A stretch of 64,000 nt of DNA from Thermotogaceae bacterium (GTDB lineage Bacteria; Thermotogota; Thermotogae; Thermotogales; Thermotogaceae): assembly GCA_027077795.1 (NCBI GenBank), contig JALWTT010000013.1, positions 1-64,000 on the forward strand, written 5' to 3'. The position numbers and the translations under genes were made by a program. Positions within the stretch are counted from its first letter, which is position 1; each line of letters begins with the position of its first letter. The notes beneath the pieces are model-generated. The model saw only the letters and a program-made list of their open reading frames with translations, searched no databases and was not told where the DNA came from. Positions 1-64,000 of this stretch are shown one piece after another.

Positions 1-1064
1 GGATAAACAGGGCAGGAGATGATGCGGCGGGGTTAGCGATCAGTGAGAAGATGAGGGGACAGATCAAAGGGATAAACATGGCAATGAAGAACGCGCAGGA
101 CGCTATATCACTGATTCAGACGGCGGAGGGAGCTTTGAACGAAGTCCACTCGATACTCCAGAGGATGAGGGAGCTGGCGGTTCAGGCATCGAGTGACACC
201 AACACGGATGTAGATAGAGCGCAGATACAGAAGGAGCTGGATCAACTTCGGGAAGAGATAGACAGGATAAGCAGGACGACGGAATTCAACACGAAGAAGC
301 TTCTGGATGGAAAACTGCAAGCTTTCAGAACTTCCGTCGATGCCAAAGTTGTCACCGGTGGAAACATAGGGCTGAGCGTTTCCGGTTCGGGGAACACGAC
401 TACTCAATCTGGAACGTACATATTCGAAGTGGGACAGTTTTCAGGTGCAGCTACGTCGGAGCTTGATGTGAGGATATACATATCGGGTGAAAACGGTTTA
501 ACCATGGCGACGACTATTGTTAACGGTACCGCAAACACCTGGGCAACGAACGGTTTAACTTTCAGCTGGACGAAACCTTCCATCAGTGATTTTGGTGGTT
601 CCTTGCCAAGCAACGAGGTTGTCGATTCCGCGGTTGCAAGGGTGGAAGGCGTGTCCACAGGAAGTAACCAGTTAGTATTCCAGATAGGAGCAAATGAGGG
701 CCACAACATGCTTCTCGGAATAGATAAGATGAGCTCGGCAGCTCTTGGACTCACCACTGAATCTTTGGATGTGACGAGTCAGGATAGTGCGGAGAGGGCG
801 ATCATGGTCGTCGATGGGGCGATACACAAGGTCAGTACGGTTAGGGCAACGCTGGGAGCGGCTCAAAACAGGCTTGAGCATACCATTTCAAACCTTGGAG
901 TAGCCTCTGAGAACCTGACGGCGGCTGAGAGCAGAATAAGGGATGCAGACATGGCGAAGGAGATGATGCAGTTCACCAAGCAACAGATCCTGATGCAGTC
1001 AGCGATGACTATGCTGGCCCAAGCTAACGCCATACCGCAGAGTGTGCTTCAGCTGATGAGATAA
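1..1064 (+). CDS. fliC: Flagellin, 5'-truncated by window edge
   Basis: Structural subunit of the flagellar filament, exported by the flagellar type III apparatus. The reading frame is open from base 3 (it encodes INRAGDDAAGLAISEKM), so the coding region begins before the window; the first ATG at 51 is internal. The conserved N-terminal D0/D1 helix (ALNEVHSILQRMRELAVQAS) and C-terminal D1/D0 helices (NLTAAESRIRDADMAKEM, ending AIPQSVLQLMR) flank a Ser/Thr/Gly-rich variable centre of about 130 residues. The next gene is a second flagellin with nearly the same ends and a different centre. No terminator lies between them, so both are probably on one transcript. Family assignment is very safe; only the first ~40 residues are missing. 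Confidence 0.97.
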   Translation, partial: INRAGDDAAGLAISEKMRGQIKGINMAMKNAQDAISLIQTAEGALNEVHSILQRMRELAVQASSDTNTDVDRAQIQKELDQLREEIDRISRTTEFNTKKLLDGKLQAFRTSVDAKVVTGGNIGLSVSGSGNTTTQSGTYIFEVGQFSGAATSELDVRIYISGENGLTMATTIVNGTANTWATNGLTFSWTKPSISDFGGSLPSNEVVDSAVARVEGVSTGSNQLVFQIGANEGHNMLLGIDKMSSAALGLTTESLDVTSQDSAERAIMVVDGAIHKVSTVRATLGAAQNRLEHTISNLGVASENLTAAESRIRDADMAKEMMQFTKQQILMQSAMTMLAQANAIPQSVLQLMR

Positions 1065-1093
1065 ATCTCTTTTCGGCGGTGGGGTGGCAGGAC

Positions 1094-1111
1094 TTTTCCA
1101 CGGATGGAAAA
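1094..1111 (+). other. Small hairpin between the two flagellin genes
   Basis: A perfect 7-bp inverted repeat (TTTTCCA / TGGAAAA) with a 4-base loop sits just before the Shine-Dalgarno (about 1118-1127) of the second flagellin. There is no U tract, so it is not an intrinsic terminator. It could affect mRNA stability or translation of the second flagellin; that role is inference. Confidence 0.4.
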
Positions 1112-1133
1112 TCTCACAAGGAGGTGAGAAAAG

Positions 1134-2285
1134 GTGAGAGTTTACCACAACATTCCAGCCCTTAACTCCTGGCGCCAGATTACACAGATCAACTACAGCA
1201 TGAGTAAGACACTAGAGAGGCTCAGCTCGGGTTTGAGAATAAACAGTGCGAGTGATGATGCAGCGGGTCTAGCTATAAGTGAGAAAATGAGGGCACAGAT
1301 CAACGGACTCAACATGGCGGTTAAAAATGCGCAGGACGCCATATCACTTGTTCAGACAGCGGAAGGCGCGTTAAATGAGGTACACTCGATACTCCAGAGG
1401 ATGAGAGAGCTAGCGGTTCAGGCATCGAGTGATACCAACACGGATGTTGACAGAGCGCAGATACAGAAAGAGGTAAACCAGCTCAAGGAAGAGATCGACA
1501 GGATAGCCAGAACCACTGAGTTCAACACGAAGAAGCTCCTCGACGGTAGCATTCAGCCGTTCAGGAAAAGTCCAGTGGAGAATATAGTCACGGGTGGGAA
1601 CATAGGTGTAAACGAAATAAAGGATACGGATGAAAATGGAACGGCGGGAACGTATGTAATAGAGGTTGGGCAGTTTGACACAGACACCACTTTGGATGTT
1701 AGGGTAACGCTTTTCACCGTTTCAGGTAGCACGAGTAATAGCGCAGATATAACCGCCAAAAGCATCTCCATAGGAAACATCACTATTGTTTGGTCCACAA
1801 CGGATATAGGCGTTAACGGATCTGATACACCACAGGGAACGGTTGTAGACAGCGCTGTCGTCAGAGTTGATTCCGCTGTAACGACCAATGCAAACCCTCT
1901 CGTTTTCCAGATAGGAGCTAACGAAGGTCAAAACATGTTCTCGGGGATAGACAAGATGAACTCTGCAGCTCTTGGGCTCGCTTCTGTAGACGTCTCACTT
2001 GCTTCGACTGCACAACGTTCCATAATGATCATAGACGCAGCTATATTCAAGGTTAGTGCGACAAGGGCGACGTTGGGAGCGGTTCAGAACAGGCTTGAGC
2101 ATACCATTTCAAACCTTGGAGTAGCCTCCGAAAACCTGACGGCGGCTGAGAGCAGAATAAGGGATGCAGACATGGCGAAGGAGATGATGACTTTCACAAA
2201 AGAGCAAATTCTTCTTCAATCTGCAACAACGATGTTAGCACAAGCAAATGTGATGCCTCAGAATGTTTTACTTTTGATGAGGTGA
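1134..2285 (+). CDS. fliC: Flagellin, second tandem copy
   Basis: Complete flagellin of 383 residues. The GTG start at 1134 follows an AAGGAGGTGA Shine-Dalgarno with suitable spacing. The N-terminus (MRVYHNIPALNSWRQ, then LERLSSGLRINSASDDAAGL) and the C-terminus (NLTAAESRIRDADMAKEM ... NVLLLMR) are typical of flagellin D0/D1. The middle (about residues 140-260) is rich in Thr, Ser and Val and shares little with the upstream copy; it is the surface-exposed part and a possible O-glycosylation target. A strong terminator follows directly. The two copies may form different filament segments, or one may be a minor subunit. Confidence 0.97.
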   Translation: MRVYHNIPALNSWRQITQINYSMSKTLERLSSGLRINSASDDAAGLAISEKMRAQINGLNMAVKNAQDAISLVQTAEGALNEVHSILQRMRELAVQASSDTNTDVDRAQIQKEVNQLKEEIDRIARTTEFNTKKLLDGSIQPFRKSPVENIVTGGNIGVNEIKDTDENGTAGTYVIEVGQFDTDTTLDVRVTLFTVSGSTSNSADITAKSISIGNITIVWSTTDIGVNGSDTPQGTVVDSAVVRVDSAVTTNANPLVFQIGANEGQNMFSGIDKMNSAALGLASVDVSLASTAQRSIMIIDAAIFKVSATRATLGAVQNRLEHTISNLGVASENLTAAESRIRDADMAKEMMTFTKEQILLQSATTMLAQANVMPQNVLLLMR

Positions 2286-2297
2286 CAAGATTAACGA

Positions 2298-2326
2298 GGG
2301 GGGAGCATCTGCTCCCCCTTTCTTTT
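2298..2326 (+). terminator. Rho-independent terminator after the flagellin pair
   Basis: GGGGGAGC, a 4-base loop, then GCTCCCCC followed by TTTCTTTT. The 8-bp GC-rich stem and T tract begin 13 bases after the flagellin stop codon. This separates flagellin expression from the glycosyltransferase gene downstream. Confidence 0.93.
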
Positions 2327-2327
2327 G

Positions 2328-2333
2328 TATAAT
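2328..2333 (+). promoter_or_regulatory. Candidate -10 box for the glycosyltransferase gene
   Basis: A perfect TATAAT lies directly after the terminator T tract and about 13 bases before the GGGGTGA Shine-Dalgarno, implying a very short leader. No convincing -35 box is visible; the proper distance falls inside the terminator stem. Confidence 0.45.
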
Positions 2334-2352
2334 GCCTACAGGGGTGAAGAAG

Positions 2353-4977
2353 ATGGAGGAGAAAAGCTGCTTGATCTCAGTAGCGATGATTGTCAGAGAT
2401 GAAGAGAACAACATAAGAAGGGCTCTTGAAAGTGTTAAGGGTTGTGTAGATGAGATCGTTGTGGTAGACACAGGCTCGGCTGACAGAACTCCAGAGATAG
2501 TCAAAGAGTACACAGATAGGCTCTATTTTCACAGGTGGAGAAATGATTTCTCAGAGGCCAGAAATTATTCCTTGAAGTTTCCAAAATGTGACTGGGTTAT
2601 GATACTCGACGGTGATGAAGAAGCATCTGAGGAGTTCTGCAGGAGTATTCGTAATTATCTGAAATCTCTTCAAAGCGATGTGAACGCGGTTTTTGTTCCG
2701 ACGATAAGTTATCTGGATTGGGAATTCAGGAGGAGAGAGTTTGCTTCAACGGCTAGGATTTTTAGAAATGGAACAGTGTATTACAAGAACATCGTTCATA
2801 ACATGCCAGTTTACAAACCAAAAGTGGTTTCCATTCCATGGCCTATATATCACTACGGTTATATCTGGACGAGAAAACTCAGAAAGAAAAAATACGAGAG
2901 GACGGGTTCTCTCATAAAGAAGCAGCTCGAAATGGCCAAAACTCCTGAGGAGAGGATATATTACCTGGTTCAGCTGTACAAAACGGAGTCAACTGGTGGG
3001 AAAAGCTTCAGAAAAAGCGAAGTAGCTCTTCAAACTTTCAGGGAAATCGTAAAGGCCAAGAGAATTCCCACAATAGGCCTTGAATTTTTGTATTACTTTT
3101 CAAGCGATCTGATGAACCTCGGATACTATGACGAAGCTGAGAGGATTCTAAAAAGAGCCATAAAAATCGATCCGGAGTACCCTGATTCCTATTTCGGCAT
3201 GATGGCTCTTTACGAGAAAAGAGGATTCTGGGAGAAGATAGTGGAGTGGGGGAAGAAATTTTTCGAGGTTTTTGATAAAGTGGTGGAATCCCTCAACAGC
3301 CCCAAGTGGACTGTTAACACAATGAAGGTAACAGGTGCCGCAAGCACCGTTATAGCCAGGGCTTATATTCACCAGAAGGACCTTGAAGGTGCAAGAAGGT
3401 GGATTGAGAAGGCGGTCAAGTACTCCGAGGAAAATGGTGAGAATATAAAGCGGTTTTTGAACATCTTCATATCCGACTTTGACGTTCTAAGTTGTGAGGA
3501 TATAGGAGAAGCCTCCGAGATGGTGAGATTTTTGATGAAATATTCTCAATCTGGAAATATCAATCTGAACTTCTCGAGATTTTTTGAAAAAGTTGTGGAG
3601 TGTTCTGTGAAAGTCGAAAGAGACCTTATAGAGGGTTTCGAACCGAGTGATGAATTTTCAAATGCTTTGAAAAAGCGCCTTTTAGATGGTGAAGATCATC
3701 TATTGGATATCATCCCTCATGGAAACGATTATAGGAAATTCGTGGAAAGTTATGGTGCCAACAGTCTGGTGTTTTTGTTCGATTATCTTTCCGAGTTAAG
3801 AACACCTGCGGAAAAAATGCTGAAGATCTTGAACGAGTTGCGTTCCCTTGAGGACAATAGAGTGCAGGGATTGTCCTTTGCGTTCATGGGAGATGTGTAT
3901 TTGAAGATAGGGAAGTTCAAAGAAGCACTTGGCGTGTACAGGAAAGCCCTGGGGATTCTCCCAGAGATAAGCAGGTTTCTCAAACCGGTGATAGAGGATT
4001 TGAAGACGGTTATCACGAGTGACACAGATGGAGTTTTCGAAGAGATATACAGGTATTACAACAAAGGCACAGAATTCGTTTTCGATGTCACCAAGCTAAT
4101 TCCTCGCAATTACCTTGAAAAGCTCCATCTGCTATCAAGTAGCGATCATGCTCTCTACGTTTCCGCCGTCACTTCCAGGGATAAGAAGAGAGCGCGAGCT
4201 ATCTTGGAGAGGATCAAGCGAGCGGAGAAATTTCCGTTCTACTATTTCAGGCTGGCGAAAACCTATGAAGAAGAGGATTGGAAGATGGCTTTCAATTATC
4301 ACAAAAGAGCATGCGAGGAGAACGAAAAGCTCGCCGACATAGGACACGGCTACTGCACTTACCACGGACTGTATTTATCCGAGAATCCAAAGTGGGCTTC
4401 GAAAGGTGATGAGATCATCTGGGCTGGAAACATCTCAGAAACCTTTTCTCCTCTCTTTGTGATTTCACCAGTCAGGGCCTGGAGGGAATCGAAAGACGGA
4501 TTTTACTACTGCATACCGTTTCACGTCGATGAGGCGATCGATGTATACTTTGAGAATCTCAAAAAGTACAGATCGAGAGAGTTGTCTGTGAGTATAGAAA
4601 GGATTTCTGAAATGCTGATGAAGATCCCCCCGCGAGGTATAGAGGTCAAGGGTTTTGGATTTGACAGAAAGAAAATGGAGGGTTTCCTGGAAAGTTTCGG
4701 GATAAGAGTGGTAGAGAGCTCTGAGCACCTTTTCATTCCGTTTGGGCTGGAGGCTATGAAACCATCAGATTTTGAGGGTGTTCTTGATAGTTATAGCTCA
4801 GGGATAGTAATTTTCGCTAATCCTACGAGCCCTGAATCGGAAGTTTGGAGATATCCCCCTTTCAGGGTAGTAAGACCTTATGGATATCTGAGGAGACTGT
4901 TTGGGAAAAAAGGGTATGAGATCCTGGATGTTAAAAATGTGGAAGGAGATTTTTATGCCCTGCTCTTTTCAAAGTGA
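2353..4977 (+). CDS. Family 2 glycosyltransferase with TPR region
   Basis: Predicted sugar transferase of 874 residues. The N-terminal ~230 residues are a GT2 (GT-A fold) domain: an ISVAMIVRDEE start, VDTGSADRT, and the metal/nucleotide-binding DGD in MILDGDEE. Helical repeats of TPR type follow (for example around LGYYDEAERILKRAIKIDPEYPDSY, and again near GDVYLKIGKFKEALGVYRKAL). The C-terminus is unassigned. I prefer the ATG at 2353, preceded by GGGGTGA, over the ATG at 2332, which overlaps the -10 box. There is no signal peptide, so it is likely cytoplasmic. Its place directly behind two flagellin genes suggests a protein (flagellin) glycosyltransferase; that substrate is inference. Confidence 0.85.
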   Translation: MEEKSCLISVAMIVRDEENNIRRALESVKGCVDEIVVVDTGSADRTPEIVKEYTDRLYFHRWRNDFSEARNYSLKFPKCDWVMILDGDEEASEEFCRSIRNYLKSLQSDVNAVFVPTISYLDWEFRRREFASTARIFRNGTVYYKNIVHNMPVYKPKVVSIPWPIYHYGYIWTRKLRKKKYERTGSLIKKQLEMAKTPEERIYYLVQLYKTESTGGKSFRKSEVALQTFREIVKAKRIPTIGLEFLYYFSSDLMNLGYYDEAERILKRAIKIDPEYPDSYFGMMALYEKRGFWEKIVEWGKKFFEVFDKVVESLNSPKWTVNTMKVTGAASTVIARAYIHQKDLEGARRWIEKAVKYSEENGENIKRFLNIFISDFDVLSCEDIGEASEMVRFLMKYSQSGNINLNFSRFFEKVVECSVKVERDLIEGFEPSDEFSNALKKRLLDGEDHLLDIIPHGNDYRKFVESYGANSLVFLFDYLSELRTPAEKMLKILNELRSLEDNRVQGLSFAFMGDVYLKIGKFKEALGVYRKALGILPEISRFLKPVIEDLKTVITSDTDGVFEEIYRYYNKGTEFVFDVTKLIPRNYLEKLHLLSSSDHALYVSAVTSRDKKRARAILERIKRAEKFPFYYFRLAKTYEEEDWKMAFNYHKRACEENEKLADIGHGYCTYHGLYLSENPKWASKGDEIIWAGNISETFSPLFVISPVRAWRESKDGFYYCIPFHVDEAIDVYFENLKKYRSRELSVSIERISEMLMKIPPRGIEVKGFGFDRKKMEGFLESFGIRVVESSEHLFIPFGLEAMKPSDFEGVLDSYSSGIVIFANPTSPESEVWRYPPFRVVRPYGYLRRLFGKKGYEILDVKNVEGDFYALLFSK

Positions 4978-5004
4978 TAGAATTTCCAACGGAGGTGATG
5001 GATA

Positions 5005-5919
5005 ATGACTAGAGTTCATGTGAACGATTCTTTGGATGAAGAGGCAATGGAGCTCCTGAGGAGCAAAAAAGAGCTGGAAGTCACCAGCGGGCACTTCAAC
5101 AGAGAAGAGCTCATAAAGGCGGTACCCAATATAGAAGTTTTGGTTGTTAGGAGTGCAACAAAGGTAACCGCAGAGGTTATAGAAGCTGGGAAGAAGCTCA
5201 AAATAATAGCGAGGGCCGGTGTGGGGCTTGACAACATAGACCTTGGGAAGGCTAAAGAGAAAGGCATAAAGGTTCTCAACACACCAGGAGCTAGCTCAGC
5301 GTCCGTAGCAGAGCTCACAATAGGCATGATGTTCGCCCTCTCAAGACATATAGCCCGTGGAACGATGGACCTGAAGAAGGGAGAATGGACCAAAAAGCAA
5401 TTGGAAGGAGTCGAGCTCAATGGAAAAACTCTGGGAATAATAGGACTTGGAAGGATAGGCAGAGAAGTGGCAAAAAGAGCACTTGGTCTCGGAATGAAAG
5501 TCATAGCTTACGATCCTTTTGTGAAGGAAACAGATATGGATGTGAAATTGGTGGAGATTGACGATCTCCTTTCAAGCGCTGATTACATAACTGTTCATGT
5601 TCCACTGATGCCTGAGACAAAACATCTAATAGATGAGAAAGCCTTTGAGAAGATGAAAAAAGGCGTGTTCGTTCTGAACTGCGCAAGGGGTGGGATAGTT
5701 GATGAGAAGGCCCTTCTAAAAGCTTTGAAGGAAGGGAAAGTAGCCGGAGCGGGGATGGATGTTTTTGAAACTGAGCCCCCAACAAGTGATGTCGAAAAGG
5801 AGATTCTTTCACTCCCGAATGTCGTTGCAACTCCCCATATAGGTGCCTCAACCAAAGAGGCGCAGAAGAGAGTCGGAAAGGAGATAGTAAACAGGATATT
5901 CGAAGAGCTGAGTATATAA
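5005..5919 (+). CDS. serA: D-3-phosphoglycerate dehydrogenase-like 2-hydroxyacid dehydrogenase
   Basis: NAD-dependent D-2-hydroxyacid dehydrogenase of 304 residues, most likely oxidising 3-phosphoglycerate in serine synthesis. The nucleotide-binding motif is GIIGLGRIGREVAKRA. The catalytic triad of the family is visible: Arg in NCARGGIVDE, Glu in DVFETEPP, and His in TPHIGASTKEAQ. It is the short form: the C-terminal ACT regulatory domain of long SerA proteins is missing, so serine feedback by that route is not expected. ATG start with GGAGGTGA eight bases upstream. Other members of the family (glyoxylate or hydroxypyruvate reductase) are possible alternatives. Confidence 0.82.
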   Translation: MTRVHVNDSLDEEAMELLRSKKELEVTSGHFNREELIKAVPNIEVLVVRSATKVTAEVIEAGKKLKIIARAGVGLDNIDLGKAKEKGIKVLNTPGASSASVAELTIGMMFALSRHIARGTMDLKKGEWTKKQLEGVELNGKTLGIIGLGRIGREVAKRALGLGMKVIAYDPFVKETDMDVKLVEIDDLLSSADYITVHVPLMPETKHLIDEKAFEKMKKGVFVLNCARGGIVDEKALLKALKEGKVAGAGMDVFETEPPTSDVEKEILSLPNVVATPHIGASTKEAQKRVGKEIVNRIFEELSI

Positions 5920-5943
5920 GGCTTGCAGCTGGCTTGACCCGGA

Positions 5944-5971
5944 TTGTCCGAAGTGAGCTGAGGCTTATAAA
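5944..5971 (+). promoter_or_regulatory. Possible promoter in the 223-bp gap before glf
   Basis: The gap from 5920 to 6142 is one of the longest non-coding stretches here. It holds a possible sigma-A promoter (TTGTCC, 16-bp spacer, TATAAA), a weak 7-bp hairpin at 6070-6086, and a 10-codon open frame at 6110-6142. I see no clear terminator for the upstream gene and no recognisable riboswitch. Confidence 0.3.
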
Positions 5972-6142
5972 GGTTCTTCGCTTACCTCATGTTATAGCTG
6001 TGACTTTTGATGCTTCTTCATAGAACGAATATACACTGATTTCACTCTTAGTTTTATCTCGCCGGCTATAACCTTTGATAAAGGTTTGTTGAATTCCAGG
6101 TGAGATTAGATGAAGGAACCGTCAGAATCTTTGGAGGTGTAA

Positions 6143-7249
6143 ATGGTGAGATTTGACGCCGTAGTAGTAGGAGCCGGATTGGCTGGAACCACTAGTGCTA
6201 GGCTTCTAGCAGAATCTGGAAAAAAAGTGCTGTTAATTGAGAAACGCAGGCACATTGCTGGGAATTGCTACGACTACAAAAACGAATATGGAATAACCGT
6301 TCACAAATATGGACCTCATATATTTCATACGAACAATTCAAGAGTATGGAAGTTTGTAAATCGTTTCTCTAAATTCAGATACTATCAGCATAGGGTGTTA
6401 AGTTATGTAGATGGTAAATATCTTCCCTTCCCGATAAACAGGGATACCATTGCAGAACTTTTTGGCGTGGATCTGCCAACAGCTGAAGTGGAAAGTTTTC
6501 TCAGAGAAGAGGTGAGAAGATCAAAGTTCAACATTCCCCCACAAAATTTTGAAGATCAAGTCATATCACAAGTTGGAGAAAGGCTGTATGAGAAATTTTT
6601 CAAAGGGTACACCATAAAGCAATGGAACAAGGATCCCAAAGAATTATCTGCGGATATTGCAAAGCGCGTTCCCATCAGAAGCAGCAGGGATGGCAGATAT
6701 TTCACTGACAAATACCAGGGAATACCAGTTCAAGGGTATACGAGAATGATGGAAAGAATATTGAATCATGAGAACATATCCGTGCTTCTGGGAGTGAACT
6801 ATTTTGATATAAAAGAAGAGTTGAAATCTGATTTGACAGTATACACTGGGAAGCTCGATGAGTTCTTTGGCTATTCATTTGGAAGACTTGAGTATAGATC
6901 GCTGAGGTTTGAATTTATAACTTATGATATGGAATACTATCAGCCAGCTGCAGTGGTGAACTATCCGAATGATTATGACTGGACACGTATAACGGAATAC
7001 AAATATTTTCTTGATGAAAAAGTACCTAAGACGACTGTTAGTTACGAATACCCTGTGGGAGAAGGGGAGCCGTATTATGTTGTTTTAACCAAGGAGAATA
7101 TGATGAGAAGGGAAAAGTACATGAAGGAAGTGAAGAAACTTGAAAGAAGTGGGGAATACATATTTGTAGGAAGGTTGGCAGAGTATAAGTATTACAACAT
7201 GGATCAGGTTATAGAAAAAGCTTTAGAAAGACTTTCCTTTAATGCATAA
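6143..7249 (+). CDS. glf: UDP-galactopyranose mutase
   Basis: FAD enzyme (368 residues) interconverting UDP-galactopyranose and UDP-galactofuranose, the precursor for galactofuranose in surface glycans. An FAD-binding GAGLAGTTSARLLAESG motif near the N-terminus is followed by EKRRHIAGNCYDYK and the conserved KYGPHIFHTNN block. YTIKQWNKDPKELSADI and the RIPIR-like stretch (KRVPIRSSRDGRYF) also fit. ATG start with a TTGGAGGTGTAA Shine-Dalgarno region. The 3' end overlaps the convergent glycosyltransferase gene by 27 bp. The region looks more AT-rich than its surroundings, which hints at horizontal acquisition together with the neighbouring glycosyltransferase. Confidence 0.95.
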   Translation: MVRFDAVVVGAGLAGTTSARLLAESGKKVLLIEKRRHIAGNCYDYKNEYGITVHKYGPHIFHTNNSRVWKFVNRFSKFRYYQHRVLSYVDGKYLPFPINRDTIAELFGVDLPTAEVESFLREEVRRSKFNIPPQNFEDQVISQVGERLYEKFFKGYTIKQWNKDPKELSADIAKRVPIRSSRDGRYFTDKYQGIPVQGYTRMMERILNHENISVLLGVNYFDIKEELKSDLTVYTGKLDEFFGYSFGRLEYRSLRFEFITYDMEYYQPAAVVNYPNDYDWTRITEYKYFLDEKVPKTTVSYEYPVGEGEPYYVVLTKENMMRREKYMKEVKKLERSGEYIFVGRLAEYKYYNMDQVIEKALERLSFNA

Positions 7250-9733
7250 ATTTTTCATCAAATTCACGTATCTATTTCCAAAAATCTCTATGGAGAAATT
7301 TTCTCTGTATATTTCATAATTTCTAAAACTGATCCCCTTCATGCTTTCCTTTTTGGAATGTGCTTCTTCGATGGCTCTTATCGCATCCTCAACATCTTCC
7401 CCTTTAAAATAAACGACGTCCATATCCCGAAACTGTTCAAAGCACTTGTTCCCTCCTGTATAGCTGAGAATAACGGGTTTTGACAATGACAGTGCTTCTA
7501 ATACCACTAAATCGAAAAAGGTTTCTCTATTAGGGGAGAGAAACACATCGCTGGCCAACATGATCTCCCATGGTTTTTTTGTGTAGCCAACCTCAATCCA
7601 TCTTGGATGGTCAACACCTTTCAGAGGACGTTGTCTACCTCCTATTAGAAAATATATATCTTCATATTTTCTAAGGATTTCTTCTCCTGCACTCTTCAAT
7701 ACATCAAAACCCTTTGTGAAGTTGTGCCTTCCAACATACGAAATTACAAAAGCGCCCGGTGGCACTCTATAGCGTTTTCTGACGTTGGTTCTAATTTCTT
7801 CTGAAGGCTTTCCCAATTCCACTTCAGGAACACCTGTGGGAATGTATTTAAACTTGTTTTCATCTACTCTTTCAAAGTATTTCCATCTCTTATAGTAAGA
7901 CTCTTTTGAGTGATAGCACGGGAAAATTACAACGTCAGCGTTATCAAATGCCACTATATCGATGTTCTCTAGCTTTTTATACACGGAATGTGATATGTCG
8001 GAAATTTTCATATTCCACCAGTCCTCTATTATCTCAATATGAGTGGGTTTTGGAGAGTGCGGTGTGAGGACAAGTTGGATGTCTTTAGGTTTTCCATATT
8101 GGTTTACAAATCTGTAAAGATTGATCGTATCATGAAAATGAATGCACTTGAATTTACGTAATTTATCCATCCGGAAAGGAAACGGTTTTTCTAACATTTC
8201 GTTGAAATCCTTTGCCGGCATTTGAACGTTTAGAAATTCCACCCAATCAATTTTTTCATCATCTAGAAATTTCTTCAAGTTATACAAATATCCGGATGGA
8301 CCTCCCTTTCTTCCCAACTTGAATGTGTTCCATATTAAAACCTTATTATTACCTTTACTGCTGGAGACTTCCGATAAAATGCCGTCAATACCTTTTAGTT
8401 GTGCTTCTAGCGTAAAACCTTTTTCAACTAAAAAGCTTCTGTATTCATTGGAGTTATACTCAGAGCTTAAGATGATGTTCAACGCTCCTTTCACATCGGA
8501 AAAAATCCAATCTCTTTTATACATCATCTCGGCTCCTCTAAACCAGTGAATAACAGGTTTTATACCTCGAGCCATTGCTTCCATTATGTTGTACGGGTGC
8601 CCTTCATGAAGACTGGTTGAAAGCAGGTAGTTCTTTCCTTTCCAAAACTCTTCCATATCGTCTACCCAACCGTGAAAAATCACATTTTTCTCAATGTTCA
8701 TTGCTTTCACTATGTGTCTCAAGTAGGTTTCGTATCGTGGATCTTGGAAGTCTCCAGCTATATGCAATCGGTATCTTGAATTGATTTTAGTGAGTTCTCC
8801 GATTATCTGAATGGCGAGCTCTGGCGCTTTTTTGTAGTTTATATGGGCAACCCACGCTATTTCAAACCCTGGTTTACGTTCCTCAAATGGGCTCCCCTCA
8901 AGTTTCACTCCATTGTATATAATTTCAAAATTCCTTATCAGGTCTTTTAGATCAGGAAATCTCTCAAAGAAGATTTCTTTTATATGAGGTGCGATAAATA
9001 TCAGGGCACTTACCAATCCCCAGTTAATTTCTCTAGGAAAATCTGTGAATATCTCATAACTGTGAAGCCTCACTATTACATCTTTCCCCCATATTCCCGG
9101 GTAATTTGTTCCAATCACCGCTACCTCATTCGCCCATTCAAGCCACACTATATCTGCCCAATCGATTGCAGTCTTTATTTCTTGATTATTTGTAACAGCC
9201 CAGCGTTGAATCCAATATCTATTTTGAAACCCCCTTGTTATATCGTCTATGAAATTATCTAAACCTTTGGCACAAATAAAAGCGAGCCTTTTTTTGGACT
9301 TTGAGCTTGATATTTTCTCCTTAAGGCCGTTTAAACGAAATTTCATGTTTGGAATAAATTCGGCAGGGGCACTTTTTAAAGCTTCTGATAAATGTTCTAG
9401 TGACTTATCATAGAATCCTTCGTAATCATAAATTACGGAAAGAATATCATGTACCGCCCAATCATTCGGTAATATTTTGATTAACTTTAAAGCGTAGCCC
9501 TTTGCTTTAGAGAATTTTCCCATTTGTAAATATATTTCCGCTATGTTGAACAATGCGTCTGTATTTTCAGGATCAAGATCAATGGCTTTCTTAAAACTTG
9601 AGATTGCTTTGTTGTTCTTACCTAAGTTGTAGTAAGCCCAGCCTAGCACAGTGAAATCATACGGATTTTCTGCATTTTCTTCTAAACTTTCTACAATCTC
9701 GTGGTAATCGTTGATAGTATTTACATGTTTCAC
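7223..9733 (-). CDS. TPR protein with two tandem GT-B glycosyltransferase domains
   Basis: Large predicted glycosyltransferase, about 836 residues. Residues ~1-140 form TPR repeats (YNLGKNNKAISSFKKAIDLD, FNIAEIYLQMGKFSKAKGYA). A first GT4-like domain follows (about 150-460, with IAWVAHINYKKAPELAI and the E-x7-E motif in HEGHPYNIMEAMARG). A second GT4-like domain occupies about 470-825 (SYVGRHNFTKGFDVL, then SPNRETFFDLVVLEALSLSKPV). I prefer the GTG start at 9733, preceded by GAGGTGA, over the ATG at 9766. It overlaps glf convergently, consistent with a surface-polysaccharide role, possibly galactofuranose addition (inference). Codons look more AT-rich than those of flanking genes. Confidence 0.82.
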   Translation of the reverse strand: MKHVNTINDYHEIVESLEENAENPYDFTVLGWAYYNLGKNNKAISSFKKAIDLDPENTDALFNIAEIYLQMGKFSKAKGYALKLIKILPNDWAVHDILSVIYDYEGFYDKSLEHLSEALKSAPAEFIPNMKFRLNGLKEKISSSKSKKRLAFICAKGLDNFIDDITRGFQNRYWIQRWAVTNNQEIKTAIDWADIVWLEWANEVAVIGTNYPGIWGKDVIVRLHSYEIFTDFPREINWGLVSALIFIAPHIKEIFFERFPDLKDLIRNFEIIYNGVKLEGSPFEERKPGFEIAWVAHINYKKAPELAIQIIGELTKINSRYRLHIAGDFQDPRYETYLRHIVKAMNIEKNVIFHGWVDDMEEFWKGKNYLLSTSLHEGHPYNIMEAMARGIKPVIHWFRGAEMMYKRDWIFSDVKGALNIILSSEYNSNEYRSFLVEKGFTLEAQLKGIDGILSEVSSSKGNNKVLIWNTFKLGRKGGPSGYLYNLKKFLDDEKIDWVEFLNVQMPAKDFNEMLEKPFPFRMDKLRKFKCIHFHDTINLYRFVNQYGKPKDIQLVLTPHSPKPTHIEIIEDWWNMKISDISHSVYKKLENIDIVAFDNADVVIFPCYHSKESYYKRWKYFERVDENKFKYIPTGVPEVELGKPSEEIRTNVRKRYRVPPGAFVISYVGRHNFTKGFDVLKSAGEEILRKYEDIYFLIGGRQRPLKGVDHPRWIEVGYTKKPWEIMLASDVFLSPNRETFFDLVVLEALSLSKPVILSYTGGNKCFEQFRDMDVVYFKGEDVEDAIRAIEEAHSKKESMKGISFRNYEIYRENFSIEIFGNRYVNLMKNLCIKGKSF

Positions 9734-9765
9734 GAAAATCACCTCAAAGGAATTTCCCCTCCACA

Positions 9766-12519
9766 TTAATTCCTGTTCATGATCCTTTTTACATAATCGG
9801 GAGGTTCTATCTTTTCAGCCCCTTCAACTTTTTCTATCTTTACGGCGGACACTTTGTAGGCTGGTATCCTAGATTCTGGATCGAGTATCTCCCCAGTGAG
9901 GAGATTCGCTCTAGCTTCGGCGAAATGGAACGGCATGAACACAACACCAGGTTGTGCTCTGTCGGTGACAACAGCATATGTCAGAACGCTTCCACGCCTT
10001 GAACTCACCTTCACGACATCGCCGCTCTTTATACCAAACTTTTCTGCATCCTCAGGGCTTATCTCCACGTAGGCCTTCCCCACTATCTCGTTTATTCCCT
10101 TGACTCTCCTTGTCATCGTACCTGTGTGAAAGTGATAGAGCATCCTTCCCGTTGTCATGAAAAGCGGGTACTCATCATCTGGAAGCTCTATTTCTTTTGG
10201 CAAGCTGTAATCAATCGGCTTTATCCTGCCTTTCTTATCCGGGAAGCTGAAGCCCTGTGTGTGAAGTATGGGGGTCCCTGGATGATTGAGATCAAGGACT
10301 GGCCACTGAAGGCCTTTCTTCTCTATCCTCCCGTAGGTCACGCCTCCATAGATAGGTGTCACCTTTCTTATCTCCTCCATTATCTCGCTCGGGTGAGAGT
10401 ATTCCATCTTGTATCCGAGCCTTTTTGAAAGCTCTTTTATTATCCACCAATCGGGTTTTGCATCTCCAACAGGCTCGAGAACTTTTCTAACTCTCAGCAC
10501 TCTTCTTTCGGTGTTGGTAAAAGTTCCATCCTTTTCATAAGCTGAAACGGCTGGGAGTATGACATTCGCGTATTTATTTGACTCGTTCATGAATATGTCA
10601 AAATCCACGAAGAATTCTAAATTCCTGAGAACCTCCTCAACGTGCTGCGAATCCGGATCCGACACGGCTGGATTCTCTCCCATCATTATCAAAGCTTTTA
10701 TCTGGGGAGACAAAAACATGTCGGTGAGGGCCAATCCAGGTTCATGTGGGAGCTTCACACCCCAAGCCTCTTCGAATTTCTTCCTCGCGTTTTCGTCGCT
10801 TACCTTTTGGTATCCCGGGTAGACATGTGGAAGTGCTCCCATATCGCACGCACCCTGGACGTTGTTCTGACCTCTGAGCGGATTGACTCCGGTTCCTTCC
10901 TTTCCGAAGTTTCCGGTGATCATGGCAAGGTCTGCGAGCGCCATGACATTCTGGGTGCCGTTGGAGTGCTGTGTTATACCCATGGCGTAAAGGATTGCCG
11001 CCCTGTCGGCTTCTCCGTACATTCTCGCAGCCTCGACTATCTTTTCCTTTGAAACTCCCGTTACTTTGCTCGCTCTGTCCATGTCAAAGTCTTTCAAAGA
11101 CTCGGCCAAGCTCTCAAAGCCAGTTGTTCTCTCCTTTATGAAATCCTCTTTGTGGAGCTTCTCATCGAGTATCACCTTCATCATGGCGGATATGAGGAGT
11201 GCATCGGTTCCGGGCTTGTGACGCAGGTGGATATGGGCCATCTTTGCGAGCTCGGTTTTTCTCGGATCCGCGACTATGAGCTTGGCTCCATATCTTCTGA
11301 CGGCCCTCTTTATTCTAGCTCCGTAAACCGGATGATTTTCCGTCGGATTTGCACCGATTATAAATATCACCTGTGCTTTTAGTATATCCATGAGGTTGTT
11401 CGACATTGCAGCGGATCCAAGAGTCTGCGCGAGCCCTACTATGGTTGAAGCGTGGCAGAGCCTTGCGCAGTGATCCACATTGTTTGTTCCTATGGCGGCC
11501 CTCGCTAGCTTTTGCATCAGGTAGTTCTCCTCGTTTGTACACTTGGCAGAAGATATGACTCCTATGGAATCCGGTCCGTATTTTTCTTTTATCCTCAAGA
11601 TCCCTTCAGCTGCGTAATCGAGGGCTTCCTCCCAAGTTGCCTCGACGAACTCTCCGTTTTTCTTTATGAGCGGCTTCGTGAGTCTGTCTTCACTCGAGAC
11701 GAACTCATATCCAAATTTTCCCTTGACGCATGTCAATACTCCGTCGTTTATCTCAGGATCTTCCTCAGAAGCTCTTATCCTGACGATTTCGTTCTTCTTC
11801 GGATCGTAGTAAACATCTAGCTGACATCCAACGCCACAATAAGGACATGTCGTTTTGACTTTCCTGACTTCCCACCATCGTGCCTTTCCGATGGATGGCT
11901 TCTCAACGATTGCTCCAACTGGGCATATCGTCGCGCATGCTCCACAGGATACGCAACTGCTCTCTCCAAGCTTGTCCCCCATATCAGGCTGTGGGAGAGA
12001 GTGGTAGCCTCTGTCCACCATGGAGTAGACTGACATGTTCTGAACTTCATCACATACTCTCACACAGAGCTGACATTGAATGCACTTGTTGAGGTCTCTG
12101 AGTATCAAAGGATGTGAATCATCTATTGGAAGGTTCCTGAGGCGTACTCCCCAGCGAGGCTCTTTTATCTGGTACTTGTAGGCGAGATCCTGGAGCGAAC
12201 AGTTTCCATTGGCGTCACATGTCATGCAATCGTTCGGATGGACAGAGAGAAGGAGCTCCATGTTCACCTTCCTGGCTCTTTCCACCCTTTCTGTTTTTGT
12301 CCATATCACCATTCCATCTTTTATCTTTGTCACGCACGCCGGATGAAGTTTTGGAGAACCTTCAATTTCAACGACACACATCCTACATGCACCTATGCTC
12401 TCAACCGACGGGTGATAGCAAAGCGTGGGTATATTAATGCCGACTTTCTTGGCTGCCTCTAGTATCGTGATTTCCCTTTCAAATTCGTATTCTTTACCAT
12501 CGATTTGTACTTTAATCAC
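9766..12519 (-). CDS. fdhA: Formate dehydrogenase catalytic subunit (Mo/W, Cys type)
   Basis: Molybdenum- or tungsten-bis-pterin oxidoreductase, about 917 residues, oxidising formate or reducing CO2. Domain order: N-terminal [2Fe-2S] ferredoxin (SIGACRMCVVEIEG), the His-Cys segment (DCMTCDANGNCSLQDLAYKY), two 4Fe-4S clusters (CIQCQLCVRVC and CVSCGACATICP), then the FdhF-type cluster (CPYCGVGCQLD) and the molybdopterin domains. The metal ligand is cysteine, not selenocysteine: codon TGC at 11467-11469 (DHCARLCHAS, about residue 351). The GTG start at 12519 has a GGAGGGG Shine-Dalgarno; the longer ATG start at 12567 would lie on the promoter. No partner diaphorase or electron-transfer subunit is encoded nearby. 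Confidence 0.93.
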   Translation of the reverse strand: MIKVQIDGKEYEFEREITILEAAKKVGINIPTLCYHPSVESIGACRMCVVEIEGSPKLHPACVTKIKDGMVIWTKTERVERARKVNMELLLSVHPNDCMTCDANGNCSLQDLAYKYQIKEPRWGVRLRNLPIDDSHPLILRDLNKCIQCQLCVRVCDEVQNMSVYSMVDRGYHSLPQPDMGDKLGESSCVSCGACATICPVGAIVEKPSIGKARWWEVRKVKTTCPYCGVGCQLDVYYDPKKNEIVRIRASEEDPEINDGVLTCVKGKFGYEFVSSEDRLTKPLIKKNGEFVEATWEEALDYAAEGILRIKEKYGPDSIGVISSAKCTNEENYLMQKLARAAIGTNNVDHCARLCHASTIVGLAQTLGSAAMSNNLMDILKAQVIFIIGANPTENHPVYGARIKRAVRRYGAKLIVADPRKTELAKMAHIHLRHKPGTDALLISAMMKVILDEKLHKEDFIKERTTGFESLAESLKDFDMDRASKVTGVSKEKIVEAARMYGEADRAAILYAMGITQHSNGTQNVMALADLAMITGNFGKEGTGVNPLRGQNNVQGACDMGALPHVYPGYQKVSDENARKKFEEAWGVKLPHEPGLALTDMFLSPQIKALIMMGENPAVSDPDSQHVEEVLRNLEFFVDFDIFMNESNKYANVILPAVSAYEKDGTFTNTERRVLRVRKVLEPVGDAKPDWWIIKELSKRLGYKMEYSHPSEIMEEIRKVTPIYGGVTYGRIEKKGLQWPVLDLNHPGTPILHTQGFSFPDKKGRIKPIDYSLPKEIELPDDEYPLFMTTGRMLYHFHTGTMTRRVKGINEIVGKAYVEISPEDAEKFGIKSGDVVKVSSRRGSVLTYAVVTDRAQPGVVFMPFHFAEARANLLTGEILDPESRIPAYKVSAVKIEKVEGAEKIEPPDYVKRIMNRN

Positions 12520-12547
12520 AATATCCCCCCTCCAGGAGGTTTTTGAC

Positions 12548-12576
12548 ATTATATGACAATGTGCCACCCTTTACAA
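12548..12576 (-). promoter_or_regulatory. Promoter for the formate dehydrogenase gene
   Basis: Read on the minus strand: TTGTAA (12571-12576), a 17-bp spacer, and a perfect TATAAT (12548-12553). Transcription would begin about 20 bases before the Shine-Dalgarno of the dehydrogenase. This is among the best sigma-A-like promoters in the window and supports the GTG start at 12519. Confidence 0.75.
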
Positions 12577-12584
12577 AATAGCCA

Positions 12585-12854
12585 CTAGTATTCTATTTCA
12601 AAGGAACTGAAACCTTTCGGGTTTATCTCTTCGACTGATACGTTCGTTACAACAGCACTCGAGGGACCTCTCGCCACATCTTGAAGGAATCCCTCGAGCC
12701 TTTCCTCCTCCCCTTCAGCCACAACCTGCACGGATCCATCCGGCATGTTTCTAACATAACCTTTCACCCCGTAGCGTTTCGCTATCCTGTATGTGTAATA
12801 TCTGAAACCGACTCCCTGGACTATACCTTCTACTCTAACCTTCACCGCCCTCAT
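12585..12854 (-). CDS. acyP: Acylphosphatase
   Basis: Small cytoplasmic enzyme (89 residues) hydrolysing carboxyl-phosphate bonds such as acetyl phosphate. The family signature is complete: GIVQGVGFRYYTYRIA carries the phosphate-binding loop and catalytic Arg18, and GYVRNMPDGSVQVVAEG carries Asn36. The length matches the ~90-residue family. Its ATG overlaps the stop of the upstream radical SAM gene (ATGA), so it is translationally coupled as the last gene of the fapA operon. Confidence 0.95.
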   Translation of the reverse strand: MRAVKVRVEGIVQGVGFRYYTYRIAKRYGVKGYVRNMPDGSVQVVAEGEEERLEGFLQDVARGPSSAVVTNVSVEEINPKGFSSFEIEY

Positions 12855-13759
12855 AGAGATCCCTCCAGATCTTTTAGGAGAGATTCATCATGAATGTTGT
12901 AAAGCTTTCTTGCGGGTGATTCGTTGTAGTAGGGTCTGGTGCAATCCGGGCATCCGGAGGTCAAGAACGCTTTTTTATAATCTAGGCTTTTAAAATCAAC
13001 ACTTGTGCTTATGAGGTTTCCCAGGTCGTCAAATTCAAAGTCTGATACTTTTGCCAAGCCGTTTTGAAGAAGCCATCTTGCCAGTTGTATTTTTCTGTAC
13101 CTCTCGAGTGATGGTCTGGGATGGTTTTCCATCTTGGTTCCTTTGAGAGGAGTGAACGCGAACAAGGCTATTGTTATGCTCTTTTCAGCGAGCCACTCCA
13201 TTAGCTCGATGAGTTCCTTGTCACTTTCTCCCATGCCCACTATCAGGTGGGTGGCTATCCTTCCGGGAAACTCTTTGGAAGAGCTTTCAAGAAGGTTTAA
13301 GACATCCTTAAGCTTTCCACCTCGGATTCTCTCATGAAGTTTTGGGGAGGCAACATCGATGGATATTCCAACCATGTCCGCCCCTGCTTTGAAGTACTCC
13401 CTCACTTCTTCCAGACTGAGCGCTCTCACCGAGACAGAGACTGGCTTGAAACTGAAAAGTCTGATCATCTCGATGGTATCAGAGACATAGCCTTTGTAGG
13501 AAACAACTTGAAGACAAACTCTTTTCACGCTTTTCTCGTTGCTCTTGAGCCTTTCTTTCGCTTCTATCGGATCGATCTCCTTCCAAACGATTCTAGAGAG
13601 GTACTTTCTGTCTGATCGCGCCGATCTGGCATGAGTGCAGAAAGCACAATCGAAAACACATTTCCCATCCAGCATGAAATAAGCTGTTCTTTGCTTTGGA
13701 AACTTCCCAAATATTTTCCCCAACATTCCCAGCGTTCCATAGGAAGCTCTCAACACCAT
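12851..13759 (-). CDS. Radical SAM protein of unknown specificity
   Basis: 302-residue iron-sulfur enzyme. The CX3CX2C cluster motif is CVFDCAFC near residue 33, preceded by AYFMLDGK. Later segments (ATHLIVGMGESDKELIELM) fit the radical SAM barrel and resemble the biotin/lipoyl synthase-like branch. The C-terminal motif SGCPDCTRPYYNESPARKLYN contains a CxxC pair that might bind a second cluster or substrate. Start could be ATG 13759 or TTG 13762; GAGGTGG sits at suitable spacing. It is translationally coupled to a pilin-like gene upstream and acylphosphatase downstream. I cannot name the substrate. Confidence 0.85.
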   Translation of the reverse strand: MVLRASYGTLGMLGKIFGKFPKQRTAYFMLDGKCVFDCAFCTHARSARSDRKYLSRIVWKEIDPIEAKERLKSNEKSVKRVCLQVVSYKGYVSDTIEMIRLFSFKPVSVSVRALSLEEVREYFKAGADMVGISIDVASPKLHERIRGGKLKDVLNLLESSSKEFPGRIATHLIVGMGESDKELIELMEWLAEKSITIALFAFTPLKGTKMENHPRPSLERYRKIQLARWLLQNGLAKVSDFEFDDLGNLISTSVDFKSLDYKKAFLTSGCPDCTRPYYNESPARKLYNIHDESLLKDLEGSL

Positions 13760-14034
13760 CAAAAGCCCACCTCGTATTTGAACGTCCAGCTCCCAACGTG
13801 GACTGTCAAAGTCCTTCCGAACTTCCCGTAGGAAATTTTAAATCCGTTCATGTTGTTTGGAACCTCAGCGCCAGCTGCGAGGGCGTGCAAGACATTTTCA
13901 GCGGTAAGTGTCGCAAGGTACTTTTCCTCAATTGCCCTGTAGTCTTTAACAGCTGTTGATACAGTACCTAGCATAATCCCCAAGGCCAGCAATATTATAA
14001 CCAGGGATATCATTATCTCTAGCAGTGTACTCAT
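13759..14034 (-). CDS. Type IV pilin-like small membrane protein
   Basis: 91 residues. The N-terminus STLLEIMISLVIILLALGIM is a hydrophobic helix with a Glu at position 5 after the initiator Met, as in mature type IV pilins and minor pseudopilins. The usual leader ending in Gly before the cleavage site is absent: only Met precedes Ser-Thr-Leu-Leu-Glu. The remaining ~65 residues are a short polar domain. ATG overlaps the fapA stop (ATGA). It may be a minor pilin or an adapted membrane protein; resemblance to PilV/GspI-type starts is by eye only. Confidence 0.55.
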   Translation of the reverse strand: MSTLLEIMISLVIILLALGIMLGTVSTAVKDYRAIEEKYLATLTAENVLHALAAGAEVPNNMNGFKISYGKFGRTLTVHVGSWTFKYEVGF

Positions 14035-15416
14035 GATCTGTACGCCCTCACCACAATTTCCTCTCTCTTCTCATCGTAAACCAGCACAACGGATCTCAGA
14101 GGCTTGTCTATGTTAACCTGGCGCTGAAACATCGTTATCCGAACCCCAGGATGCAGCGTTTTTCTCACGACTATCTGGGTTCCTTTTTTGGACATCTCTA
14201 TCTCTCTTCTTATCTCCATGATCCTTTTTCTGTTCATATCTAGAGAATTTCTGAGGTGCAATATCGTTTGAGTGACTTTGGAATACAGATCTTTCTTATC
14301 TTTGGGGAGTTTCCCACCACTTGCATCCAACACTTTCTTGAGATCTCTGAGAATTGCCAAGAGCTTTTGGAGGTTTTCTTCGTCGAGTTGTATTTGAGCA
14401 CTCAGAAGTCTTTCCTCTTCCCGAATCTCCGGATCGATTCCTATCTCGATTTCGGTTTTCACTCCAAGCTCCGAGCCAATCTCCTCAGCTTCTATTTCTC
14501 TTCCAACAAGAGTAAGACCTCCCACTACCACACCTTTTTTCCCAGATGCCAATACCTTGTTCTTAGCTTTGACGATGCTGTTGGTTATGGGACCGTCAAC
14601 CTCCACATCCCTTCCGGCCTCAACATGAGCACTCTCTAGAAACTTAGCCTTGACATCTCTTCCGGCTTTGATCATTCCCTTGTCCCTTCCTTTGACCCCT
14701 GTTACCTCCACATCCTCCTCGTAAGATATGACAGTTGCCGCTTCCACGATTCCCCTGACCTTGATGGACTTTTTGGCTCTTACGACGAATCCTGGCTTGA
14801 TGTCACCGTTTATCTCAACTTGCCCTGGGAAGTCAATGTTCCCAACGGAATAGTCGACATCTTCCTTTATGTAGAGTGCTTCCTCTATGTACACGCTATC
14901 TTTGTCAACCACCAATCTGCCGCTTTTCGTGGCTACAAGAGTTCCATCGCCCTCTATTTTTATCCCATCCCCTATTCTAAAATTCGCGGGTTTTCCAGAC
15001 TTCGGATTTATCTTTTCCCCCAGTACGTTTATACCAGGTGTTCCGGAAGTGGGTTTGACTAATTTGCCGATAATATCTCCTTTTCTCACTATGATTCTAT
15101 TTTTTGAAGCCATTTCCTTCAAATCCACTCGTCCTGCCTTGTTTTCCCTTATCCCCTTCTCCTTCTTGGTGGTTATCTCCACATAACCATTTTGCCCGTC
15201 TACGGGAGGTCTCCCACGGGCTATTATTGTCGGGATATCGAAGGAGGGTTTTTCTATCAGTCTTCGCAAGTTCTCGTAAATAACCCCGTATCTTATGCCA
15301 CTTTTTCTAATGGCTTCCATTATTTCATTCTCCGTTATTTGATATCTAACCCCATCATCTCGCAACGTCAGTGTAGCAGACATCCTATCAGGGGAGATAC
15401 TTATCTCATACCTCAC
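14031..15416 (-). CDS. fapA: FapA family protein (DUF342)
   Basis: About 461 residues. FapA-type proteins (flagellar assembly protein A) carry a polymer-like beta-helical region and a coiled-coil. Repeats of the pattern V-x-G-D-x and repeated short strands (GNIDFPGQVEINGDIKPG, GRDVKAKFLESAHVEAGRDVEV) are seen at about 180-310. A charged helical stretch at about 325-395 (EERLLSAQIQLDEENLQKLL) looks coiled-coil. I prefer the GTG start at 15416, which has GAGGTGA upstream, over a TTG at 15464 without an SD. It is the first gene of a four-gene overlapping operon divergent from the flgM operon, consistent with a motility or envelope role; the molecular function is not established. Confidence 0.85.
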   Translation of the reverse strand: MRYEISISPDRMSATLTLRDDGVRYQITENEIMEAIRKSGIRYGVIYENLRRLIEKPSFDIPTIIARGRPPVDGQNGYVEITTKKEKGIRENKAGRVDLKEMASKNRIIVRKGDIIGKLVKPTSGTPGINVLGEKINPKSGKPANFRIGDGIKIEGDGTLVATKSGRLVVDKDSVYIEEALYIKEDVDYSVGNIDFPGQVEINGDIKPGFVVRAKKSIKVRGIVEAATVISYEEDVEVTGVKGRDKGMIKAGRDVKAKFLESAHVEAGRDVEVDGPITNSIVKAKNKVLASGKKGVVVGGLTLVGREIEAEEIGSELGVKTEIEIGIDPEIREEERLLSAQIQLDEENLQKLLAILRDLKKVLDASGGKLPKDKKDLYSKVTQTILHLRNSLDMNRKRIMEIRREIEMSKKGTQIVVRKTLHPGVRITMFQRQVNIDKPLRSVVLVYDEKREEIVVRAYRS

Positions 15417-15447
15417 AGCTTCACCTCGGAACAATTCTACCAGAATC

Positions 15448-15474
15448 TCAAGATTTTTTTCCAAATGTCGATGT
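15448..15474 (+). promoter_or_regulatory. Sigma-28 (FliA)-like promoter of the late flagellar operon
   Basis: TCAAGATT (15448-15455), an 11-base spacer, then GTCGATGT (15467-15474). The enterobacterial sigma-28 consensus is TAAAGTTT-N11-GCCGATAA; the match is 6/8 and 5/8 with exact spacing. A start near 15481 leaves a ~19-base leader with the flgM Shine-Dalgarno. A sigma-A-like TATACT overlaps at 15474-15479 without a good -35 box. Confidence 0.5.
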
Positions 15475-15499
15475 ATACTAGTAGACGGAGGTGGACCGT

Positions 15500-15769
15500 A
15501 TGGTTGAAAGGGTAGGAGGAGTTGGTGGGCCTAACCCGATGAGGGATGTAGGAGAAAAGCAAAAAAAGATAGAAAAATCCAAGAGGGAGATTCAGAAGGA
15601 AGAACTCTCCTCGACAATTAAGGGTGAGGTAGAGAAGATCTTGGAGGAGTCTGGGAAAGTTCCCGATGTCAGAGAAGAGTTGGTTCAGGAGATAAGGAAA
15701 GCTGTGGAGAGTGGAAACTACATAGTGGATGTTGAGAACATCGCAAAGAAACTCCTGAGGGGAGGGTAA
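15500..15769 (+). CDS. flgM: Anti-sigma-28 factor FlgM
   Basis: Small protein (89 residues) that binds sigma-28 (FliA) and holds back late flagellar genes until the hook-basal body is finished, when it is exported. The C-terminal half (VREELVQEIRKAVESGNYIV then VENIAKKLLRGG) matches the sigma-binding helices of FlgM; the N-terminus is Gly/Pro- and Lys-rich and probably disordered. ATG 15500 is chosen over GTG 15491 because GGAGGTG at 15487-15493 is at the right distance. First gene of the operon flgM-flgN-flgL-fliW-flgK. Confidence 0.88.
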   Translation: MVERVGGVGGPNPMRDVGEKQKKIEKSKREIQKEELSSTIKGEVEKILEESGKVPDVREELVQEIRKAVESGNYIVDVENIAKKLLRGG

Positions 15770-15772
15770 GTT

Positions 15773-16246
15773 GTGGAGAAGCTCACCAAGCTCCTTGAAT
15801 TGGAAAGAGAGCTTTTCGAATCGATGCGAAAGAGCATTGAAACTCAGAAGGTAGCCATGATAGAGAGAAACCTCGAGCTCATGAACGAGGCACTTCTCAG
15901 AACAGAGCGCTTGGCATTGGAAATAGAGGAGGTTGACAAAAAAAGGCATGAGTTTTTCGACGAGCTCAAAAGAAGGTACGGACTCTCTGAAAATTCTTCC
16001 ATTGAAGATCTAATTCTCAAAATGGAAGAGGACAGAGAAGAGTTCATCTCAAGCGTTTCAGGTTTCCTTTCAGCTGTGAACCGGCTTGCTATAGAACTTG
16101 AGGGAATGAAAGAGATGATGGAATTTGAAAACTCGTATTTCGAATTCCTTGTGGGAGTTATTTCAGGGGATGGTAGAGGTACGTACACTGAGAGGGGGAT
16201 TTATGAGCGTGCTAAAGGTAACGGCTCTCTCAACCTAAGGTGGTGA
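15773..16246 (+). CDS. flgN: FlgN-like flagellar export chaperone
   Basis: 157 residues, almost entirely helical and highly charged (EKLTKLLELERELFESM, EEVDKKRHEFFDELKRRYG), as in FlgN, the cytoplasmic chaperone that escorts the hook-associated proteins FlgK and FlgL to the export gate. Sequence conservation in this family is low, so the call rests on size, helicity and position between flgM and flgL. GTG start, 3 bases after the flgM stop. Confidence 0.7.
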   Translation: MEKLTKLLELERELFESMRKSIETQKVAMIERNLELMNEALLRTERLALEIEEVDKKRHEFFDELKRRYGLSENSSIEDLILKMEEDREEFISSVSGFLSAVNRLAIELEGMKEMMEFENSYFEFLVGVISGDGRGTYTERGIYERAKGNGSLNLRW

Positions 16247-16252
16247 GGCGAC

Positions 16253-17161
16253 ATGCGCGTTACAGATTGGATGATAAGGTCGAACGTGATGTTCGATGTC
16301 CAGTCGACTCTTCAAAGGATATCGGATTACCACAAAAAGTTGTCCAGTGGAAAGAACGTCCAGTATCCCAGTGATGATGCTGTTGTAGCAACCAGGGCTT
16401 CCAATGTAGAGAGCCGAATAAGAGAGATAGATCAGTACAAAAGGAACGTGGATCACGTTTCGAACATAATGAACTCTTACGACTCCATATCTCAAGAGGT
16501 GTCAGCTATATATCAAAGAATGAGAGAACTGTTGGTCAGAGCAGCTAATGGGACCAATTCCGTGGATGAGAGGAATGCAATAGCCGATGAACTGGAGGGT
16601 ATGATGAATCATCTGGCATCCATAGCGAATACTCAGATAGGAGGCGAGTACATATTTGGAGGTGTTAAAACTGACCAACCTCCTGTCCAGAAAGTGAACG
16701 GAGAATGGCAAATAGTTCTTCCAAGAGAGGCGGATGAACAGAGGAGCCTAGATATATTGGGAATGAAGTTCAAGTACGGACTCACCGCTAACGATATATT
16801 CAGGATCGACACAGGAGAGGATGTTTTTCACGTGATGAAGAAGATCATCGATAAGATTAGGAACAATGATAAAGGCATCGAACTCTATATTTCAAACGTG
16901 GGGTTGAAGGATGTTTCCTACCTTGAGAAGAGGTCTATGGAGAGCTTCGCGAGAATAGGAGCTATGAGTAAGACATTGGAGCTTATGAGTAAGAGAATAG
17001 GAGATTTGAGTTATTTCTTCACTGAGTACCTTTCCAAGGAAGAGGATGCCGATCTCACCGAAGTTGTTACGAAACTTTCCATGCAAAATGCCGTTCTTCA
17101 AGCGGCTTTGAAGTCAGGGGCGATGGTTCTTCAAAAAACTCTCGTCGATTTCGTGAGGTGA
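16253..17161 (+). CDS. flgL: Flagellar hook-associated protein 3 (FlgL)
   Basis: Junction protein between hook and filament, 302 residues. The flagellin-like N-terminus (MRVTDWMIRSNVMFDVQ, QRISDYHKKLSSGKNVQYPSDD) and IGGEYIFGGVKTDQPP are hallmarks of FlgL. The C-terminal helix (TKLSMQNAVLQAALKSGAM) resembles flagellin D0. It is somewhat longer in its centre than the shortest FlgL proteins. ATG start six bases after flgN. Here flgL precedes flgK, reversed from the usual flgK-flgL order. Confidence 0.92.
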   Translation: MRVTDWMIRSNVMFDVQSTLQRISDYHKKLSSGKNVQYPSDDAVVATRASNVESRIREIDQYKRNVDHVSNIMNSYDSISQEVSAIYQRMRELLVRAANGTNSVDERNAIADELEGMMNHLASIANTQIGGEYIFGGVKTDQPPVQKVNGEWQIVLPREADEQRSLDILGMKFKYGLTANDIFRIDTGEDVFHVMKKIIDKIRNNDKGIELYISNVGLKDVSYLEKRSMESFARIGAMSKTLELMSKRIGDLSYFFTEYLSKEEDADLTEVVTKLSMQNAVLQAALKSGAMVLQKTLVDFVR

Positions 17162-17167
17162 TGCTCT

Positions 17168-17638
17168 GTGAGGGTTAAAACGAAACTTGGTGAAATAGAG
17201 ACAGATGAAAACAAGATGTTGATATTCGAAGAGGGGATGCCAGGGTTGGAGCATCTCAGAAGGTTTTTCATAGTTTCAAACGGATCGGACCCTATAATGT
17301 GGTTGGTATCCATTGAGGACGAGAACATAGCTCTTCCGATAATAAATCCATGGATTGTCAGGGTGGATTACACCGTTGACATACCGAAGGAGGCCAAGGA
17401 AGAACTGGAGATAGAGGGCAAAGACGATGTTCAAGTTTGGTCTATACTGGTGATTCCCCATGAGAATCCTGAGAATATGACGATAAATCTCATGGCTCCG
17501 ATAATCGTAAACGTAAGGAATGGAAAGGCAAAGCAGATAATCATGGAGAACAGCGGATACGGTATAAGGCATCTCGTCAAGGAGGAGCTTGAAAGAAGTA
17601 AGAAGATATCAAAAAAAGTGGCTGCTGACGCGGGGTGA
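17168..17638 (+). CDS. fliW: Flagellar assembly factor FliW
   Basis: 156-residue cytoplasmic protein. In bacteria where it was studied, FliW binds flagellin and also the RNA-binding regulator CsrA, linking flagellin export to flagellin translation. Motifs: KMLIFEEGMPGLEHLRRFF and DPIMWLVSIEDENIALPIINPW near the N-terminus, then VWSILVIPHENPENMTINLMAP. GTG start with GAGGTGA upstream. The partner gene csrA, usually adjacent, is not present; flgK follows instead. Confidence 0.93.
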   Translation: MRVKTKLGEIETDENKMLIFEEGMPGLEHLRRFFIVSNGSDPIMWLVSIEDENIALPIINPWIVRVDYTVDIPKEAKEELEIEGKDDVQVWSILVIPHENPENMTINLMAPIIVNVRNGKAKQIIMENSGYGIRHLVKEELERSKKISKKVAADAG

Positions 17639-17642
17639 AGTC

Positions 17643-20303
17643 ATGGCCGATCTGACATTGTTCGCTCTGCTCAACACATCGCTTTTGGGCGTTTACACCC
17701 ACAAAATAGCTATGGATGTGACAGCTCACAATGTTTCGAATGCGAGCACTCCAGGGTATTCCCGCGAAAAACCGATCATAGAATCTATGCCCTCTTTACC
17801 TGTTTCAACGCTTACCCAACCTTCAACACCTCTCCACCTGGGTTTAGGGTCGAAGGTGAAGACTATAGAAAGAGTCAGAGATGAGTTCCTAGATGTTCAA
17901 TACCGGCAGGTGAACAACAGGTACAACTTCTGGGATACACGACTTTCCAATCTTCACTTCATAGAACAGCTCTTCGCGGAACCTGGTGAAAACGGTATAA
18001 GGTACTTATACGATATGTTTTGGTCGGGATTGGAAGAGGTGATAACAGATCCCACAAACATTGCGGCTAAGCAGGAGCTGGTATCGAGGGCTCAGGAACT
18101 GGTGAAGAATGTTAAAGATCTGTATAATCGTCTTGATCAACTCAGGAGCGATATAAACGGTGAGATCAAGCAGAAGGTTGACAGGATAAATACGATAATA
18201 AAGCAGATAGCGGATATGAACTCCCAGATAAGAGTTGGAAATCTTTTGAAATCCCCTCCAAATGACCTTTTAGATAAAAGAGATCTCCTTCTGGATGAAT
18301 TATCAAAGCTCGTTGACGTTCACTACAAGTACGGTGAAGACGGCACCATATTTATAAGGATTGGAGATCAGCTTGTGGTTAACGGAAGTGATTACAGGTT
18401 GGTGAAAGCCATTCCCAGGCCTTATGGAAAAGGTTATTATGACTTGTTCATCGGTAACTCAAAGCTTAGGATAAATGATGGGGCTGTAAAAGCTCTCATT
18501 GAGTTGAGGGATAGTGGAATAGTGAAATACATGAACAGACTCGACGAGTTTGTTCTCTATTTAACGGATGTCTTCAACATGATCCATTCCGAAGGTTTTA
18601 CATCTGAAGGAGTGGCAAATATAAATTTTTTTAAGCCTATCAGCTCGTCCAGTCCAGATCCGGCACTTTTCAGAATAGCGGGCTACAGAAAGATGAAGGG
18701 TGGTCCTGTGAAATACATAACGGGTCTTAAAGACACAGATGAAGCTACGATAAGGTCCACTCCTTTCATGTCGGATGGAAAACTCATTGCGTTTGACAAC
18801 GTGAATTTCTCTGAGAAGAGCATCTCCGCGGGAACGACGATAGGAAATCTGGTAGATTCTGGAAACATTTTGCCTGGAATAAGCGTGAAAATAGGAGATC
18901 ATTCTCCCGACGGTGGGGGGAGCAAGAAAAGGCTGTATCTGGAAGATCAAACGGCTTCATTCAACGACAAGCTGATAATAGATTTCGATGGGAATGTCCT
19001 GAAAACCATGGGATTCCCAACAACGACGAGGAATTTCATGGTTATAGATGACATAAGCTCGGCTGTTCCAAAGGCTGGTACTAAAACTTACAAGGTGAGT
19101 GTGGAGGAAAAATTGGCCGATGGCTCAAGCAGCTGGGAGTACCTCACGATCAGTTTGACACCTTCCAGCACTTTATCGGATGTAGCATCCCAGATAAATT
19201 CCCAGCTATCTAGGATAAAAGCGCATGTGGTGGATTTTCAAGGCAAAAAATTGCTGGTGATCATTCCCAGCAAAGATTTGAACTTCGACGCGAGAGCCTT
19301 TACAGTTCACGATCCGGATGGTTTTTTTACACTGGCTGGCGCTGAGCTCAAGCCCTTCGTGGTTCTGGATAAAAAGGCCACTCTTGAAAATGTCTTCGAC
19401 TTGAGTGATTCTGATGCCGTGGACTCCCAGGTGAAGCAGAAGGGTTTCGACATCTACTTTGGAGAAACTCCAGTTCACATTGATCCGACAATGGATACTA
19501 TACAGGATGTGGCAAGGAAGATAAACAAGGCAGGAGTGGGGGTACATGCGGACGTGACCCCGAATGGAAGGTTAATTTTGAGAGGAGATAGATCTAGGGA
19601 GTTGGATATCAGAAATGTTCCCATAAGGGGGCCTAAGGCTTTCTTTGAAGCGGTCGGGTTCATAGACACCAACTCAGATCCGGAAAACTTCGATATCAGC
19701 TGGGATTCAAATTCAGATTCGGTTTTCGATGAGAACGATGAAAAGTACTCGCTCATATCATCAACAGATTCGTTCGACGATATAAGAAGCAGACTCAACA
19801 TAGCCGATCTGTTGACCTTTGATAAGCCTAGCGTTGGTGAACCCATAGGGGTTACGAAGCAGTTTGACGTTTCATCAACGGTGTCTTACAGCCCTGAAAA
19901 CGTAGCTCTTGATATTGGGAGAGTAGTTGAGAACGGCAATTGGCATGCTTCCAAAATTGTTCCAAGAGGAAGGGCCAACACCGATATTTTAAGCACCCTC
20001 TCTCAAACCAGGAACAAAAGATATATGGACGACGGGAAGGTATCGTTTGGGGAGTATTTCGGAGCAGTTGTAGCAGAGATGGGCGTGGAGGGTGAGATGG
20101 CCAAGAAAATGAAAACCAACAACGAAGTATTGAGAAAGGCGATAGATAATGAGAGAGAGAGGGTGAAAGGAGTTTCTCTTGATGAAGAGATGGCCAACAT
20201 GATAAAGTATCAGCATGCGTTCAACGCATCTGCAAGGGTTCTAACGGCGGTTGATGACATGATAGGGCGTGTAATAGATAGGTTAGGGGTGGTCGGTAGA
20301 TAA
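17643..20303 (+). CDS. flgK: Flagellar hook-associated protein 1 (FlgK), long form
   Basis: 886 residues, clearly longer than the common 450-650. The N-terminus (TLFALLNTSLLGVYTHKIAM, NVSNASTPGYSREKP) and the C-terminus (DEEMANMIKYQHAFNASARV, then a helix ending VIDRLGVVGR) are classic FlgK D0/D1 elements that pack in the hook-filament junction. The extra length lies in the middle, about residues 360-780, probably additional surface-exposed beta domains. ATG at 17643 is preferred (GGGGTGA upstream) over an in-frame ATG at 17589 inside fliW. The stop overlaps the start of the next gene (TAATG). Confidence 0.93.
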   Translation: MADLTLFALLNTSLLGVYTHKIAMDVTAHNVSNASTPGYSREKPIIESMPSLPVSTLTQPSTPLHLGLGSKVKTIERVRDEFLDVQYRQVNNRYNFWDTRLSNLHFIEQLFAEPGENGIRYLYDMFWSGLEEVITDPTNIAAKQELVSRAQELVKNVKDLYNRLDQLRSDINGEIKQKVDRINTIIKQIADMNSQIRVGNLLKSPPNDLLDKRDLLLDELSKLVDVHYKYGEDGTIFIRIGDQLVVNGSDYRLVKAIPRPYGKGYYDLFIGNSKLRINDGAVKALIELRDSGIVKYMNRLDEFVLYLTDVFNMIHSEGFTSEGVANINFFKPISSSSPDPALFRIAGYRKMKGGPVKYITGLKDTDEATIRSTPFMSDGKLIAFDNVNFSEKSISAGTTIGNLVDSGNILPGISVKIGDHSPDGGGSKKRLYLEDQTASFNDKLIIDFDGNVLKTMGFPTTTRNFMVIDDISSAVPKAGTKTYKVSVEEKLADGSSSWEYLTISLTPSSTLSDVASQINSQLSRIKAHVVDFQGKKLLVIIPSKDLNFDARAFTVHDPDGFFTLAGAELKPFVVLDKKATLENVFDLSDSDAVDSQVKQKGFDIYFGETPVHIDPTMDTIQDVARKINKAGVGVHADVTPNGRLILRGDRSRELDIRNVPIRGPKAFFEAVGFIDTNSDPENFDISWDSNSDSVFDENDEKYSLISSTDSFDDIRSRLNIADLLTFDKPSVGEPIGVTKQFDVSSTVSYSPENVALDIGRVVENGNWHASKIVPRGRANTDILSTLSQTRNKRYMDDGKVSFGEYFGAVVAEMGVEGEMAKKMKTNNEVLRKAIDNERERVKGVSLDEEMANMIKYQHAFNASARVLTAVDDMIGRVIDRLGVVGR

Positions 20304-20968
20304 TGTGCAGGATGCTGGCGTTTTCATCCAAAGTAGATGTGAAAGTCACACCTTTTTTCGTGCAGCTTAAGGAGATGGCAAGGAGCGGAAAAAAATCCCC
20401 CCACCCCGACGGGTGGGGATTTTTTTGCCGGGATTCTCTGGGGAATATTTTCTACAACAGAAGCATCATTCCTATTTTCGAGGACAAGTTTCCTGTCATG
20501 AATTCCATGCTCTGTCTGATGCACGCTAGAAAAGCCTCTCCCGGGACTTCCAAAGGGATTTTCTCAGTCCATCCATTCTTGTTCATAAAAGACGGGAAGG
20601 TCCACGCTATCGCGCACAACGGATCGGTGAGGCTTTCTCAGGATGATAGAGAAGGCTTAAAGACAGGTGTTGACACGGAGATGATAATCAGGCTGATATC
20701 CAACCATGGCCTGGATGCAGTCCCAGGAAGATTCAGTGCTGGCTCCTCATCCGCCACTTTGCTCCTAACGGATGGGGAATATTTGACGGTGTTTAGATGC
20801 TGCTGGAAAAGTTGTGATTACTACACCCTGTTTTTGAGAGAAGAAGAGGGGCTTGTTGTGATCTCCTCGGAAGGGGAAGGAAGAGAGATGGAAAACGGAG
20901 AATTGGCTGTGGTAAGGGGAGGAAAGGTAATCTATAGAAAAATCATGGATTGCCAGCGTGGTGTGTAG
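20303..20968 (+). CDS. Class II glutamine amidotransferase (YafJ/EgtC-like)
   Basis: 221 residues. N-terminal Cys2 (MCRMLAFSS) is the Ntn nucleophile. SPHPDGWGFF, the HARKASPG motif and AHNGSV complete the glutaminase active site. There is no synthetase domain, so it is a stand-alone glutaminase-type protein; EgtC hydrolyses a gamma-glutamyl intermediate, YafJ has no assigned substrate. The ATG overlaps the flgK stop by one base, so translation is coupled to the flagellar operon. The PHPDGWG codons form a remarkable terminator-like hairpin (20389-20426). Its substrate is unknown. Confidence 0.85.
   Translation: MCRMLAFSSKVDVKVTPFFVQLKEMARSGKKSPHPDGWGFFCRDSLGNIFYNRSIIPIFEDKFPVMNSMLCLMHARKASPGTSKGIFSVHPFLFIKDGKVHAIAHNGSVRLSQDDREGLKTGVDTEMIIRLISNHGLDAVPGRFSAGSSSATLLLTDGEYLTVFRCCWKSCDYYTLFLREEEGLVVISSEGEGREMENGELAVVRGGKVIYRKIMDCQRGV
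20389..20426 (+). other. Terminator-like hairpin inside the amidotransferase coding region
   Basis: Seven A, T, six C, A, then CCCCGACGGG, T, GGGG, A and seven T. The stem pairs CCACCC with GGGTGG around a CGAC loop and extends through C-G, T-A and the A7/T7 tracts with a two-base bulge. It looks like an intrinsic terminator on either strand but lies in frame across the conserved KSPHPDGWGFF codons. Confidence 0.6.
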
Positions 20969-21009
20969 TAAAATCCTCGCCAGTAAGTGGGATTTCGGAG
21001 GTGAGGAGA

Positions 21010-22047
21010 TTGACAGCTTATATCATAAGAAGGCTTCTTTTGCTTCCATTAATTCTCTTTGGGATAACCCTGATCATATTTGGAATGATGCAACTTCTGG
21101 GCCCAGATAGACTCTTGGCGGCCTATGTTGATCCTGACACGTTTAACAAGTTGACAGATGAGGAACTTGAAGCTTTGAAGGAGAAGTACGGACTGAACGA
21201 TCCAATGATAGAGAGGTACACGAAGTGGTTAAATGGGGTTTTGCATGGAGACATGGGATGGTCCGTCGTTGGGAAGATGCCAGTCAAAGATGCACTCCTC
21301 CAAAGAATTCCCTATACAGCGGAGCTGGCGCTCTACGCGGTTTTTCCGGTTGTCGGCATCGGGATATGGCTTGGAATGATTGCGGCGGTTCACAGGGATA
21401 AGTTCATAGACCATGCGATAAGGATATTCGCGGTTATTGGTTGGTCGTTCCCGGACTTCGTATTCGGTTTGTTCGTCTTGATGGTGTTTTACAGTTGGCT
21501 GGGATGGCTTCCACCGGGGAACCTAAGCCTCTGGGCGGAGGATGTGGTTAAATCCCCCAGTTTTCATCATATCACGCATCTTCTGACCGTAGATGCTCTT
21601 CTCAACGGAAGGATAGATGTTTTCTGGGATGCTTTACGTCACTTGATAGGGCCCATAACAACGATATCTTGGCTTTGGTGGGCATATCTCCTCAGGATAA
21701 CCAGATCGAGTATGCTCGAGGTCTTGAACAAAGAGTACATAAGAACAGCAAGGGCAAAGGGACTTGACAGGAGAGTGGTCATAAACAAGCATGCACGGAG
21801 AAACGCAATGATACCGGTTACCACCGTTGGGGGAGCCATGGTCATAAATCTCTTCGCCGGTACGGTTATCGTCGAAGTTATATTCAACAGAACAGGGCTG
21901 GGTAGGTTCACGGCAAGTGCAGCCACACAGCTCGATTATGCCGCAATAATGGGAAGTGCGCTTTTCTATTCAACAATACTTGTTTTAGGAAATCTGATAA
22001 TAGATGTTCTCTACGCGGTCATAGACCCAAGGATAAGGCTCGGGTGA
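21010..22047 (+). CDS. oppB: Oligopeptide/dipeptide-type ABC transporter permease (OppB/DppB)
   Basis: 345-residue inner-membrane permease. The hydrophobic N-terminus (YIIRRLLLLPLILFGITLII), the conserved YGLNDPMIERYTKWLNGVLHGD block, and the EAA loop (EYIRTARAKGLDRRVVINKHA) place it in the OppB/DppB family. TTG start at 21010 with GGAGGTG six bases before it is preferred to an upstream in-frame ATG at 20950 within the preceding gene. First gene of a four-gene oppBCDF operon without a binding-protein gene. Substrates may be peptides or, as for many thermophile Opp systems, oligosaccharides. Confidence 0.92.
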   Translation: MTAYIIRRLLLLPLILFGITLIIFGMMQLLGPDRLLAAYVDPDTFNKLTDEELEALKEKYGLNDPMIERYTKWLNGVLHGDMGWSVVGKMPVKDALLQRIPYTAELALYAVFPVVGIGIWLGMIAAVHRDKFIDHAIRIFAVIGWSFPDFVFGLFVLMVFYSWLGWLPPGNLSLWAEDVVKSPSFHHITHLLTVDALLNGRIDVFWDALRHLIGPITTISWLWWAYLLRITRSSMLEVLNKEYIRTARAKGLDRRVVINKHARRNAMIPVTTVGGAMVINLFAGTVIVEVIFNRTGLGRFTASAATQLDYAAIMGSALFYSTILVLGNLIIDVLYAVIDPRIRLG

Positions 22048-22056
22048 GGTGATAGA

Positions 22057-23457
22057 ATGAGGCAAGAGACGAAGAGAACCCTCAGAAGGTTTTTGCGTAA
22101 TCCGTCGTCGATAATAGGTTTGAGTGTGCTGATATTCTTCACAGCGGTGGCAACTTTTGCCCCCTTGATAGCTCCACCCATCAACCCTATGGATCCATCC
22201 AGGAAGGTGTCCAACCCGTACATAATGCCGAAGGTAACCTGGAAGGGGGAGCCCATTCCACCTTCTGGTAGATCTGATGCCCTGAAGGAATTCATAATTA
22301 AAGGAATGCAGAAGCAGCTTTACAAAGCGAAAGCGAGTGAACTGGTACCTGTGGTGAAACATGTTATGGACAGGGCGAGACCAGGGGATCTGTGTGAAGC
22401 ATACTCGAAATCTTACAAGATAAAGTCACAAGTTAAGGCGAAACTTCTGAGCATGGTTGATGAATTGGAAAAGGCAGGGTTATCTGATCCAAAGAGCATG
22501 ATAAATTCGTATATGCCGAGTGATTTCATAGTGGTTTGCTCTGAAGCCGCCGATATGGATAAGGATTTCGCAACTTATCTGAAGTCCTTCGATGCAGACT
22601 CTATGAGCAAAGGCGATCTGATAACGATAATCAAGTACACGGTGCATTATTTAAGCCTGAAGGATCTGGAAAAGGCTGCTTCGAAGCTTTTCGGTGTCGA
22701 TGGCAATGTGCTCAAATGGATGGAGGAGAATGGTTATATAAAGCGGGATCCTATAAGGACCGTGGATTACCACCCGTTTGGAATGATAGATGGAAGGGAC
22801 ATAATGTACGGGGTGGTTTGGGGAACCAGGACGGCTTTTAAGATAGGAATAATCGTCACGTTCTTTGGAACTATCATAGGGCTTTTAGTTGGATCAATAG
22901 CGGGTTATTACGGGGGATGGATAGATGAGGTCCTGATGAGGATAACGGATGTTTTTCTATCAATCCCATTTTTGGTGGCGGCGATTGTTCTGACAACTTT
23001 TCTGGGTACAGGGCTGGACAAAGTGATGATAGCCATGATCGTTTTCGGATGGATGGGAACCGCTAGGCTCATAAGGGGTAACATACTCCAAGTGAAGGAA
23101 GAGCAATACATTCTGGCAGCGAAAGCCTTGGGCGTCAGAGACTACTTCATAATAATGAGGCATGTTATCCCTAATACCATCTTTCCCGTCGTCATTCAAG
23201 CCTCGATGCGAATGGGGTCCTTAGTTATAACCGCGGCTGCTCTGTCATTTCTGGGACTCGGTGCTCCAACAGGATATGCTGATTGGGGATCCATACTGAA
23301 CTACTCCAGAGATTGGATACTCGGAGCTCAAGGAGAAGCGTTTAAGTACTGGTTCGCACTGGCATATCCTGGAATAGCAATGGTTTTGTTCGTGTTATCT
23401 TGGAATTTGTTGGGAGATTCTCTCAGGGACACATTTGATCCGAGGTTGAGAGGGTGA
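22057..23457 (+). CDS. oppC: OppC/DppC-type permease with a large inserted domain
   Basis: 466 residues; typical OppC/DppC proteins are near 300. The first membrane helix (IIGLSVLIFFTAVATFAPLI) and the C-terminal permease core (five helices from ~260, EAA loop EQYILAAKALGVRDYFIIMR) are normal. Between them, about residues 65-245, lies an extra mostly helical soluble segment (KAKLLSMVDELEKAGLSDPK, LKDLEKAASKLFGVDGNVLK) predicted to face outside the membrane. It might contact the missing binding protein. ATG start with SD GAGGTGATA. Confidence 0.9.
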   Translation: MRQETKRTLRRFLRNPSSIIGLSVLIFFTAVATFAPLIAPPINPMDPSRKVSNPYIMPKVTWKGEPIPPSGRSDALKEFIIKGMQKQLYKAKASELVPVVKHVMDRARPGDLCEAYSKSYKIKSQVKAKLLSMVDELEKAGLSDPKSMINSYMPSDFIVVCSEAADMDKDFATYLKSFDADSMSKGDLITIIKYTVHYLSLKDLEKAASKLFGVDGNVLKWMEENGYIKRDPIRTVDYHPFGMIDGRDIMYGVVWGTRTAFKIGIIVTFFGTIIGLLVGSIAGYYGGWIDEVLMRITDVFLSIPFLVAAIVLTTFLGTGLDKVMIAMIVFGWMGTARLIRGNILQVKEEQYILAAKALGVRDYFIIMRHVIPNTIFPVVIQASMRMGSLVITAAALSFLGLGAPTGYADWGSILNYSRDWILGAQGEAFKYWFALAYPGIAMVLFVLSWNLLGDSLRDTFDPRLRG

Positions 23458-24458
23458 TCGATGTGGAAAACAGAGAACCTATACTCAGGGTTAAAGATTT
23501 GAAGACGTACTTTTACACGGAGGATGGTGTTGTGAAAGCAGTTGATGGGGTTTCCTTTGAACTCTATCCGGGAGAAACCCTCGGGATAGTTGGAGAGTCC
23601 GGATCTGGGAAGAGTGTGACCTCTTTGTCCATAATGAGGCTCCTCGATGAACGCGGGAGGATAGTCAGCGGTGAGATCATATTCAAAGGGAAAGATCTTT
23701 TGAAGCTTTCGGAGGGTGAAATGAGAAAGATCAGAGGAAACGAAATAGCCATGATATTTCAAGAGCCTATGGTCGCCCTCAATCCGGTCTACACCATAGG
23801 AGATCAGATAATGGAGGCGATTATACTTCATCAGGGTGTGGACGAGAAAAAGGCCAGGGAGATGGCGATAGATCTTCTCCGAAAGGTTGGAATACCTGAG
23901 CCTGAAAAGAGGGTTGATCAGTATCCCCACCAGCTCTCGGGTGGAATGCGTCAAAGAGCGATGATCGCGATGGCCCTTTCGTGTAGACCTTCCATATTGA
24001 TCGCCGATGAACCTACAACGGCTTTAGATGTTACAATTCAGGCTCAGATACTGGATCTGATGAAGGAGCTTCAGAACGAATACGGAATGGCACTGATAAT
24101 GATCACGCATGATATGGGGGTCATAGCAGAAGTAGCTGATAGAGTTGCGGTGATGTATGCTGGACATCTCGTTGAATATGGAGAAGTTCACGAGATATTC
24201 AAGAGGCCAAGGCACCCATATACATACGGACTTTTATCGTCTATACCAAGACTGGATGTTGAGCAGGAAAAGCTCAAGAGCATCCCAGGAACCGTTCCAG
24301 ATCCGTTGAACTTTCCAACTGGGTGTAGGTTTCATCCTAGATGTGAATTCGCCGAGGAGAGATGCAAGGTCGAGGAGCCGGAAATGGTTGAAGTACTTCC
24401 AAATCACTACAGTCGTTGCTTCTTCTGGAAAAAGCTCGAGGATCTGGAGGTGAAATGA
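23454..24458 (+). CDS. oppD: OppD-type ABC transporter ATPase
   Basis: 334-residue cytoplasmic ATPase energising the oppBC permease. Walker A GESGSGKS, Q-loop MIFQEPMVALNP, signature LSGGMRQRAMIAMAL, Walker B SILIADEPTTALD, and H-loop MITHDMG are intact. The C-terminal oligopeptide extension with three cysteines (GCRFHPRCEFAEERCKVEEP) is the site that in some family members binds an iron-sulfur cluster. GTG start overlaps the oppC stop. Confidence 0.95.
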   Translation: MIDVENREPILRVKDLKTYFYTEDGVVKAVDGVSFELYPGETLGIVGESGSGKSVTSLSIMRLLDERGRIVSGEIIFKGKDLLKLSEGEMRKIRGNEIAMIFQEPMVALNPVYTIGDQIMEAIILHQGVDEKKAREMAIDLLRKVGIPEPEKRVDQYPHQLSGGMRQRAMIAMALSCRPSILIADEPTTALDVTIQAQILDLMKELQNEYGMALIMITHDMGVIAEVADRVAVMYAGHLVEYGEVHEIFKRPRHPYTYGLLSSIPRLDVEQEKLKSIPGTVPDPLNFPTGCRFHPRCEFAEERCKVEEPEMVEVLPNHYSRCFFWKKLEDLEVK

Positions 24459-25631
24459 GTGAAGAAAATGCCGGTGTTGAAAGTCGAGAATTTAGTGAAG
24501 CACTTTCCGATAAAAGCAGGAGTTTTCAGAAGAACAGTAGGATGGGTCAAGGCTGTTGATGGGGTATCATTTGAGGTCTACGAGGGGGAAACTTTGGGAC
24601 TCGTTGGAGAATCTGGCTGTGGAAAAACAACCGTTGGTATGACTCTTCTGAGGCTCTATGAACCTACTTCAGGTAGAATCATAGTGGGTGATGAGGACAC
24701 CACATACTACTTCATGCCAACGCTAAGGGCTAGAAGCTACATCAAGAAGATGTATTTGAATAGGTTCGAGAAACTGTATGATGAAAGAAAAGATGCAGCA
24801 CTTGAAGAGCTTGAAGGTGTCGACAGGAGGTACTACGAGAGATTCTTGAAAGAAGGGAAATCGGGACTTTACAGATATCTTCTGTCGAACATTTCAGAGA
24901 AAAGGAAGGCCTTCAGGAGAAACCTTCAGATAATCTTTCAGGATCCCTACAGTTCATTGAACCCGCGCATGAGGATTAAAAACATCGTTGCAGAAGGGAT
25001 AAAAGCGCATGGACTGGCTCAGGGTGAAGAGGTTATAGGAAAGGTGGCTGATCTTTTGGGTGGTGTTGGAATCATACCGGAGCACATGTACAGGTTTCCA
25101 CACGAGTTCTCCGGAGGCCAAAGGCAAAGGATAGGGATAGCCAGGGCTTTGGCGCTTCAACCCAAGGTGGTGATAGCGGATGAAGCCGTTGCGGCTCTGG
25201 ATGTTTCCATAAGATCTCAGATAATAAACCTTATGGAGGAACTTCAGCAAAAGCACAGACTGACATATATCTTCATATCGCACGATTTGTCAGTTGTTAA
25301 GCATGTGAGCGATAGAATTGCGGTCATGTACCTTGGAAAAATTGTTGAGCTCGCCCCCAAAAAGGAACTTTTTGAGAATCCCCTTCATCCTTACACGGTT
25401 GCCCTCATGAGTGCAATACCCATTCCAGATCCGGACAAGAGAAATAAGAAGAGGATAATCCTTCAGGGAGATGTCCCAAGTCCTATAAATCCGCCAAAAG
25501 GTTGTCGTTTCCACACAAGGTGTCCTGTGGCGAAGAAGATCTGTGCGGAAGAAGAGCCCCCGCTCGTTGAGGTGAAGCCAGGGCATTTCGTTGCATGCCA
25601 TTTTCCAGGATCCTTGAGTTGGAAATCATGA
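24459..25631 (+). CDS. oppF: OppF-type ABC transporter ATPase with insertion
   Basis: 390-residue partner ATPase of OppD. Walker A GESGCGKT, Q-loop IIFQDPYSSLNP, signature FSGGQRQRIGIARAL, Walker B VVIADEAVAALD, H-loop FISHDLS and the C-terminal cysteine motif (GCRFHTRCPVAKKICAEEEP) are present. An extra ~75 residues (roughly 85-155, rich in Arg, Tyr and Glu) separate Walker A from the Q-loop; this makes it longer than the ~320-residue norm. GTG start directly after oppD. A strong terminator follows. Confidence 0.94.
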   Translation: MKKMPVLKVENLVKHFPIKAGVFRRTVGWVKAVDGVSFEVYEGETLGLVGESGCGKTTVGMTLLRLYEPTSGRIIVGDEDTTYYFMPTLRARSYIKKMYLNRFEKLYDERKDAALEELEGVDRRYYERFLKEGKSGLYRYLLSNISEKRKAFRRNLQIIFQDPYSSLNPRMRIKNIVAEGIKAHGLAQGEEVIGKVADLLGGVGIIPEHMYRFPHEFSGGQRQRIGIARALALQPKVVIADEAVAALDVSIRSQIINLMEELQQKHRLTYIFISHDLSVVKHVSDRIAVMYLGKIVELAPKKELFENPLHPYTVALMSAIPIPDPDKRNKKRIILQGDVPSPINPPKGCRFHTRCPVAKKICAEEEPPLVEVKPGHFVACHFPGSLSWKS

Positions 25632-25656
25632 GCCGGCTTTAAAGGCCGGCTTTTTT
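25632..25656 (+). terminator. Rho-independent terminator after oppF
   Basis: GCCGGC, a short TTTAAAG loop region, GCCGGC, then six T. The 6-bp GC stem starts one base after the oppF stop codon. It closes the opp operon. Confidence 0.93.
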
Positions 25657-25686
25657 CAGATTAGCAGGAAATGCTAGCCTAGTTAA

Positions 25687-25716
25687 TTGATTTTCCTGTT
25701 CTCCGTGTGCCATAAT
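25687..25716 (+). promoter_or_regulatory. Promoter for the purine nucleoside phosphorylase operon
   Basis: TTGATT (25687-25692), 18-bp spacer, CATAAT (25711-25716). An inverted repeat CAGGAAA/TTTCCTG (25665-25671 and 25692-25698) touches the -35 box and could be an operator, though this is speculative. Confidence 0.55.
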
Positions 25717-25749
25717 TAAAACAGCATCAAGCTCGTGGGAGGGATCGAC

Positions 25750-26577
25750 GTGGAGATCAGGGAATATGTGGAGAAGGTAAACGAAGCGGCCAAATACATA
25801 AGGGAGAGAATAAGTGAGGATCCGAAGATAGCCATGATCCTTGGATCAGGACTCGGCGGGATATCCCGGGAAATTGATGTTGAAAAATCCCTGTTGTATA
25901 CGGATATTCCATACTTCCCGTTGTCCACAGCTCCTGGACATAAAGGTGAGCTGGTCTTCGGGAAGGTTCACGGGAAACCAGTTGTGCTGATGAACGGGCG
26001 TTTTCACTACTACGAAGGTTATTCCATGAAAGAGATAACGTTCCCTGTGAGAGTTTTTCAGCTTCTGGGGGTGGAGATCTTCATAGTTACGAACGCAGCT
26101 GGAGGAATTAATCCCGATTTCGAAGTTGGCAAACCCATGGTGATAACCGACCACATAAACCTTTTGGGAGATAACCCTCTCATTGGTCCCAACGTTGATG
26201 AGTGGGGGCCTCGTTTCCCGGATTTGTCAAATGCCTATGACAGAGGTCTCAGGGAAATGGCAGTTGAAATAGCTGGGGAACTCGGAATAAAAATCTATGA
26301 AGGAGTTTACGTTGCGGTTCCTGGACCGAATTTCGAAACAGCTGCTGAGTACAGAATGCTCAGAAGGATAGGAGCAGATGCAGTGGGGATGTCCACAGTT
26401 CCAGAGGTTATAGTCGCCAATCATGGAGGTATGAAGGTCTTGGGATTTTCCGCTATAACTGACAAAGGTGACCCGGATAATCTGAAACCATTGACGGCGG
26501 AAGAAGTTCTGGAAAATGCAGAAAGGGCTGGGAAAGCTATAGCTAGGATAATTTCAGAGGTGATCAACAGGTTGTGA
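25750..26577 (+). CDS. Purine nucleoside phosphorylase (trimeric type), Asp variant
   Basis: 275 residues; phosphorolysis of purine nucleosides to base plus ribose-1-phosphate. Motifs: LGSGLGGISREI (phosphate loop), TAPGHKGELVFGK, MNGRFHYYEGY, TNAAGGINPDF, GPNFETAAEYRML (Glu contacting the base) and GMSTVPEVIVANH. The residue aligned with human Asn243 is Asp (about D238, in AITDKG), which in human PNP broadens specificity toward adenosine. GTG at 25750 is chosen because GGGAGGG precedes it; an upstream GTG at 25735 lacks an SD. A second PNP gene lies at 39217 with Asn at this site. Confidence 0.92.
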   Translation: MEIREYVEKVNEAAKYIRERISEDPKIAMILGSGLGGISREIDVEKSLLYTDIPYFPLSTAPGHKGELVFGKVHGKPVVLMNGRFHYYEGYSMKEITFPVRVFQLLGVEIFIVTNAAGGINPDFEVGKPMVITDHINLLGDNPLIGPNVDEWGPRFPDLSNAYDRGLREMAVEIAGELGIKIYEGVYVAVPGPNFETAAEYRMLRRIGADAVGMSTVPEVIVANHGGMKVLGFSAITDKGDPDNLKPLTAEEVLENAERAGKAIARIISEVINRL

Positions 26578-28253
26578 GAAAGTTATCAGTGGTGTTTTGT
26601 ATAATACTGGAAATCTGGTCTTTTTCCATCGATTGGAGAGGAGCTCTTAACAGTGCGAGGCGGGGGAATCCCGCCTTGCCTCCGTTGAAAGTGGTGCTCA
26701 TTTTGAAGTATCACTACCCGTGGTCAGAGATAGATGGTGATTTCAAAGATCCACGTTTCTTTGCAATGGTTTCCGATTTCTACAGGGTTCTTGGAATGGT
26801 CGATAGAAAAGTCATCTTTGCCATATCTCCGTCGTTTTTCAACCAGATTCGTGAGATGTCCAGGGGAAATTGGCAAGACGGTGAATGGGAGAAGGAATTC
26901 CTTCCCCCGGGATTTCCTCAGGATGAGCCGAAGAGATCGTGGAGAACAATGGCTTCTTCAATTCCTGGGAAACTCATAGCTATGGTATCCTCTGGAAAGG
27001 TAGAAATAGCCGCTTTGCCCCTTTATTCACCGCCAATAGGCCTTCTAGTTGATAGCGGATTTGAGAAACATGCGAAAGATCAGGTCCAATTAGCCATTTC
27101 ACAATTTTCTGAGATCTTCGGAAGCGTCGATTGCGTGTATCCACCTATCCTGGATATTTCGGGAGGTTCTGCTTCGGTTATTCCAAAAGGTTTTTTTTCC
27201 TTTGCAAATCAGGAGGTTCTTGAAAGACCTTCTGAGATCTCGTCCGTGAAGTTCGTTCCAGTTGATTGGGGAGTGTCTGAGCGTATTTACGGTGTTCAAA
27301 ATGAAGAGGAACTGGTTGAGATACTCGAGAAGCTCCACATGTATCAGAGGCTGGGAAAAAGTGGGCTGGCAATAGTCGTGGATGCCAGAAAATGGCTGAA
27401 CAAACCTTGGGATGTTAAAGAGGGAATATTGAAGGCCATTTTCAATGATCCGTATATAGAGCTTGTCTTTCCACGAGATCTGAGCTACTCAAGGGGAGAG
27501 TACTTGAACAGGTATACAATATACGGAAAGCCGGATTCTTTCTACATGCGAGATTCTGTTTTGAGACTTTGGGAACTCTACAAGGGGATATTTGTAACGT
27601 ATCTGAAGTCATCCAGCTATATGGCACCTCAAAAGAGGGAGAAGGCGAAAAACCTTCTCTATGCTCTTGAAGATGTCACGTTCTACGAGTCTGCAGGAAA
27701 AAATAATACCGGGTCGATTTTAGACCTGTTTGATATGCTGGCGAAAAAGCTCTACGAGCTCCTGGGAGAGGATACTTCTTCACTCCCAAAGGCCTCTGAA
27801 TTTGCAAATTTACAGGTGAATTTGAGGAGAATTGATTCCTCTCCGGTGATAAACGGTGTGGAAGATGAGGGATTTTGGGTTTACTCAAAAGTCTTTTCGA
27901 GCGGAAAAATGACGTTAAAACTCGTTCTTTTGAAAAGAGGTTTGTATCTGTCCGTGTTTCCGGGAAAGGATGCGAAGGACTTGTTGGGAGAGTCTAGGAT
28001 TCTTGTTGTAAAGGTTAAAGATGAAGAGTACAGGGTGTATTTCAAGGTATGGAGAAACAGGATTTACGTTTTCAAAAAGCAGGTTTTGAGTGGTAAACTA
28101 GTGAAAGGCTTTGGGATCTGGAAAAACGTGGAGATGCTTTTAAACGAGAAGTTGCCTGTTGATATATCCGTTGAGCTTCTCGATTCCAGGTCGAGAAAGG
28201 TTTTGTTTAGAATACCCAGTAGGGGATACATCCGACTCGATGAGAGGAGGTAG
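26574..28253 (+). CDS. Secreted GH57-like protein, probably catalytically altered
   Basis: 559 residues with a hydrophobic N-terminal signal ([16 protein letters not shown]). The body resembles glycoside hydrolase family 57: LILKYHYPW takes the place of the family's HxHQPY start, and [20 protein letters not shown] fits its 'ISTSPFYHPILPLL' block. Where active GH57 enzymes have the nucleophile motif xPSEGSVS, this protein has DISGGSAS, without the Glu. The C-terminus ([15 protein letters not shown] onward, about 430-559) looks like a DOMON/CBM9-type beta-sandwich. GTG start overlaps the PNP stop. Role unknown; export and carbohydrate context are inferred. Confidence 0.55.
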
Positions 28254-28257
28254 CACA

Positions 28258-29472
28258 ATGGCGAAAAAGTATTGTTCATTCTGTGGAAGGAGTGCGGATG
28301 AAGTGGAAAGGCTTATAGCCGGACCGAATGCCTACATATGTAACGAATGTGTTGAACTGTTTTACGATCTTCTTCAGGCTGATAAGAAGACGAGAAGGAC
28401 TAAGGAAAAAAAGCTCCCAACTCCAGCTGAGATAAAAGCGGAACTTGACAAGTATGTGGTGGGTCAGGAAAGAGCTAAGAAAGTGCTGTCGGTCGCCGTG
28501 TACAACCATTATAAGAGAGTGTTTTACGGGGTGGATGTCTCTGACGTTGAGATAGAGAAGAGTAACGTTCTCCTGATTGGTCCCACTGGAACTGGGAAGA
28601 CACTCATGGCGAGGACTCTTGCAAGGATCCTTGATGTTCCATTTGCAATAGCCGATGCCACACCACTTACAGAGGCTGGATATGTCGGGGAAGATGTGGA
28701 GAATGTCGTTTTAAGGCTTTTGGAAGCCGCCCATTTTGATATAGAGAGAGCCCAGTATGGAATAATCTACATAGATGAGATAGACAAGATTGCCAGAAAA
28801 AGCCCCAATCCCTCTATAACCAGAGATGTCTCCGGCGAAGGGGTTCAACAAGCGCTTTTGAAGATAGTGGAGGGGACCATAACCAATGTCCCTCCTCAGG
28901 GAGGAAGAAAACACCCTTATCAAGAGTTCATAAAGGTCGATACGACGAACATACTGTTCATAGCGGGGGGAGCTTTTGACGGACTTGAGGAGATAATAAT
29001 GCAGAGGATTCAAAGCAGTACCATGGGCTTTGGGGTTGAAGTCAAGGGGAAAAGTGACATGAGGCTTGGTGAGATATTGAGACATGTCACACCGGATGAC
29101 CTCGTCCAGTACGGACTGATTCCGGAATTCGTCGGGAGGTTTCCCGTACTGACCTCCTTGGATGATCTCACCGAAGATGACATGGTGAGAATTCTAACGG
29201 AACCGAAGAACGCCCTCGTGAAGCAGTACAAGAAGCTCCTGGAAATAGATGGGGTGGAGCTTGAAATAGAGGAGGAGGCCCTGAAGGCCATATCCAGGAA
29301 GGCCATTGAGAGGGGCACAGGTGCCAGGGCCCTCAAGAGTGTTTTTGAGGAAGTGATGCTGGATGTCATGTACAAAGTTCCGTCGATGAAAAATGTTGAG
29401 AAAGTTGTGATCAACAGGGAAGTAGTGGAGCTCAAGAAAGATCCGGTTGTGATAATGAAGGAATCAGCGTGA
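28258..29472 (+). CDS. clpX: ATP-dependent Clp protease ATP-binding subunit ClpX
   Basis: 404-residue AAA+ unfoldase feeding substrates to ClpP. N-terminal zinc-binding domain (CSFCGR ... CNECVEL), Walker A GPTGTGKT, Walker [11 protein letters not shown], the GYVGEDVE pore loop, [20 protein letters not shown], and sensor motifs (GRFPVL, GARALKS) are canonical. ATG 28258 has GAGGAGG upstream; an in-frame ORF extension to 28159 lies inside the preceding gene. No clpP is nearby. Confidence 0.98.
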
Positions 29473-29482
29473 GGTGATTCAA

Positions 29483-30790
29483 TTGACTCTTTACAGGAAG
29501 ATAGTCAGCAAAGAAGCAAAGGTCTGTGTGATGGGCCTTGGATACGTGGGTCTTCCGCTGGCTGTCGAGAAAGCCAAAGCGGGGTACAGTGTTTTGGGGT
29601 TCGATGTGCAGAAGTCCAAAGTGGATATGGTCAACAAGGGAATCAACTACATAGGTGACGTGGTGGATGAAGAGCTAAGGGATTTGGTAAAAGTGGGGAA
29701 GCTCTCCGCTACAGCGGATTTCAATAGGTTGAAGGAGTGTGATGTGGTTGCGATATGCGTGCCCACACCAATAGATGTTCACAAGGTACCCGACTTGACG
29801 TTCGTTAAAAGCACGGCAGAAGAGATTTCAAGGCGTCTTCACAGAGACATGCTGGTGGTTCTCGAGAGCACAACCTATCCTGGAACCACGGAAGAAGTTC
29901 TCCTACCAATGCTCGAGAAAAGTGGACTGAAGGTCGGCAAGGATTTCTACTTGGCTTTCAGCCCGGAGAGAGTCGATCCTGGGAACAAAAGATATAACAC
30001 GAAGAACACTCCTAAAGTTGTTGGAGGGGTGACACCTGAGTGCACGAGGCACGCCAAAGCACTGTATGAGAGTGTCCTTGAGGCACCAGTTCACACAGTT
30101 TCTTCTCCTAGGGTTGCGGAGATGACGAAGATCTTGGAGAACACATTCAGGATAGTCAACATAGCACTCATAAATGAAATGGCGATAGTTGCATCGAGGA
30201 TGGGTATAAACATCTGGGAAGTTGTGGAGGCCGCTGCGACAAAACCTTTTGGATTCATGCCGTTTTACCCTGGGCCAGGAGTTGGTGGACATTGTATACC
30301 GATAGATCCGTATTATCTCACGTACAAGGCGCGTGAGTACGATTGGCACACCAGGTTGATAGAAATGGCGGGAGAGATAAATGATTTCATGCCTGAGTAT
30401 GTTGTGGAAAGGCTTCAGGATATTCTGAACGATCTAGGGAAACCCATGAGGGGTTCAAGAATCCTCATTTTAGGCGTGACGTACAAGGGAGATGTAGCCG
30501 ACCTCAGAGAGTCGCCTGCCCTAAAAGTCATTGAGAATCTGGAGAAGAAAAATGCGGAAGTACTCTTCTTTGATCCTTTGATAAAGGAATTCGATCACAA
30601 TGGGAAGCACTACGTGAGGTCGGAGTTAACGGAAGATCTCCTTGAGAACGTCGATGGAGTAGTTATAACCACAGCTCATACAAAAGGAATAGATTACCAG
30701 TTCGTGGTTGATCATTCTCCATTCGTCTACGATACGAAGAACATCACCAAGGACATATGTAGAAACCGAGAGAAGATAATCCTTCTCTGA
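29483..30790 (+). CDS. Nucleotide-sugar dehydrogenase (UDP-HexNAc 6-dehydrogenase type)
   Basis: 435 residues. NAD-dependent four-electron oxidation of a UDP-sugar to the uronate. N-terminal Rossmann motif VMGLGYVGLPLAVEKAKAG, ICVPTPI, LESTTYPGTTEEVLLPMLE, and the catalytic Cys in GPGVGGHCIPIDPYYL. The TEEVLLP and DPGN elements fit the WbpA/WecC branch (UDP-GlcNAc or UDP-ManNAc) better than UDP-glucose dehydrogenase. TTG at 29483 is preferred because GAGGTGA precedes it by five bases. Likely supplies an acidic amino sugar for surface glycans. Confidence 0.87.
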   Translation: MTLYRKIVSKEAKVCVMGLGYVGLPLAVEKAKAGYSVLGFDVQKSKVDMVNKGINYIGDVVDEELRDLVKVGKLSATADFNRLKECDVVAICVPTPIDVHKVPDLTFVKSTAEEISRRLHRDMLVVLESTTYPGTTEEVLLPMLEKSGLKVGKDFYLAFSPERVDPGNKRYNTKNTPKVVGGVTPECTRHAKALYESVLEAPVHTVSSPRVAEMTKILENTFRIVNIALINEMAIVASRMGINIWEVVEAAATKPFGFMPFYPGPGVGGHCIPIDPYYLTYKAREYDWHTRLIEMAGEINDFMPEYVVERLQDILNDLGKPMRGSRILILGVTYKGDVADLRESPALKVIENLEKKNAEVLFFDPLIKEFDHNGKHYVRSELTEDLLENVDGVVITTAHTKGIDYQFVVDHSPFVYDTKNITKDICRNREKIILL

Positions 30791-30801
30791 GAGGTGGTAC
30801 C

Positions 30802-31887
30802 ATGATGAGAGTAGCCGTTGTGGGTGCTGGAAACGGCGGTCAGGCCCTTGCTGCATATCTATCCATGAAAGGTTCCTCTGTTAGCCTCTACAACCGTTCG
30901 AGAAAAAGAATAGCCAGTATAATGAAGACCAAAATGATAAGACTTGAGGGGGAGATCCAAGGGGCTTTCAAGGTAGATTTCGCCACCACAGATATACGTG
31001 AGGCCGTAGAGGGTAGGGAGCTCATAATGGTGGTTGTTCCAGCGTTCGCTCATGTTGATATAGCAAAAAAGATAGCCCCTTATTTAGAAGATGGCCAAGT
31101 TGTTGTTCTGAACCCTGGGAGGACTGGTGGTGCGATAGAGTTTGTGAAAACCCTGAAAGAATTGGGTGTGGACAAGGACATAACCGTCGCCGAAGCGCAA
31201 ACCTTTATATTCGCCTCGAGGCTCACAAACCCCGGAGTGGCCAGAATATTCAGGATAAAGAACGCCGTTCCTGTGTCGGCTCTTCCCGCTACAAAAAACG
31301 AAAACCTTGAAAGAACTCTTTTGAAAATCATGCCTGAGTTCGAAGTGGCTTCAAATGTGATATACACAAGCTTTAACAACATAGGGGCGGTCTTTCACCC
31401 TGCAGTTCTCCTTTTGAATGCCGCGAGGATAGAATCGTCAGCTGGTAAGTTTGAGTTTTATCTGGAAGGTATAACATCCTCCGTGGCTAGGGTTCTGGAA
31501 AGAGTGGATTTTGAAAGATGCAGAGTTATGGAAGCTTTGGGGGAGGATCCGATGACCGCAAAAGAGTGGTTGAACTACGCCTACGATGTTCAAGGTGAGA
31601 ACTTGCATGAGGCTATTCACAACAACCCCGGTTATCAGGGAATAATGGCTCCTCCGAGCATAGCCAACAGGTACATACTCGAAGATGTCCCAATGAGTCT
31701 GGTCCCGATTTCCTCCTTTGGAAAAATGCTGGGAATAGATACTCCAACTATAGATTCTATAGTGCAGATAGCGTCGGTCATGATGAACAAGGATTTCTGG
31801 ATAAGGGGAAGAACAGTTGAAACCTTAGGGCTATCTGGTAAGACCGTTGATGAAATAAGACGGTACGTCCTGGAGGGGGTATTGTGA
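30802..31887 (+). CDS. Octopine/nopaline (opine) dehydrogenase family protein
   Basis: 361 residues. N-terminal NAD(P)-binding motif VAVVGAGNGGQALAAYLSMKG, then VVVPAFAHVDIAKKIAPYL, LNPGRTGG, and in the C-terminal helical domain FNNIGAVFHPAVLLLNAARI with the conserved Asn/His of the octopine dehydrogenase family. Family enzymes reductively join an amino acid to a 2-oxo acid, or run the reverse. Its stop overlaps the start of the B12-binding protein gene (GTGA), so the two are translationally coupled and probably act in one pathway. Substrate is not deducible. Confidence 0.85.
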   Translation: MMRVAVVGAGNGGQALAAYLSMKGSSVSLYNRSRKRIASIMKTKMIRLEGEIQGAFKVDFATTDIREAVEGRELIMVVVPAFAHVDIAKKIAPYLEDGQVVVLNPGRTGGAIEFVKTLKELGVDKDITVAEAQTFIFASRLTNPGVARIFRIKNAVPVSALPATKNENLERTLLKIMPEFEVASNVIYTSFNNIGAVFHPAVLLLNAARIESSAGKFEFYLEGITSSVARVLERVDFERCRVMEALGEDPMTAKEWLNYAYDVQGENLHEAIHNNPGYQGIMAPPSIANRYILEDVPMSLVPISSFGKMLGIDTPTIDSIVQIASVMMNKDFWIRGRTVETLGLSGKTVDEIRRYVLEGVL

Positions 31888-33512
31888 AGGTCCTTGGGGC
31901 TTCGATAGGAAGTGATGTTCACACAGCCGGACTTTTGACGTTTCTAAGGATCGCTGAAGAGGAAGGATTTCAAGTCATAAATTTAGGTGGTGCGGTTCCC
32001 GTAGAAAGAGTTGTTGAGGCTGTGGAGAGGGAGAACCCGGAGGTAGTCTCGATAAGCTATAGACTCGGTAGAGAACCCTTGAGGAACCTCCTTGAAAAGC
32101 TCTTTAAATTGATAGATGAAAAGAAGCTGGGAAACAGAAAATTCGTGTTTGGAGGAACTGTGGAAACAGGGGAAGTTGCGAGGAAATCTGGAAGGTTTCA
32201 CGGAGTTTTCGACGGTAGGCAAGAGATGGAAGACGTAGTGATGTTTCTAAGGGGAGAGAAGAGGAAGTTTCAAGCCAGTGGTGTTACTCCCCCACAGACG
32301 TTGTGGGAAAGGGTGGATTATAAGAAACCCTATCCGCTTTTCCGGCACCATATAGGACTTCCCACACTGGAAGAAACAATAAGAGAGGTGGAAAGACTTG
32401 CGGACTCCGGCCTCCTTGACATCGTATCTTTGGCCCCCGATCAGAATGCTCAGCAGTATTTCTTCGAACCCGAAAAAATGGATCCCGATCAGGATGGAGC
32501 TGGGGGAGTTCCCATAAGAAGTGTGAAGGATTTCAGGAAATTGTACGAGGCGACAAGGCGGGGAAACTATCCTCTGGTTAGGTGCTATTCTGGCACGAGG
32601 AACCTTGTCAGGATGGCGAAACTTTTGAAAGATGTCATAAACAACGCTTGGGCAGCTGTTCCGATTTTTTGGTACTCAGAGCTCGATAGAAGGAGTGAAA
32701 GGCCCTTAAGAGAAGCTATAGCGGAGAATTTGCAAGCCATAAGATGGAATGCCCAGAACGGTGTTCCTGTGGAGATCAACGATGCGCACCAATGGGGTTT
32801 GAGATTCGCCCACGATTCGCTTGTAGTCGCAGATGTGTACATGATAACCTACATAGCGAAGAGTTTGGGAGTGAAGCATTACGTCCAGCAGTACATGCTG
32901 ATGACGCCTCATTTTTTGTCGCCCAAATATGACATAGCGAAAAATGTAGCTATGAAGGAGATAGTGGAATCCTTTGAAGACGAATCGTTTAGATCGTACA
33001 CGATGATAAGAGCTGGGCTTTTATCGATGCCAGCTGATGGATATATGGCAATGGGACAGCTCGTATCGGAGATGTTTTACGGCGAGTATCTCAAACCAGA
33101 TATAGTTCATGTTGTGGCGTACAGTGAGGCGATGGAAAGAGCTAGATCCAAAGAGATAGTGGAAAGTGTGAAAATGGTTAAAAGGGCTCTGTCGATAGCC
33201 AGAGCCGGAATGCCAGATTTTCTGTCCGATCCCGAGATCAGGGCTCGTGTGAATTGGCTCAAAGATGAAGCGATGATAGTTATAGAAGCTGTGCGAAATC
33301 TGGGAAAGGAGATGAATTCTGAGGATCCCCTTCTTGATCCAGAGGTTTTGGAGAGAGCGGTGAGAGTTGGGATATTGGACGCGGTAGGGCTGGCCGGAAG
33401 TGGAGTTGCCCCTGGAAAGGTGAGAATAGACTTTTCAAAAGGTCGTATTGACCTTGTGGATGAAAGCGGGAAAATCATCTCCGAGAGAAAAAGGCTTAGG
33501 GATTTCCTGTGA
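31884..33512 (+). CDS. B12-binding protein fused to a mutase-like barrel
   Basis: 542 residues. Residues 1-~120 are a cobalamin-binding Rossmann domain: SDVHTAGL contains the DxHxxG motif (His13 as lower ligand), followed by VSISYRLG and FVFGGTV corresponding to the SxL and GG motifs. The remainder resembles a TIM-barrel subunit of the glutamate mutase epsilon type (LADSGLLDIVSLAPDQNAQQ, GVPVEINDAHQWGLRFAHD). The order B12 domain first, barrel second, in one chain is unlike two-subunit glutamate mutase. It probably performs an adenosylcobalamin-dependent rearrangement of an amino acid-like substrate; reaction unknown. GTG start coupled to the dehydrogenase. Confidence 0.75.
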   Translation: MKVLGASIGSDVHTAGLLTFLRIAEEEGFQVINLGGAVPVERVVEAVERENPEVVSISYRLGREPLRNLLEKLFKLIDEKKLGNRKFVFGGTVETGEVARKSGRFHGVFDGRQEMEDVVMFLRGEKRKFQASGVTPPQTLWERVDYKKPYPLFRHHIGLPTLEETIREVERLADSGLLDIVSLAPDQNAQQYFFEPEKMDPDQDGAGGVPIRSVKDFRKLYEATRRGNYPLVRCYSGTRNLVRMAKLLKDVINNAWAAVPIFWYSELDRRSERPLREAIAENLQAIRWNAQNGVPVEINDAHQWGLRFAHDSLVVADVYMITYIAKSLGVKHYVQQYMLMTPHFLSPKYDIAKNVAMKEIVESFEDESFRSYTMIRAGLLSMPADGYMAMGQLVSEMFYGEYLKPDIVHVVAYSEAMERARSKEIVESVKMVKRALSIARAGMPDFLSDPEIRARVNWLKDEAMIVIEAVRNLGKEMNSEDPLLDPEVLERAVRVGILDAVGLAGSGVAPGKVRIDFSKGRIDLVDESGKIISERKRLRDFL

Positions 33513-34250
33513 TCATATGTTCAGGATGTGATCGAGAAACTCTTTCATCCTTTCGTTTTTAGGGTGAGAGAAGAACTCCTCGGGAGGAGCTTCGGTGATT
33601 ATTCTTCCCCCATCCATGAATATCAGCCTGTCAGCGACTTCCCTCGCGAACCCCATTTCGTGTGTCACGACTATCATGGTCATTCCGCTCCTCGCCAGAT
33701 CCTTCATAACAGCTAGGACTTCGTAGACGAGTTCTGGATCCAGTGCGGAGGTCGGCTCATCGAAAAGCATTATATCCGGATCCATCATCAGTGCTCGTGC
33801 AATTGCAACACGCTGCTGTTGCCCTCCTGAAAGGTTAATGGGATGCGCGTCTATTTTATCGAGGAGGCCGACTCTTTCGAGCAGCCTTTTTGCCTTCTCT
33901 GTTGCTTCTTCCTTGCTCATTCCTAAGACTTTCACAGGAGCCAGTATGAGGTTATCGAGCACCTTCAGATGTGGGAACAAGTAAAAATGCTGAAAGACCA
34001 TCCCTATTTTCGTCCTAATTCTGTTTATATCACCTGATTTTGGGTTTATCAGTTTACCTTCGAAGTAGATCTTCCCACCTTGGTATTCCTCCAGGTGGTT
34101 GATACACCTGAGCATCGTACTTTTCCCCGATCCCGAAGGCCCTATGACGACCAGGACTTCACCTTTGTCGAGATGAAGGTTTATTCCCTTCAGCACGTAT
34201 AGCTCTCCATAGTACTTATGTAGATTTTCCACCCTCAGGATCTCTCTCAC
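33513..34250 (-). CDS. glnQ: Polar amino acid ABC transporter ATPase (GlnQ type)
   Basis: 245-residue ATPase of a polar amino acid importer. Walker [10 protein letters not shown]-loop [11 protein letters not shown], signature [15 protein letters not shown], Walker [16 protein letters not shown]-loop [18 protein letters not shown] start overlaps the permease stop. Its stop abuts the stop of the convergent B12-protein gene (shared TGATCA), with no intergenic base. Confidence 0.96.
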
Positions 34251-34900
34251 GCTACCGCCAGCCTTTTTTCAACGTGTCTGACTATCCTTGAAAGGGTGAA
34301 GGTCATGGCGAAGTATATCAAAGCGACTCCCCCGTAGATGGAGAAGGAGGCAAAGGTTCTGCTTATCACTATTTGCCCAGATTTCATCAACTCGGTTATT
34401 CCTATGACAGACACGAGAGAGCTATCCTTCAGGAGAGCTATGAATTCGTTTCCAAGTGCAGGGAGGATGTTTCTGAAAGCCTGTGGGAGTATCACATACC
34501 TCATCGCTTGGGAATGAGTCATCCCAAGAGATCTAGCCGCCTCGTATTGTCCCTTTGCAACAGACTGAATCCCTGCTCTGACTATTTCAGCCACATAAGC
34601 ACCACTGTTTATTCCCAGTGCTATGACGGCTGCTGGAAATGCTTTTAAATTCACCCCGAGGCTTGGAAGACCGTAGTATATGAGGAATATCTGAACCAGA
34701 AGGGGCGTTCCCCTCAAGAATTCCACATAAATGGCCGATGGATAGCTCAGGAGTTTTGACTTTGCGAGTCTTCCCATACCCACGAACGTACCTATGAAGA
34801 GTCCCATGAGAACAGCAATAGAGGTGATCTTTAGTGTGATAACGGAACCAAGAAGAAGGTAGTCGAAGTTCTCAAGGAGTACCTGAAGCTGATATGCCAT
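34247..34900 (-). CDS. glnP: Polar amino acid ABC transporter permease (HisM/GlnP type)
   Basis: 217 residues with about five membrane helices. N-terminal [20 protein letters not shown] and the signature loop [31 protein letters not shown]-type block mark the His/Glu/Gln/Arg/opine permease family. ATG start with GAGGTGATATC. A terminator lies between this gene and the binding-protein gene, so permease expression likely depends on partial read-through. Confidence 0.95.
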
Positions 34901-34911
34901 GATATCACCTC

Positions 34912-34936
34912 AAAAAAGGCGGGTGACCCCGCCTTT
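34912..34936 (-). terminator. Partial terminator between binding-protein and permease genes
   Basis: Read on the minus strand: AAAGGCGGG, GTC-containing loop, CCCGCC, then TTTTTT, ending only a few bases before the permease Shine-Dalgarno. Such intercistronic terminators are known to let the periplasmic binding protein be made in excess over permease and ATPase. Confidence 0.85.
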
Positions 34937-34940
34937 GAAG

Positions 34941-35684
34941 TCAGAACCACAGACTCACAAGAAAATCGTAGCACGTCTTGCTGTTCATTTCTTTCAAGAC
35001 TTCATTTATGAAGTCAAGAAGGTCTTTGTCCTCCTTCCTAACTGCGATTCCGTATTTTTCTTCTGAGAGAACTGGACTGGATATCGTGAGCTTCGGGTTG
35101 AATTTAACATAGGCCTGTGCCGGAGCAGCATCTAAAACAACCGCATCTGTTCTTCCTATGGCGAGATCGAGAAAGGCATCTGTGAACCTCGTGTATCTGA
35201 CGATATCCACCCCTTTCACCTTGGAAACATCTATATCTGCAGTTGTCCCCTGCTGAACCCCTACTCTGTGTCCTTTCAAGTCTTCATAGCTTTTTGGTCT
35301 GAAAGAGTCAGATTTTCTGACAACTATTACTTGCCCTGCGGTGAAGTACGGATCGGAGAAGCTCACCATCTTGGCTCTTTCAGGTGTTATCGTCATAGCT
35401 GCGACTATCATATCGATCTTGTTCATCATGAGAGCAGGAATCAAGCCATCAAATGCTATGTCTTTTATGACAAGCCGAACTCCGAGTTTTTTCGCTATCA
35501 TTTTGGCTATGTCTACATCGAATCCCACCACCTGCTTAGTCTGCTTGTCGACGAACTCAAAAGGAGGAAATGTGGCCTCAGTTCCCATGATGATATAACC
35601 GCGTTTTTTTATCTCGTCTATCACCCCGGAAAATGTCAGCACCACTAGAACGGAGATCAAAACGAACACGAGAAACTTCTTCAT
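34941..35684 (-). CDS. Polar amino acid-binding protein of the ABC transporter
   Basis: 247 residues with signal peptide (MKKFLVFVLISVLVVLTFSG). Solute-binding protein family 3: GYIIMGTEATFPPFEFVD, VGFDVDIAKMIAKKLG, IPALMMNKIDMIVAAMTITPERA, and the Arg that typically binds the amino acid carboxylate in ITPERAKMVSFSDPY. ATG at 35684 begins the signal peptide; the open frame extends to 36065 but that extension runs antisense to yitT and is not credible. Ligand could be glutamine, arginine, or an opine; not decidable by eye. Confidence 0.95.
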   Translation of the reverse strand: MKKFLVFVLISVLVVLTFSGVIDEIKKRGYIIMGTEATFPPFEFVDKQTKQVVGFDVDIAKMIAKKLGVRLVIKDIAFDGLIPALMMNKIDMIVAAMTITPERAKMVSFSDPYFTAGQVIVVRKSDSFRPKSYEDLKGHRVGVQQGTTADIDVSKVKGVDIVRYTRFTDAFLDLAIGRTDAVVLDAAPAQAYVKFNPKLTISSPVLSEEKYGIAVRKEDKDLLDFINEVLKEMNSKTCYDFLVSLWF

Positions 35685-35714
35685 ACAAAACACCCCCTTA
35701 AAGAATTTTGGGGT

Positions 35715-35723
35715 ATTGTACCA
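35715..35723 (-). promoter_or_regulatory. Extended -10 promoter for the amino acid transporter operon
   Basis: On the minus strand TGG TACAAT, i.e. a TGn extended -10 element, about 30 bases before the binding-protein start. No good -35 box is seen, as is common for extended -10 promoters. Confidence 0.5.
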
Positions 35724-35741
35724 CAAAAGTGTTTTTAAGGG

Positions 35742-35747
35742 TATAAT
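35742..35747 (+). promoter_or_regulatory. Candidate -10 box for yitT
   Basis: TATAAT followed after six bases by the GGAGGTG Shine-Dalgarno of the YitT gene, so the leader would be very short. The only -35-like element (TTGTAC, 35716-35721) is 20 bp away and overlaps the divergent promoter. Confidence 0.4.
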
Positions 35748-35766
35748 CCCGCCGGAGGTGGTGATC

Positions 35767-36645
35767 GTGGATGCAAAAGTGTTAGTACGAGAGTATATAA
35801 TAACCACCGTTGGATTGCTGATGACTGCCCTCGGACTTGTTATATTCTTAATACCCAATGGAATAGCAGCGGGAGGTGTGAGCGGCCTCTCCATGATCAT
35901 GTCGAATTTCATCAAGATTCCCGTGGGAGTTTGGATGTATATACTCAACGCGGTTCTCTTTCTCCTGGCCTTTCTGACTGTTGGTTTTGACTTCAGCACG
36001 AAGACCATATATTCCGCGTTCGTCTTGAACTTCCTCGTTGACCTTTTCGACAGGCTCATCCCCATTTGGAGATACGCTCCTCCGTATGTTCAGAATGTGG
36101 ATCTCATGCTCGCAGTTTTCTTTGGAGTGACACTTACAGCTCTTGGAATGGCTCTAGCTTTCTCTCAGAATTCCTCAACAGGTGGAACGGATATAATCGC
36201 GAGGATAGTCAACAGGTATTTTGGAACCACAGTTGGCATGAACTTGCTGATAACGGATTTCACGATAGGTGTATTTTCGATGGCTGCTTTTGGTTTGGAA
36301 AGAGCCATGTATGCTATATTCGCTATAATCATAAATGGGCTAATGATAGACTTCATGCTTCACGGTATAGAGCAGTCCAGTGAGGTTCTGATATTCTCAG
36401 AAAGCAAGATGGAGGAGATTAAAAATTTCATCTTGAAAGATCTCGAGAGGGGAGCGACGATCATCCCAGCGATAGGAGCTTACACCAAGAAGGAGAGGAA
36501 GATCCTTTTAACAATCGTCAGGAGGAGAGAACTTGCAGAGATAATGCACTTTTTGAAGGAGATCGATCCGAAAGCTTTCGTTGTCATAAGGGAAGTTCGA
36601 CAGGTCTTAGGGGAAGGATTCAGAAGAATAGAGAAAGCTTTGTAG
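35767..36645 (+). CDS. YitT family membrane protein
   Basis: 292 residues. Five to six N-terminal membrane helices (TTVGLLMTALGLVIFLIPNG, MYILNAVLFLLAFLTVGFDF) with AAGGVSGLSMI and QNSSTGGTDIIARIV, the YitT/DUF161 signatures. A C-terminal soluble DUF2179 domain follows (RGATIIPAIGAYTKKERKIL). GTG at 35767 is selected from GGAGGTG six bases upstream. Function of the family is poorly defined; transport is often assumed. Confidence 0.9.
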   Translation: MDAKVLVREYIITTVGLLMTALGLVIFLIPNGIAAGGVSGLSMIMSNFIKIPVGVWMYILNAVLFLLAFLTVGFDFSTKTIYSAFVLNFLVDLFDRLIPIWRYAPPYVQNVDLMLAVFFGVTLTALGMALAFSQNSSTGGTDIIARIVNRYFGTTVGMNLLITDFTIGVFSMAAFGLERAMYAIFAIIINGLMIDFMLHGIEQSSEVLIFSESKMEEIKNFILKDLERGATIIPAIGAYTKKERKILLTIVRRRELAEIMHFLKEIDPKAFVVIREVRQVLGEGFRRIEKAL

Positions 36646-36660
36646 CTATTTAAGTGCTAT

Positions 36661-36666
36661 TATAAT
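36661..36666 (+). promoter_or_regulatory. Candidate -10 box for the SDR-topA gene run
   Basis: TATAAT immediately before the GGAGGTG Shine-Dalgarno of the SDR gene; a possible -35 (TTGTAG, 36640-36645) is only 15 bp away. Same short-leader arrangement as at 2328 and 35742. Confidence 0.35.
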
Positions 36667-36682
36667 CTTGGAGGTGAATCTG

Positions 36683-37486
36683 TTGGGGTTCCAAAAGAGC
36701 TTGGTTGAAATGATTTCGATGAATGGAAGGAAAGTTATGATCACCGGTGGAGCTGGTGGAATCGGTCTGGCGACTGCGAAGAGGTTCGCAGAAGCTGGAG
36801 CGGAGATTTACCTTGTAGATTTGGATAGGAGAAGGCTCACCCGAGCGCGGAAGTCCATCCAGGAGGAGTTCAACGTTGACGTTGAAACCTTCAAAGCGGA
36901 TTTATCTGAGAAGAAGGAAATAGATGCTCTTTGGAAAGATATCGAAGGATCTGAACCAGATGTGTTGATAAACAACGCCGGAATATACGTTTTCAAGGAT
37001 TTCCTGGAAATAGACGAACAGTTTTTGAAAAGGGTTATGAAGGTGAACTTTGAGTCTGTGTTTTGGATGTGTCAAAACTTCATAAAGTCCAGGTTAAAAA
37101 AAGGTGGAGTGATAATAAATGTCGGTTCTATAGAAGCCATTATGCCATTTGCCTTCGGACTAGTTCATTACGACGCGGGTAAGACCAGTGTTTTAGCACT
37201 GACCAGAGCTCTGGCCAGGGATTTTTCGAAAAAGGGTTTCAGGATAAATGCTGTCATACCTGGAGGGATAGAAACATCAGGCGTTAAGAAGTTGAAGAAA
37301 GAGACTGTGATGAGCTTGGATGTAGACATGATGAAGCTAGGCATGGAATTCAAATCCAGGCTACCTATGAGGAGGTTTGGAGATCCAGACGAAGTAGCCA
37401 GAGTGATGATTTTCCTGGCCTCTGATCTTGCTTCCTATATGACGGGTGCACTCATACCGGTCGATGGTGGGTTCCTATCGGCGTGA
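36683..37486 (+). CDS. Short-chain dehydrogenase/reductase (classical SDR)
   Basis: 267 residues. NAD(P)-binding [29 protein letters not shown], catalytic Ser in INVGSIEA, Tyr and Lys in HYDAGKTSV (YxxxK), and the C-terminal [14 protein letters not shown]. The Asp after the second strand (LVDLDRRR) suggests NAD preference. TTG at 36683 follows GGAGGTG by six bases. Heads a plus-strand run continuing to the LCP gene. Substrate unknown; no neighbour fixes it. Confidence 0.9.
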
Positions 37487-37499
37487 GGGGGGATACGAT

Positions 37500-37913
37500 G
37501 TGAAAAGCTATACAGAGTATCTTTACTTCAACACCCCAACAAGACGGATGCTTGTGAGAATAACCGATACCGTGAGAGAAATAGTGAAAAATAGCGGCAT
37601 TAAAGAGGGATTCTGCTTGGTATCGGCTATGCACATAACCGCTGGAATAATAGTCAACGATGATGAACCAGGACTCCACGAGGACATCTGGGAATGGCTT
37701 GAAAATCTCGCCCCTTTCAGAGAAGATTACAAGCACCACAAGACAGGAGAAGATAATGGTGATGCTCATTTGAAACGGATCCTGGTCCATCACCAGGTGA
37801 TCCTTCCTGTGACAAATGGAGATCTGGATCTTGGACCTTGGGAGCAAGTGTTCTACGCTGAATTTGACGGTATGAGGAACAAGAGGGTAGTGGTGAAGAT
37901 CATAGGGGAGTGA
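37500..37913 (+). CDS. YjbQ/UPF0047 family protein
   Basis: 137 residues, the usual size. Motifs [20 protein letters not shown] and [20 protein letters not shown] are the family signature, with clustered His residues that may bind a metal. Some members show weak thiamine-phosphate synthase activity and complement thiE mutants; the true function is unsettled. GTG at 37500 with GAGGGGGG upstream; an ATG at 37446 lies within the preceding gene. Confidence 0.9.
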
Positions 37914-37918
37914 GAAGC

Positions 37919-39205
37919 GTGGTTGTGAAGAACACCATGATATTCGACTTTGACAGTTTTATAGAGAAAGGTTTTGTCAGGTTCAACAAGGTTATAAGTG
38001 AAGTTGGGCCAATGGAGGAATATGTAAGGATCGAAGGGGAAGAGGAAATGGATTTTTCTGGGAAGATGCTTCTTCCAGGTTTCATAGTTGGTCACGCCCA
38101 TATATATTCTACATTCGCTCGAGGAATGACAGTCCCGTTCAACCCAAAATCTTTTAAGGACATCCTGGAGCAACTTTGGTGGAAACTCGATTCAAAGCTT
38201 GACATGGAAGCGGTGAGGTACAGCGGGCTCGTCGCTGCCGTGGAGTACATAAAAAGCGGGGTAACGACAGTTATAGACCATCACGCAAGTGGTATGGCGA
38301 TAAAGGGAACGCTGAGGACTCTGAAAGAAGCTGTGGTGGACATCGGAAAGCTGAGAGGGATATTCTGCTTTGAAACCTCTGACAGGTTCCCTGTGGATGA
38401 AGCTATACAAGAAAACTTGGATTTTATGAATGAAAATTCAGAAAAGCACACGGGGATGTTCGGTCTTCACGCTTCGCTATCCCTGTCCGATAAGACTTTG
38501 GAGAAGGTTTCAAGGGTTCTCGGTGGAAGGCCGGTTCATATCCATGTTGCTGAAAGCGTGGAGGACGAGGAAGATAGTCTTCAAAAGAGTGGGAAAAGGG
38601 TTGTCGAGAGGTTAGATGAGTTTAGTCTGATAAATGAGAATTCAATATTAGCTCATTGTGTTCATATAAATGAAAGGGAGGCAGAAATAATCGCTGATAA
38701 GAAAGCCTATGTCGCTGTGAACGTCACATCCAACATGAACAACGCAGTTGGGCTCCCAAAAACAAAGCTCTTCAAAGAGAAGGGTATAAAGTTGATAATC
38801 GGTAACGACGGACTTGGGTACAGCATGGCGAGAGATCTGATGAACCTCTACTTCTCTCAAAAGCTTCTTTACATGGAACCAACATATTTCTCACTTGATG
38901 ATTTAAAAGAGGCTATACAGAACACCTACGAGCTTGCTTCCAAGCTTCTCGGAATCAGGATTGGAAAAATAGCAAAAGGTTACAAAGCAGACTTTGTGGC
39001 AGTTGAATACCACCCACCAACACCTATCTCTGGGAGTAACGCCATGGGGCATTTCTTTTTCGGGGTTTTGGATCACCCAAGGGTCACAGATGTGATGGTG
39101 GATGGAGAATTTCTAATGAGAAACGGAAAGGTTCATCTAGATGTGGAGGAAATATACTATGAGGCACGAAAAATAGCAAAAGCTGTGTGGGAGAGGTTGG
39201 GTTGA
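37919..39205 (+). CDS. ssnA: SsnA-like amidohydrolase
   Basis: About 428 residues of the amidohydrolase superfamily. Metal-binding HxH in VGHAHIYSTFARGM, His in VHIHVAES, His in LAHCVHINERE and Asp in GNDGLG. The pattern and size match SsnA, a putative aminohydrolase seen in purine-degradation and selenium-linked clusters. The following gene is a purine nucleoside phosphorylase, which fits a purine-related deaminase role (inference). GTG at 37919 is preferred for SD spacing (AGGGGAG); GTG at 37910 overlaps the upstream stop. Confidence 0.82.
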   Translation: MVVKNTMIFDFDSFIEKGFVRFNKVISEVGPMEEYVRIEGEEEMDFSGKMLLPGFIVGHAHIYSTFARGMTVPFNPKSFKDILEQLWWKLDSKLDMEAVRYSGLVAAVEYIKSGVTTVIDHHASGMAIKGTLRTLKEAVVDIGKLRGIFCFETSDRFPVDEAIQENLDFMNENSEKHTGMFGLHASLSLSDKTLEKVSRVLGGRPVHIHVAESVEDEEDSLQKSGKRVVERLDEFSLINENSILAHCVHINEREAEIIADKKAYVAVNVTSNMNNAVGLPKTKLFKEKGIKLIIGNDGLGYSMARDLMNLYFSQKLLYMEPTYFSLDDLKEAIQNTYELASKLLGIRIGKIAKGYKADFVAVEYHPPTPISGSNAMGHFFFGVLDHPRVTDVMVDGEFLMRNGKVHLDVEEIYYEARKIAKAVWERLG

Positions 39206-39216
39206 GGAGGGATAGA

Positions 39217-40020
39217 ATGGAGTATGAAAAAGTGAAGGAAGCTACTGAATTTATAATAGATGTGATAAACATAAAGCCACAAGTAGGTTTGATACTTGGA
39301 TCAGGTTTGGGGTTTATGGCAGATGAGGTAAAAAATGCCATAGCTTTGGATTACAAAGATATTCCAAACTTTCCGATTTCAACAACTCCTGGGCATGAAG
39401 GGAAGTTGATCGCTGGAAAGCTCTTCGGAAAGAGCGTTGTTGTTATGAAAGGGAGGTTTCACGTTTATGAAGGATATGACCCCTCAACTGTGGTTTTCCC
39501 CGTGTATGTTATGAAGGAGCTGGGTGTTGAGAGATTCTTGATAACGAATGCTGCAGGTGGTATAAGCAGGGATTTTAACCCAGGTGATGTCGTTCTAATA
39601 AGAGATTTCATAAGTCTCCTTTCCTTCAAGAACCCACTCAGGGGGCCAAACGACGAGAAATTTGGTCCGAGGTTTCCGGACATGTCTGAGCCTTTTGATA
39701 GAGAGTGGATGGAAAGGTTGAAGGAAAAGGTGAATTTGAAAGAAGGGGTTTACATATGGACGCTCGGTCCAAGCTATGAAACACCATCTGAAATAAAAGC
39801 ATTTGATAAACTTGGGGCTGATCTGGTTGGAATGTCGACGGTTCCAGAAATCATAGCGGCAAACCATCTTGGGTTAAAGGTTCTCGGGCTTTCCTGTGTT
39901 ACGAACATGGCCGCCGGTATACTGGATACCCCACTCAGCCATGAGGATGTCATGAGAGTTGCAGACATGGTCAAAGGAAAATTTGCAAGGATCGTTAAGG
40001 TGGCCTTGGAGGTGATCTGA
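39217..40020 (+). CDS. Purine nucleoside phosphorylase, Asn variant
   Basis: 267 residues, paralogue of the gene at 25750. LGSGLGFMADEV, TTPGHEGKLIAGK, MKGRFHVYEGY, TNAAGGISRDF, GPSYETPSEIKAF and GMSTVPEIIAANH are all present. At the site aligned with human Asn243 it keeps Asn (about N230 in VTNMAAG), the 6-oxopurine (guanosine/inosine) form. ATG with GGAGG upstream; the longer frame to 39187 is inside the previous gene. Placed between an amidohydrolase and a sugar kinase, consistent with nucleoside salvage. Confidence 0.93.
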   Translation: MEYEKVKEATEFIIDVINIKPQVGLILGSGLGFMADEVKNAIALDYKDIPNFPISTTPGHEGKLIAGKLFGKSVVVMKGRFHVYEGYDPSTVVFPVYVMKELGVERFLITNAAGGISRDFNPGDVVLIRDFISLLSFKNPLRGPNDEKFGPRFPDMSEPFDREWMERLKEKVNLKEGVYIWTLGPSYETPSEIKAFDKLGADLVGMSTVPEIIAANHLGLKVLGLSCVTNMAAGILDTPLSHEDVMRVADMVKGKFARIVKVALEVI

Positions 40021-40022
40021 TA

Positions 40023-40958
40023 GTGATATTCACTCTAACGATGAATCCCACCTTGGATAGATACCTCTACATAGATGAGCTGAAAGAGGATGACACGGTC
40101 CGAGTCAAAAGGTTCTCGGATTATCCCGCCGGGAAGGGAATAGATGTTTCAAGAGTTATAAGAGAACTAGGAGGAGTTTCCGTTGCCGTGGCGCTCCTCG
40201 GTGGAGCAACTGGGAGAAAGATAGAGGAGCTCTTGGACGAAGAAGGTGTTATATATACGGCTATAAGAGTTGAACCAGAAACTAGGATGAACATCATTCT
40301 TCAGCTGAAGGATCATCAGTACAGGCTGTCTCTGCCGGGGGAAACGGTTAAGAGGGAGAAACTGGAAAAAGTTCGTGAGACATTGCAGGCACTTGTGAGG
40401 CAGGGAGATGTTGTGGTCATATCCGGATCTCTGCCAAGAGGTGTCAGCCCTGACTTTTACACGGGGATAATCTTTGTTCTGAAACAACTTGGAGCAATAG
40501 TCTATTTTGACTCGGATGGCGAAAATCTGAAGGCTGGAGTTCTTGCAGAGCCAAAGGGGATAAAGCCAAACATCCATGAGCTTTCCAGGCTTTACGAAAA
40601 GCCCATGGAGGGGGCAAGTGTGGATGAGATAATTCAGACCGCCGAGGATATACACGAGAGGTACAAGGTGGAGGAAGTTATGGTGTCACTCGGTGGAAAA
40701 GGAGCGCTTCTGTACACGGAAACAGGAGTATGGCAAATGGCTGTACCCAGACTTCCCGTTGTGAGTGCTGTTGGAGCAGGGGATGCTTTCCTGGCCGCTT
40801 TTGTAATGAGAAGGACTGAAGGAGTGGACTATGAAACCGCTCTGAAATGGGCAGGTGCGGCTGGCTCCGCCGCGGTTTTAACGCCGGGAACTCAGCTCTG
40901 TAGAAAAGAGGATGTCGAGGCGCTCTTCAGCAAAGTAGAGGTGAAGAGAATAAGATGA
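40023..40958 (+). CDS. fruK: PfkB family sugar kinase (1-phosphofructokinase type)
   Basis: 311 residues. N-terminal TMNPTLDRYLYID, GKGIDVSRVIRELGG and the C-terminal catalytic signature SAVGAGDAFLAAFV are typical of the FruK/LacC branch (fructose-1-phosphate or tagatose-6-phosphate kinase). No PTS genes are adjacent, so the physiological substrate may be another phosphosugar. GTG start seven bases after GGAGGTG. Overlaps topA by 4 bp (ATGA). Confidence 0.85.
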   Translation: MIFTLTMNPTLDRYLYIDELKEDDTVRVKRFSDYPAGKGIDVSRVIRELGGVSVAVALLGGATGRKIEELLDEEGVIYTAIRVEPETRMNIILQLKDHQYRLSLPGETVKREKLEKVRETLQALVRQGDVVVISGSLPRGVSPDFYTGIIFVLKQLGAIVYFDSDGENLKAGVLAEPKGIKPNIHELSRLYEKPMEGASVDEIIQTAEDIHERYKVEEVMVSLGGKGALLYTETGVWQMAVPRLPVVSAVGAGDAFLAAFVMRRTEGVDYETALKWAGAAGSAAVLTPGTQLCRKEDVEALFSKVEVKRIR

Positions 40959-42805
40959 GTGGGAAGAGAAAAACGGTGATAATAGTCGAATCTCCTGCTA
41001 AAGCCAAGACAATAGAAAATGTTCTGGGTAGAGAGTACAAGGTCTTGGCGTCACGTGGTCACATAAGGGATCTTCCGAAGAAGAAGTTCGGCGTTTCTGA
41101 GGATCTTGAGCCCACTTTCGAGGTGATTCCGGGAAAGGAAAAGGTGATAGAGAAACTCGAAGAGGAGGTCAGGGGAAATAGGGTTCTCCTCGCTTCCGAT
41201 ATGGATAGAGAGGGAGAAGCAATCGCCTGGCACGTGTCAGAGGTTCTGAAGATTCCCAAGAGTGGCACGAGAATAACATTTTCCGAGATAACGGCACCGG
41301 CGATAAAAAAGGCAGTCGAAAACGTTAGAGATATAGACGAAAACTTAGTTCATTCTCAATTTGCGAGAAGGATTCTGGATAGGGTGGTTGGTTACTCTGT
41401 GAGCCCATTGCTTTGGAAGATATACAGGATCAACAACCTCTCCGCGGGAAGAGTGCAATCCGCTACGTTGAAGATAGTTTGCGAAAGGGAGAGGGAGATT
41501 TTCAGATTCAAGCCAAGGAAGTATTGGAGAGCTCAGTTGATCTCCAGCGGGGTTAAGTTTGAACTCGTCAGAATGAACGGGAAAAAGGTCGATAAAAATC
41601 TCAAAGAAGAAGATTTAGCAGCCCTTCAAAGTCTCAGGGAAATAGCAGTTCATTCTGTTGAAACCAGGAGAGTTAAGAGAACTCCTCCTGATCCATTCAC
41701 AACCAGTACCCTTCAGCAAACATCTGCTGCGAGGCTTCACTTTACTGTGAAAAAGACCATGATGATCGCTCAACAGCTCTATGAGGGAGTTGACACCCCT
41801 GAAGGTCACAGAGCTTTCATAACGTATCACAGAACGGATTCCATTAGGGTTTCAGAAGAAGCTGTGAAAGCCGCTAATAGGTTCGTTTCATCGAATTTTG
41901 GATCTGAATATGTTGGAAAAGGGAAGAAGTTCAAGAGAAAGAGAAACGTACAAGATGCTCATGAGGCGATAAGACCGGTGGATGTCAACATCACACCGGA
42001 GATTGCGAAAAAATTATTGCCGGAGGATCATGCCAGACTCTATGAACTCATCTGGAGAAGATTCATGGCGTCTAGGATGGCCCCATCTGTTTACGACGAG
42101 ATGGTGGTTATTCTCAGAGAGGGAGTATTCGAGTTTGAGGCAAAGCTTCAGAGGAGGACTTTCGAGGGATTCGAAAGGGTTTGGAAGAGGGAAATCGAGG
42201 AGACTTGGGGGGATTTCAAAGAGGGACAGATGCTAAAGGTGGACGAGTTGAAGGTCTTCGAGGATTCCACCAAACCTCCTGACAGATTTTCCGAGGGTAC
42301 CCTCGTCAAGGAGATGGAAAGGCTTGGGATAGGAAGGCCGTCGACTTATGCGCCGACTATATCCACTCTCCTGTCGAGAAAGTACATTGTGAAGAGAAAT
42401 GGGAAGCTTTACCCGACTCTTCTGGGATTTCTCATACTCGACTATCTGGAAAAGAGTTTCCCAGAGATAGTGGATGTCAAGTTCACCGCCAGAATGGAGG
42501 AACAGTTAGACCTCATAGAGAAAGGGGAAAAGCCTCACAAGGAAATTCTGAGGGAGTTTTTGAAGAAATTCAAGGAAGATCTTGAGAAGGCCGAGAAGGA
42601 GTTTTTCAAAGTGGATTACGAAACGGACTACAGATGTGAATGTGGTTCTTTCACTAGACTGTTAACCGGCAGATATGGAATATATCTGAAGTGCCCGTCT
42701 TGTGGGAAAACCAGAAGTGTGAAACCATCTTACACGGCTGTTCTCATCGATGGAAAGATATTCTTCCCATGGAGGAAAGAGAGATTAGAAACTGAAAATG
42801 GTTAA
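40955..42805 (+). CDS. topA: DNA topoisomerase I (type IA)
   Basis: 616 residues. Toprim domain (VIIVESPAKAKTIENVLG, ASDMDREGEAIAWH), catalytic Tyr291 in FITYHRTDSIRVS, and GRPSTYAPTI. A single C-terminal zinc finger (CECGSF ... KCPSCGK) follows, fewer than the three in E. coli TopA and similar to short thermophile enzymes. Relaxes negative supercoils. ATG overlaps the kinase stop. Confidence 0.98.
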   Translation: MSGKRKTVIIVESPAKAKTIENVLGREYKVLASRGHIRDLPKKKFGVSEDLEPTFEVIPGKEKVIEKLEEEVRGNRVLLASDMDREGEAIAWHVSEVLKIPKSGTRITFSEITAPAIKKAVENVRDIDENLVHSQFARRILDRVVGYSVSPLLWKIYRINNLSAGRVQSATLKIVCEREREIFRFKPRKYWRAQLISSGVKFELVRMNGKKVDKNLKEEDLAALQSLREIAVHSVETRRVKRTPPDPFTTSTLQQTSAARLHFTVKKTMMIAQQLYEGVDTPEGHRAFITYHRTDSIRVSEEAVKAANRFVSSNFGSEYVGKGKKFKRKRNVQDAHEAIRPVDVNITPEIAKKLLPEDHARLYELIWRRFMASRMAPSVYDEMVVILREGVFEFEAKLQRRTFEGFERVWKREIEETWGDFKEGQMLKVDELKVFEDSTKPPDRFSEGTLVKEMERLGIGRPSTYAPTISTLLSRKYIVKRNGKLYPTLLGFLILDYLEKSFPEIVDVKFTARMEEQLDLIEKGEKPHKEILREFLKKFKEDLEKAEKEFFKVDYETDYRCECGSFTRLLTGRYGIYLKCPSCGKTRSVKPSYTAVLIDGKIFFPWRKERLETENG

Positions 42806-42830
42806 AGAATTTGCCAAAAGAGGTGAAACT

Positions 42831-44021
42831 TTGAAATTGTTCACTTTGGTGGCTTCGTTTGTATCGGTGTTTCTGATGATATATCTTGCGTTTTTCTTCC
42901 CCGGTTTTGTTTTGAACCATTTCCTGACGGGCTTCAGGTTGAAAAGTCCCATGCATTTTCTCATAGTCGGTCATGACAGGAATATCGAAGGAACTTCGAG
43001 GGCTGATGTCATACTGGTTGTAGGGCTGGATCTTGAGAAAAAGAAGATGCTCCTTTTGAGTGTGCCGCGAGATCTAGAGTGGAACGGAAAGAGAGTCAAC
43101 TCGTACTTCAACTTCGGAGTGAACAAGCTGAAGGGGATTGTGGAAGACATATTGGGGATAAAGATGGACGGGTATGCTGTGTTCGACTACAACTCGTTCA
43201 AGATTTTGGGTGATGAGCTTGGACCAGTTGAAGTCGTCGTGAAGGAGCCGATGAACTACGTGGATGAGGTTCAGAACTTGAGGATAAATTTCTTACCGGG
43301 TGTTCACAAGTTGAATGGAGAACAACTTCTGGCGTATATAAGGTACAGAAAAGGTGGAATGGGAGATTTGGACAGAATAAAGAGACAAAGAGAGGTTTTC
43401 TCCGAGCTGTTTTCAAAAGCTTTGAACATGTCAGTTGAGAGAGCAGCTGACTTGTATTCAAAACTAATGAACAGCGTTAGCACGGATATCAGCGAGTCTG
43501 AGATAATGGCAATCCTTTTAAGGTTAAAAAGAGGGGTGTCGATGAATTTCATGCAGCTTCCTGTGAAACCACTTGATAATGGTAGAGTGGTACTCGATGA
43601 GAAAAAATTCAAAGATGTAAAAGAAAGATTTCTCACCTTTGCCACCGAAAGTTCGGGGAGAGCTTATCACATAGTCCTGATGAACGCCAAGAGAAATAAA
43701 AGCAAGTATTTCAGGCCCATAGAGGAAAAGCGCTGGATACTCATGGTTGGATTCAAACCAGATGAGATTCTTTGGGAAGACACCGGTATTATTCTCAAAG
43801 GTAGCATTCTTTTGATCTGCACGAAGGATCACAAGGCACGGGAGGATCTGTACAGGATAGTCGAGAAGGTTTATCCCCACAGAAGTTTTAAAGTCAGGTG
43901 GGCAGCTTATCTGGATGGTGCGGATCTGTACTACAGGATAATGGAGAGGGCTCTCAAGATAAGAAGGTATCTGGAAAGACCCATAGATGCCGTGGTAATT
44001 CTGGGGGAAGTTGGAGGATGA
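42831..44021 (+). CDS. LytR-CpsA-Psr (LCP) family protein
   Basis: About 396 residues. One N-terminal membrane helix (FTLVASFVSVFLMIYLAFFF), then the LCP domain: FLIVGHDRNIEGTSRADVI, LLSVPRDLEWNGKRVNSYF, GVHKLNGEQLLAYIRYRKG, GDLDRIKRQREV with the conserved Asp/Arg residues that bind polyprenyl pyrophosphate. LCP enzymes attach glycopolymers to peptidoglycan or proteins. A C-terminal LytR_C-like region follows. TTG at 42831 is preferred because GAGGTGA precedes it; ATG 42798 lies inside topA. Common in monoderms, less so in diderms. Confidence 0.88.
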   Translation: MKLFTLVASFVSVFLMIYLAFFFPGFVLNHFLTGFRLKSPMHFLIVGHDRNIEGTSRADVILVVGLDLEKKKMLLLSVPRDLEWNGKRVNSYFNFGVNKLKGIVEDILGIKMDGYAVFDYNSFKILGDELGPVEVVVKEPMNYVDEVQNLRINFLPGVHKLNGEQLLAYIRYRKGGMGDLDRIKRQREVFSELFSKALNMSVERAADLYSKLMNSVSTDISESEIMAILLRLKRGVSMNFMQLPVKPLDNGRVVLDEKKFKDVKERFLTFATESSGRAYHIVLMNAKRNKSKYFRPIEEKRWILMVGFKPDEILWEDTGIILKGSILLICTKDHKAREDLYRIVEKVYPHRSFKVRWAAYLDGADLYYRIMERALKIRRYLERPIDAVVILGEVGG

Positions 44022-44495
44022 TCACCATCTGTACAAAATTTGATACGCTCTATACGTGATCTCTATCTTCCTCAGATACCTTTCAGCGGCTTCAGAGTTC
44101 ATCCCGTTTTCATAGGCTTTTGGGCCAATGTTATAAGCCTTCAAGGCTTTTTCCAGATCCCCGTACTTGTCCATCAGGTATTTCAAATAGGAAGCCCCGA
44201 TCTTTATGTTGTCAGATGGTTTTCCGAGCTTTCCAGAAATTCCGAGTTTTTCAGAAATCCACTTCGCAGTGTGTGGCATGACCTGAGTGAGGCCAACGGC
44301 ACCGGCTGGAGATACAGCATAAGGGTTGAAAGAACTCTCAACCTTTATGAGAGCTATGAGAAGAGCTGGATCGATTTTGAGCTCTCTTGATATGGTTAAG
44401 ACTTCCTCCCTGTACTTCAGGGGGAAATTCGCCACGAAAAACCTTAGGGACAGGGAGAGCATCATGAGAACCATTGAAATGGCAAGAAGCCTCAT
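44022..44495 (-). CDS. Lytic transglycosylase (SLT domain)
   Basis: 157 residues: signal anchor (LLAISMVLMMLSLSLRFFVA) then a compact SLT domain. The catalytic Glu is in ALIKVESSFNPYAVS, followed by GAVGLTQVMPHTA, NIKIGASYLKYLMDKYG and KALKAYNIGP. Cleaves peptidoglycan glycan strands to the 1,6-anhydro form. ATG overlaps the upstream stop (TGATG). Its stop abuts the stop of the LCP gene at a shared TGATCA. Confidence 0.93.
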   Translation of the reverse strand: MRLLAISMVLMMLSLSLRFFVANFPLKYREEVLTISRELKIDPALLIALIKVESSFNPYAVSPAGAVGLTQVMPHTAKWISEKLGISGKLGKPSDNIKIGASYLKYLMDKYGDLEKALKAYNIGPKAYENGMNSEAAERYLRKIEITYRAYQILYRW

Positions 44496-45601
44496 CACAG
44501 TTTTTCCCTTACCTTCTCGTAGATGCTTCTCACCGTGTCGTAGTCGAAATTTCCATATGTGACTTTCAGATGTTTTGCTTTGGAAGTTCTCTTTGACCAA
44601 TTTTCTATATCTTCATCGCTGATCGTTATATTTGCGTTGTAGACTCCGAGTTTCTCCAGGAACTTTTCCAGATTTTCCACATCTCCGAAGGGCTTTATAG
44701 CCTCTCTCACCACTTGGCCATTCTCTTCCATCATGACCTTCAGCGTTTCGATCAGAAACATCCCGGTGGCTTGGCCATGTCTCACACCTTTGAAGGTCGT
44801 CACTGGATATCCAAAAGCGTGGTTCACAGTTGTTCCAGATTGAGCTATAACCACTCCAGCTAACGTGGATGCATACATCATCCTTTCCCTGACCTCGAGG
44901 TTATCGGGATACTTCATCGCCATTTCCAGGTTGTCCCTTATCAGATTTACGGCTTCTGATGCCATCATCTGAACCATACGATTGGACCTTCTTGAAACGA
45001 ACCCCTCTATTGCATGACATAATGCATCTATTCCCGTTGACATGGTCAGGTCTGTCGGCATCGTCACAGTGTATCTAGGATCTGCGAAAGAAATTGTGGG
45101 AAAAGTGAAATCTGTACCAAATCCACCCTTGTATCCTTCATCGCTTGTGATCACCGAGTACTGTGTTACTTCACTTCCCGTTCCAGATGTTGTGGGGATT
45201 TCCACGACGGGAAGCATTTTGTCATACTTGCTGGCATTGTATATCTCTTCAACTTCAAGATCAGGATTTGATAGGAGTATTGCTAAGGCTTTTGCGAAAT
45301 CCATTGGACTTCCCCCTCCAAGTCCTATCACGAAATCAACGCTTTTCCCCTGAAAGAGTTTCCGTGCGTTCCTGAGCATATCGAAGGATGGGTTTTCACC
45401 GACCCTGTTGTAGATTTCGTATTCCACTCCTTGCTCATCCAGAACATCCTTTAAATCGTCCAACGATCCGTTTCTGGAGGAACTCTTCCCCGTGGTTATC
45501 ACGGCTTTCCTTCCAAGCTCTCTCATAAGATGTCCATTTTCAAAGAGAGCGTTTTCTCCAAAGAAGAGTTTCGGTGGCTCGAAAAACCTCCAGCTCACCA
45601 T
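44495..45601 (-). CDS. Iron-containing alcohol dehydrogenase
   Basis: 368 residues. FFGENALFENG, IGLGGGSPMDFAKALA, PTTSGTGSEVTQYSVI, and the metal ligands (D in STGIDALCHAIEGFVS, His in VNHAFGYPVTTFKGVRHGQA). Oxidises or reduces small alcohols/aldehydes with NAD(P), similar to butanol or lactaldehyde dehydrogenases. It starts within the last codons of the adenosyltransferase gene. Specific substrate not evident. Confidence 0.95.
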   Translation of the reverse strand: MVSWRFFEPPKLFFGENALFENGHLMRELGRKAVITTGKSSSRNGSLDDLKDVLDEQGVEYEIYNRVGENPSFDMLRNARKLFQGKSVDFVIGLGGGSPMDFAKALAILLSNPDLEVEEIYNASKYDKMLPVVEIPTTSGTGSEVTQYSVITSDEGYKGGFGTDFTFPTISFADPRYTVTMPTDLTMSTGIDALCHAIEGFVSRRSNRMVQMMASEAVNLIRDNLEMAMKYPDNLEVRERMMYASTLAGVVIAQSGTTVNHAFGYPVTTFKGVRHGQATGMFLIETLKVMMEENGQVVREAIKPFGDVENLEKFLEKLGVYNANITISDEDIENWSKRTSKAKHLKVTYGNFDYDTVRSIYEKVREKL

Positions 45602-46104
45602 TCGACCCCCTTTCTCGCCTCAACACCTTTTTGGTAATAATGCTTAACCTCTCTCATTTCGGTGACGAGATCTGCTTCCTCGATCACTTCTTTTGGAGCG
45701 TATCTTCCAGTTATCACCAGCTCCACTCCGCTGGGCTTTTCACGGATAACCTCGAGTAGATCCTCAACTTCCATGGCTTTCAGATGGACAGCGACATTTG
45801 CCTCGTCCAATATCACGATGTCGTATCCCTCTTTAAAGGCATCTTTTGCCCTTTCAATTCCTCTTTTGCAAAGCTCTTTCACCTTTTCGCTGGGTTCCCC
45901 AACTACGAATTCCTTCGTTCCGAAAAGCTCGTAATCTATACCCAGCCTTTTAAAAGAATCGTGTTCACTGTATTCCATACCTTTCAGAAATTGTATTATC
46001 ATAACCCTATATCCAGCTCCAACAGCTCGGAGGGCCAAACCAAAGGCTGCTGTACTCTTGCCCTTTCCGTTCCCCGTGTACACCTGAACAAATCCCTTCT
46101 CCAT
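45595..46104 (-). CDS. cobO: Cob(I)alamin adenosyltransferase (CobA/CobO type)
   Basis: 169 residues. P-loop in VYTGNGKGKSTAAFGLALRA, IIQFLKGMEYSE, DIVILDEANVAVHLKAM, ELVITGRYAPKEVIEEADLV. Makes adenosylcobalamin from cob(I)alamin and ATP. It provides the cofactor required by the B12-binding protein encoded at 31884, although no other cobalamin gene is in the window. ATG start. Confidence 0.96.
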   Translation of the reverse strand: MEKGFVQVYTGNGKGKSTAAFGLALRAVGAGYRVMIIQFLKGMEYSEHDSFKRLGIDYELFGTKEFVVGEPSEKVKELCKRGIERAKDAFKEGYDIVILDEANVAVHLKAMEVEDLLEVIREKPSGVELVITGRYAPKEVIEEADLVTEMREVKHYYQKGVEARKGVEW

Positions 46105-46115
46105 TCTACCCCCCC

Positions 46116-46673
46116 TCAGAAATCTATCATATCAGAAATCTTATCAAGGGTTTTTTTACCTATTCCTGGAACCCGGAGAAGGTCCTTCGGACTTCTATAG
46201 GGCCTGTTCTCTATTATTCTTTTGGCTTTTACTATCCCTATACCCGGGAGTTTTTTCAGCTCTTCAACTGTTGCGGTGTTCACATTTACCTTCATCCCAT
46301 TTTTTGCGGATTCTAAGGTGGTTCCGGGATCAGAGATTGTTATGTATGGCTTTATCCTCTCAAATGTCTTTTCTCCTATTCCAGAGACGTTGACCACATC
46401 TTCGATCCTCTTGAAAGGACCATTTTCATTCCTATACCTGACTATGGCCTTTGCCTTTATCTGACCGATCATGGGGAGCTTTTCCAGATCTTTCTCCGAT
46501 GCTTTATTCAGATCTATCGGAAACTCCAGAGTTTTCCTGGGATCAACCGATTTCTCGGCGTTTTCAGGCTCACTGAAATCGTTTATTATCACACCCAGGA
46601 GTAAGAAGAGACCCACCAGGGTTAGAAGCAGCAGCCTTTTTTCCAGAGGAGTTATTCGCAACCTGCCACGCAT
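46116..46673 (-). CDS. ComEA-like protein with two helix-hairpin-helix domains
   Basis: 185 residues. A membrane helix near residues 13-31 (RLLLLTLVGLFLLLGVII) is followed by two tandem HhH units: DLNKASEKDLEKLPMIGQIK with VSGIGEKTFERIKPYI, and NVNTATVEELKKLPGIGIVK with VPGIGKKTLDKISDMI. ComEA binds double-stranded DNA outside the membrane during natural transformation; most have a single such unit pair, so this is a duplicated form. Start overlaps the upstream gene by 22 bp. Confidence 0.88.
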   Translation of the reverse strand: MRGRLRITPLEKRLLLLTLVGLFLLLGVIINDFSEPENAEKSVDPRKTLEFPIDLNKASEKDLEKLPMIGQIKAKAIVRYRNENGPFKRIEDVVNVSGIGEKTFERIKPYITISDPGTTLESAKNGMKVNVNTATVEELKKLPGIGIVKAKRIIENRPYRSPKDLLRVPGIGKKTLDKISDMIDF

Positions 46674-47359
46674 GCCGTATACTCCCTTTCGTATAACCTC
46701 GTTTTCCGTTCTATCTCGTTCCAGTTTTGGGCTTTCATGAAATCTCTAGCAGATTCTCTGGAAGGGAATGATCCTATGGCGACCGAGTACATGGGCGAAC
46801 CATCTTTTGTGAATTTCACTATGAAAGCCGGTAGTGCCATCTCTCTTAGATCTAGCATCTTTGCTTGAGCGAATCCCAGATGTCTGGTCGCCATGAAATA
46901 AACACCGTATGCCCTTCTTTCTGGGAGTAGGGAGACTCTCGTACATTCCTTCGTGAATGTGACAGAGTAGATTTCACCTGTGGCTTCGGATATGATATAT
47001 TCAGGTCCACAACTTCCGATAGCCTTGAGAGAATCCTCTTTTGATAGGGTGTATATGTAAACGGGAGAGGTTCTGTTCAAGATAGTAGCGGCGTTCAGAA
47101 CCAGCTCAGGGTAATCGAACTTCACCATCTCAACCTGTCTTTCTGAAACACTCACTGCTTTCTCCTTGGGAGCTTCTGGCACTTTGAACGTTCCCTTTAT
47201 CTCCACAACACGGACTTCAACAGAGGCCTTCTTGTACTTCAGGTATATGAGCCACGCAGATTCTATGAGCACCACAACGGACAGGGATATCACGATCCAA
47301 CTGATCCACTTGATCTGATTGTTCGAGAGCTTAACGGTTCTTCTTCTCAGATAGATCAC
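46652..47359 (-). CDS. Single-pass membrane protein with SPOR-like C-terminus
   Basis: About 235 residues. A basic N-terminus and one membrane helix (IKWISWIVISLSVVVLIESA) precede an extracytoplasmic region of ~180 residues. The C-terminal part (MYSVAIGSFPSRESARDFMK) resembles a SPOR peptidoglycan-binding fold by pattern only. Two Cys pairs (GSCGPE/KECTRV and CVAGC) could form disulfides. The GTG at 47359 is the most plausible start near the promoter; the Shine-Dalgarno is poor. The frame is open to 47713 but that part is antisense to the next gene. Function unknown. Confidence 0.55.
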   Translation of the reverse strand: MIYLRRRTVKLSNNQIKWISWIVISLSVVVLIESAWLIYLKYKKASVEVRVVEIKGTFKVPEAPKEKAVSVSERQVEMVKFDYPELVLNAATILNRTSPVYIYTLSKEDSLKAIGSCGPEYIISEATGEIYSVTFTKECTRVSLLPERRAYGVYFMATRHLGFAQAKMLDLREMALPAFIVKFTKDGSPMYSVAIGSFPSRESARDFMKAQNWNEIERKTRLYEREYTACVAGCE

Positions 47360-47366
47360 TCCCCGG

Positions 47367-47396
47367 TTCAGAAGTATAACATCAGGATGATAGAAT
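47367..47396 (+). promoter_or_regulatory. Candidate promoter of the Pel-type operon
   Basis: TTCAGA (47367-47372), 18-bp spacer, TAGAAT (47391-47396) with a TGA extension (TGn). The Shine-Dalgarno of the first gene follows at about 47404-47414. It overlaps the divergent promoter at 47373-47403. Confidence 0.4.
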
Positions 47397-47403
47397 TCAT
47401 CAA
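47373..47403 (-). promoter_or_regulatory. Candidate promoter of the SPOR-comEA-cobO operon
   Basis: On the minus strand TTGATG (47398-47403), 19-bp spacer, and an extended -10 TGT TATACT (hexamer 47373-47378). It is interlaced with the divergent Pel promoter so that both cannot be occupied together. Confidence 0.45.
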
Positions 47404-47417
47404 GGGGAGGGGAGAGT

Positions 47418-48398
47418 GTGTTTGAAAAGTTGAGGGAAATCGATGAGGATGGGATCTTTATTGTGTATCCATCCGAGTTTGATTCCATAGAGCTGATGAA
47501 TCTCATGGCACCCTCCTTCGTTGTAGGAATTAAGGATGGTGGATACATAGTGATATTCGATCCCAGGAGCACGACTGTTTCCGGAATGTTTGAAACCACG
47601 AATAGCCCTTCCTTGAGACGTATTGAAGAGATGTTTCGGACCCTCTTGCACATGGATGTCTCGGTTGAGAAAAAGATGAGCTTTGAAAATTCCACGAGTA
47701 TCATAGACTCCATAAGAGAAGATGTGGAATTCTACGAAAGTATGGGGGTTGCCGTGCTCGAGACAGATTCTTCCGAACCTCTGAGCGAAGTGGAGTTCTC
47801 AAAAGTGCTTGACAGGTTCCGGATATTCGCCATGGTTTCAAGCTACACGAAAAATCAGAGGTACTCGCCGGAGGAGTGTTTCATCTCCCTATCACCTGGG
47901 GTGTCCGGTATGAGTGCTTTCCTATCTGTGGAGACTAGGTTTATGATCTGGCTGAAGAATGAGACGAAAGTCGAAGGGGAGAAATTTCGGTATTCTCTGA
48001 TAAGAGCTTTCAACGTCGTCGTCGCGAAGTTGACCGGGAAATTCGGGTACGAGAGGATGTCAATTCTTCCGTATGAGACCATGATCATTCTCACGAGAGA
48101 TGTGGAGAAGTTCGAGAAGTTCTTAAAGGTACTGGATGCGCTCAATGAGAAGATAAAGCCGTATCTCGTGAGCAAGTTCCCCATTTGGGCTGAAAAGATG
48201 AGGTCGTTCGAAAAGATAAACATCATAGATGCGGTAAAGTCAAAGGAGGACTTTCTCGATATGATAGCGTCCATACCGAACGACAGAGGGGTGGAAATAT
48301 TGAAAAGTAGGATATCGAGTTCCATCGAGGATTTCAACAACCGACTTTCTATGATAGGTGAGGAGTTGGGAAAATGGATGGAAGATCTGCTGAGATAA
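47418..48398 (+). CDS. Unknown protein, first gene of the Pel-type operon
   Basis: 326 residues; I do not recognise a family. No signal peptide or membrane helix is visible, so it is likely cytoplasmic. It appears alpha/beta with a charged helical C-terminus (ISSSIEDFNNRLSMIGEELG). Segments such as GIFIVYPSEFDSIELMNLM and YIVIFDPRSTT look like buried strands. GTG start with GGGGAGGGGAG upstream. It overlaps the next gene by 25 bp, so it is co-translated with the polysaccharide genes and is a candidate accessory or regulatory component. Confidence 0.7.
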   Translation: MFEKLREIDEDGIFIVYPSEFDSIELMNLMAPSFVVGIKDGGYIVIFDPRSTTVSGMFETTNSPSLRRIEEMFRTLLHMDVSVEKKMSFENSTSIIDSIREDVEFYESMGVAVLETDSSEPLSEVEFSKVLDRFRIFAMVSSYTKNQRYSPEECFISLSPGVSGMSAFLSVETRFMIWLKNETKVEGEKFRYSLIRAFNVVVAKLTGKFGYERMSILPYETMIILTRDVEKFEKFLKVLDALNEKIKPYLVSKFPIWAEKMRSFEKINIIDAVKSKEDFLDMIASIPNDRGVEILKSRISSSIEDFNNRLSMIGEELGKWMEDLLR

Positions 48399-50512
48399 TG
48401 CTTTTGGTTTTAATTGGAACGCTCTTGTTTCCCAAGGTGCTGCTGCTTTACAAATCCTCAGAGAATGGATACGGCTACAGTCTGTTGAAGACCTATATAG
48501 TGCCATCTTTGAACGAGATAGGCGAGAGCTACGACTTCGTTGATATCGAAAAGGGTTTCCCGAATTTTTCCGGATACGAGATGGTGATAAGCTGCTACTA
48601 TTCCTCCAAGATGAAAGGTGCAAAATCGTATTTGAGAAAGCTTGAGAAATACCTATCTGGAGGAGGAAAACTCTTCGTTATAAACAACCTAGGGGCTTTT
48701 TCAGATCCAAATGGTCCTTCCCCATCCCTTGCGGATTTGAATTCGGTTTTCAACCTACTAGGGGTGGAGTACGAATACGGTTGGAAAAAGATCGTAGCAA
48801 AGTACTCCTACGATGAGAGATATTTGACTGGACCTGTTCCGAAAAACAAGGTGATTTCCATGGACGAGTTTGAGGTGTTCGCAAAAAAGACAAAGGTTAT
48901 CCTAAGCGTTAAAGATTCCGGAAAGATCTATCCCCTGGTTTTCTTCAACAGAAAGGGAGGAGTTGCGCTGTACGACAGCGCTTTCAACGAGAAAGGGGTC
49001 CCATTTTTGAACCTCGGGAAGATAGTTAAGGAAATAATCCTGGACCATAGTGGAAACATTGCGCTCTTTCTGGGAAGAAATGAAAGCGTTGAGGAGATGC
49101 TGAGGGAATTGCATTTCACAATAGTGAGGGATACTAGAAGACTCTCACGGGATCCGGAGGTTGTATTCGATTTCAACAAGGATTTGAAGGATGTTGAGAG
49201 CTACTTAAAAAAAGGAATAACAGTCGTTTGGATAACCACTGGCGATAAGGTGGCAGAGGGAACGGTGAATCTCGATGATTCGCTGGATATCCCTAGGAAA
49301 GTCCCAACTTACAATACAAAGGTTAGATACTTCAGCGCCCCAGGTGAATTCACACCATTGCTCGATATAGATGGGAAAGCTGTTGCATGGCTTTCCGGAA
49401 ATCTGGTGTATTTTCCGGCAGATCTAGCGGTGAAGGAGTTCCGGGGGGTTATATTGGATTCCGTGATGATGGCTGCTAAACGTATCGCCATCCCAATTGT
49501 AAACGGTTTTGCCATATTTCTGGACGATTTCCCTCTACCAGCATACAACGTGAAAAGAAAAATGATAACCCGAGAATTCGGGGATATAACGGATGGGGAA
49601 TTCTACTATGATATATGGTGGAAAGATATGGAAAAGCTTGCGAAGGATTTGAACCTTCACTACATTTCGGCGCTTGTAACTGCCTACAGTGACAAGCCCT
49701 ATCCCCCATATGATTTTATGGAATTCCTGGAAAGCAAGCTTCCGATTGAATTCTTGGAAAGAAGCCATGAGAATTTGGAAGTAAATCTCCACGGATACAA
49801 CCACCTCTCTCCGATATCGAAGAATTGGAATGAGGAAAATCTGATCGAAGCTTACCGATCCCTTGATGTTTTCCTGGAGAATATCTGTGATTTTGAACCA
49901 GTGGTTTTTGTGGCTCCGAACAACAAGGTTGATTGGATGGGTGCAGAAGCCGTCAAGCGGGTTTTCCCAACTGTTGAGGTTCTAGGAACTGCGTATTATG
50001 GTGATGAATCGCTGGATTTCGGCGAGTTTGGATACAGAAAAGGATTTGTAATCATCCCTAGAACGACCAGTGGATATTATCCCATGAATCGCCTTCTTTA
50101 CCAATCGATATCCACAGTTCTGAGTTTGGGAACGTATCAGTATTTCATCCACCCAGATGACCTGTTCTCAAAGGACAGAAATCCAAGCAGTTTGAAGTGG
50201 AAAACCATGCTTGGAAAGCTCAAGGAGTTCTTGAAAACGATGAAAACTTACTATCCCTGGCTGAGGATGCTCACGGGAAAGGATATAGCGGTTATTTTCA
50301 AAGATTATTTTGAAAGTGTTCCAAAGATCGTCTATTCAAGTGAAAGTATTATGATCAAATTTGGAATATCCGTGAGGCTCCCAAGGTACTTCTTCGTGAA
50401 GGCAGGAAAAGATATGAGGATAAAGGGTGGTAAGCTGATCTATGCTATGAAAAATTTCAAAGTTGTGGAGATGACCGATTACGAGATGATCATAAACTTT
50501 GTGAAAAAGTGA
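48374..50512 (+). CDS. DUF2194 / PelA-like polysaccharide deacetylase
   Basis: 712 residues with an N-terminal signal anchor (IMLLVLIGTLLFPKVLLLY). The first ~370 residues form an unassigned extracellular region. The deacetylase part carries the motifs expected for de-N-acetylation of polymer: Asp384-Asp385 (AIFLDDFPLPAYN) and His473-x3-His477 (NLHGYNHLSPIS), typical of carbohydrate esterase 4-like folds. In Gram-positive pel loci a PelA-type deacetylase is membrane-tethered in the same way. ATG 48374 with GAGGAG upstream. The family label DUF2194 is from memory of similar architecture. Confidence 0.72.
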   Translation: MDGRSAEIMLLVLIGTLLFPKVLLLYKSSENGYGYSLLKTYIVPSLNEIGESYDFVDIEKGFPNFSGYEMVISCYYSSKMKGAKSYLRKLEKYLSGGGKLFVINNLGAFSDPNGPSPSLADLNSVFNLLGVEYEYGWKKIVAKYSYDERYLTGPVPKNKVISMDEFEVFAKKTKVILSVKDSGKIYPLVFFNRKGGVALYDSAFNEKGVPFLNLGKIVKEIILDHSGNIALFLGRNESVEEMLRELHFTIVRDTRRLSRDPEVVFDFNKDLKDVESYLKKGITVVWITTGDKVAEGTVNLDDSLDIPRKVPTYNTKVRYFSAPGEFTPLLDIDGKAVAWLSGNLVYFPADLAVKEFRGVILDSVMMAAKRIAIPIVNGFAIFLDDFPLPAYNVKRKMITREFGDITDGEFYYDIWWKDMEKLAKDLNLHYISALVTAYSDKPYPPYDFMEFLESKLPIEFLERSHENLEVNLHGYNHLSPISKNWNEENLIEAYRSLDVFLENICDFEPVVFVAPNNKVDWMGAEAVKRVFPTVEVLGTAYYGDESLDFGEFGYRKGFVIIPRTTSGYYPMNRLLYQSISTVLSLGTYQYFIHPDDLFSKDRNPSSLKWKTMLGKLKEFLKTMKTYYPWLRMLTGKDIAVIFKDYFESVPKIVYSSESIMIKFGISVRLPRYFFVKAGKDMRIKGGKLIYAMKNFKVVEMTDYEMIINFVKK

Positions 50513-50521
50513 GGTCACAGT

Positions 50522-51892
50522 TTGGCCGGAATAGGGTTCAAACTCAGAGAGGTTATGAAGAAGAAATTGCTTGTGTTCGATGTTGGAGCGATATTGTACG
50601 CCGTTCTCACAACTTCTGGTCCTTGGCTGATATCTTCGGCGTACATGCTAATAGTGTCGAAATTCTCGAATGTGGACATTTTTTTCACCTCTAGTCTTAT
50701 ATACGCTTTCATTTTCTCCATGATTATATCAGGTGGCTTATCGTTTTTAATCATTAGATACGCGGCGGATGCTTTTTACAGAAAGGATCTGGAAGCGGTC
50801 AGGAAAGCCTATGGTGGCTCCCTGCTTTTCGTAGCCAGCATATCTGCTTCCATCTCCGGGATTTTCTTCCTAGTTCACCACTGTTACAGTGCACCCAATA
50901 TAATACTTTCCATATATTCCCTTACAGCTCTTTCCGTGCTATGGGTACAGATGATATTCGTTTCGGTTTCGGAGAGATTCCTCCCAGTGATACTCTCTTA
51001 TCTGGCGGGGTTCTCCCTTTCCCTAACCCTATCTCTCGTTCTTAGGGCACATCACCTCTTTTTCTTCGACATAGGCATCGGTTTGACAGTGTTCTTGCAG
51101 AACAACTTCATCGTGAAGGTCATAGGGTTTCCCGAAGGTATCTCAATGGATTTTCTCAGAATCTTCAGAACATATCCTCAGAATCTATTCATAGGCTTGG
51201 GATACTACACAGCCGTCTGGGCGGACGATCTCCTGGCGTGGTTCCTCATGGGAAGAGAAGTATTGCCAGGCTTCAGATTTGCCGTAGATTATGATATTCC
51301 AATGTTTCTCGCCTATCTTTTCGTCATACCATCGCTTTCGATGTTCGTCTTTCTGGTGGAAACGGAATTTTACACGGAGTACAAGAGATTCTATCTTAAA
51401 CTCGAAAAGGGAGCTGGCCTTTGGGAAATAAAAAGTCAAGCAGAGAGAATGAGAGAATCAGTTTATTATTCCATCGGTTCCATAGCTGCTGTTCAGATCG
51501 CTGCAGCCTTTGTTGGGATATCCATGAGTGAAACTTTAAAGAAGCTTGGGTTGTCCGCTGTTGCAGCGGGAGTTTTCAAATGGGGCTTGGTGGGGGCGAG
51601 TTTCAACGTCATGTTTCTCACAATCCTTCTGATAACTCTGTACTTTGACTTCAGGGATTTGGCACTTCAAGGGGTTATCGTTTCATTTGTGTGCAACATC
51701 TTGTTTTCAGTTCTAACAATGAAGTTCCACCCAGGTATGGGATTCGCGATGGCGCTCGGCGTGGCGTTCGTATACCTTGCGGTGAGACTCAGAGCAAGAC
51801 TAAATGAGGTCATAATGTACACTTTTACACACATGAAATCGGGCTTGGAGAAATCCGTTCCAATGGTGGTGAAAAACCGTGAAATCAAATGA
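50522..51892 (+). CDS. pelG: PelG-like membrane transporter
   Basis: 456 residues, about twelve membrane helices (for example AILYAVLTTSGPWLISSAYM, AGFSLSLTLSLVL). The N-terminus AGIGFKLREVMKK is the typical PelG start. PelG is a MATE/MOP-like inner-membrane protein that partners PelF, PelD and PelE to synthesise and export the Pel polymer. TTG start at 50522 with GAGGTCACAG upstream. Overlaps pelD by 14 bp. Confidence 0.9.
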   Translation: MAGIGFKLREVMKKKLLVFDVGAILYAVLTTSGPWLISSAYMLIVSKFSNVDIFFTSSLIYAFIFSMIISGGLSFLIIRYAADAFYRKDLEAVRKAYGGSLLFVASISASISGIFFLVHHCYSAPNIILSIYSLTALSVLWVQMIFVSVSERFLPVILSYLAGFSLSLTLSLVLRAHHLFFFDIGIGLTVFLQNNFIVKVIGFPEGISMDFLRIFRTYPQNLFIGLGYYTAVWADDLLAWFLMGREVLPGFRFAVDYDIPMFLAYLFVIPSLSMFVFLVETEFYTEYKRFYLKLEKGAGLWEIKSQAERMRESVYYSIGSIAAVQIAAAFVGISMSETLKKLGLSAVAAGVFKWGLVGASFNVMFLTILLITLYFDFRDLALQGVIVSFVCNILFSVLTMKFHPGMGFAMALGVAFVYLAVRLRARLNEVIMYTFTHMKSGLEKSVPMVVKNREIK

Positions 51893-53033
51893 AGTGTACA
51901 TGTACGTGGAACTTCCTTTGGTATATGTTTTGAGTGTGGTCTTGGATGGCTGGTTTCTTCAAGGCTTCTCGTTGAAGGTAATATGGCTGACTCTGATCTT
52001 CTATTCCGTGAGAAGGGGAATACTGATTCACGTTCTTTCAGTTTCCATGTTCTTCCTGAGTATATTCCTCGAAGAGACTGCTTTCATGGTAAATGTGAAT
52101 CTCCTGGAATCATCAGTTTTAGTAGGCGTGACAACCGTGACGGCCCTTATCAACACTTTTAGAATGCACAAAATGAGGTATCTAATGCGAGACTTAAATG
52201 AAAAGGACAGGGAGATTTCAGAGCTTAAGGATAGGATCACGTATATGAAGTCAATTATAGAAGATCTGAGAGACAGGATATTCTATGAGGGAGAAGGGAT
52301 ATCTTCGTTGTTCATGAAACTCAAAGACGTTCGTATGGATAACTCCAGAATATTCTACGGGGATTTCGTAAAAATAGTCTCCGATTTCTTTTCAATACCC
52401 GGGATGTCGGTCTATCGATATAGACACGGTTTCTACAGACTTCTGGCTTCAACAAAACCTTCCATATTTGGTTTCACTTTCAGAGAAGGGGTTTCTGTCG
52501 TAGTTGATGAAGCGGTGAAGAAGGGGAGTGCCAGGATAACGGATCTGTTTGATAGAGAACTTTCCAACGTTGAACCGTGGATGGCTGTGAGCATAGGAAA
52601 AGAGCCAAAGGGTATGCTGATTGTTGATGAAATAGACCCGGCCAAGCTCAACAAGCCATATGAAAAATATCTGTCCGCGTTGTGCTCATGGCTCGATGCT
52701 ATGATGGGAAGGGTAGAAGAGTTCGAAATTCTGAAGGGAAATAGGCTCCCCGATAGAACTTATCCCCCTGATATGTACGAAGAAATAAGAGAAGAACTCG
52801 AGGATATGGAGAAGTCGGGCTTGCCCTTCTCCGAGGTGTGCATATGTTCGGATAAGATAGACGAGATCCTGAGATTTCTGAGGGAAGATGACATATCAAC
52901 CAGGTTTAAGAGAAATGACTATGAGTGCTTGAGAATACTTCTGCCTATGTGTGATGATCATGGAAAGAAAAGATTTTTAGAAAGGCTGAGGAGAAGTCTC
53001 GGTGAAGATCCGAAAATTTGTGATGTGGATTAA
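51879..53033 (+). CDS. pelD: PelD-like cyclic-di-GMP receptor
   Basis: 384 residues. Four N-terminal membrane helices (LPLVYVLSVVLDGWFLQGF onward), a coiled linker (LNEKDREISELKDRITYMKS), a GAF-like domain (~140-275), and a C-terminal degenerate GGDEF. In P. aeruginosa PelD the inhibitory-site RxxD binds cyclic-di-GMP and precedes RNDEG in place of GGDEF. Here Arg335-Glu-Asp-Asp338 is followed by Arg345-Asn-Asp-Tyr-Glu349 at similar spacing, so binding is likely retained while cyclase activity is not. GTG start after GGTGG. Confidence 0.85.
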   Translation: MKSNEVYMYVELPLVYVLSVVLDGWFLQGFSLKVIWLTLIFYSVRRGILIHVLSVSMFFLSIFLEETAFMVNVNLLESSVLVGVTTVTALINTFRMHKMRYLMRDLNEKDREISELKDRITYMKSIIEDLRDRIFYEGEGISSLFMKLKDVRMDNSRIFYGDFVKIVSDFFSIPGMSVYRYRHGFYRLLASTKPSIFGFTFREGVSVVVDEAVKKGSARITDLFDRELSNVEPWMAVSIGKEPKGMLIVDEIDPAKLNKPYEKYLSALCSWLDAMMGRVEEFEILKGNRLPDRTYPPDMYEEIREELEDMEKSGLPFSEVCICSDKIDEILRFLREDDISTRFKRNDYECLRILLPMCDDHGKKRFLERLRRSLGEDPKICDVD

Positions 53034-53808
53034 CTTTCTGTCTGGCTTGTTCAATGTATATCTTTTCTTGGAGGGATATCATGTTCTCTCCCTTACCCTC
53101 TTTGGGCTGAACCTGACCGTGGTATATGTGGTTTCAAAAAGTCCAGCACAGCTCTTCATATCCGCTGTTAGCTACCCACTGGGGCTTTTACATTTCCATT
53201 GGAAACCCTCGTGGAGAGGAATCGAGCATGTGGGTGTGGATATAAAGGCCAGTGAGAGTGAACCCGAGGAGAACATGCTCACCATGAAGGATTACATATT
53301 TATAGGAACCCCAGGTGAGAAAAAGTCAGCTATTCTCGAGTTGGTGGAAAAGGTTTTATCTGGTTCACTCAGAGCGGGGGAAGTTGTAAACGTCCTGAAG
53401 CACTTTCTTTCTGATGAACACCCGGATGTGGCTCTTTACGCGTCGGAGGGAATAGAAAAAGTGGAGATATACCTGATAGAAAAGATGAATAAATTCAAGG
53501 GCGATCCGTTAGAGTTTGTAAAGGTTATATTGGATTACATAGATTCCGGATTCGCATATGGAAATTTGAAGAGTCACTACAGATCAATGGCTCTTGAATC
53601 GCTGAAAAGTGTGGAAAAGGGCAAGGAATTTTACCTCCTATCATACAGGCTGACAGGTGATAAAGGTTTTCTGGAGAAAGGTTTGAAGGAGACCCACTCT
53701 AAGGAAATTGCAAGAGAGCTCGCTTTGGCAGAGATAGCCAGCGGAAATGTTAAAAGGGCTTCAAAGATTTGGAAAGAATTCGTTCAGGAGGATGAAAGAT
53801 CCTCGTAG
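53002..53808 (+). CDS. pelE: PelE-like membrane/TPR protein
   Basis: 268 residues. Two N-terminal membrane helices (FVMWINFLSGLFNVYLFLEG, then a second near VVYVVSKSPAQLF) followed by a soluble helical-repeat region (~110-268), matching PelE architecture. PelE scaffolds PelD, PelF and PelG at the inner membrane. GTG start with GAGGAGA upstream; overlaps pelD by 32 bp. Ends in a 25-bp convergent overlap with pelF. The call rests on layout and neighbours more than on motifs. Confidence 0.75.
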   Translation: MKIRKFVMWINFLSGLFNVYLFLEGYHVLSLTLFGLNLTVVYVVSKSPAQLFISAVSYPLGLLHFHWKPSWRGIEHVGVDIKASESEPEENMLTMKDYIFIGTPGEKKSAILELVEKVLSGSLRAGEVVNVLKHFLSDEHPDVALYASEGIEKVEIYLIEKMNKFKGDPLEFVKVILDYIDSGFAYGNLKSHYRSMALESLKSVEKGKEFYLLSYRLTGDKGFLEKGLKETHSKEIARELALAEIASGNVKRASKIWKEFVQEDERSS

Positions 53809-55169
53809 AGCTTTCTATAGGAGTCTACCATTTTCTCAAGTGAGTAATTCCTTTCAACTATTTCCCTCCCGTTTTTTCCAAGTTCCTCTCTTAGATTTCT
53901 GTCATGCAGCCTGATAATAGCTTTAGCCATGGATATGTAATCTTTTGGCTTCACGATGAAGCCCGCTCTTTTTCCGTCTTTCTCCACCATTTCCTTGCAT
54001 CCCCCGACATCGGTTGACACAACCGGTGTACCACCGGCCATCGCCTCGAGGATCACAAGAGGTTGACCCTCTGAAACGCTACTGAGGAGCAGCACGTCTA
54101 TTTTTGGATAGACCTCTGTGGTATCCATAGGGCCTGTGAAAACTACAGAATCTTCGAGTTGTAGTATACCCAGTAGAGAGAAGAGCTCTTCCCTATAATC
54201 TTCATCCTCCATTGGACCAACTACTATGAATTTGGAGTCCGGGATCTCATCTTTCACAATTCTGAAAGCTTTGATTGCGGTTTTGAGATCCTTGATACGG
54301 GAGATTCTCCCCACGAATCCTACTGTAAATCCGGGGTGAGATTCCTTGGAGAGGCCGTACTTCTCAATATCAATTCCGTTGGGGATTACGAGCATTTTAT
54401 CTTTGTCAGCACCGAGTTCCAGCTGAAAGAGCTGGTTTTTCTCAAACAAAGTAACAAGCTTATCGGTAAGCCTGTAGGCTACCGCACTTATCACCCTGAA
54501 AAAACCTATCCAAAGCTTCTTGTAGATCTCACTGATGGAATCTGAGATCAATATCTCTCTTTCCCTTTCCCTGTGGTATATACCGTGTTCAGTTATCAAG
54601 AGTTTTGATTCGTAAATTAGTTTACCAGCTATGGCGTTCAGCGAGGAGTAACCCGTCGTGAGCGAGTGGTAGATATCACATCTTTCAGGGATAAATTGAA
54701 ATGCGTTTAAAAAGGGCAAGAGGAGATTTCTCATCGTCCAATAGTAATTCATGAAACTCTCCTTTTCGAAAAAGCGGTTGTAAACGTCGACGAGCACCTT
54801 CCAAACCCCCCTGCTTTTCACCACAGATACCATGTCTTTTCCCACAGATTCCCTGAGAGCTTCAACAACAGTTGAGGCTATCTTGGTAACGTTTTGATTG
54901 TAAAGAGCACTTTCATAAATCGCCTCCAAGATCTTCTCATCCGCTTTTTCCTTGAGATTCCATTCTACATCGGAGAAGATGTTCAAGGTGTGCATTGAGG
55001 AAACGTTTCCCGGTATTTTGTATTTAAACTCCCTTTTCTTGGAATCTGGAGATAGGTGGTAAATCGAGAACTCTATTTCCGGGAGATTTTCCATGAGTGT
55101 ATGAAGCCAGCTGGAAACCCCGCCTGTCACATACGGATATGTGCCTTCAACCATTACACATACTTTCAC
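53784..55169 (-). CDS. pelF: PelF-like GT4 glycosyltransferase
   Basis: 461 residues, cytoplasmic. N-terminus VCVMVEGTYPYVTGGVSSWLH is the PelF signature. GT-B features: LLITEHGIYHREREREI, VIPNGIDIEKYG, VGFVGRISRIKDLKTAI, and E-x7-E in SEGQPLVILEAMAGGTPV. PelF polymerises the Pel chain from UDP-HexNAc. It is encoded on the strand opposite pelG, pelD and pelE, an unusual arrangement, and probably has its own promoter next to trpS. GTG start. Confidence 0.93.
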   Translation of the reverse strand: MKVCVMVEGTYPYVTGGVSSWLHTLMENLPEIEFSIYHLSPDSKKREFKYKIPGNVSSMHTLNIFSDVEWNLKEKADEKILEAIYESALYNQNVTKIASTVVEALRESVGKDMVSVVKSRGVWKVLVDVYNRFFEKESFMNYYWTMRNLLLPFLNAFQFIPERCDIYHSLTTGYSSLNAIAGKLIYESKLLITEHGIYHREREREILISDSISEIYKKLWIGFFRVISAVAYRLTDKLVTLFEKNQLFQLELGADKDKMLVIPNGIDIEKYGLSKESHPGFTVGFVGRISRIKDLKTAIKAFRIVKDEIPDSKFIVVGPMEDEDYREELFSLLGILQLEDSVVFTGPMDTTEVYPKIDVLLLSSVSEGQPLVILEAMAGGTPVVSTDVGGCKEMVEKDGKRAGFIVKPKDYISMAKAIIRLHDRNLREELGKNGREIVERNYSLEKMVDSYRKLYEDLSSS

Positions 55170-55190
55170 CGTACTACCCCCGCCTCTATT

Positions 55191-55221
55191 TTTACCACAG
55201 CGCAGCGTTGAATGTTAAAAT
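55191..55221 (+). promoter_or_regulatory. Candidate trpS promoter
   Basis: TTTACC (55191-55196), 19-bp spacer, and an extended -10 TGT TAAAAT (hexamer 55216-55221). The 74-bp gap to pelF is too short for a T-box leader. A minus-strand TGG TAAAAA within the gap could serve pelF. Confidence 0.4.
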
Positions 55222-55243
55222 TTCTCATCGGGAGGTGCAAAAG

Positions 55244-56230
55244 TTGAAGGTGTTGAGCGGAATGAGACCAACTGGAAAACTTCACATAGGTCACCTCGTA
55301 GGGGCATTGGAGAACTGGGTCAGACTCCAGGATGAAGGCCATGAGTGCTACTATTTCGTAGCAGATTGGCACGCTCTCACAACCCATTACGATGAAACGG
55401 GGCATTTGAAGGAATACACAAGGGACATGGTCAGGATGTTCCTGGCAGTTGGTATAAATCCAGAGAAGAGTGTGATCTTCGTTCAATCCGCTATAAAAGA
55501 GCACGCTGAACTTGCACTTCTTTTCTCTATGCTCGTGTCTGTTTCAAGGCTCGAGAGGGTACCAACGTACAAGGAGATAAGAAAGGAGCTCAACTATAAG
55601 GATTTGTCAAATGCGGGTTTTCTGATATATCCGGTCCTTCAAGCTGCGGATATCTTGGTTTACAAAGCAGAGGGGGTTCCTGTTGGGGAGGATCAGGTCT
55701 ACCATGTGGAGCTCACGAGAGAAATTGCTAGGAGATTCAATTCGCTCTACAAACCTGTTTTCCCGGAACCCCAAGCGATCCTCTCTCATACACCAAAGCT
55801 TCCGGGAACCGATGGTAGGAAGATGAGTAAAAGTTATGGGAACATCATCCCACTCGAATCGGATGAGGAGACTCTCAAGAAGATGATAATGCCGATGATG
55901 ACGGATACCGCGAGGAAGAGAAGAACCGATCCTGGGAATCCAGACAATTGTCCAGTTTGGCTTTATCACAAGGCTTTTGGAATAAGTGAGGAAGAAGCGA
56001 GATGGGTTAGAGAAGGATGTACACAGGCTAAGATAGGGTGCATAGATTGCAAAAAGCTCCTTCTGAAGAACATGAAGGAAAAGCTTCAGCCAATTTGGGA
56101 TAGGCTGGCTGAGATCGACAAGGACCCACATTATGTGGAGGACGTGATATTGGAAGGCAATAAAAGGGCTAGGGAAGTAGCCAGAAGGACACTTGAGGAA
56201 GCTAGGGAAGCTATGAACCTCATGTTTTGA
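55244..56230 (+). CDS. trpS: Tryptophanyl-tRNA synthetase
   Basis: 328 residues, normal length. Class I motifs HIGH (TGKLHIGHLVGALENW) and KMSKS (GRKMSKSYGNI), with GEDQVYHVELTREIARRFN. Charges tRNA-Trp. TTG start at 55244, six bases after GGAGGTG; the in-frame extension to 55097 lies over pelF. First gene of a plus-strand run to 62268. Confidence 0.97.
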   Translation: MKVLSGMRPTGKLHIGHLVGALENWVRLQDEGHECYYFVADWHALTTHYDETGHLKEYTRDMVRMFLAVGINPEKSVIFVQSAIKEHAELALLFSMLVSVSRLERVPTYKEIRKELNYKDLSNAGFLIYPVLQAADILVYKAEGVPVGEDQVYHVELTREIARRFNSLYKPVFPEPQAILSHTPKLPGTDGRKMSKSYGNIIPLESDEETLKKMIMPMMTDTARKRRTDPGNPDNCPVWLYHKAFGISEEEARWVREGCTQAKIGCIDCKKLLLKNMKEKLQPIWDRLAEIDKDPHYVEDVILEGNKRAREVARRTLEEAREAMNLMF

Positions 56231-56244
56231 AGGGGGAGATACGT

Positions 56245-57738
56245 TTGGAAATTGGAGCTCATATCACTCTTGAAGATGTGGTAAACGTTGGAAGATTTCA
56301 TGAAAGGGTGGAGATCTCTGAGGATACAAGACAGAGAATAGAGAAATCCAGAGAGGTTGTCAGAGGGATAACAAAGTCTGAAAAAGCAGTATACGGTGTG
56401 AACACCGGCTTTGGAGCCCTCTCAAACATCAAGATATCTCAAGAGAAACTCAACGATCTTCAGAAAAACCTTCTCATGTCCCATGCTGCAGGAGTGGGAG
56501 AGCCTCTGGATGCGGAGATAGTCAGGGGAATGATGTTTCTGAGAGCTGCTTCCCTGTCCAAGGGATTTTCAGGGGTCAGACCTGCTATCGTTGAAAAGAT
56601 CGTGGAATTTCTAAACGCCGGGATAGTTCCTTACGTCCCATCACGCGGATCCGTTGGAGCTAGTGGGGATCTCGCTCCTCTCGCCCATACTTTTCTCCCC
56701 ATCCTGGGGGAAGGTTATGTCTTGGATGATGGAGAAAGAGTCCCGGCGAAAATTGTCTTGAAGAAACTCGGAATCCATCCGATAGATCTAAAGGAGAAGG
56801 AAGGACTAGCTCTTGTCAACGGAACACAGGCCATGAGCTCGATCGTCTCATTCGCAATTCGTGATTCCATTAGACTTCTGGAACTGGCCACAAATGTAGC
56901 TGCAATTTCGTTCGAGGCTCTCCGCGGGAAAAGGGATGCTTTTGACCCCAGGGTACACGCTCTGAGGCCGCATCCAGGGCAGATGGAGGTTGCAAAAAAG
57001 TTGTGGAGGTTGACCGATGGAACTCAGATTCCACGGGATGAGAGCAAGGTTCAAGATGCTTATACCCTTCGGGCAATTCCGCAGGTTTATGGTGCGGTTC
57101 TTGACACTCTAGAATACGCAAAAAGTGTTATGGAAAGAGAGATAAATTCCGTTACGGACAACCCGCTAATATTTCCAGAGGGTGATGCGATATCGGGCGG
57201 TAACTTTCACGGTGAACCTGTGGCACTCGTTGCCGACTTTTTGGCGATAGCGCTAACTGATCTTGGAAACATGATGGAGAGGAGGATTGACAGAATTCTG
57301 AATCCGAAAACGAGTGAGGGATTACCGGCGTTCTTGGCCGGTGGAGAAAAGGGTTTGAATTCTGGTTACATGTTATTTCAATACACCGCTGCGGCATTGT
57401 GCAGTGAAAACAAGGTCCTAGCTAATCCATCCAGTGCCGATACGATCCCAACTTCCGCATACCAGGAAGATCATGTTAGTATGGGTATGACATCCGCTCT
57501 CAAACTGAAAGAGATACTGGAAAACTTAGAATGGATTCTCTCGATAGAAGCCATGGTTTCCTCAAGGGCTCTTGAAATAAGAGGGTTGAAAAGCGCAGCA
57601 CCAGCTGTTAGAAACCTGGCTCTGCAGTTTCTAGAGATAATCGGGAAAATGGGAAGAGATCGCCTTTTCTGGGAGGATCTTCGAAATCTCACCGATTTTG
57701 TGAGGAAAAAGGTGAAAGGGAAGGGAGAACTTGTCTGA
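56245..57738 (+). CDS. hutH: Histidine ammonia-lyase
   Basis: 497 residues. The Ala-Ser-Gly that cyclises to the MIO group is in GSVGASGDLAPLAH; the active-site Tyr is in YGVNTGFGALSN; MSHAAGVGEPL and NSVTDNPLIF also fit. Length and the SHAAG motif favour histidine over phenylalanine or tyrosine. Deaminates histidine to urocanate. No hutU, hutI or hutG is in the window. TTG at 56245 with GGGGGA upstream. Overlaps scpA. Confidence 0.95.
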   Translation: MEIGAHITLEDVVNVGRFHERVEISEDTRQRIEKSREVVRGITKSEKAVYGVNTGFGALSNIKISQEKLNDLQKNLLMSHAAGVGEPLDAEIVRGMMFLRAASLSKGFSGVRPAIVEKIVEFLNAGIVPYVPSRGSVGASGDLAPLAHTFLPILGEGYVLDDGERVPAKIVLKKLGIHPIDLKEKEGLALVNGTQAMSSIVSFAIRDSIRLLELATNVAAISFEALRGKRDAFDPRVHALRPHPGQMEVAKKLWRLTDGTQIPRDESKVQDAYTLRAIPQVYGAVLDTLEYAKSVMEREINSVTDNPLIFPEGDAISGGNFHGEPVALVADFLAIALTDLGNMMERRIDRILNPKTSEGLPAFLAGGEKGLNSGYMLFQYTAAALCSENKVLANPSSADTIPTSAYQEDHVSMGMTSALKLKEILENLEWILSIEAMVSSRALEIRGLKSAAPAVRNLALQFLEIIGKMGRDRLFWEDLRNLTDFVRKKVKGKGELV

Positions 57739-58399
57739 GCTTCTTTTTAAAGCAGGGGCTTTTGAAGGGCCTTTAGATCTCTTGGTGTACATGGTTAAAT
57801 CCAAAAGAGTGGACGTTAGGGAGATACCCATATCGGTTCTCACCGATGAATTCCTGGATTACATGCGTCAGATGAAGGAGTTGGATATACAACTCTCCTC
57901 TGAATTCATGGCAACAGCCTCTTACCTGATGTATCTGAAATCCAAGGCTCTCTTACCAAAGATAGAGGGCGAGGAGAAAGAAAAGTTTGAAAAAGAGAGA
58001 GAAAAACTCTACGAGATTATAGAGATGTATTCGAAGGTCAAAAGTGTAGTGGAAAGTATCGAGAAATCCGGGAAGAGGACCAGGTATCCCGTCAGGGTGG
58101 ACAGAGTGTTCGGTGCGGTGGACAAACTTGTCTCCGAGACTTTGAAAGCCGTGATCAGATCTGTTGAAATCAGAAAAAAAGTCTACAAAGTCAAAGGGGA
58201 AGATATGCCAATTGAGGTCGTGATAGATAGAGTTATGAGGATGGACTTCCCAAAAGCTCTGAGGGAGATCGTGGAGGAAGCTTCAAATAGGTATGAACTC
58301 GTGATAACGATATTGGCAATCCTTGAGCTGATCAAAATGGGAAGACTCTTTTATGAAGATGGGAGGTTATTCAAAGTTGAACGAGAAGGCATTGGTTGA
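57731..58399 (+). CDS. scpA: Segregation and condensation protein A
   Basis: 222 residues, the kleisin of the SMC complex that compacts and segregates chromosomes. FEGPLDLLVYMVKSKRVDV near the N-terminus and EFMATASYLMYLKSKALLP are the family signature; the C-terminal winged-helix part (LAILELIKMGRLFYEDG) contacts SMC. TTG start inside the end of hutH. smc itself is not in the window. Confidence 0.95.
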   Translation: MSELLFKAGAFEGPLDLLVYMVKSKRVDVREIPISVLTDEFLDYMRQMKELDIQLSSEFMATASYLMYLKSKALLPKIEGEEKEKFEKEREKLYEIIEMYSKVKSVVESIEKSGKRTRYPVRVDRVFGAVDKLVSETLKAVIRSVEIRKKVYKVKGEDMPIEVVIDRVMRMDFPKALREIVEEASNRYELVITILAILELIKMGRLFYEDGRLFKVEREGIG

Positions 58400-58865
58400 G
58401 GCCGTTATATTCGCGTCGAAAGGCTTATCTTTTAAGAGATTGAAAAAGATCACGGGGATCGATAAAAACTCCTTGGAGCGTATTCTTGAAAGCATCAAAG
58501 AGGAGTACTCTTCCAGTGAAAAGGGAATAGAACTTCGTGAGGTGGATGGGAGATTTCGATTTTACACGAAAAAGGAGTATTCTGATTACATTGAAAAGGT
58601 GATCCGCAGGAAATACTCGCAGTTGAATGAGGGTCAGATGGAGGTCGTGGTTATAATAGTCATGAATGGTCCTCTTTCCAAAAGGGAAATTGACCGTATG
58701 AGGGGGAAGGACTCCTCTTCACTCATAAGGAGCCTCAGGGAGATGGGGGTTGTCAGTAGAAAGCGAAAGGGAAGATCTGTGCTTTATGACTTGACGAGGG
58801 GGTTTAAGCAAAGCTCTATATACGAAGAGATAGTGTCGATGATCAGGGGTGGTACAGATGGATGA
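58377..58865 (+). CDS. scpB: Segregation and condensation protein B
   Basis: 162 residues from the TTG at 58377 (GGGAGG upstream); an ATG at 58353 is an alternative. Two winged-helix domains: ALVEAVIFASKGLSFKRLKK and a second around MEVVVIIVMNGPLSKREIDR, then SSLIRSLREMGVV. Binds ScpA to form the SMC regulatory subcomplex. Overlaps scpA and the following gene, so translation is tightly coupled. Confidence 0.92.
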   Translation: MNEKALVEAVIFASKGLSFKRLKKITGIDKNSLERILESIKEEYSSSEKGIELREVDGRFRFYTKKEYSDYIEKVIRRKYSQLNEGQMEVVVIIVMNGPLSKREIDRMRGKDSSSLIRSLREMGVVSRKRKGRSVLYDLTRGFKQSSIYEEIVSMIRGGTDG

Positions 58866-60453
58866 AAAATATATGAGAAGGGAAGTCATGACTTGGCTCG
58901 GAACGCTTATATTGATTTTCACCGCTGGTTTGGTCTTTATGATCTACCTCATGACCGAGAGGATGTATACGATTTCCAAAGACAAGGAATACAGAATCGT
59001 TGGCAGCTGCTTTCATTACATATTCTCAGACACGATAGTAAAACTTAAAGGGTTTGCCGAGTCCACCTCTTATGAGCTTGGACGCTACATAGCAGAAAAA
59101 GAAGAGGACAAAATTTCCTCCTTCCTGCAAAATCTCATGGCAAACGGCGTGATCACCGGAGCCGTCGTGACAACCAATTATGGGAGGCAATTGTTTTCGA
59201 GTTTTGACAAGGTTCCAAGTCAAATAAGTGGGCGAATTCTCACGGCGATTAAGGATAAAAAGTCATCTATGGATGTCGTCAAATTTGATGGAAAGATAGT
59301 GGCTTTAGCCGTCGCACCCGTATTCCACGGGAGCGAATTCCTCGGTGTAGTGGCTCTCACCAAAGTTTTCGACAACGTAATCCGTGCTGCAGAAGAAAAG
59401 ATGGGAGGGAATTTCGAGCTCGTCAGCTGGGAGGACATTCCGGAGATTTCCGAGAAGCTTAAAAAAGTGGAGTACTTAGCCATCAGGAGGAAAGGAAAGA
59501 TCATGGTCTATTATGACGTGTACAACGGGAAATATTTCGCCCATTGGACCGAGACAGACGAAAGATGGGTTGTCATGGGGAAGGCTTTCTTGATAGCTGT
59601 ACTCTTCAACGTCCCTTTATTCACCGCTGTCTTATACTTCACGACGTTCTTCAGAAGAAGGATCGTATCGGAATTCATAGACCCTCTCAGGAAAACTATA
59701 GATGCCTTGGATGATCTTGTATCAACGACATCATCATCTTCTCAGGAGCTAGCAGCGTCATCTGAGGAATTGGCGGCGAGTACGGAAGCCCTTGAGGACA
59801 GCGGAAGGCACCTCAGCGATCTCGCTCAGGGAATGCTCCAAGATTTGGAGAGAACCGAGGGTTTCTCAGAGGATGTCTCGGAGTTCGCCAGCTTTCTCGA
59901 AAGATCCATCGGTGATTTGGAAAGGCTTTCAGGTGAATTAGGTGAATCCATGCAGGAGATACACAAAATGGGTGGACTCATTCAGCAGATAGGTGAAAGG
60001 ATCGTTGTTCTGTCCATAAATGCTTCGATAGAGAGTTCCAGGGATACCATAGATAGACAGGCTATAAGGGCTTTGGCGGACGAGATAGGAAACCTCTCTG
60101 AAACCACAACTGAGAGGGTTTCAAAGATATTCGCATCGCTTCAAGGTTCCAGAGAGAAGCTGGATGATATGAACACAGCCCTCAGGGATATAATGAGCGA
60201 AACCAAGCGGTTGGCGGAGAGAACCAACAGGTTGTTGAACATGGTCAGGGGAAACAAGGGAGAATTCAAGAAAGTTTCGGAGACTATTCAGAGTATGTTC
60301 ACCTCCATAGAAGAGGTGAATTTCGCGTCTCAAAACCTGGCAGAGGCTGCGACCGAGCTCTCTCAGAAATCCTACGAGGTTCAAAAGGTGGTCGATGAAC
60401 TCTTCATCAGCCGCTCTTCTGGTGAAGGAGAAAATCAAGAAGAGGAGGGATGA
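58858..60453 (+). CDS. Chemoreceptor-like membrane protein with degenerate signalling hairpin
   Basis: 531 residues. Two membrane helices (about 13-34 and 240-262) bracket a ~200-residue extracytoplasmic sensor. The cytoplasmic part is a long coiled-coil as in methyl-accepting chemotaxis proteins ([20 protein letters not shown]). At the hairpin tip, where MCPs have LNAAIEAARAGExGRGFAVVA, this protein has [20 protein letters not shown] (from residue 387), lacking the GRGFAVV element that contacts CheA/CheW. No HAMP domain is clear. It may signal to another partner; scpAB lies immediately upstream. ATG 58858. Confidence 0.8.
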
Positions 60454-60455
60454 TC

Positions 60456-61640
60456 ATGTTCGATTATGGACAACTCGTTAAGGAGATGGAAGAACTCAAG
60501 GAACAAGGTTTGTACATATACATAAGAACACTGGAAGGACCTCAGGGTTCTTGGCTGAAGATCGAGGGTAAAGATGTTCTCAATCTCTGTTCCAACAACT
60601 ACCTTGGTTTCGCCGACGAGCCAAGGTTGAAGAAAGCGGCGAAAGATGCGATCGATTACTGGGGGATCGGTCCAGGTGCGGTGAGGACCATTGCCGGTAG
60701 CTTAAAAGTGCATGAAGAGCTGGAGAAGGCCCTTGCCGAGTTCAAAAGGGTTGAAGCAGCACTCTTCTTCCAAACCGGTTTTATAACCAATCAAGCTGTG
60801 ATACCTACGATCATAGGTGCAGAGGATGCTGTGTTCTCAGATGAGCTGAACCACGCTTCGATAATAGATGGTATAAGGCTCACAAAAGCGAAGAGGTTTG
60901 TTTACAAGCACAATGATGCCGACGATTTGAGAGCGAAACTAGAAGAAGCATCAAGGGAAAATTTCAGGAGAAAGTTAATAGTGACGGATGGGGTGTTCTC
61001 GATGGACGGAGACCTCGCTCCTCTTCCGCAAATAGTGGAACTGGCAGAGAGATATGACGCCATGGTCATGGTTGACGACGCCCATGGTGAAGGGGTTCTT
61101 GGGAGTAGTGGAAGAGGAATAGTGGATCACTTCGGACTTCATGGAAGAGTCGACATAGAAATCGGAACACTCTCAAAAGCTTTCGGTGTCGTCGGGGGAT
61201 ACGTCGCCGGAAAGAGGGAACTCATTGATTATCTGAAACAGAGATCAAGGCCATTCCTTTTCAGCTCTCCTCTGTCCCCTGCTGATACTGCCGCAGCGCT
61301 TGAAGCTGTGAAAATCCTAATGGAATCCGATGAGCGGGTGAAAAGGCTTTGGGACAACGCAAAGTACTTCAAGGAAAAAATGAAAGCTTTGGGGTTCGAC
61401 ACAGGACACAGCGAGACACCGATAACTCCCGTCATGCTGTACGATGCGAAGCTTGCAACTGAGTTCAGTAAAAGGCTTTTCGACGAAGGTATTTTTGCTC
61501 AAGCTATAGGTTATCCAACTGTTCCCAAAGGGAAAGCGAGAATTAGAGTTATGATAAGCGCCGTTCACACCAAAGAAGATTTGGATTTCGCTTTGGAAAA
61601 ATTTGAGAAGATAGGGAAAGAGCTAAATGTGATAGATTGA
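60456..61640 (+). CDS. kbl: Glycine C-acetyltransferase (2-amino-3-ketobutyrate CoA ligase)
   Basis: 394 residues; PLP-dependent alpha-oxoamine synthase converting glycine plus acetyl-CoA to 2-amino-3-ketobutyrate, or the reverse in threonine breakdown. [52 protein letters not shown] and the PLP Lys in [16 protein letters not shown]. Threonine dehydrogenase is not adjacent. ATG 60456 with GAGGAGGG six bases before is preferred over ATG 60450. 8-amino-7-oxononanoate synthase is a possible alternative. Confidence 0.92.
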
Positions 61641-61659
61641 GGATCAGAAGGGGGATCCC

Positions 61660-62268
61660 ATGGAGTTTGTAGAGAGACTGACCCCTTATCATTTGCTGTC
61701 GGGTTTTCTGGCGGTTTCCATTCTTGCTATACCTAGAGAGTATTTGAAGGCTTGGGTTGCTCTCCTTCTCGGGGACGACACGCCAAAGAAAGCCGGTAGA
61801 CTTTCCTTTAATCCACTTGTCCATCTAGATCCAATAGGGACAGTGGCCTTCATGTTGTTCAATTTCGGATGGACCAGACCCGTTCCTCTCCGTCCTTGGA
61901 AGATGAGAAAATGTGGTTTCTTTTTCGTCTCCATGCTGGGACCAATCTTGAACATATTCGAAGCGGTGATCTTCGCACAAATTGCCAAAAACCTTACTCG
62001 GAGTTCCTTCACCTTTTCGGTTTTCTACAAATCGGCTCTTTATAGCTTCACATACGCCGTGTTTTCGTTCTTTCCCATACCACCACTCGATGGAGCAAGG
62101 ATACTCGAAGCTCTCCTACCGGAGAGGTATTCTGCTTGGATCGTCAAGTACGAAGTTTACGGGGTTTTGTTCATGCTCGCGCTTTTAACGCTTTGGATAC
62201 TACCACTGATGATGTCACCTTTTGTCAGGGTTATCGATTCCTTCATGAGGGCGATGATAAACGAATAA
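61660..62268 (+). CDS. Site-2 protease (M50) family protein lacking the HExxH motif
   Basis: 202 residues, about five membrane helices. The sequence after the first helix, GDDTPKKAGRLSFNPLVHLD followed by PIGT, is the conserved S2P block, and SMLGPILNIFEA and PIPPLDGARILEA are the later motifs with the third zinc ligand Asp. In active relatives the first helix carries HExxHA; here the same place reads REYLKA, with both His replaced. It is therefore likely an inactive homologue. ATG with GGGGGAT upstream. Last gene before a terminator. Confidence 0.85.
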   Translation: MEFVERLTPYHLLSGFLAVSILAIPREYLKAWVALLLGDDTPKKAGRLSFNPLVHLDPIGTVAFMLFNFGWTRPVPLRPWKMRKCGFFFVSMLGPILNIFEAVIFAQIAKNLTRSSFTFSVFYKSALYSFTYAVFSFFPIPPLDGARILEALLPERYSAWIVKYEVYGVLFMLALLTLWILPLMMSPFVRVIDSFMRAMINE

Positions 62269-62296
62269 AGGGGGCAAAGCCACCCCCTTTCTTTTC
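62267..62296 (+). terminator. Terminator between convergent genes
   Basis: AAAGGGGG, 8-base loop, CCCCCTTT, then CTTTT. It serves the plus-strand run ending at 62268 and may act weakly for the minus-strand metallophosphoesterase gene, whose reverse T tract is short. Confidence 0.88.
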
Positions 62297-64000
62297 ATCT
62301 GAACGGTATGAAAAACTCATCCAAAGTCTTCCCTTCAACTGATCTATCGATTTTCCCCCAGTCGTATCTTGCCACGGCTTTCACGGTGAACTCTATGCCG
62401 TTTTTCTTCTCTTGGGCCACGATGTAGTGGAGAAACCCAGCGATTCCCTTTTCAGTTCCAGGGATATGTGTTCTGTTTGCAGACAGGAGTCCGAAACCAA
62501 GTGGTGCTCCTCCACCGCCTGTTGTTACATACATCACGCCGTTTATGAGGAACCTTTCGTAGTGATGTATGTGCCCGTTCAAAACGAGTTGGACCTTGTA
62601 TCTCTCTAGCAGCTTTTTCCACTCCTCCTTCAGTGTTGGCTCTCTATTCGGAGAGTTTGTGAAGAACGGGTGGTGGAAATAAACAATTGTGAATTTATAG
62701 GATTGCGCTTTCTTCAGCTCGTTTTCAAGCCATTCCGTTTCTATCTTATAGGTGCTGGACTCTTCCGAAACGTTACTGTCAAGAACTATGAAGTAGATAT
62801 CTCCAGCGGTGTACGAATACCACCTCTTGTCGAAATCTCCCCCACCTCTTCTCAATGTAAAAGCCTGATAATACAGAGCGGAATTTCTCTCATGGTTCCC
62901 AAGCGTTGGAAACAGGGCGACCTTGTCAAACAGGTATCTTCCAGCCTTGAAAAACTTATCCCAATCTTCTATGAGGTCCCCACTCTCCACGAGATCACCC
63001 GTGTGGATTACAAAATCGGCGTTCTCCTCCGCCATGTCTTTGCAGACCATCTCGTGCCAGCTCTCATTTGTTCTCGTATCGCCATACACCAAGAATCTTA
63101 TGTTGGATCTTTTCAGAGTTCTGAGGCTGATCTTCTCCTCGAGATCCCCAGCCTTCACAATCGCCTCGCCTGTTTCCCCCTCTTTGAGGCCATCTATTTC
63201 TATGTTGTGAAAAGTGTCTATCACGTTATCTGAGAACTCTTTTCCACCAAACATCACAACGCCTTTGGTCGGTCTCCAAGTTCTGAAAGCCACCCAGACT
63301 CTGTTGTAATCCGCCCCCGATATGTAAGGGTGCCACCTCCACCCGTTCTCCGGAGCCTTGACGACGATTTGAGAGCCATTCACCCTCTGGATTTCATAGC
63401 CTTCACCCCAAAGGAGAGAAAAAGTGACTCCTTTTTGCAAGGATATCTTCAATTTTCCATTTTCATCCGCTTGTGCGGCGCTAACCACTTTTCCATTCAG
63501 GTTTTCCACAACCACGACTCCCGGAAGGGGCTTCCCTTTCGTGTCCACCACGGAAAGCTCGCTCTCGGATTTGACAAGCCCCATCTTTCTTTTAACGCTT
63601 TCCAGGTCTTTGCCAACATACACATCCAGCTTCGCTTTTTCTTTGACGTTTCTGGCGATTATGATGAACTTTCCCGCCATGAAAAACGATCTTGATCCAG
63701 GCATCTCGAATCCATAAGCCGCGTGACGCCCCTGTATGAAGTGACGGTTGATTCCCCTGATCACAAGGGGTTCAAAATCACACGGCTCCACGAGGAACCT
63801 CAACTCTGTAATCTTATCGGGGCTTGAAACCTCCACTGTCATGTTCTTACCAGAACATCTGTAGGAAACTTCCGCCTTCAGGTTACCCGCTTTTCCATCA
63901 ACTACGAGTGCCCCCCCGTTCAGTCTCCAATCCTCGGGGAGGAACTTCTTTCTATTTATCACCACTTCGAAATCTTTCAGTATGTCAAATCCATTGCCAG
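62295..64000 (-). CDS. Metallophosphoesterase, 5' end beyond window
   Basis: At least 568 residues; the frame stays open to the window edge, so the start is missing. The C-terminal ~300 residues are a calcineurin-like phosphoesterase with all metal motifs: VYGDTRTNES, HTGDLVESGD, TLGNHERNS, YFHHPFF and NGHIHHYERF. Upstream lie two beta-rich regions, one like a purple-acid-phosphatase N-terminal domain (WRWHPYISGADYNRVWVAF), one like a carboxypeptidase-regulatory repeat (VVDTKGKPLPGVVVVENLNG). Probably extracytoplasmic; substrate unknown. Confidence 0.9.
   Translation of the reverse strand, partial: GNGFDILKDFEVVINRKKFLPEDWRLNGGALVVDGKAGNLKAEVSYRCSGKNMTVEVSSPDKITELRFLVEPCDFEPLVIRGINRHFIQGRHAAYGFEMPGSRSFFMAGKFIIIARNVKEKAKLDVYVGKDLESVKRKMGLVKSESELSVVDTKGKPLPGVVVVENLNGKVVSAAQADENGKLKISLQKGVTFSLLWGEGYEIQRVNGSQIVVKAPENGWRWHPYISGADYNRVWVAFRTWRPTKGVVMFGGKEFSDNVIDTFHNIEIDGLKEGETGEAIVKAGDLEEKISLRTLKRSNIRFLVYGDTRTNESWHEMVCKDMAEENADFVIHTGDLVESGDLIEDWDKFFKAGRYLFDKVALFPTLGNHERNSALYYQAFTLRRGGGDFDKRWYSYTAGDIYFIVLDSNVSEESSTYKIETEWLENELKKAQSYKFTIVYFHHPFFTNSPNREPTLKEEWKKLLERYKVQLVLNGHIHHYERFLINGVMYVTTGGGGAPLGFGLLSANRTHIPGTEKGIAGFLHYIVAQEKKNGIEFTVKAVARYDWGKIDRSVEGKTLDEFFIPFR

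Follow-up and report, generated by a model that had tools for sequence, protein, structure and literature searches.

In a thermophilic diderm member of the Thermotogota, we identified a compact gene cassette that probably encodes a c-di-GMP-switched, synthase-type machine for a Pel-like polymer, built after the Gram-positive pelDEADAFG type. The host is represented by a genome assembly of 1.72 Mb (16 contigs, 96% complete; G000), and the window, i.e., the stretch of 64,000 nucleotides that we analyzed, lies on its contig C13. Judged from its sequences, the host is a diderm of the same family group as Thermotoga maritima: profile searches recovered Omp85 both in this genome and in 56 of the 61 genomes of the class, and the single membrane implied by the name of the Gram-positive pel type does not apply here. 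An earlier note on this DNA had proposed just such a Gram-positive-like gene set in a diderm lacking PelB and PelC, and all five of the components that it named could be identified.

What we infer for product chemistry, complex formation, regulation and export is as follows. Once c-di-GMP fills the I-site of PelD, a complex of PelD, PelE, PelF and PelG would polymerize UDP-GalNAc and carry the chain across the inner membrane, yielding a proposed Pel-like cationic alpha-1,4-GalNAc/GalN polymer. A membrane-anchored CE26-type deacetylase would strip acetyl groups while the chain leaves PelG, and a separate secreted GH191 hydrolase, the ortholog of TM1410, would trim or recycle the polymer; the outer-membrane step would take place without PelB and PelC.

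The pel cassette and its products

The cassette spans positions 48374-55169 and comprises five intact frames, in the order DUF2194/PelADA-pelG-pelD-pelE with a convergent pelF (Table 1); neighboring forward genes either overlap or have 9 bases between them. The earlier note had opened the locus at 47418; the cassette proved real, but its start moves to 48374 (or to the ATG at 48398), the preceding frame being a flanking gene. The inversion of pelF relative to the rest, likewise pointed out before, was confirmed, and synteny comparisons found the opposite strand kept in most of the host's family.

Table 1. Coordinates in the window of the cassette genes and of the two genes that flank them.
Feature	Position	Strand	Basis and remarks
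Left flank outside pel, 326-aa protein	47418..48398	+	Orthologs in pel-less relatives
DUF2194/PelADA-type polysaccharide de-N-acetylase	48374..50512	+	PF09960; in-frame ATG at 48398 is a possible start
pelG, inner-membrane polysaccharide transporter	50522..51892	+	PF16933; TTG start
pelD, membrane helices, GAF and degenerate GGDEF, predicted I-site R335xxD338	51879..53033	+	Profile, fold
pelE, two N-terminal membrane helices and helical-repeat domain	53002..53808	+	Profile comparison, conserved position
pelF, GT4 glycosyltransferase	53784..55169	-	NF038011 equivalog; convergent to the other four
Right flank outside pel, trpS	55244..56230	+	TTG start at 55244; synteny, junction comparison

PelG (PF16933; E 1.3e-96, 324.7 bits against a cut-off of 29) and PelF (NF038011; E 9.1e-96, 321.8 bits against a cut-off of 100) both widely exceed the cut-offs of curated models, in line with their having been recognizable from the letters. 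When scanned singly against Pfam, PelD matched below threshold and PelE gave no match; therefore, both were examined by profile and structure comparison. With hhalign, a profile of 22 Thermotogota PelD sequences aligned with proteobacterial PelD over 361 columns (probability 97.7, E 2.4e-12). The best five PDB matches of the PelD AlphaFold model (pLDDT 83) in Foldseek searches were P. aeruginosa PelD entries; the TM-scores were low, which we read as domains that match but would differ in relative orientation. A profile from the Thermotogota rows alone matched no PelD structure; a mixed one of Thermotogota, fusobacterial and proteobacterial rows matched 4DMZ/4DN0 (E 1.7e-14), in an alignment that pairs the RxxD motif and an arginine further along. 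The motif residues R335 and D338 are invariant across the 22 Thermotogota PelD sequences and constitute two of only five PelD positions invariant across Thermotogota, Fusobacteriota and Proteobacteria. The host PelD is thus predicted to carry the c-di-GMP-binding RxxD I-site; in Bacillus cereus, the corresponding residues are needed for c-di-GMP binding and biofilm (PMC7112168). The host genome contains ten GGDEF matches. Some 25 kb downstream of the cassette, contig C13 has an open frame of 782 aa in which GGDEF is matched twice (G000:C13:80234-81961; L082).

PelE is the weakest of the five assignments: its profile aligned with proteobacterial PelE only in the helical part (probability 96.1, E 3.5e-9; hhalign). 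The model (pLDDT 86) shows two membrane helices and helical repeats, for which the PDB yielded weak TPR-like matches, and the position of pelE within the loci is conserved in synteny comparisons. Both proteins, each below the Pfam cut-off alone, were in this way assigned to the Pel families named in the earlier note and not to unrelated ones.

The first gene of the cassette codes for the DUF2194/PelA-like deacetylase noted before (PF09960, E 9.6e-134), and its profile matched PDB 9ZAU, the PelADA of B. cereus, with E 1.8e-80. It is of the CBM114-CE26 type with an N-terminal membrane anchor, and profile and sequence alignments point to a stand-alone PelADA with a complete catalytic site: D384/D385, H473/H477, R563, H593 and D596 are all conserved, mapping to D262/D263, H350/H354, R458, H488 and D491 of the CE26 enzyme (PMC13254593). 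DUF2194 exceeded its cut-off in 28 of the 30 genomes with PelG and in none without it. The two PelG genomes that lack it (G022 and G032, Pseudothermotoga-like) also lack the GH191 hydrolase discussed below; in their loci (L049, L052) pelF-pelG-pelD-pelE are kept, with deacetylase and hydrolase absent together, and the product may therefore vary.

A hydrolase encoded apart from the cassette

The hydrolase and deacetylase that are fused in PelA are here separate, the former being encoded on contig C6 (L080:8598-9485). This GH114-like protein, overlooked in the earlier note, is predicted to be the counterpart of the PelA hydrolase: it is orthologous to TM1410 (E 2e-83), retains D156 and E225 and, given an upstream start, would probably carry a signal peptide. 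Among those of the 61 class genomes that are at least 90% complete, a GH191/GH114 hydrolase occurred in 25 of 26 with PelG and 1 of 26 without it (Fisher p 2.7e-12, a value that ignores relatedness). The match also holds within genera where PelG comes and goes (g3, g5, g7 and g12; partly g1). The position of the hydrolase gene is shared by G000 and its pel-less congener G002, which dates the gene to before their split.

One of the class genomes, G010, encodes a hydrolase 100% identical to TM1410 and was therefore taken as T. maritima; it has the same pel cassette, back-to-back with TM1410 (L038). TM1410 belongs to CAZy family GH191 (PDB 2AAM, 9EUX, 9EUZ) and its substrate is unknown (PMC12054363). 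In the 2025 paper founding that family no activity was seen for it; it was inactive on fungal galactosaminogalactan, Pel is not reported among the substrates tried, and the homolog Env-GH191 acts on Pel (PMC12054363); the text mentions neither pelF nor an operon. Since TM1410 adjoins the T. maritima pel genes, its family tracks PelG and a homolog acts on Pel, self-made Pel appears the obvious candidate substrate. Thus, a solved enzyme without a substrate would gain a likely one, and what had been a phylum-level note on Pel in Thermotogae becomes a testable system in T. maritima, on whose biofilm polysaccharide our literature search found nothing concerning pel genes. Some Thermotoga genomes have a second tandem pelG-D-E-F set (L041, L050, L053); beside TM1410, T. 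maritima has only a 245-aa pelF-like fragment (L038:12749-14435), apparently a remnant of such a set.

With its hydrolase included, the host system resembles the pelDEADAFG locus of B. cereus ATCC 10987 in PelF, PelG, PelE, a PelD with RxxD, a stand-alone CE26-type deacetylase, a separate PelA-type hydrolase and the lack of PelB and PelC (PMC7112168, PMC13254593). It differs in its diderm setting, its gene order, the inverted pelF and the unlinked hydrolase of the TM1410/GH191 type, and in that its product is a predicted one. With pelABCDEFG of P. aeruginosa it shares PelD, PelE, PelF and PelG, and deacetylase and hydrolase are both represented; however, two separate proteins stand in place of PelA, and the PelB barrel and PelC ring, which form the PelBC export complex (PMC12141448), were not detected.

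Genomic history of the cassette

Orthologs of the left flanking gene, 43-67% identical, occur in five other genomes (G001, G002, G003, G004 and G007), three of them without PelG, and directly adjoin trpS in all of these but G003. Its product lacks a Pfam match and has close homologs only within the host's family (31 genomes searched); both in genus g3 and in that of the host, the gene is kept next to trpS. As a pel component it was ruled out, for it occurs in pel-less relatives. In the two congeners without PelG (G001 and G002), trpS is the immediate neighbor of this gene and the other flanks are all colinear, and the adjacency recurs in g3. This makes the cassette a discrete, cleanly joined insertion of some 6.8 kb. 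A junction comparison found the ribosome-binding site of trpS intact after the insertion.

The pel genes have a native-like GC3 of 0.49-0.52, which leaves a recent transfer from a compositionally different donor unsupported. In a PelG tree, the host sequence pairs with that of G003 with full support, and families f2 and f3 are split between two well-supported clades. Many genera of the class have the cassette, with varied gene order, and T. maritima is among its carriers; tree and gene orders are together consistent with pel cassettes having moved between families.

Crossing the outer membrane

The absence of PelB and PelC from the locus, already remarked on in the earlier note, extends to the rest of the genome in profile searches. 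For the PelB barrel (PF24604), no candidate was found in the host and none over the cut-off in 61 class genomes; the model detects Pseudoalteromonas PelB, and the 14 control genomes gave no positive control. PelC was found neither in the host nor in the 52 best genomes with a profile (A7) built from only three sequences, whose single weak match lay in an incomplete genome. These absences rest on draft genomes and profile sensitivity, which a fast-evolving barrel would escape. As for other exporters, OEP was not found in the host genome, ruling out TolC as the exit there; in G003, pelF has a TolC-like (OEP) gene starting next to it in divergent orientation (L048:14183-15175). A Wza-like Poly_export domain exceeded the cut-off in 51 of 61 genomes, was equally common in those without PelG and was missing from the near-complete, PelG-positive G052 and G037, leaving a Wza-type protein unsupported as a Pel-specific exit. 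Hence, none of the PelB, TolC and Wza-like families tracks PelG in the class, and when the surroundings of the pel loci were crudely screened for outer-membrane-like proteins, no conserved candidate emerged. Thermosipho-type loci encode a protein of 128-193 aa between pelE and pelF; as a stand-in for PelC it was rejected, for it looks inner-membrane-anchored and helical. The outer-membrane exit is thus a real gap, and one that concerns the class rather than this genome in particular.

A comparable situation is seen in the Fusobacteriota, where Cetobacterium somerae (L061) and Fusobacterium vincentii (L064) have PelB-less pel sets of the DUF2194 type. Like the host, they are diderms with a GH114-like hydrolase and without PelB and PelC; unlike the Thermotogota, they encode directly after pelG a 305-316-aa protein (L061:14102-15019, L064:14320-15270) that has a signal peptide, lacks a membrane helix and ends in FEYVF/FEYIF. 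We predict it to be an outer-membrane barrel and a candidate for PelB-independent exit of Pel. The two versions are about 30% identical to each other; that of Cetobacterium matched nothing in Pfam or the PDB, and a search for homologs in Thermotogota returned none that was credible. Fusobacterial PelG is also extended at its C-terminus (704-772 versus 456 aa), a feature likewise confined to that side of the comparison.

We give about even weight to the proposition that Thermotogota, and Fusobacteriota by means of a different part, move Pel independently of PelB, be it through an unrecognized pore or as a polymer that stays periplasmic or links the toga. Of the routes considered for the exit, an unrecognized small outer-membrane barrel encoded elsewhere seems the likeliest, although we put it somewhat below an even chance. 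A little less probable is that a dedicated pore does not exist, the polymer being retained in the toga or in the large periplasm that separates it from the wall, or passing through general toga porins, with a periplasmic or sheath-linking role. Such retention would agree with the failure to detect PelB, PelC or TolC in the host, with exporter families that do not follow PelG, and with a deacetylase and hydrolase whose predicted site of action is beyond the inner membrane; against it, Fusobacteriota with the same gene set have a dedicated barrel candidate, and Pel elsewhere is an extracellular matrix polymer. Exit through the Wza-like Poly_export/SLBB protein on contig C6 (L081:4452-7922), which has a Wzz/kinase-like neighbor, strikes us as unlikely: its presence in the host and the prevalence of its family in the class speak for it, but the gene is not linked to pel, and the family neither tracks PelG nor occurs in every PelG-positive genome.

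Two further readings concern the cassette as a whole. That the Pel-family enzymes make a different polymer, with another amino sugar or as a wall-linked glycopolymer, would suit their large divergence (PelG is about 27% identical to its proteobacterial counterpart), the failure of TM1410 on the related galactosaminogalactan (PMC12054363) and an LCP glycopolymer transferase encoded 4 kb upstream (42798-44021). We nonetheless consider this improbable, as the deacetylase active site is complete and the hydrolase family that tracks pel has a member cutting Pel (PMC12054363); the LCP gene lies at the same place in pel-less G002 and is therefore not linked to pel, which rules it out as a partner. 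A functionless element, newly inserted in this host or decaying, to which the empty site in two congeners and in g3 might point, is very hard to reconcile with intact frames, conserved catalytic and I-site residues, native-like GC3 and a retained partner hydrolase. A machine for a Pel-like polymer thus remains our preferred reading of the cassette.

How far this constitutes new biology, as the earlier note had it, needs qualification. Pel operons in Thermotogae were recorded in a pipeline survey in 2020, the consulted parts of which treat the same system and phylum and say nothing on the absent outer-membrane part, on TM1410 or on the history of the locus (PMC7112194). The PelB-less Gram-positive pelDEADAFG type has been published and characterized (PMC7112168), and Fusobacteriota, a second diderm phylum, have the same gene set; what stands of the claim is the gap at the outer membrane. 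Relative to the literature searched, and as far as that search went, the class-wide lack of PelB and PelC alongside a complete modification set, the link to TM1410, the insertion history and the fusobacterial barrel candidate appear new. A full set for Pel synthesis and modification is thus kept by diderms of at least two phyla without detectable PelB and PelC, and either outcome, a new barrel exit or a periplasmic polymer, would if true revise the understanding of synthase-dependent polysaccharide secretion.

Two other regions of the host genome may be recorded here. On contig C6 (L081:3017-9817), the gene for the 1156-aa Poly_export/SLBB protein has as neighbors the Wzz/kinase-like gene and one for a secreted, beta-rich protein of 476 aa that matches nothing in Pfam; the region is possibly a general polysaccharide exporter of the host. 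At 51-9766 of the window, two flagellin-like genes are followed by three others: a large one of TPR/glycosyltransferase-like type, one resembling UDP-galactopyranose mutase, and a glycosyltransferase-like one of 847 aa; by sequence, this region resembles one for flagellin glycosylation.
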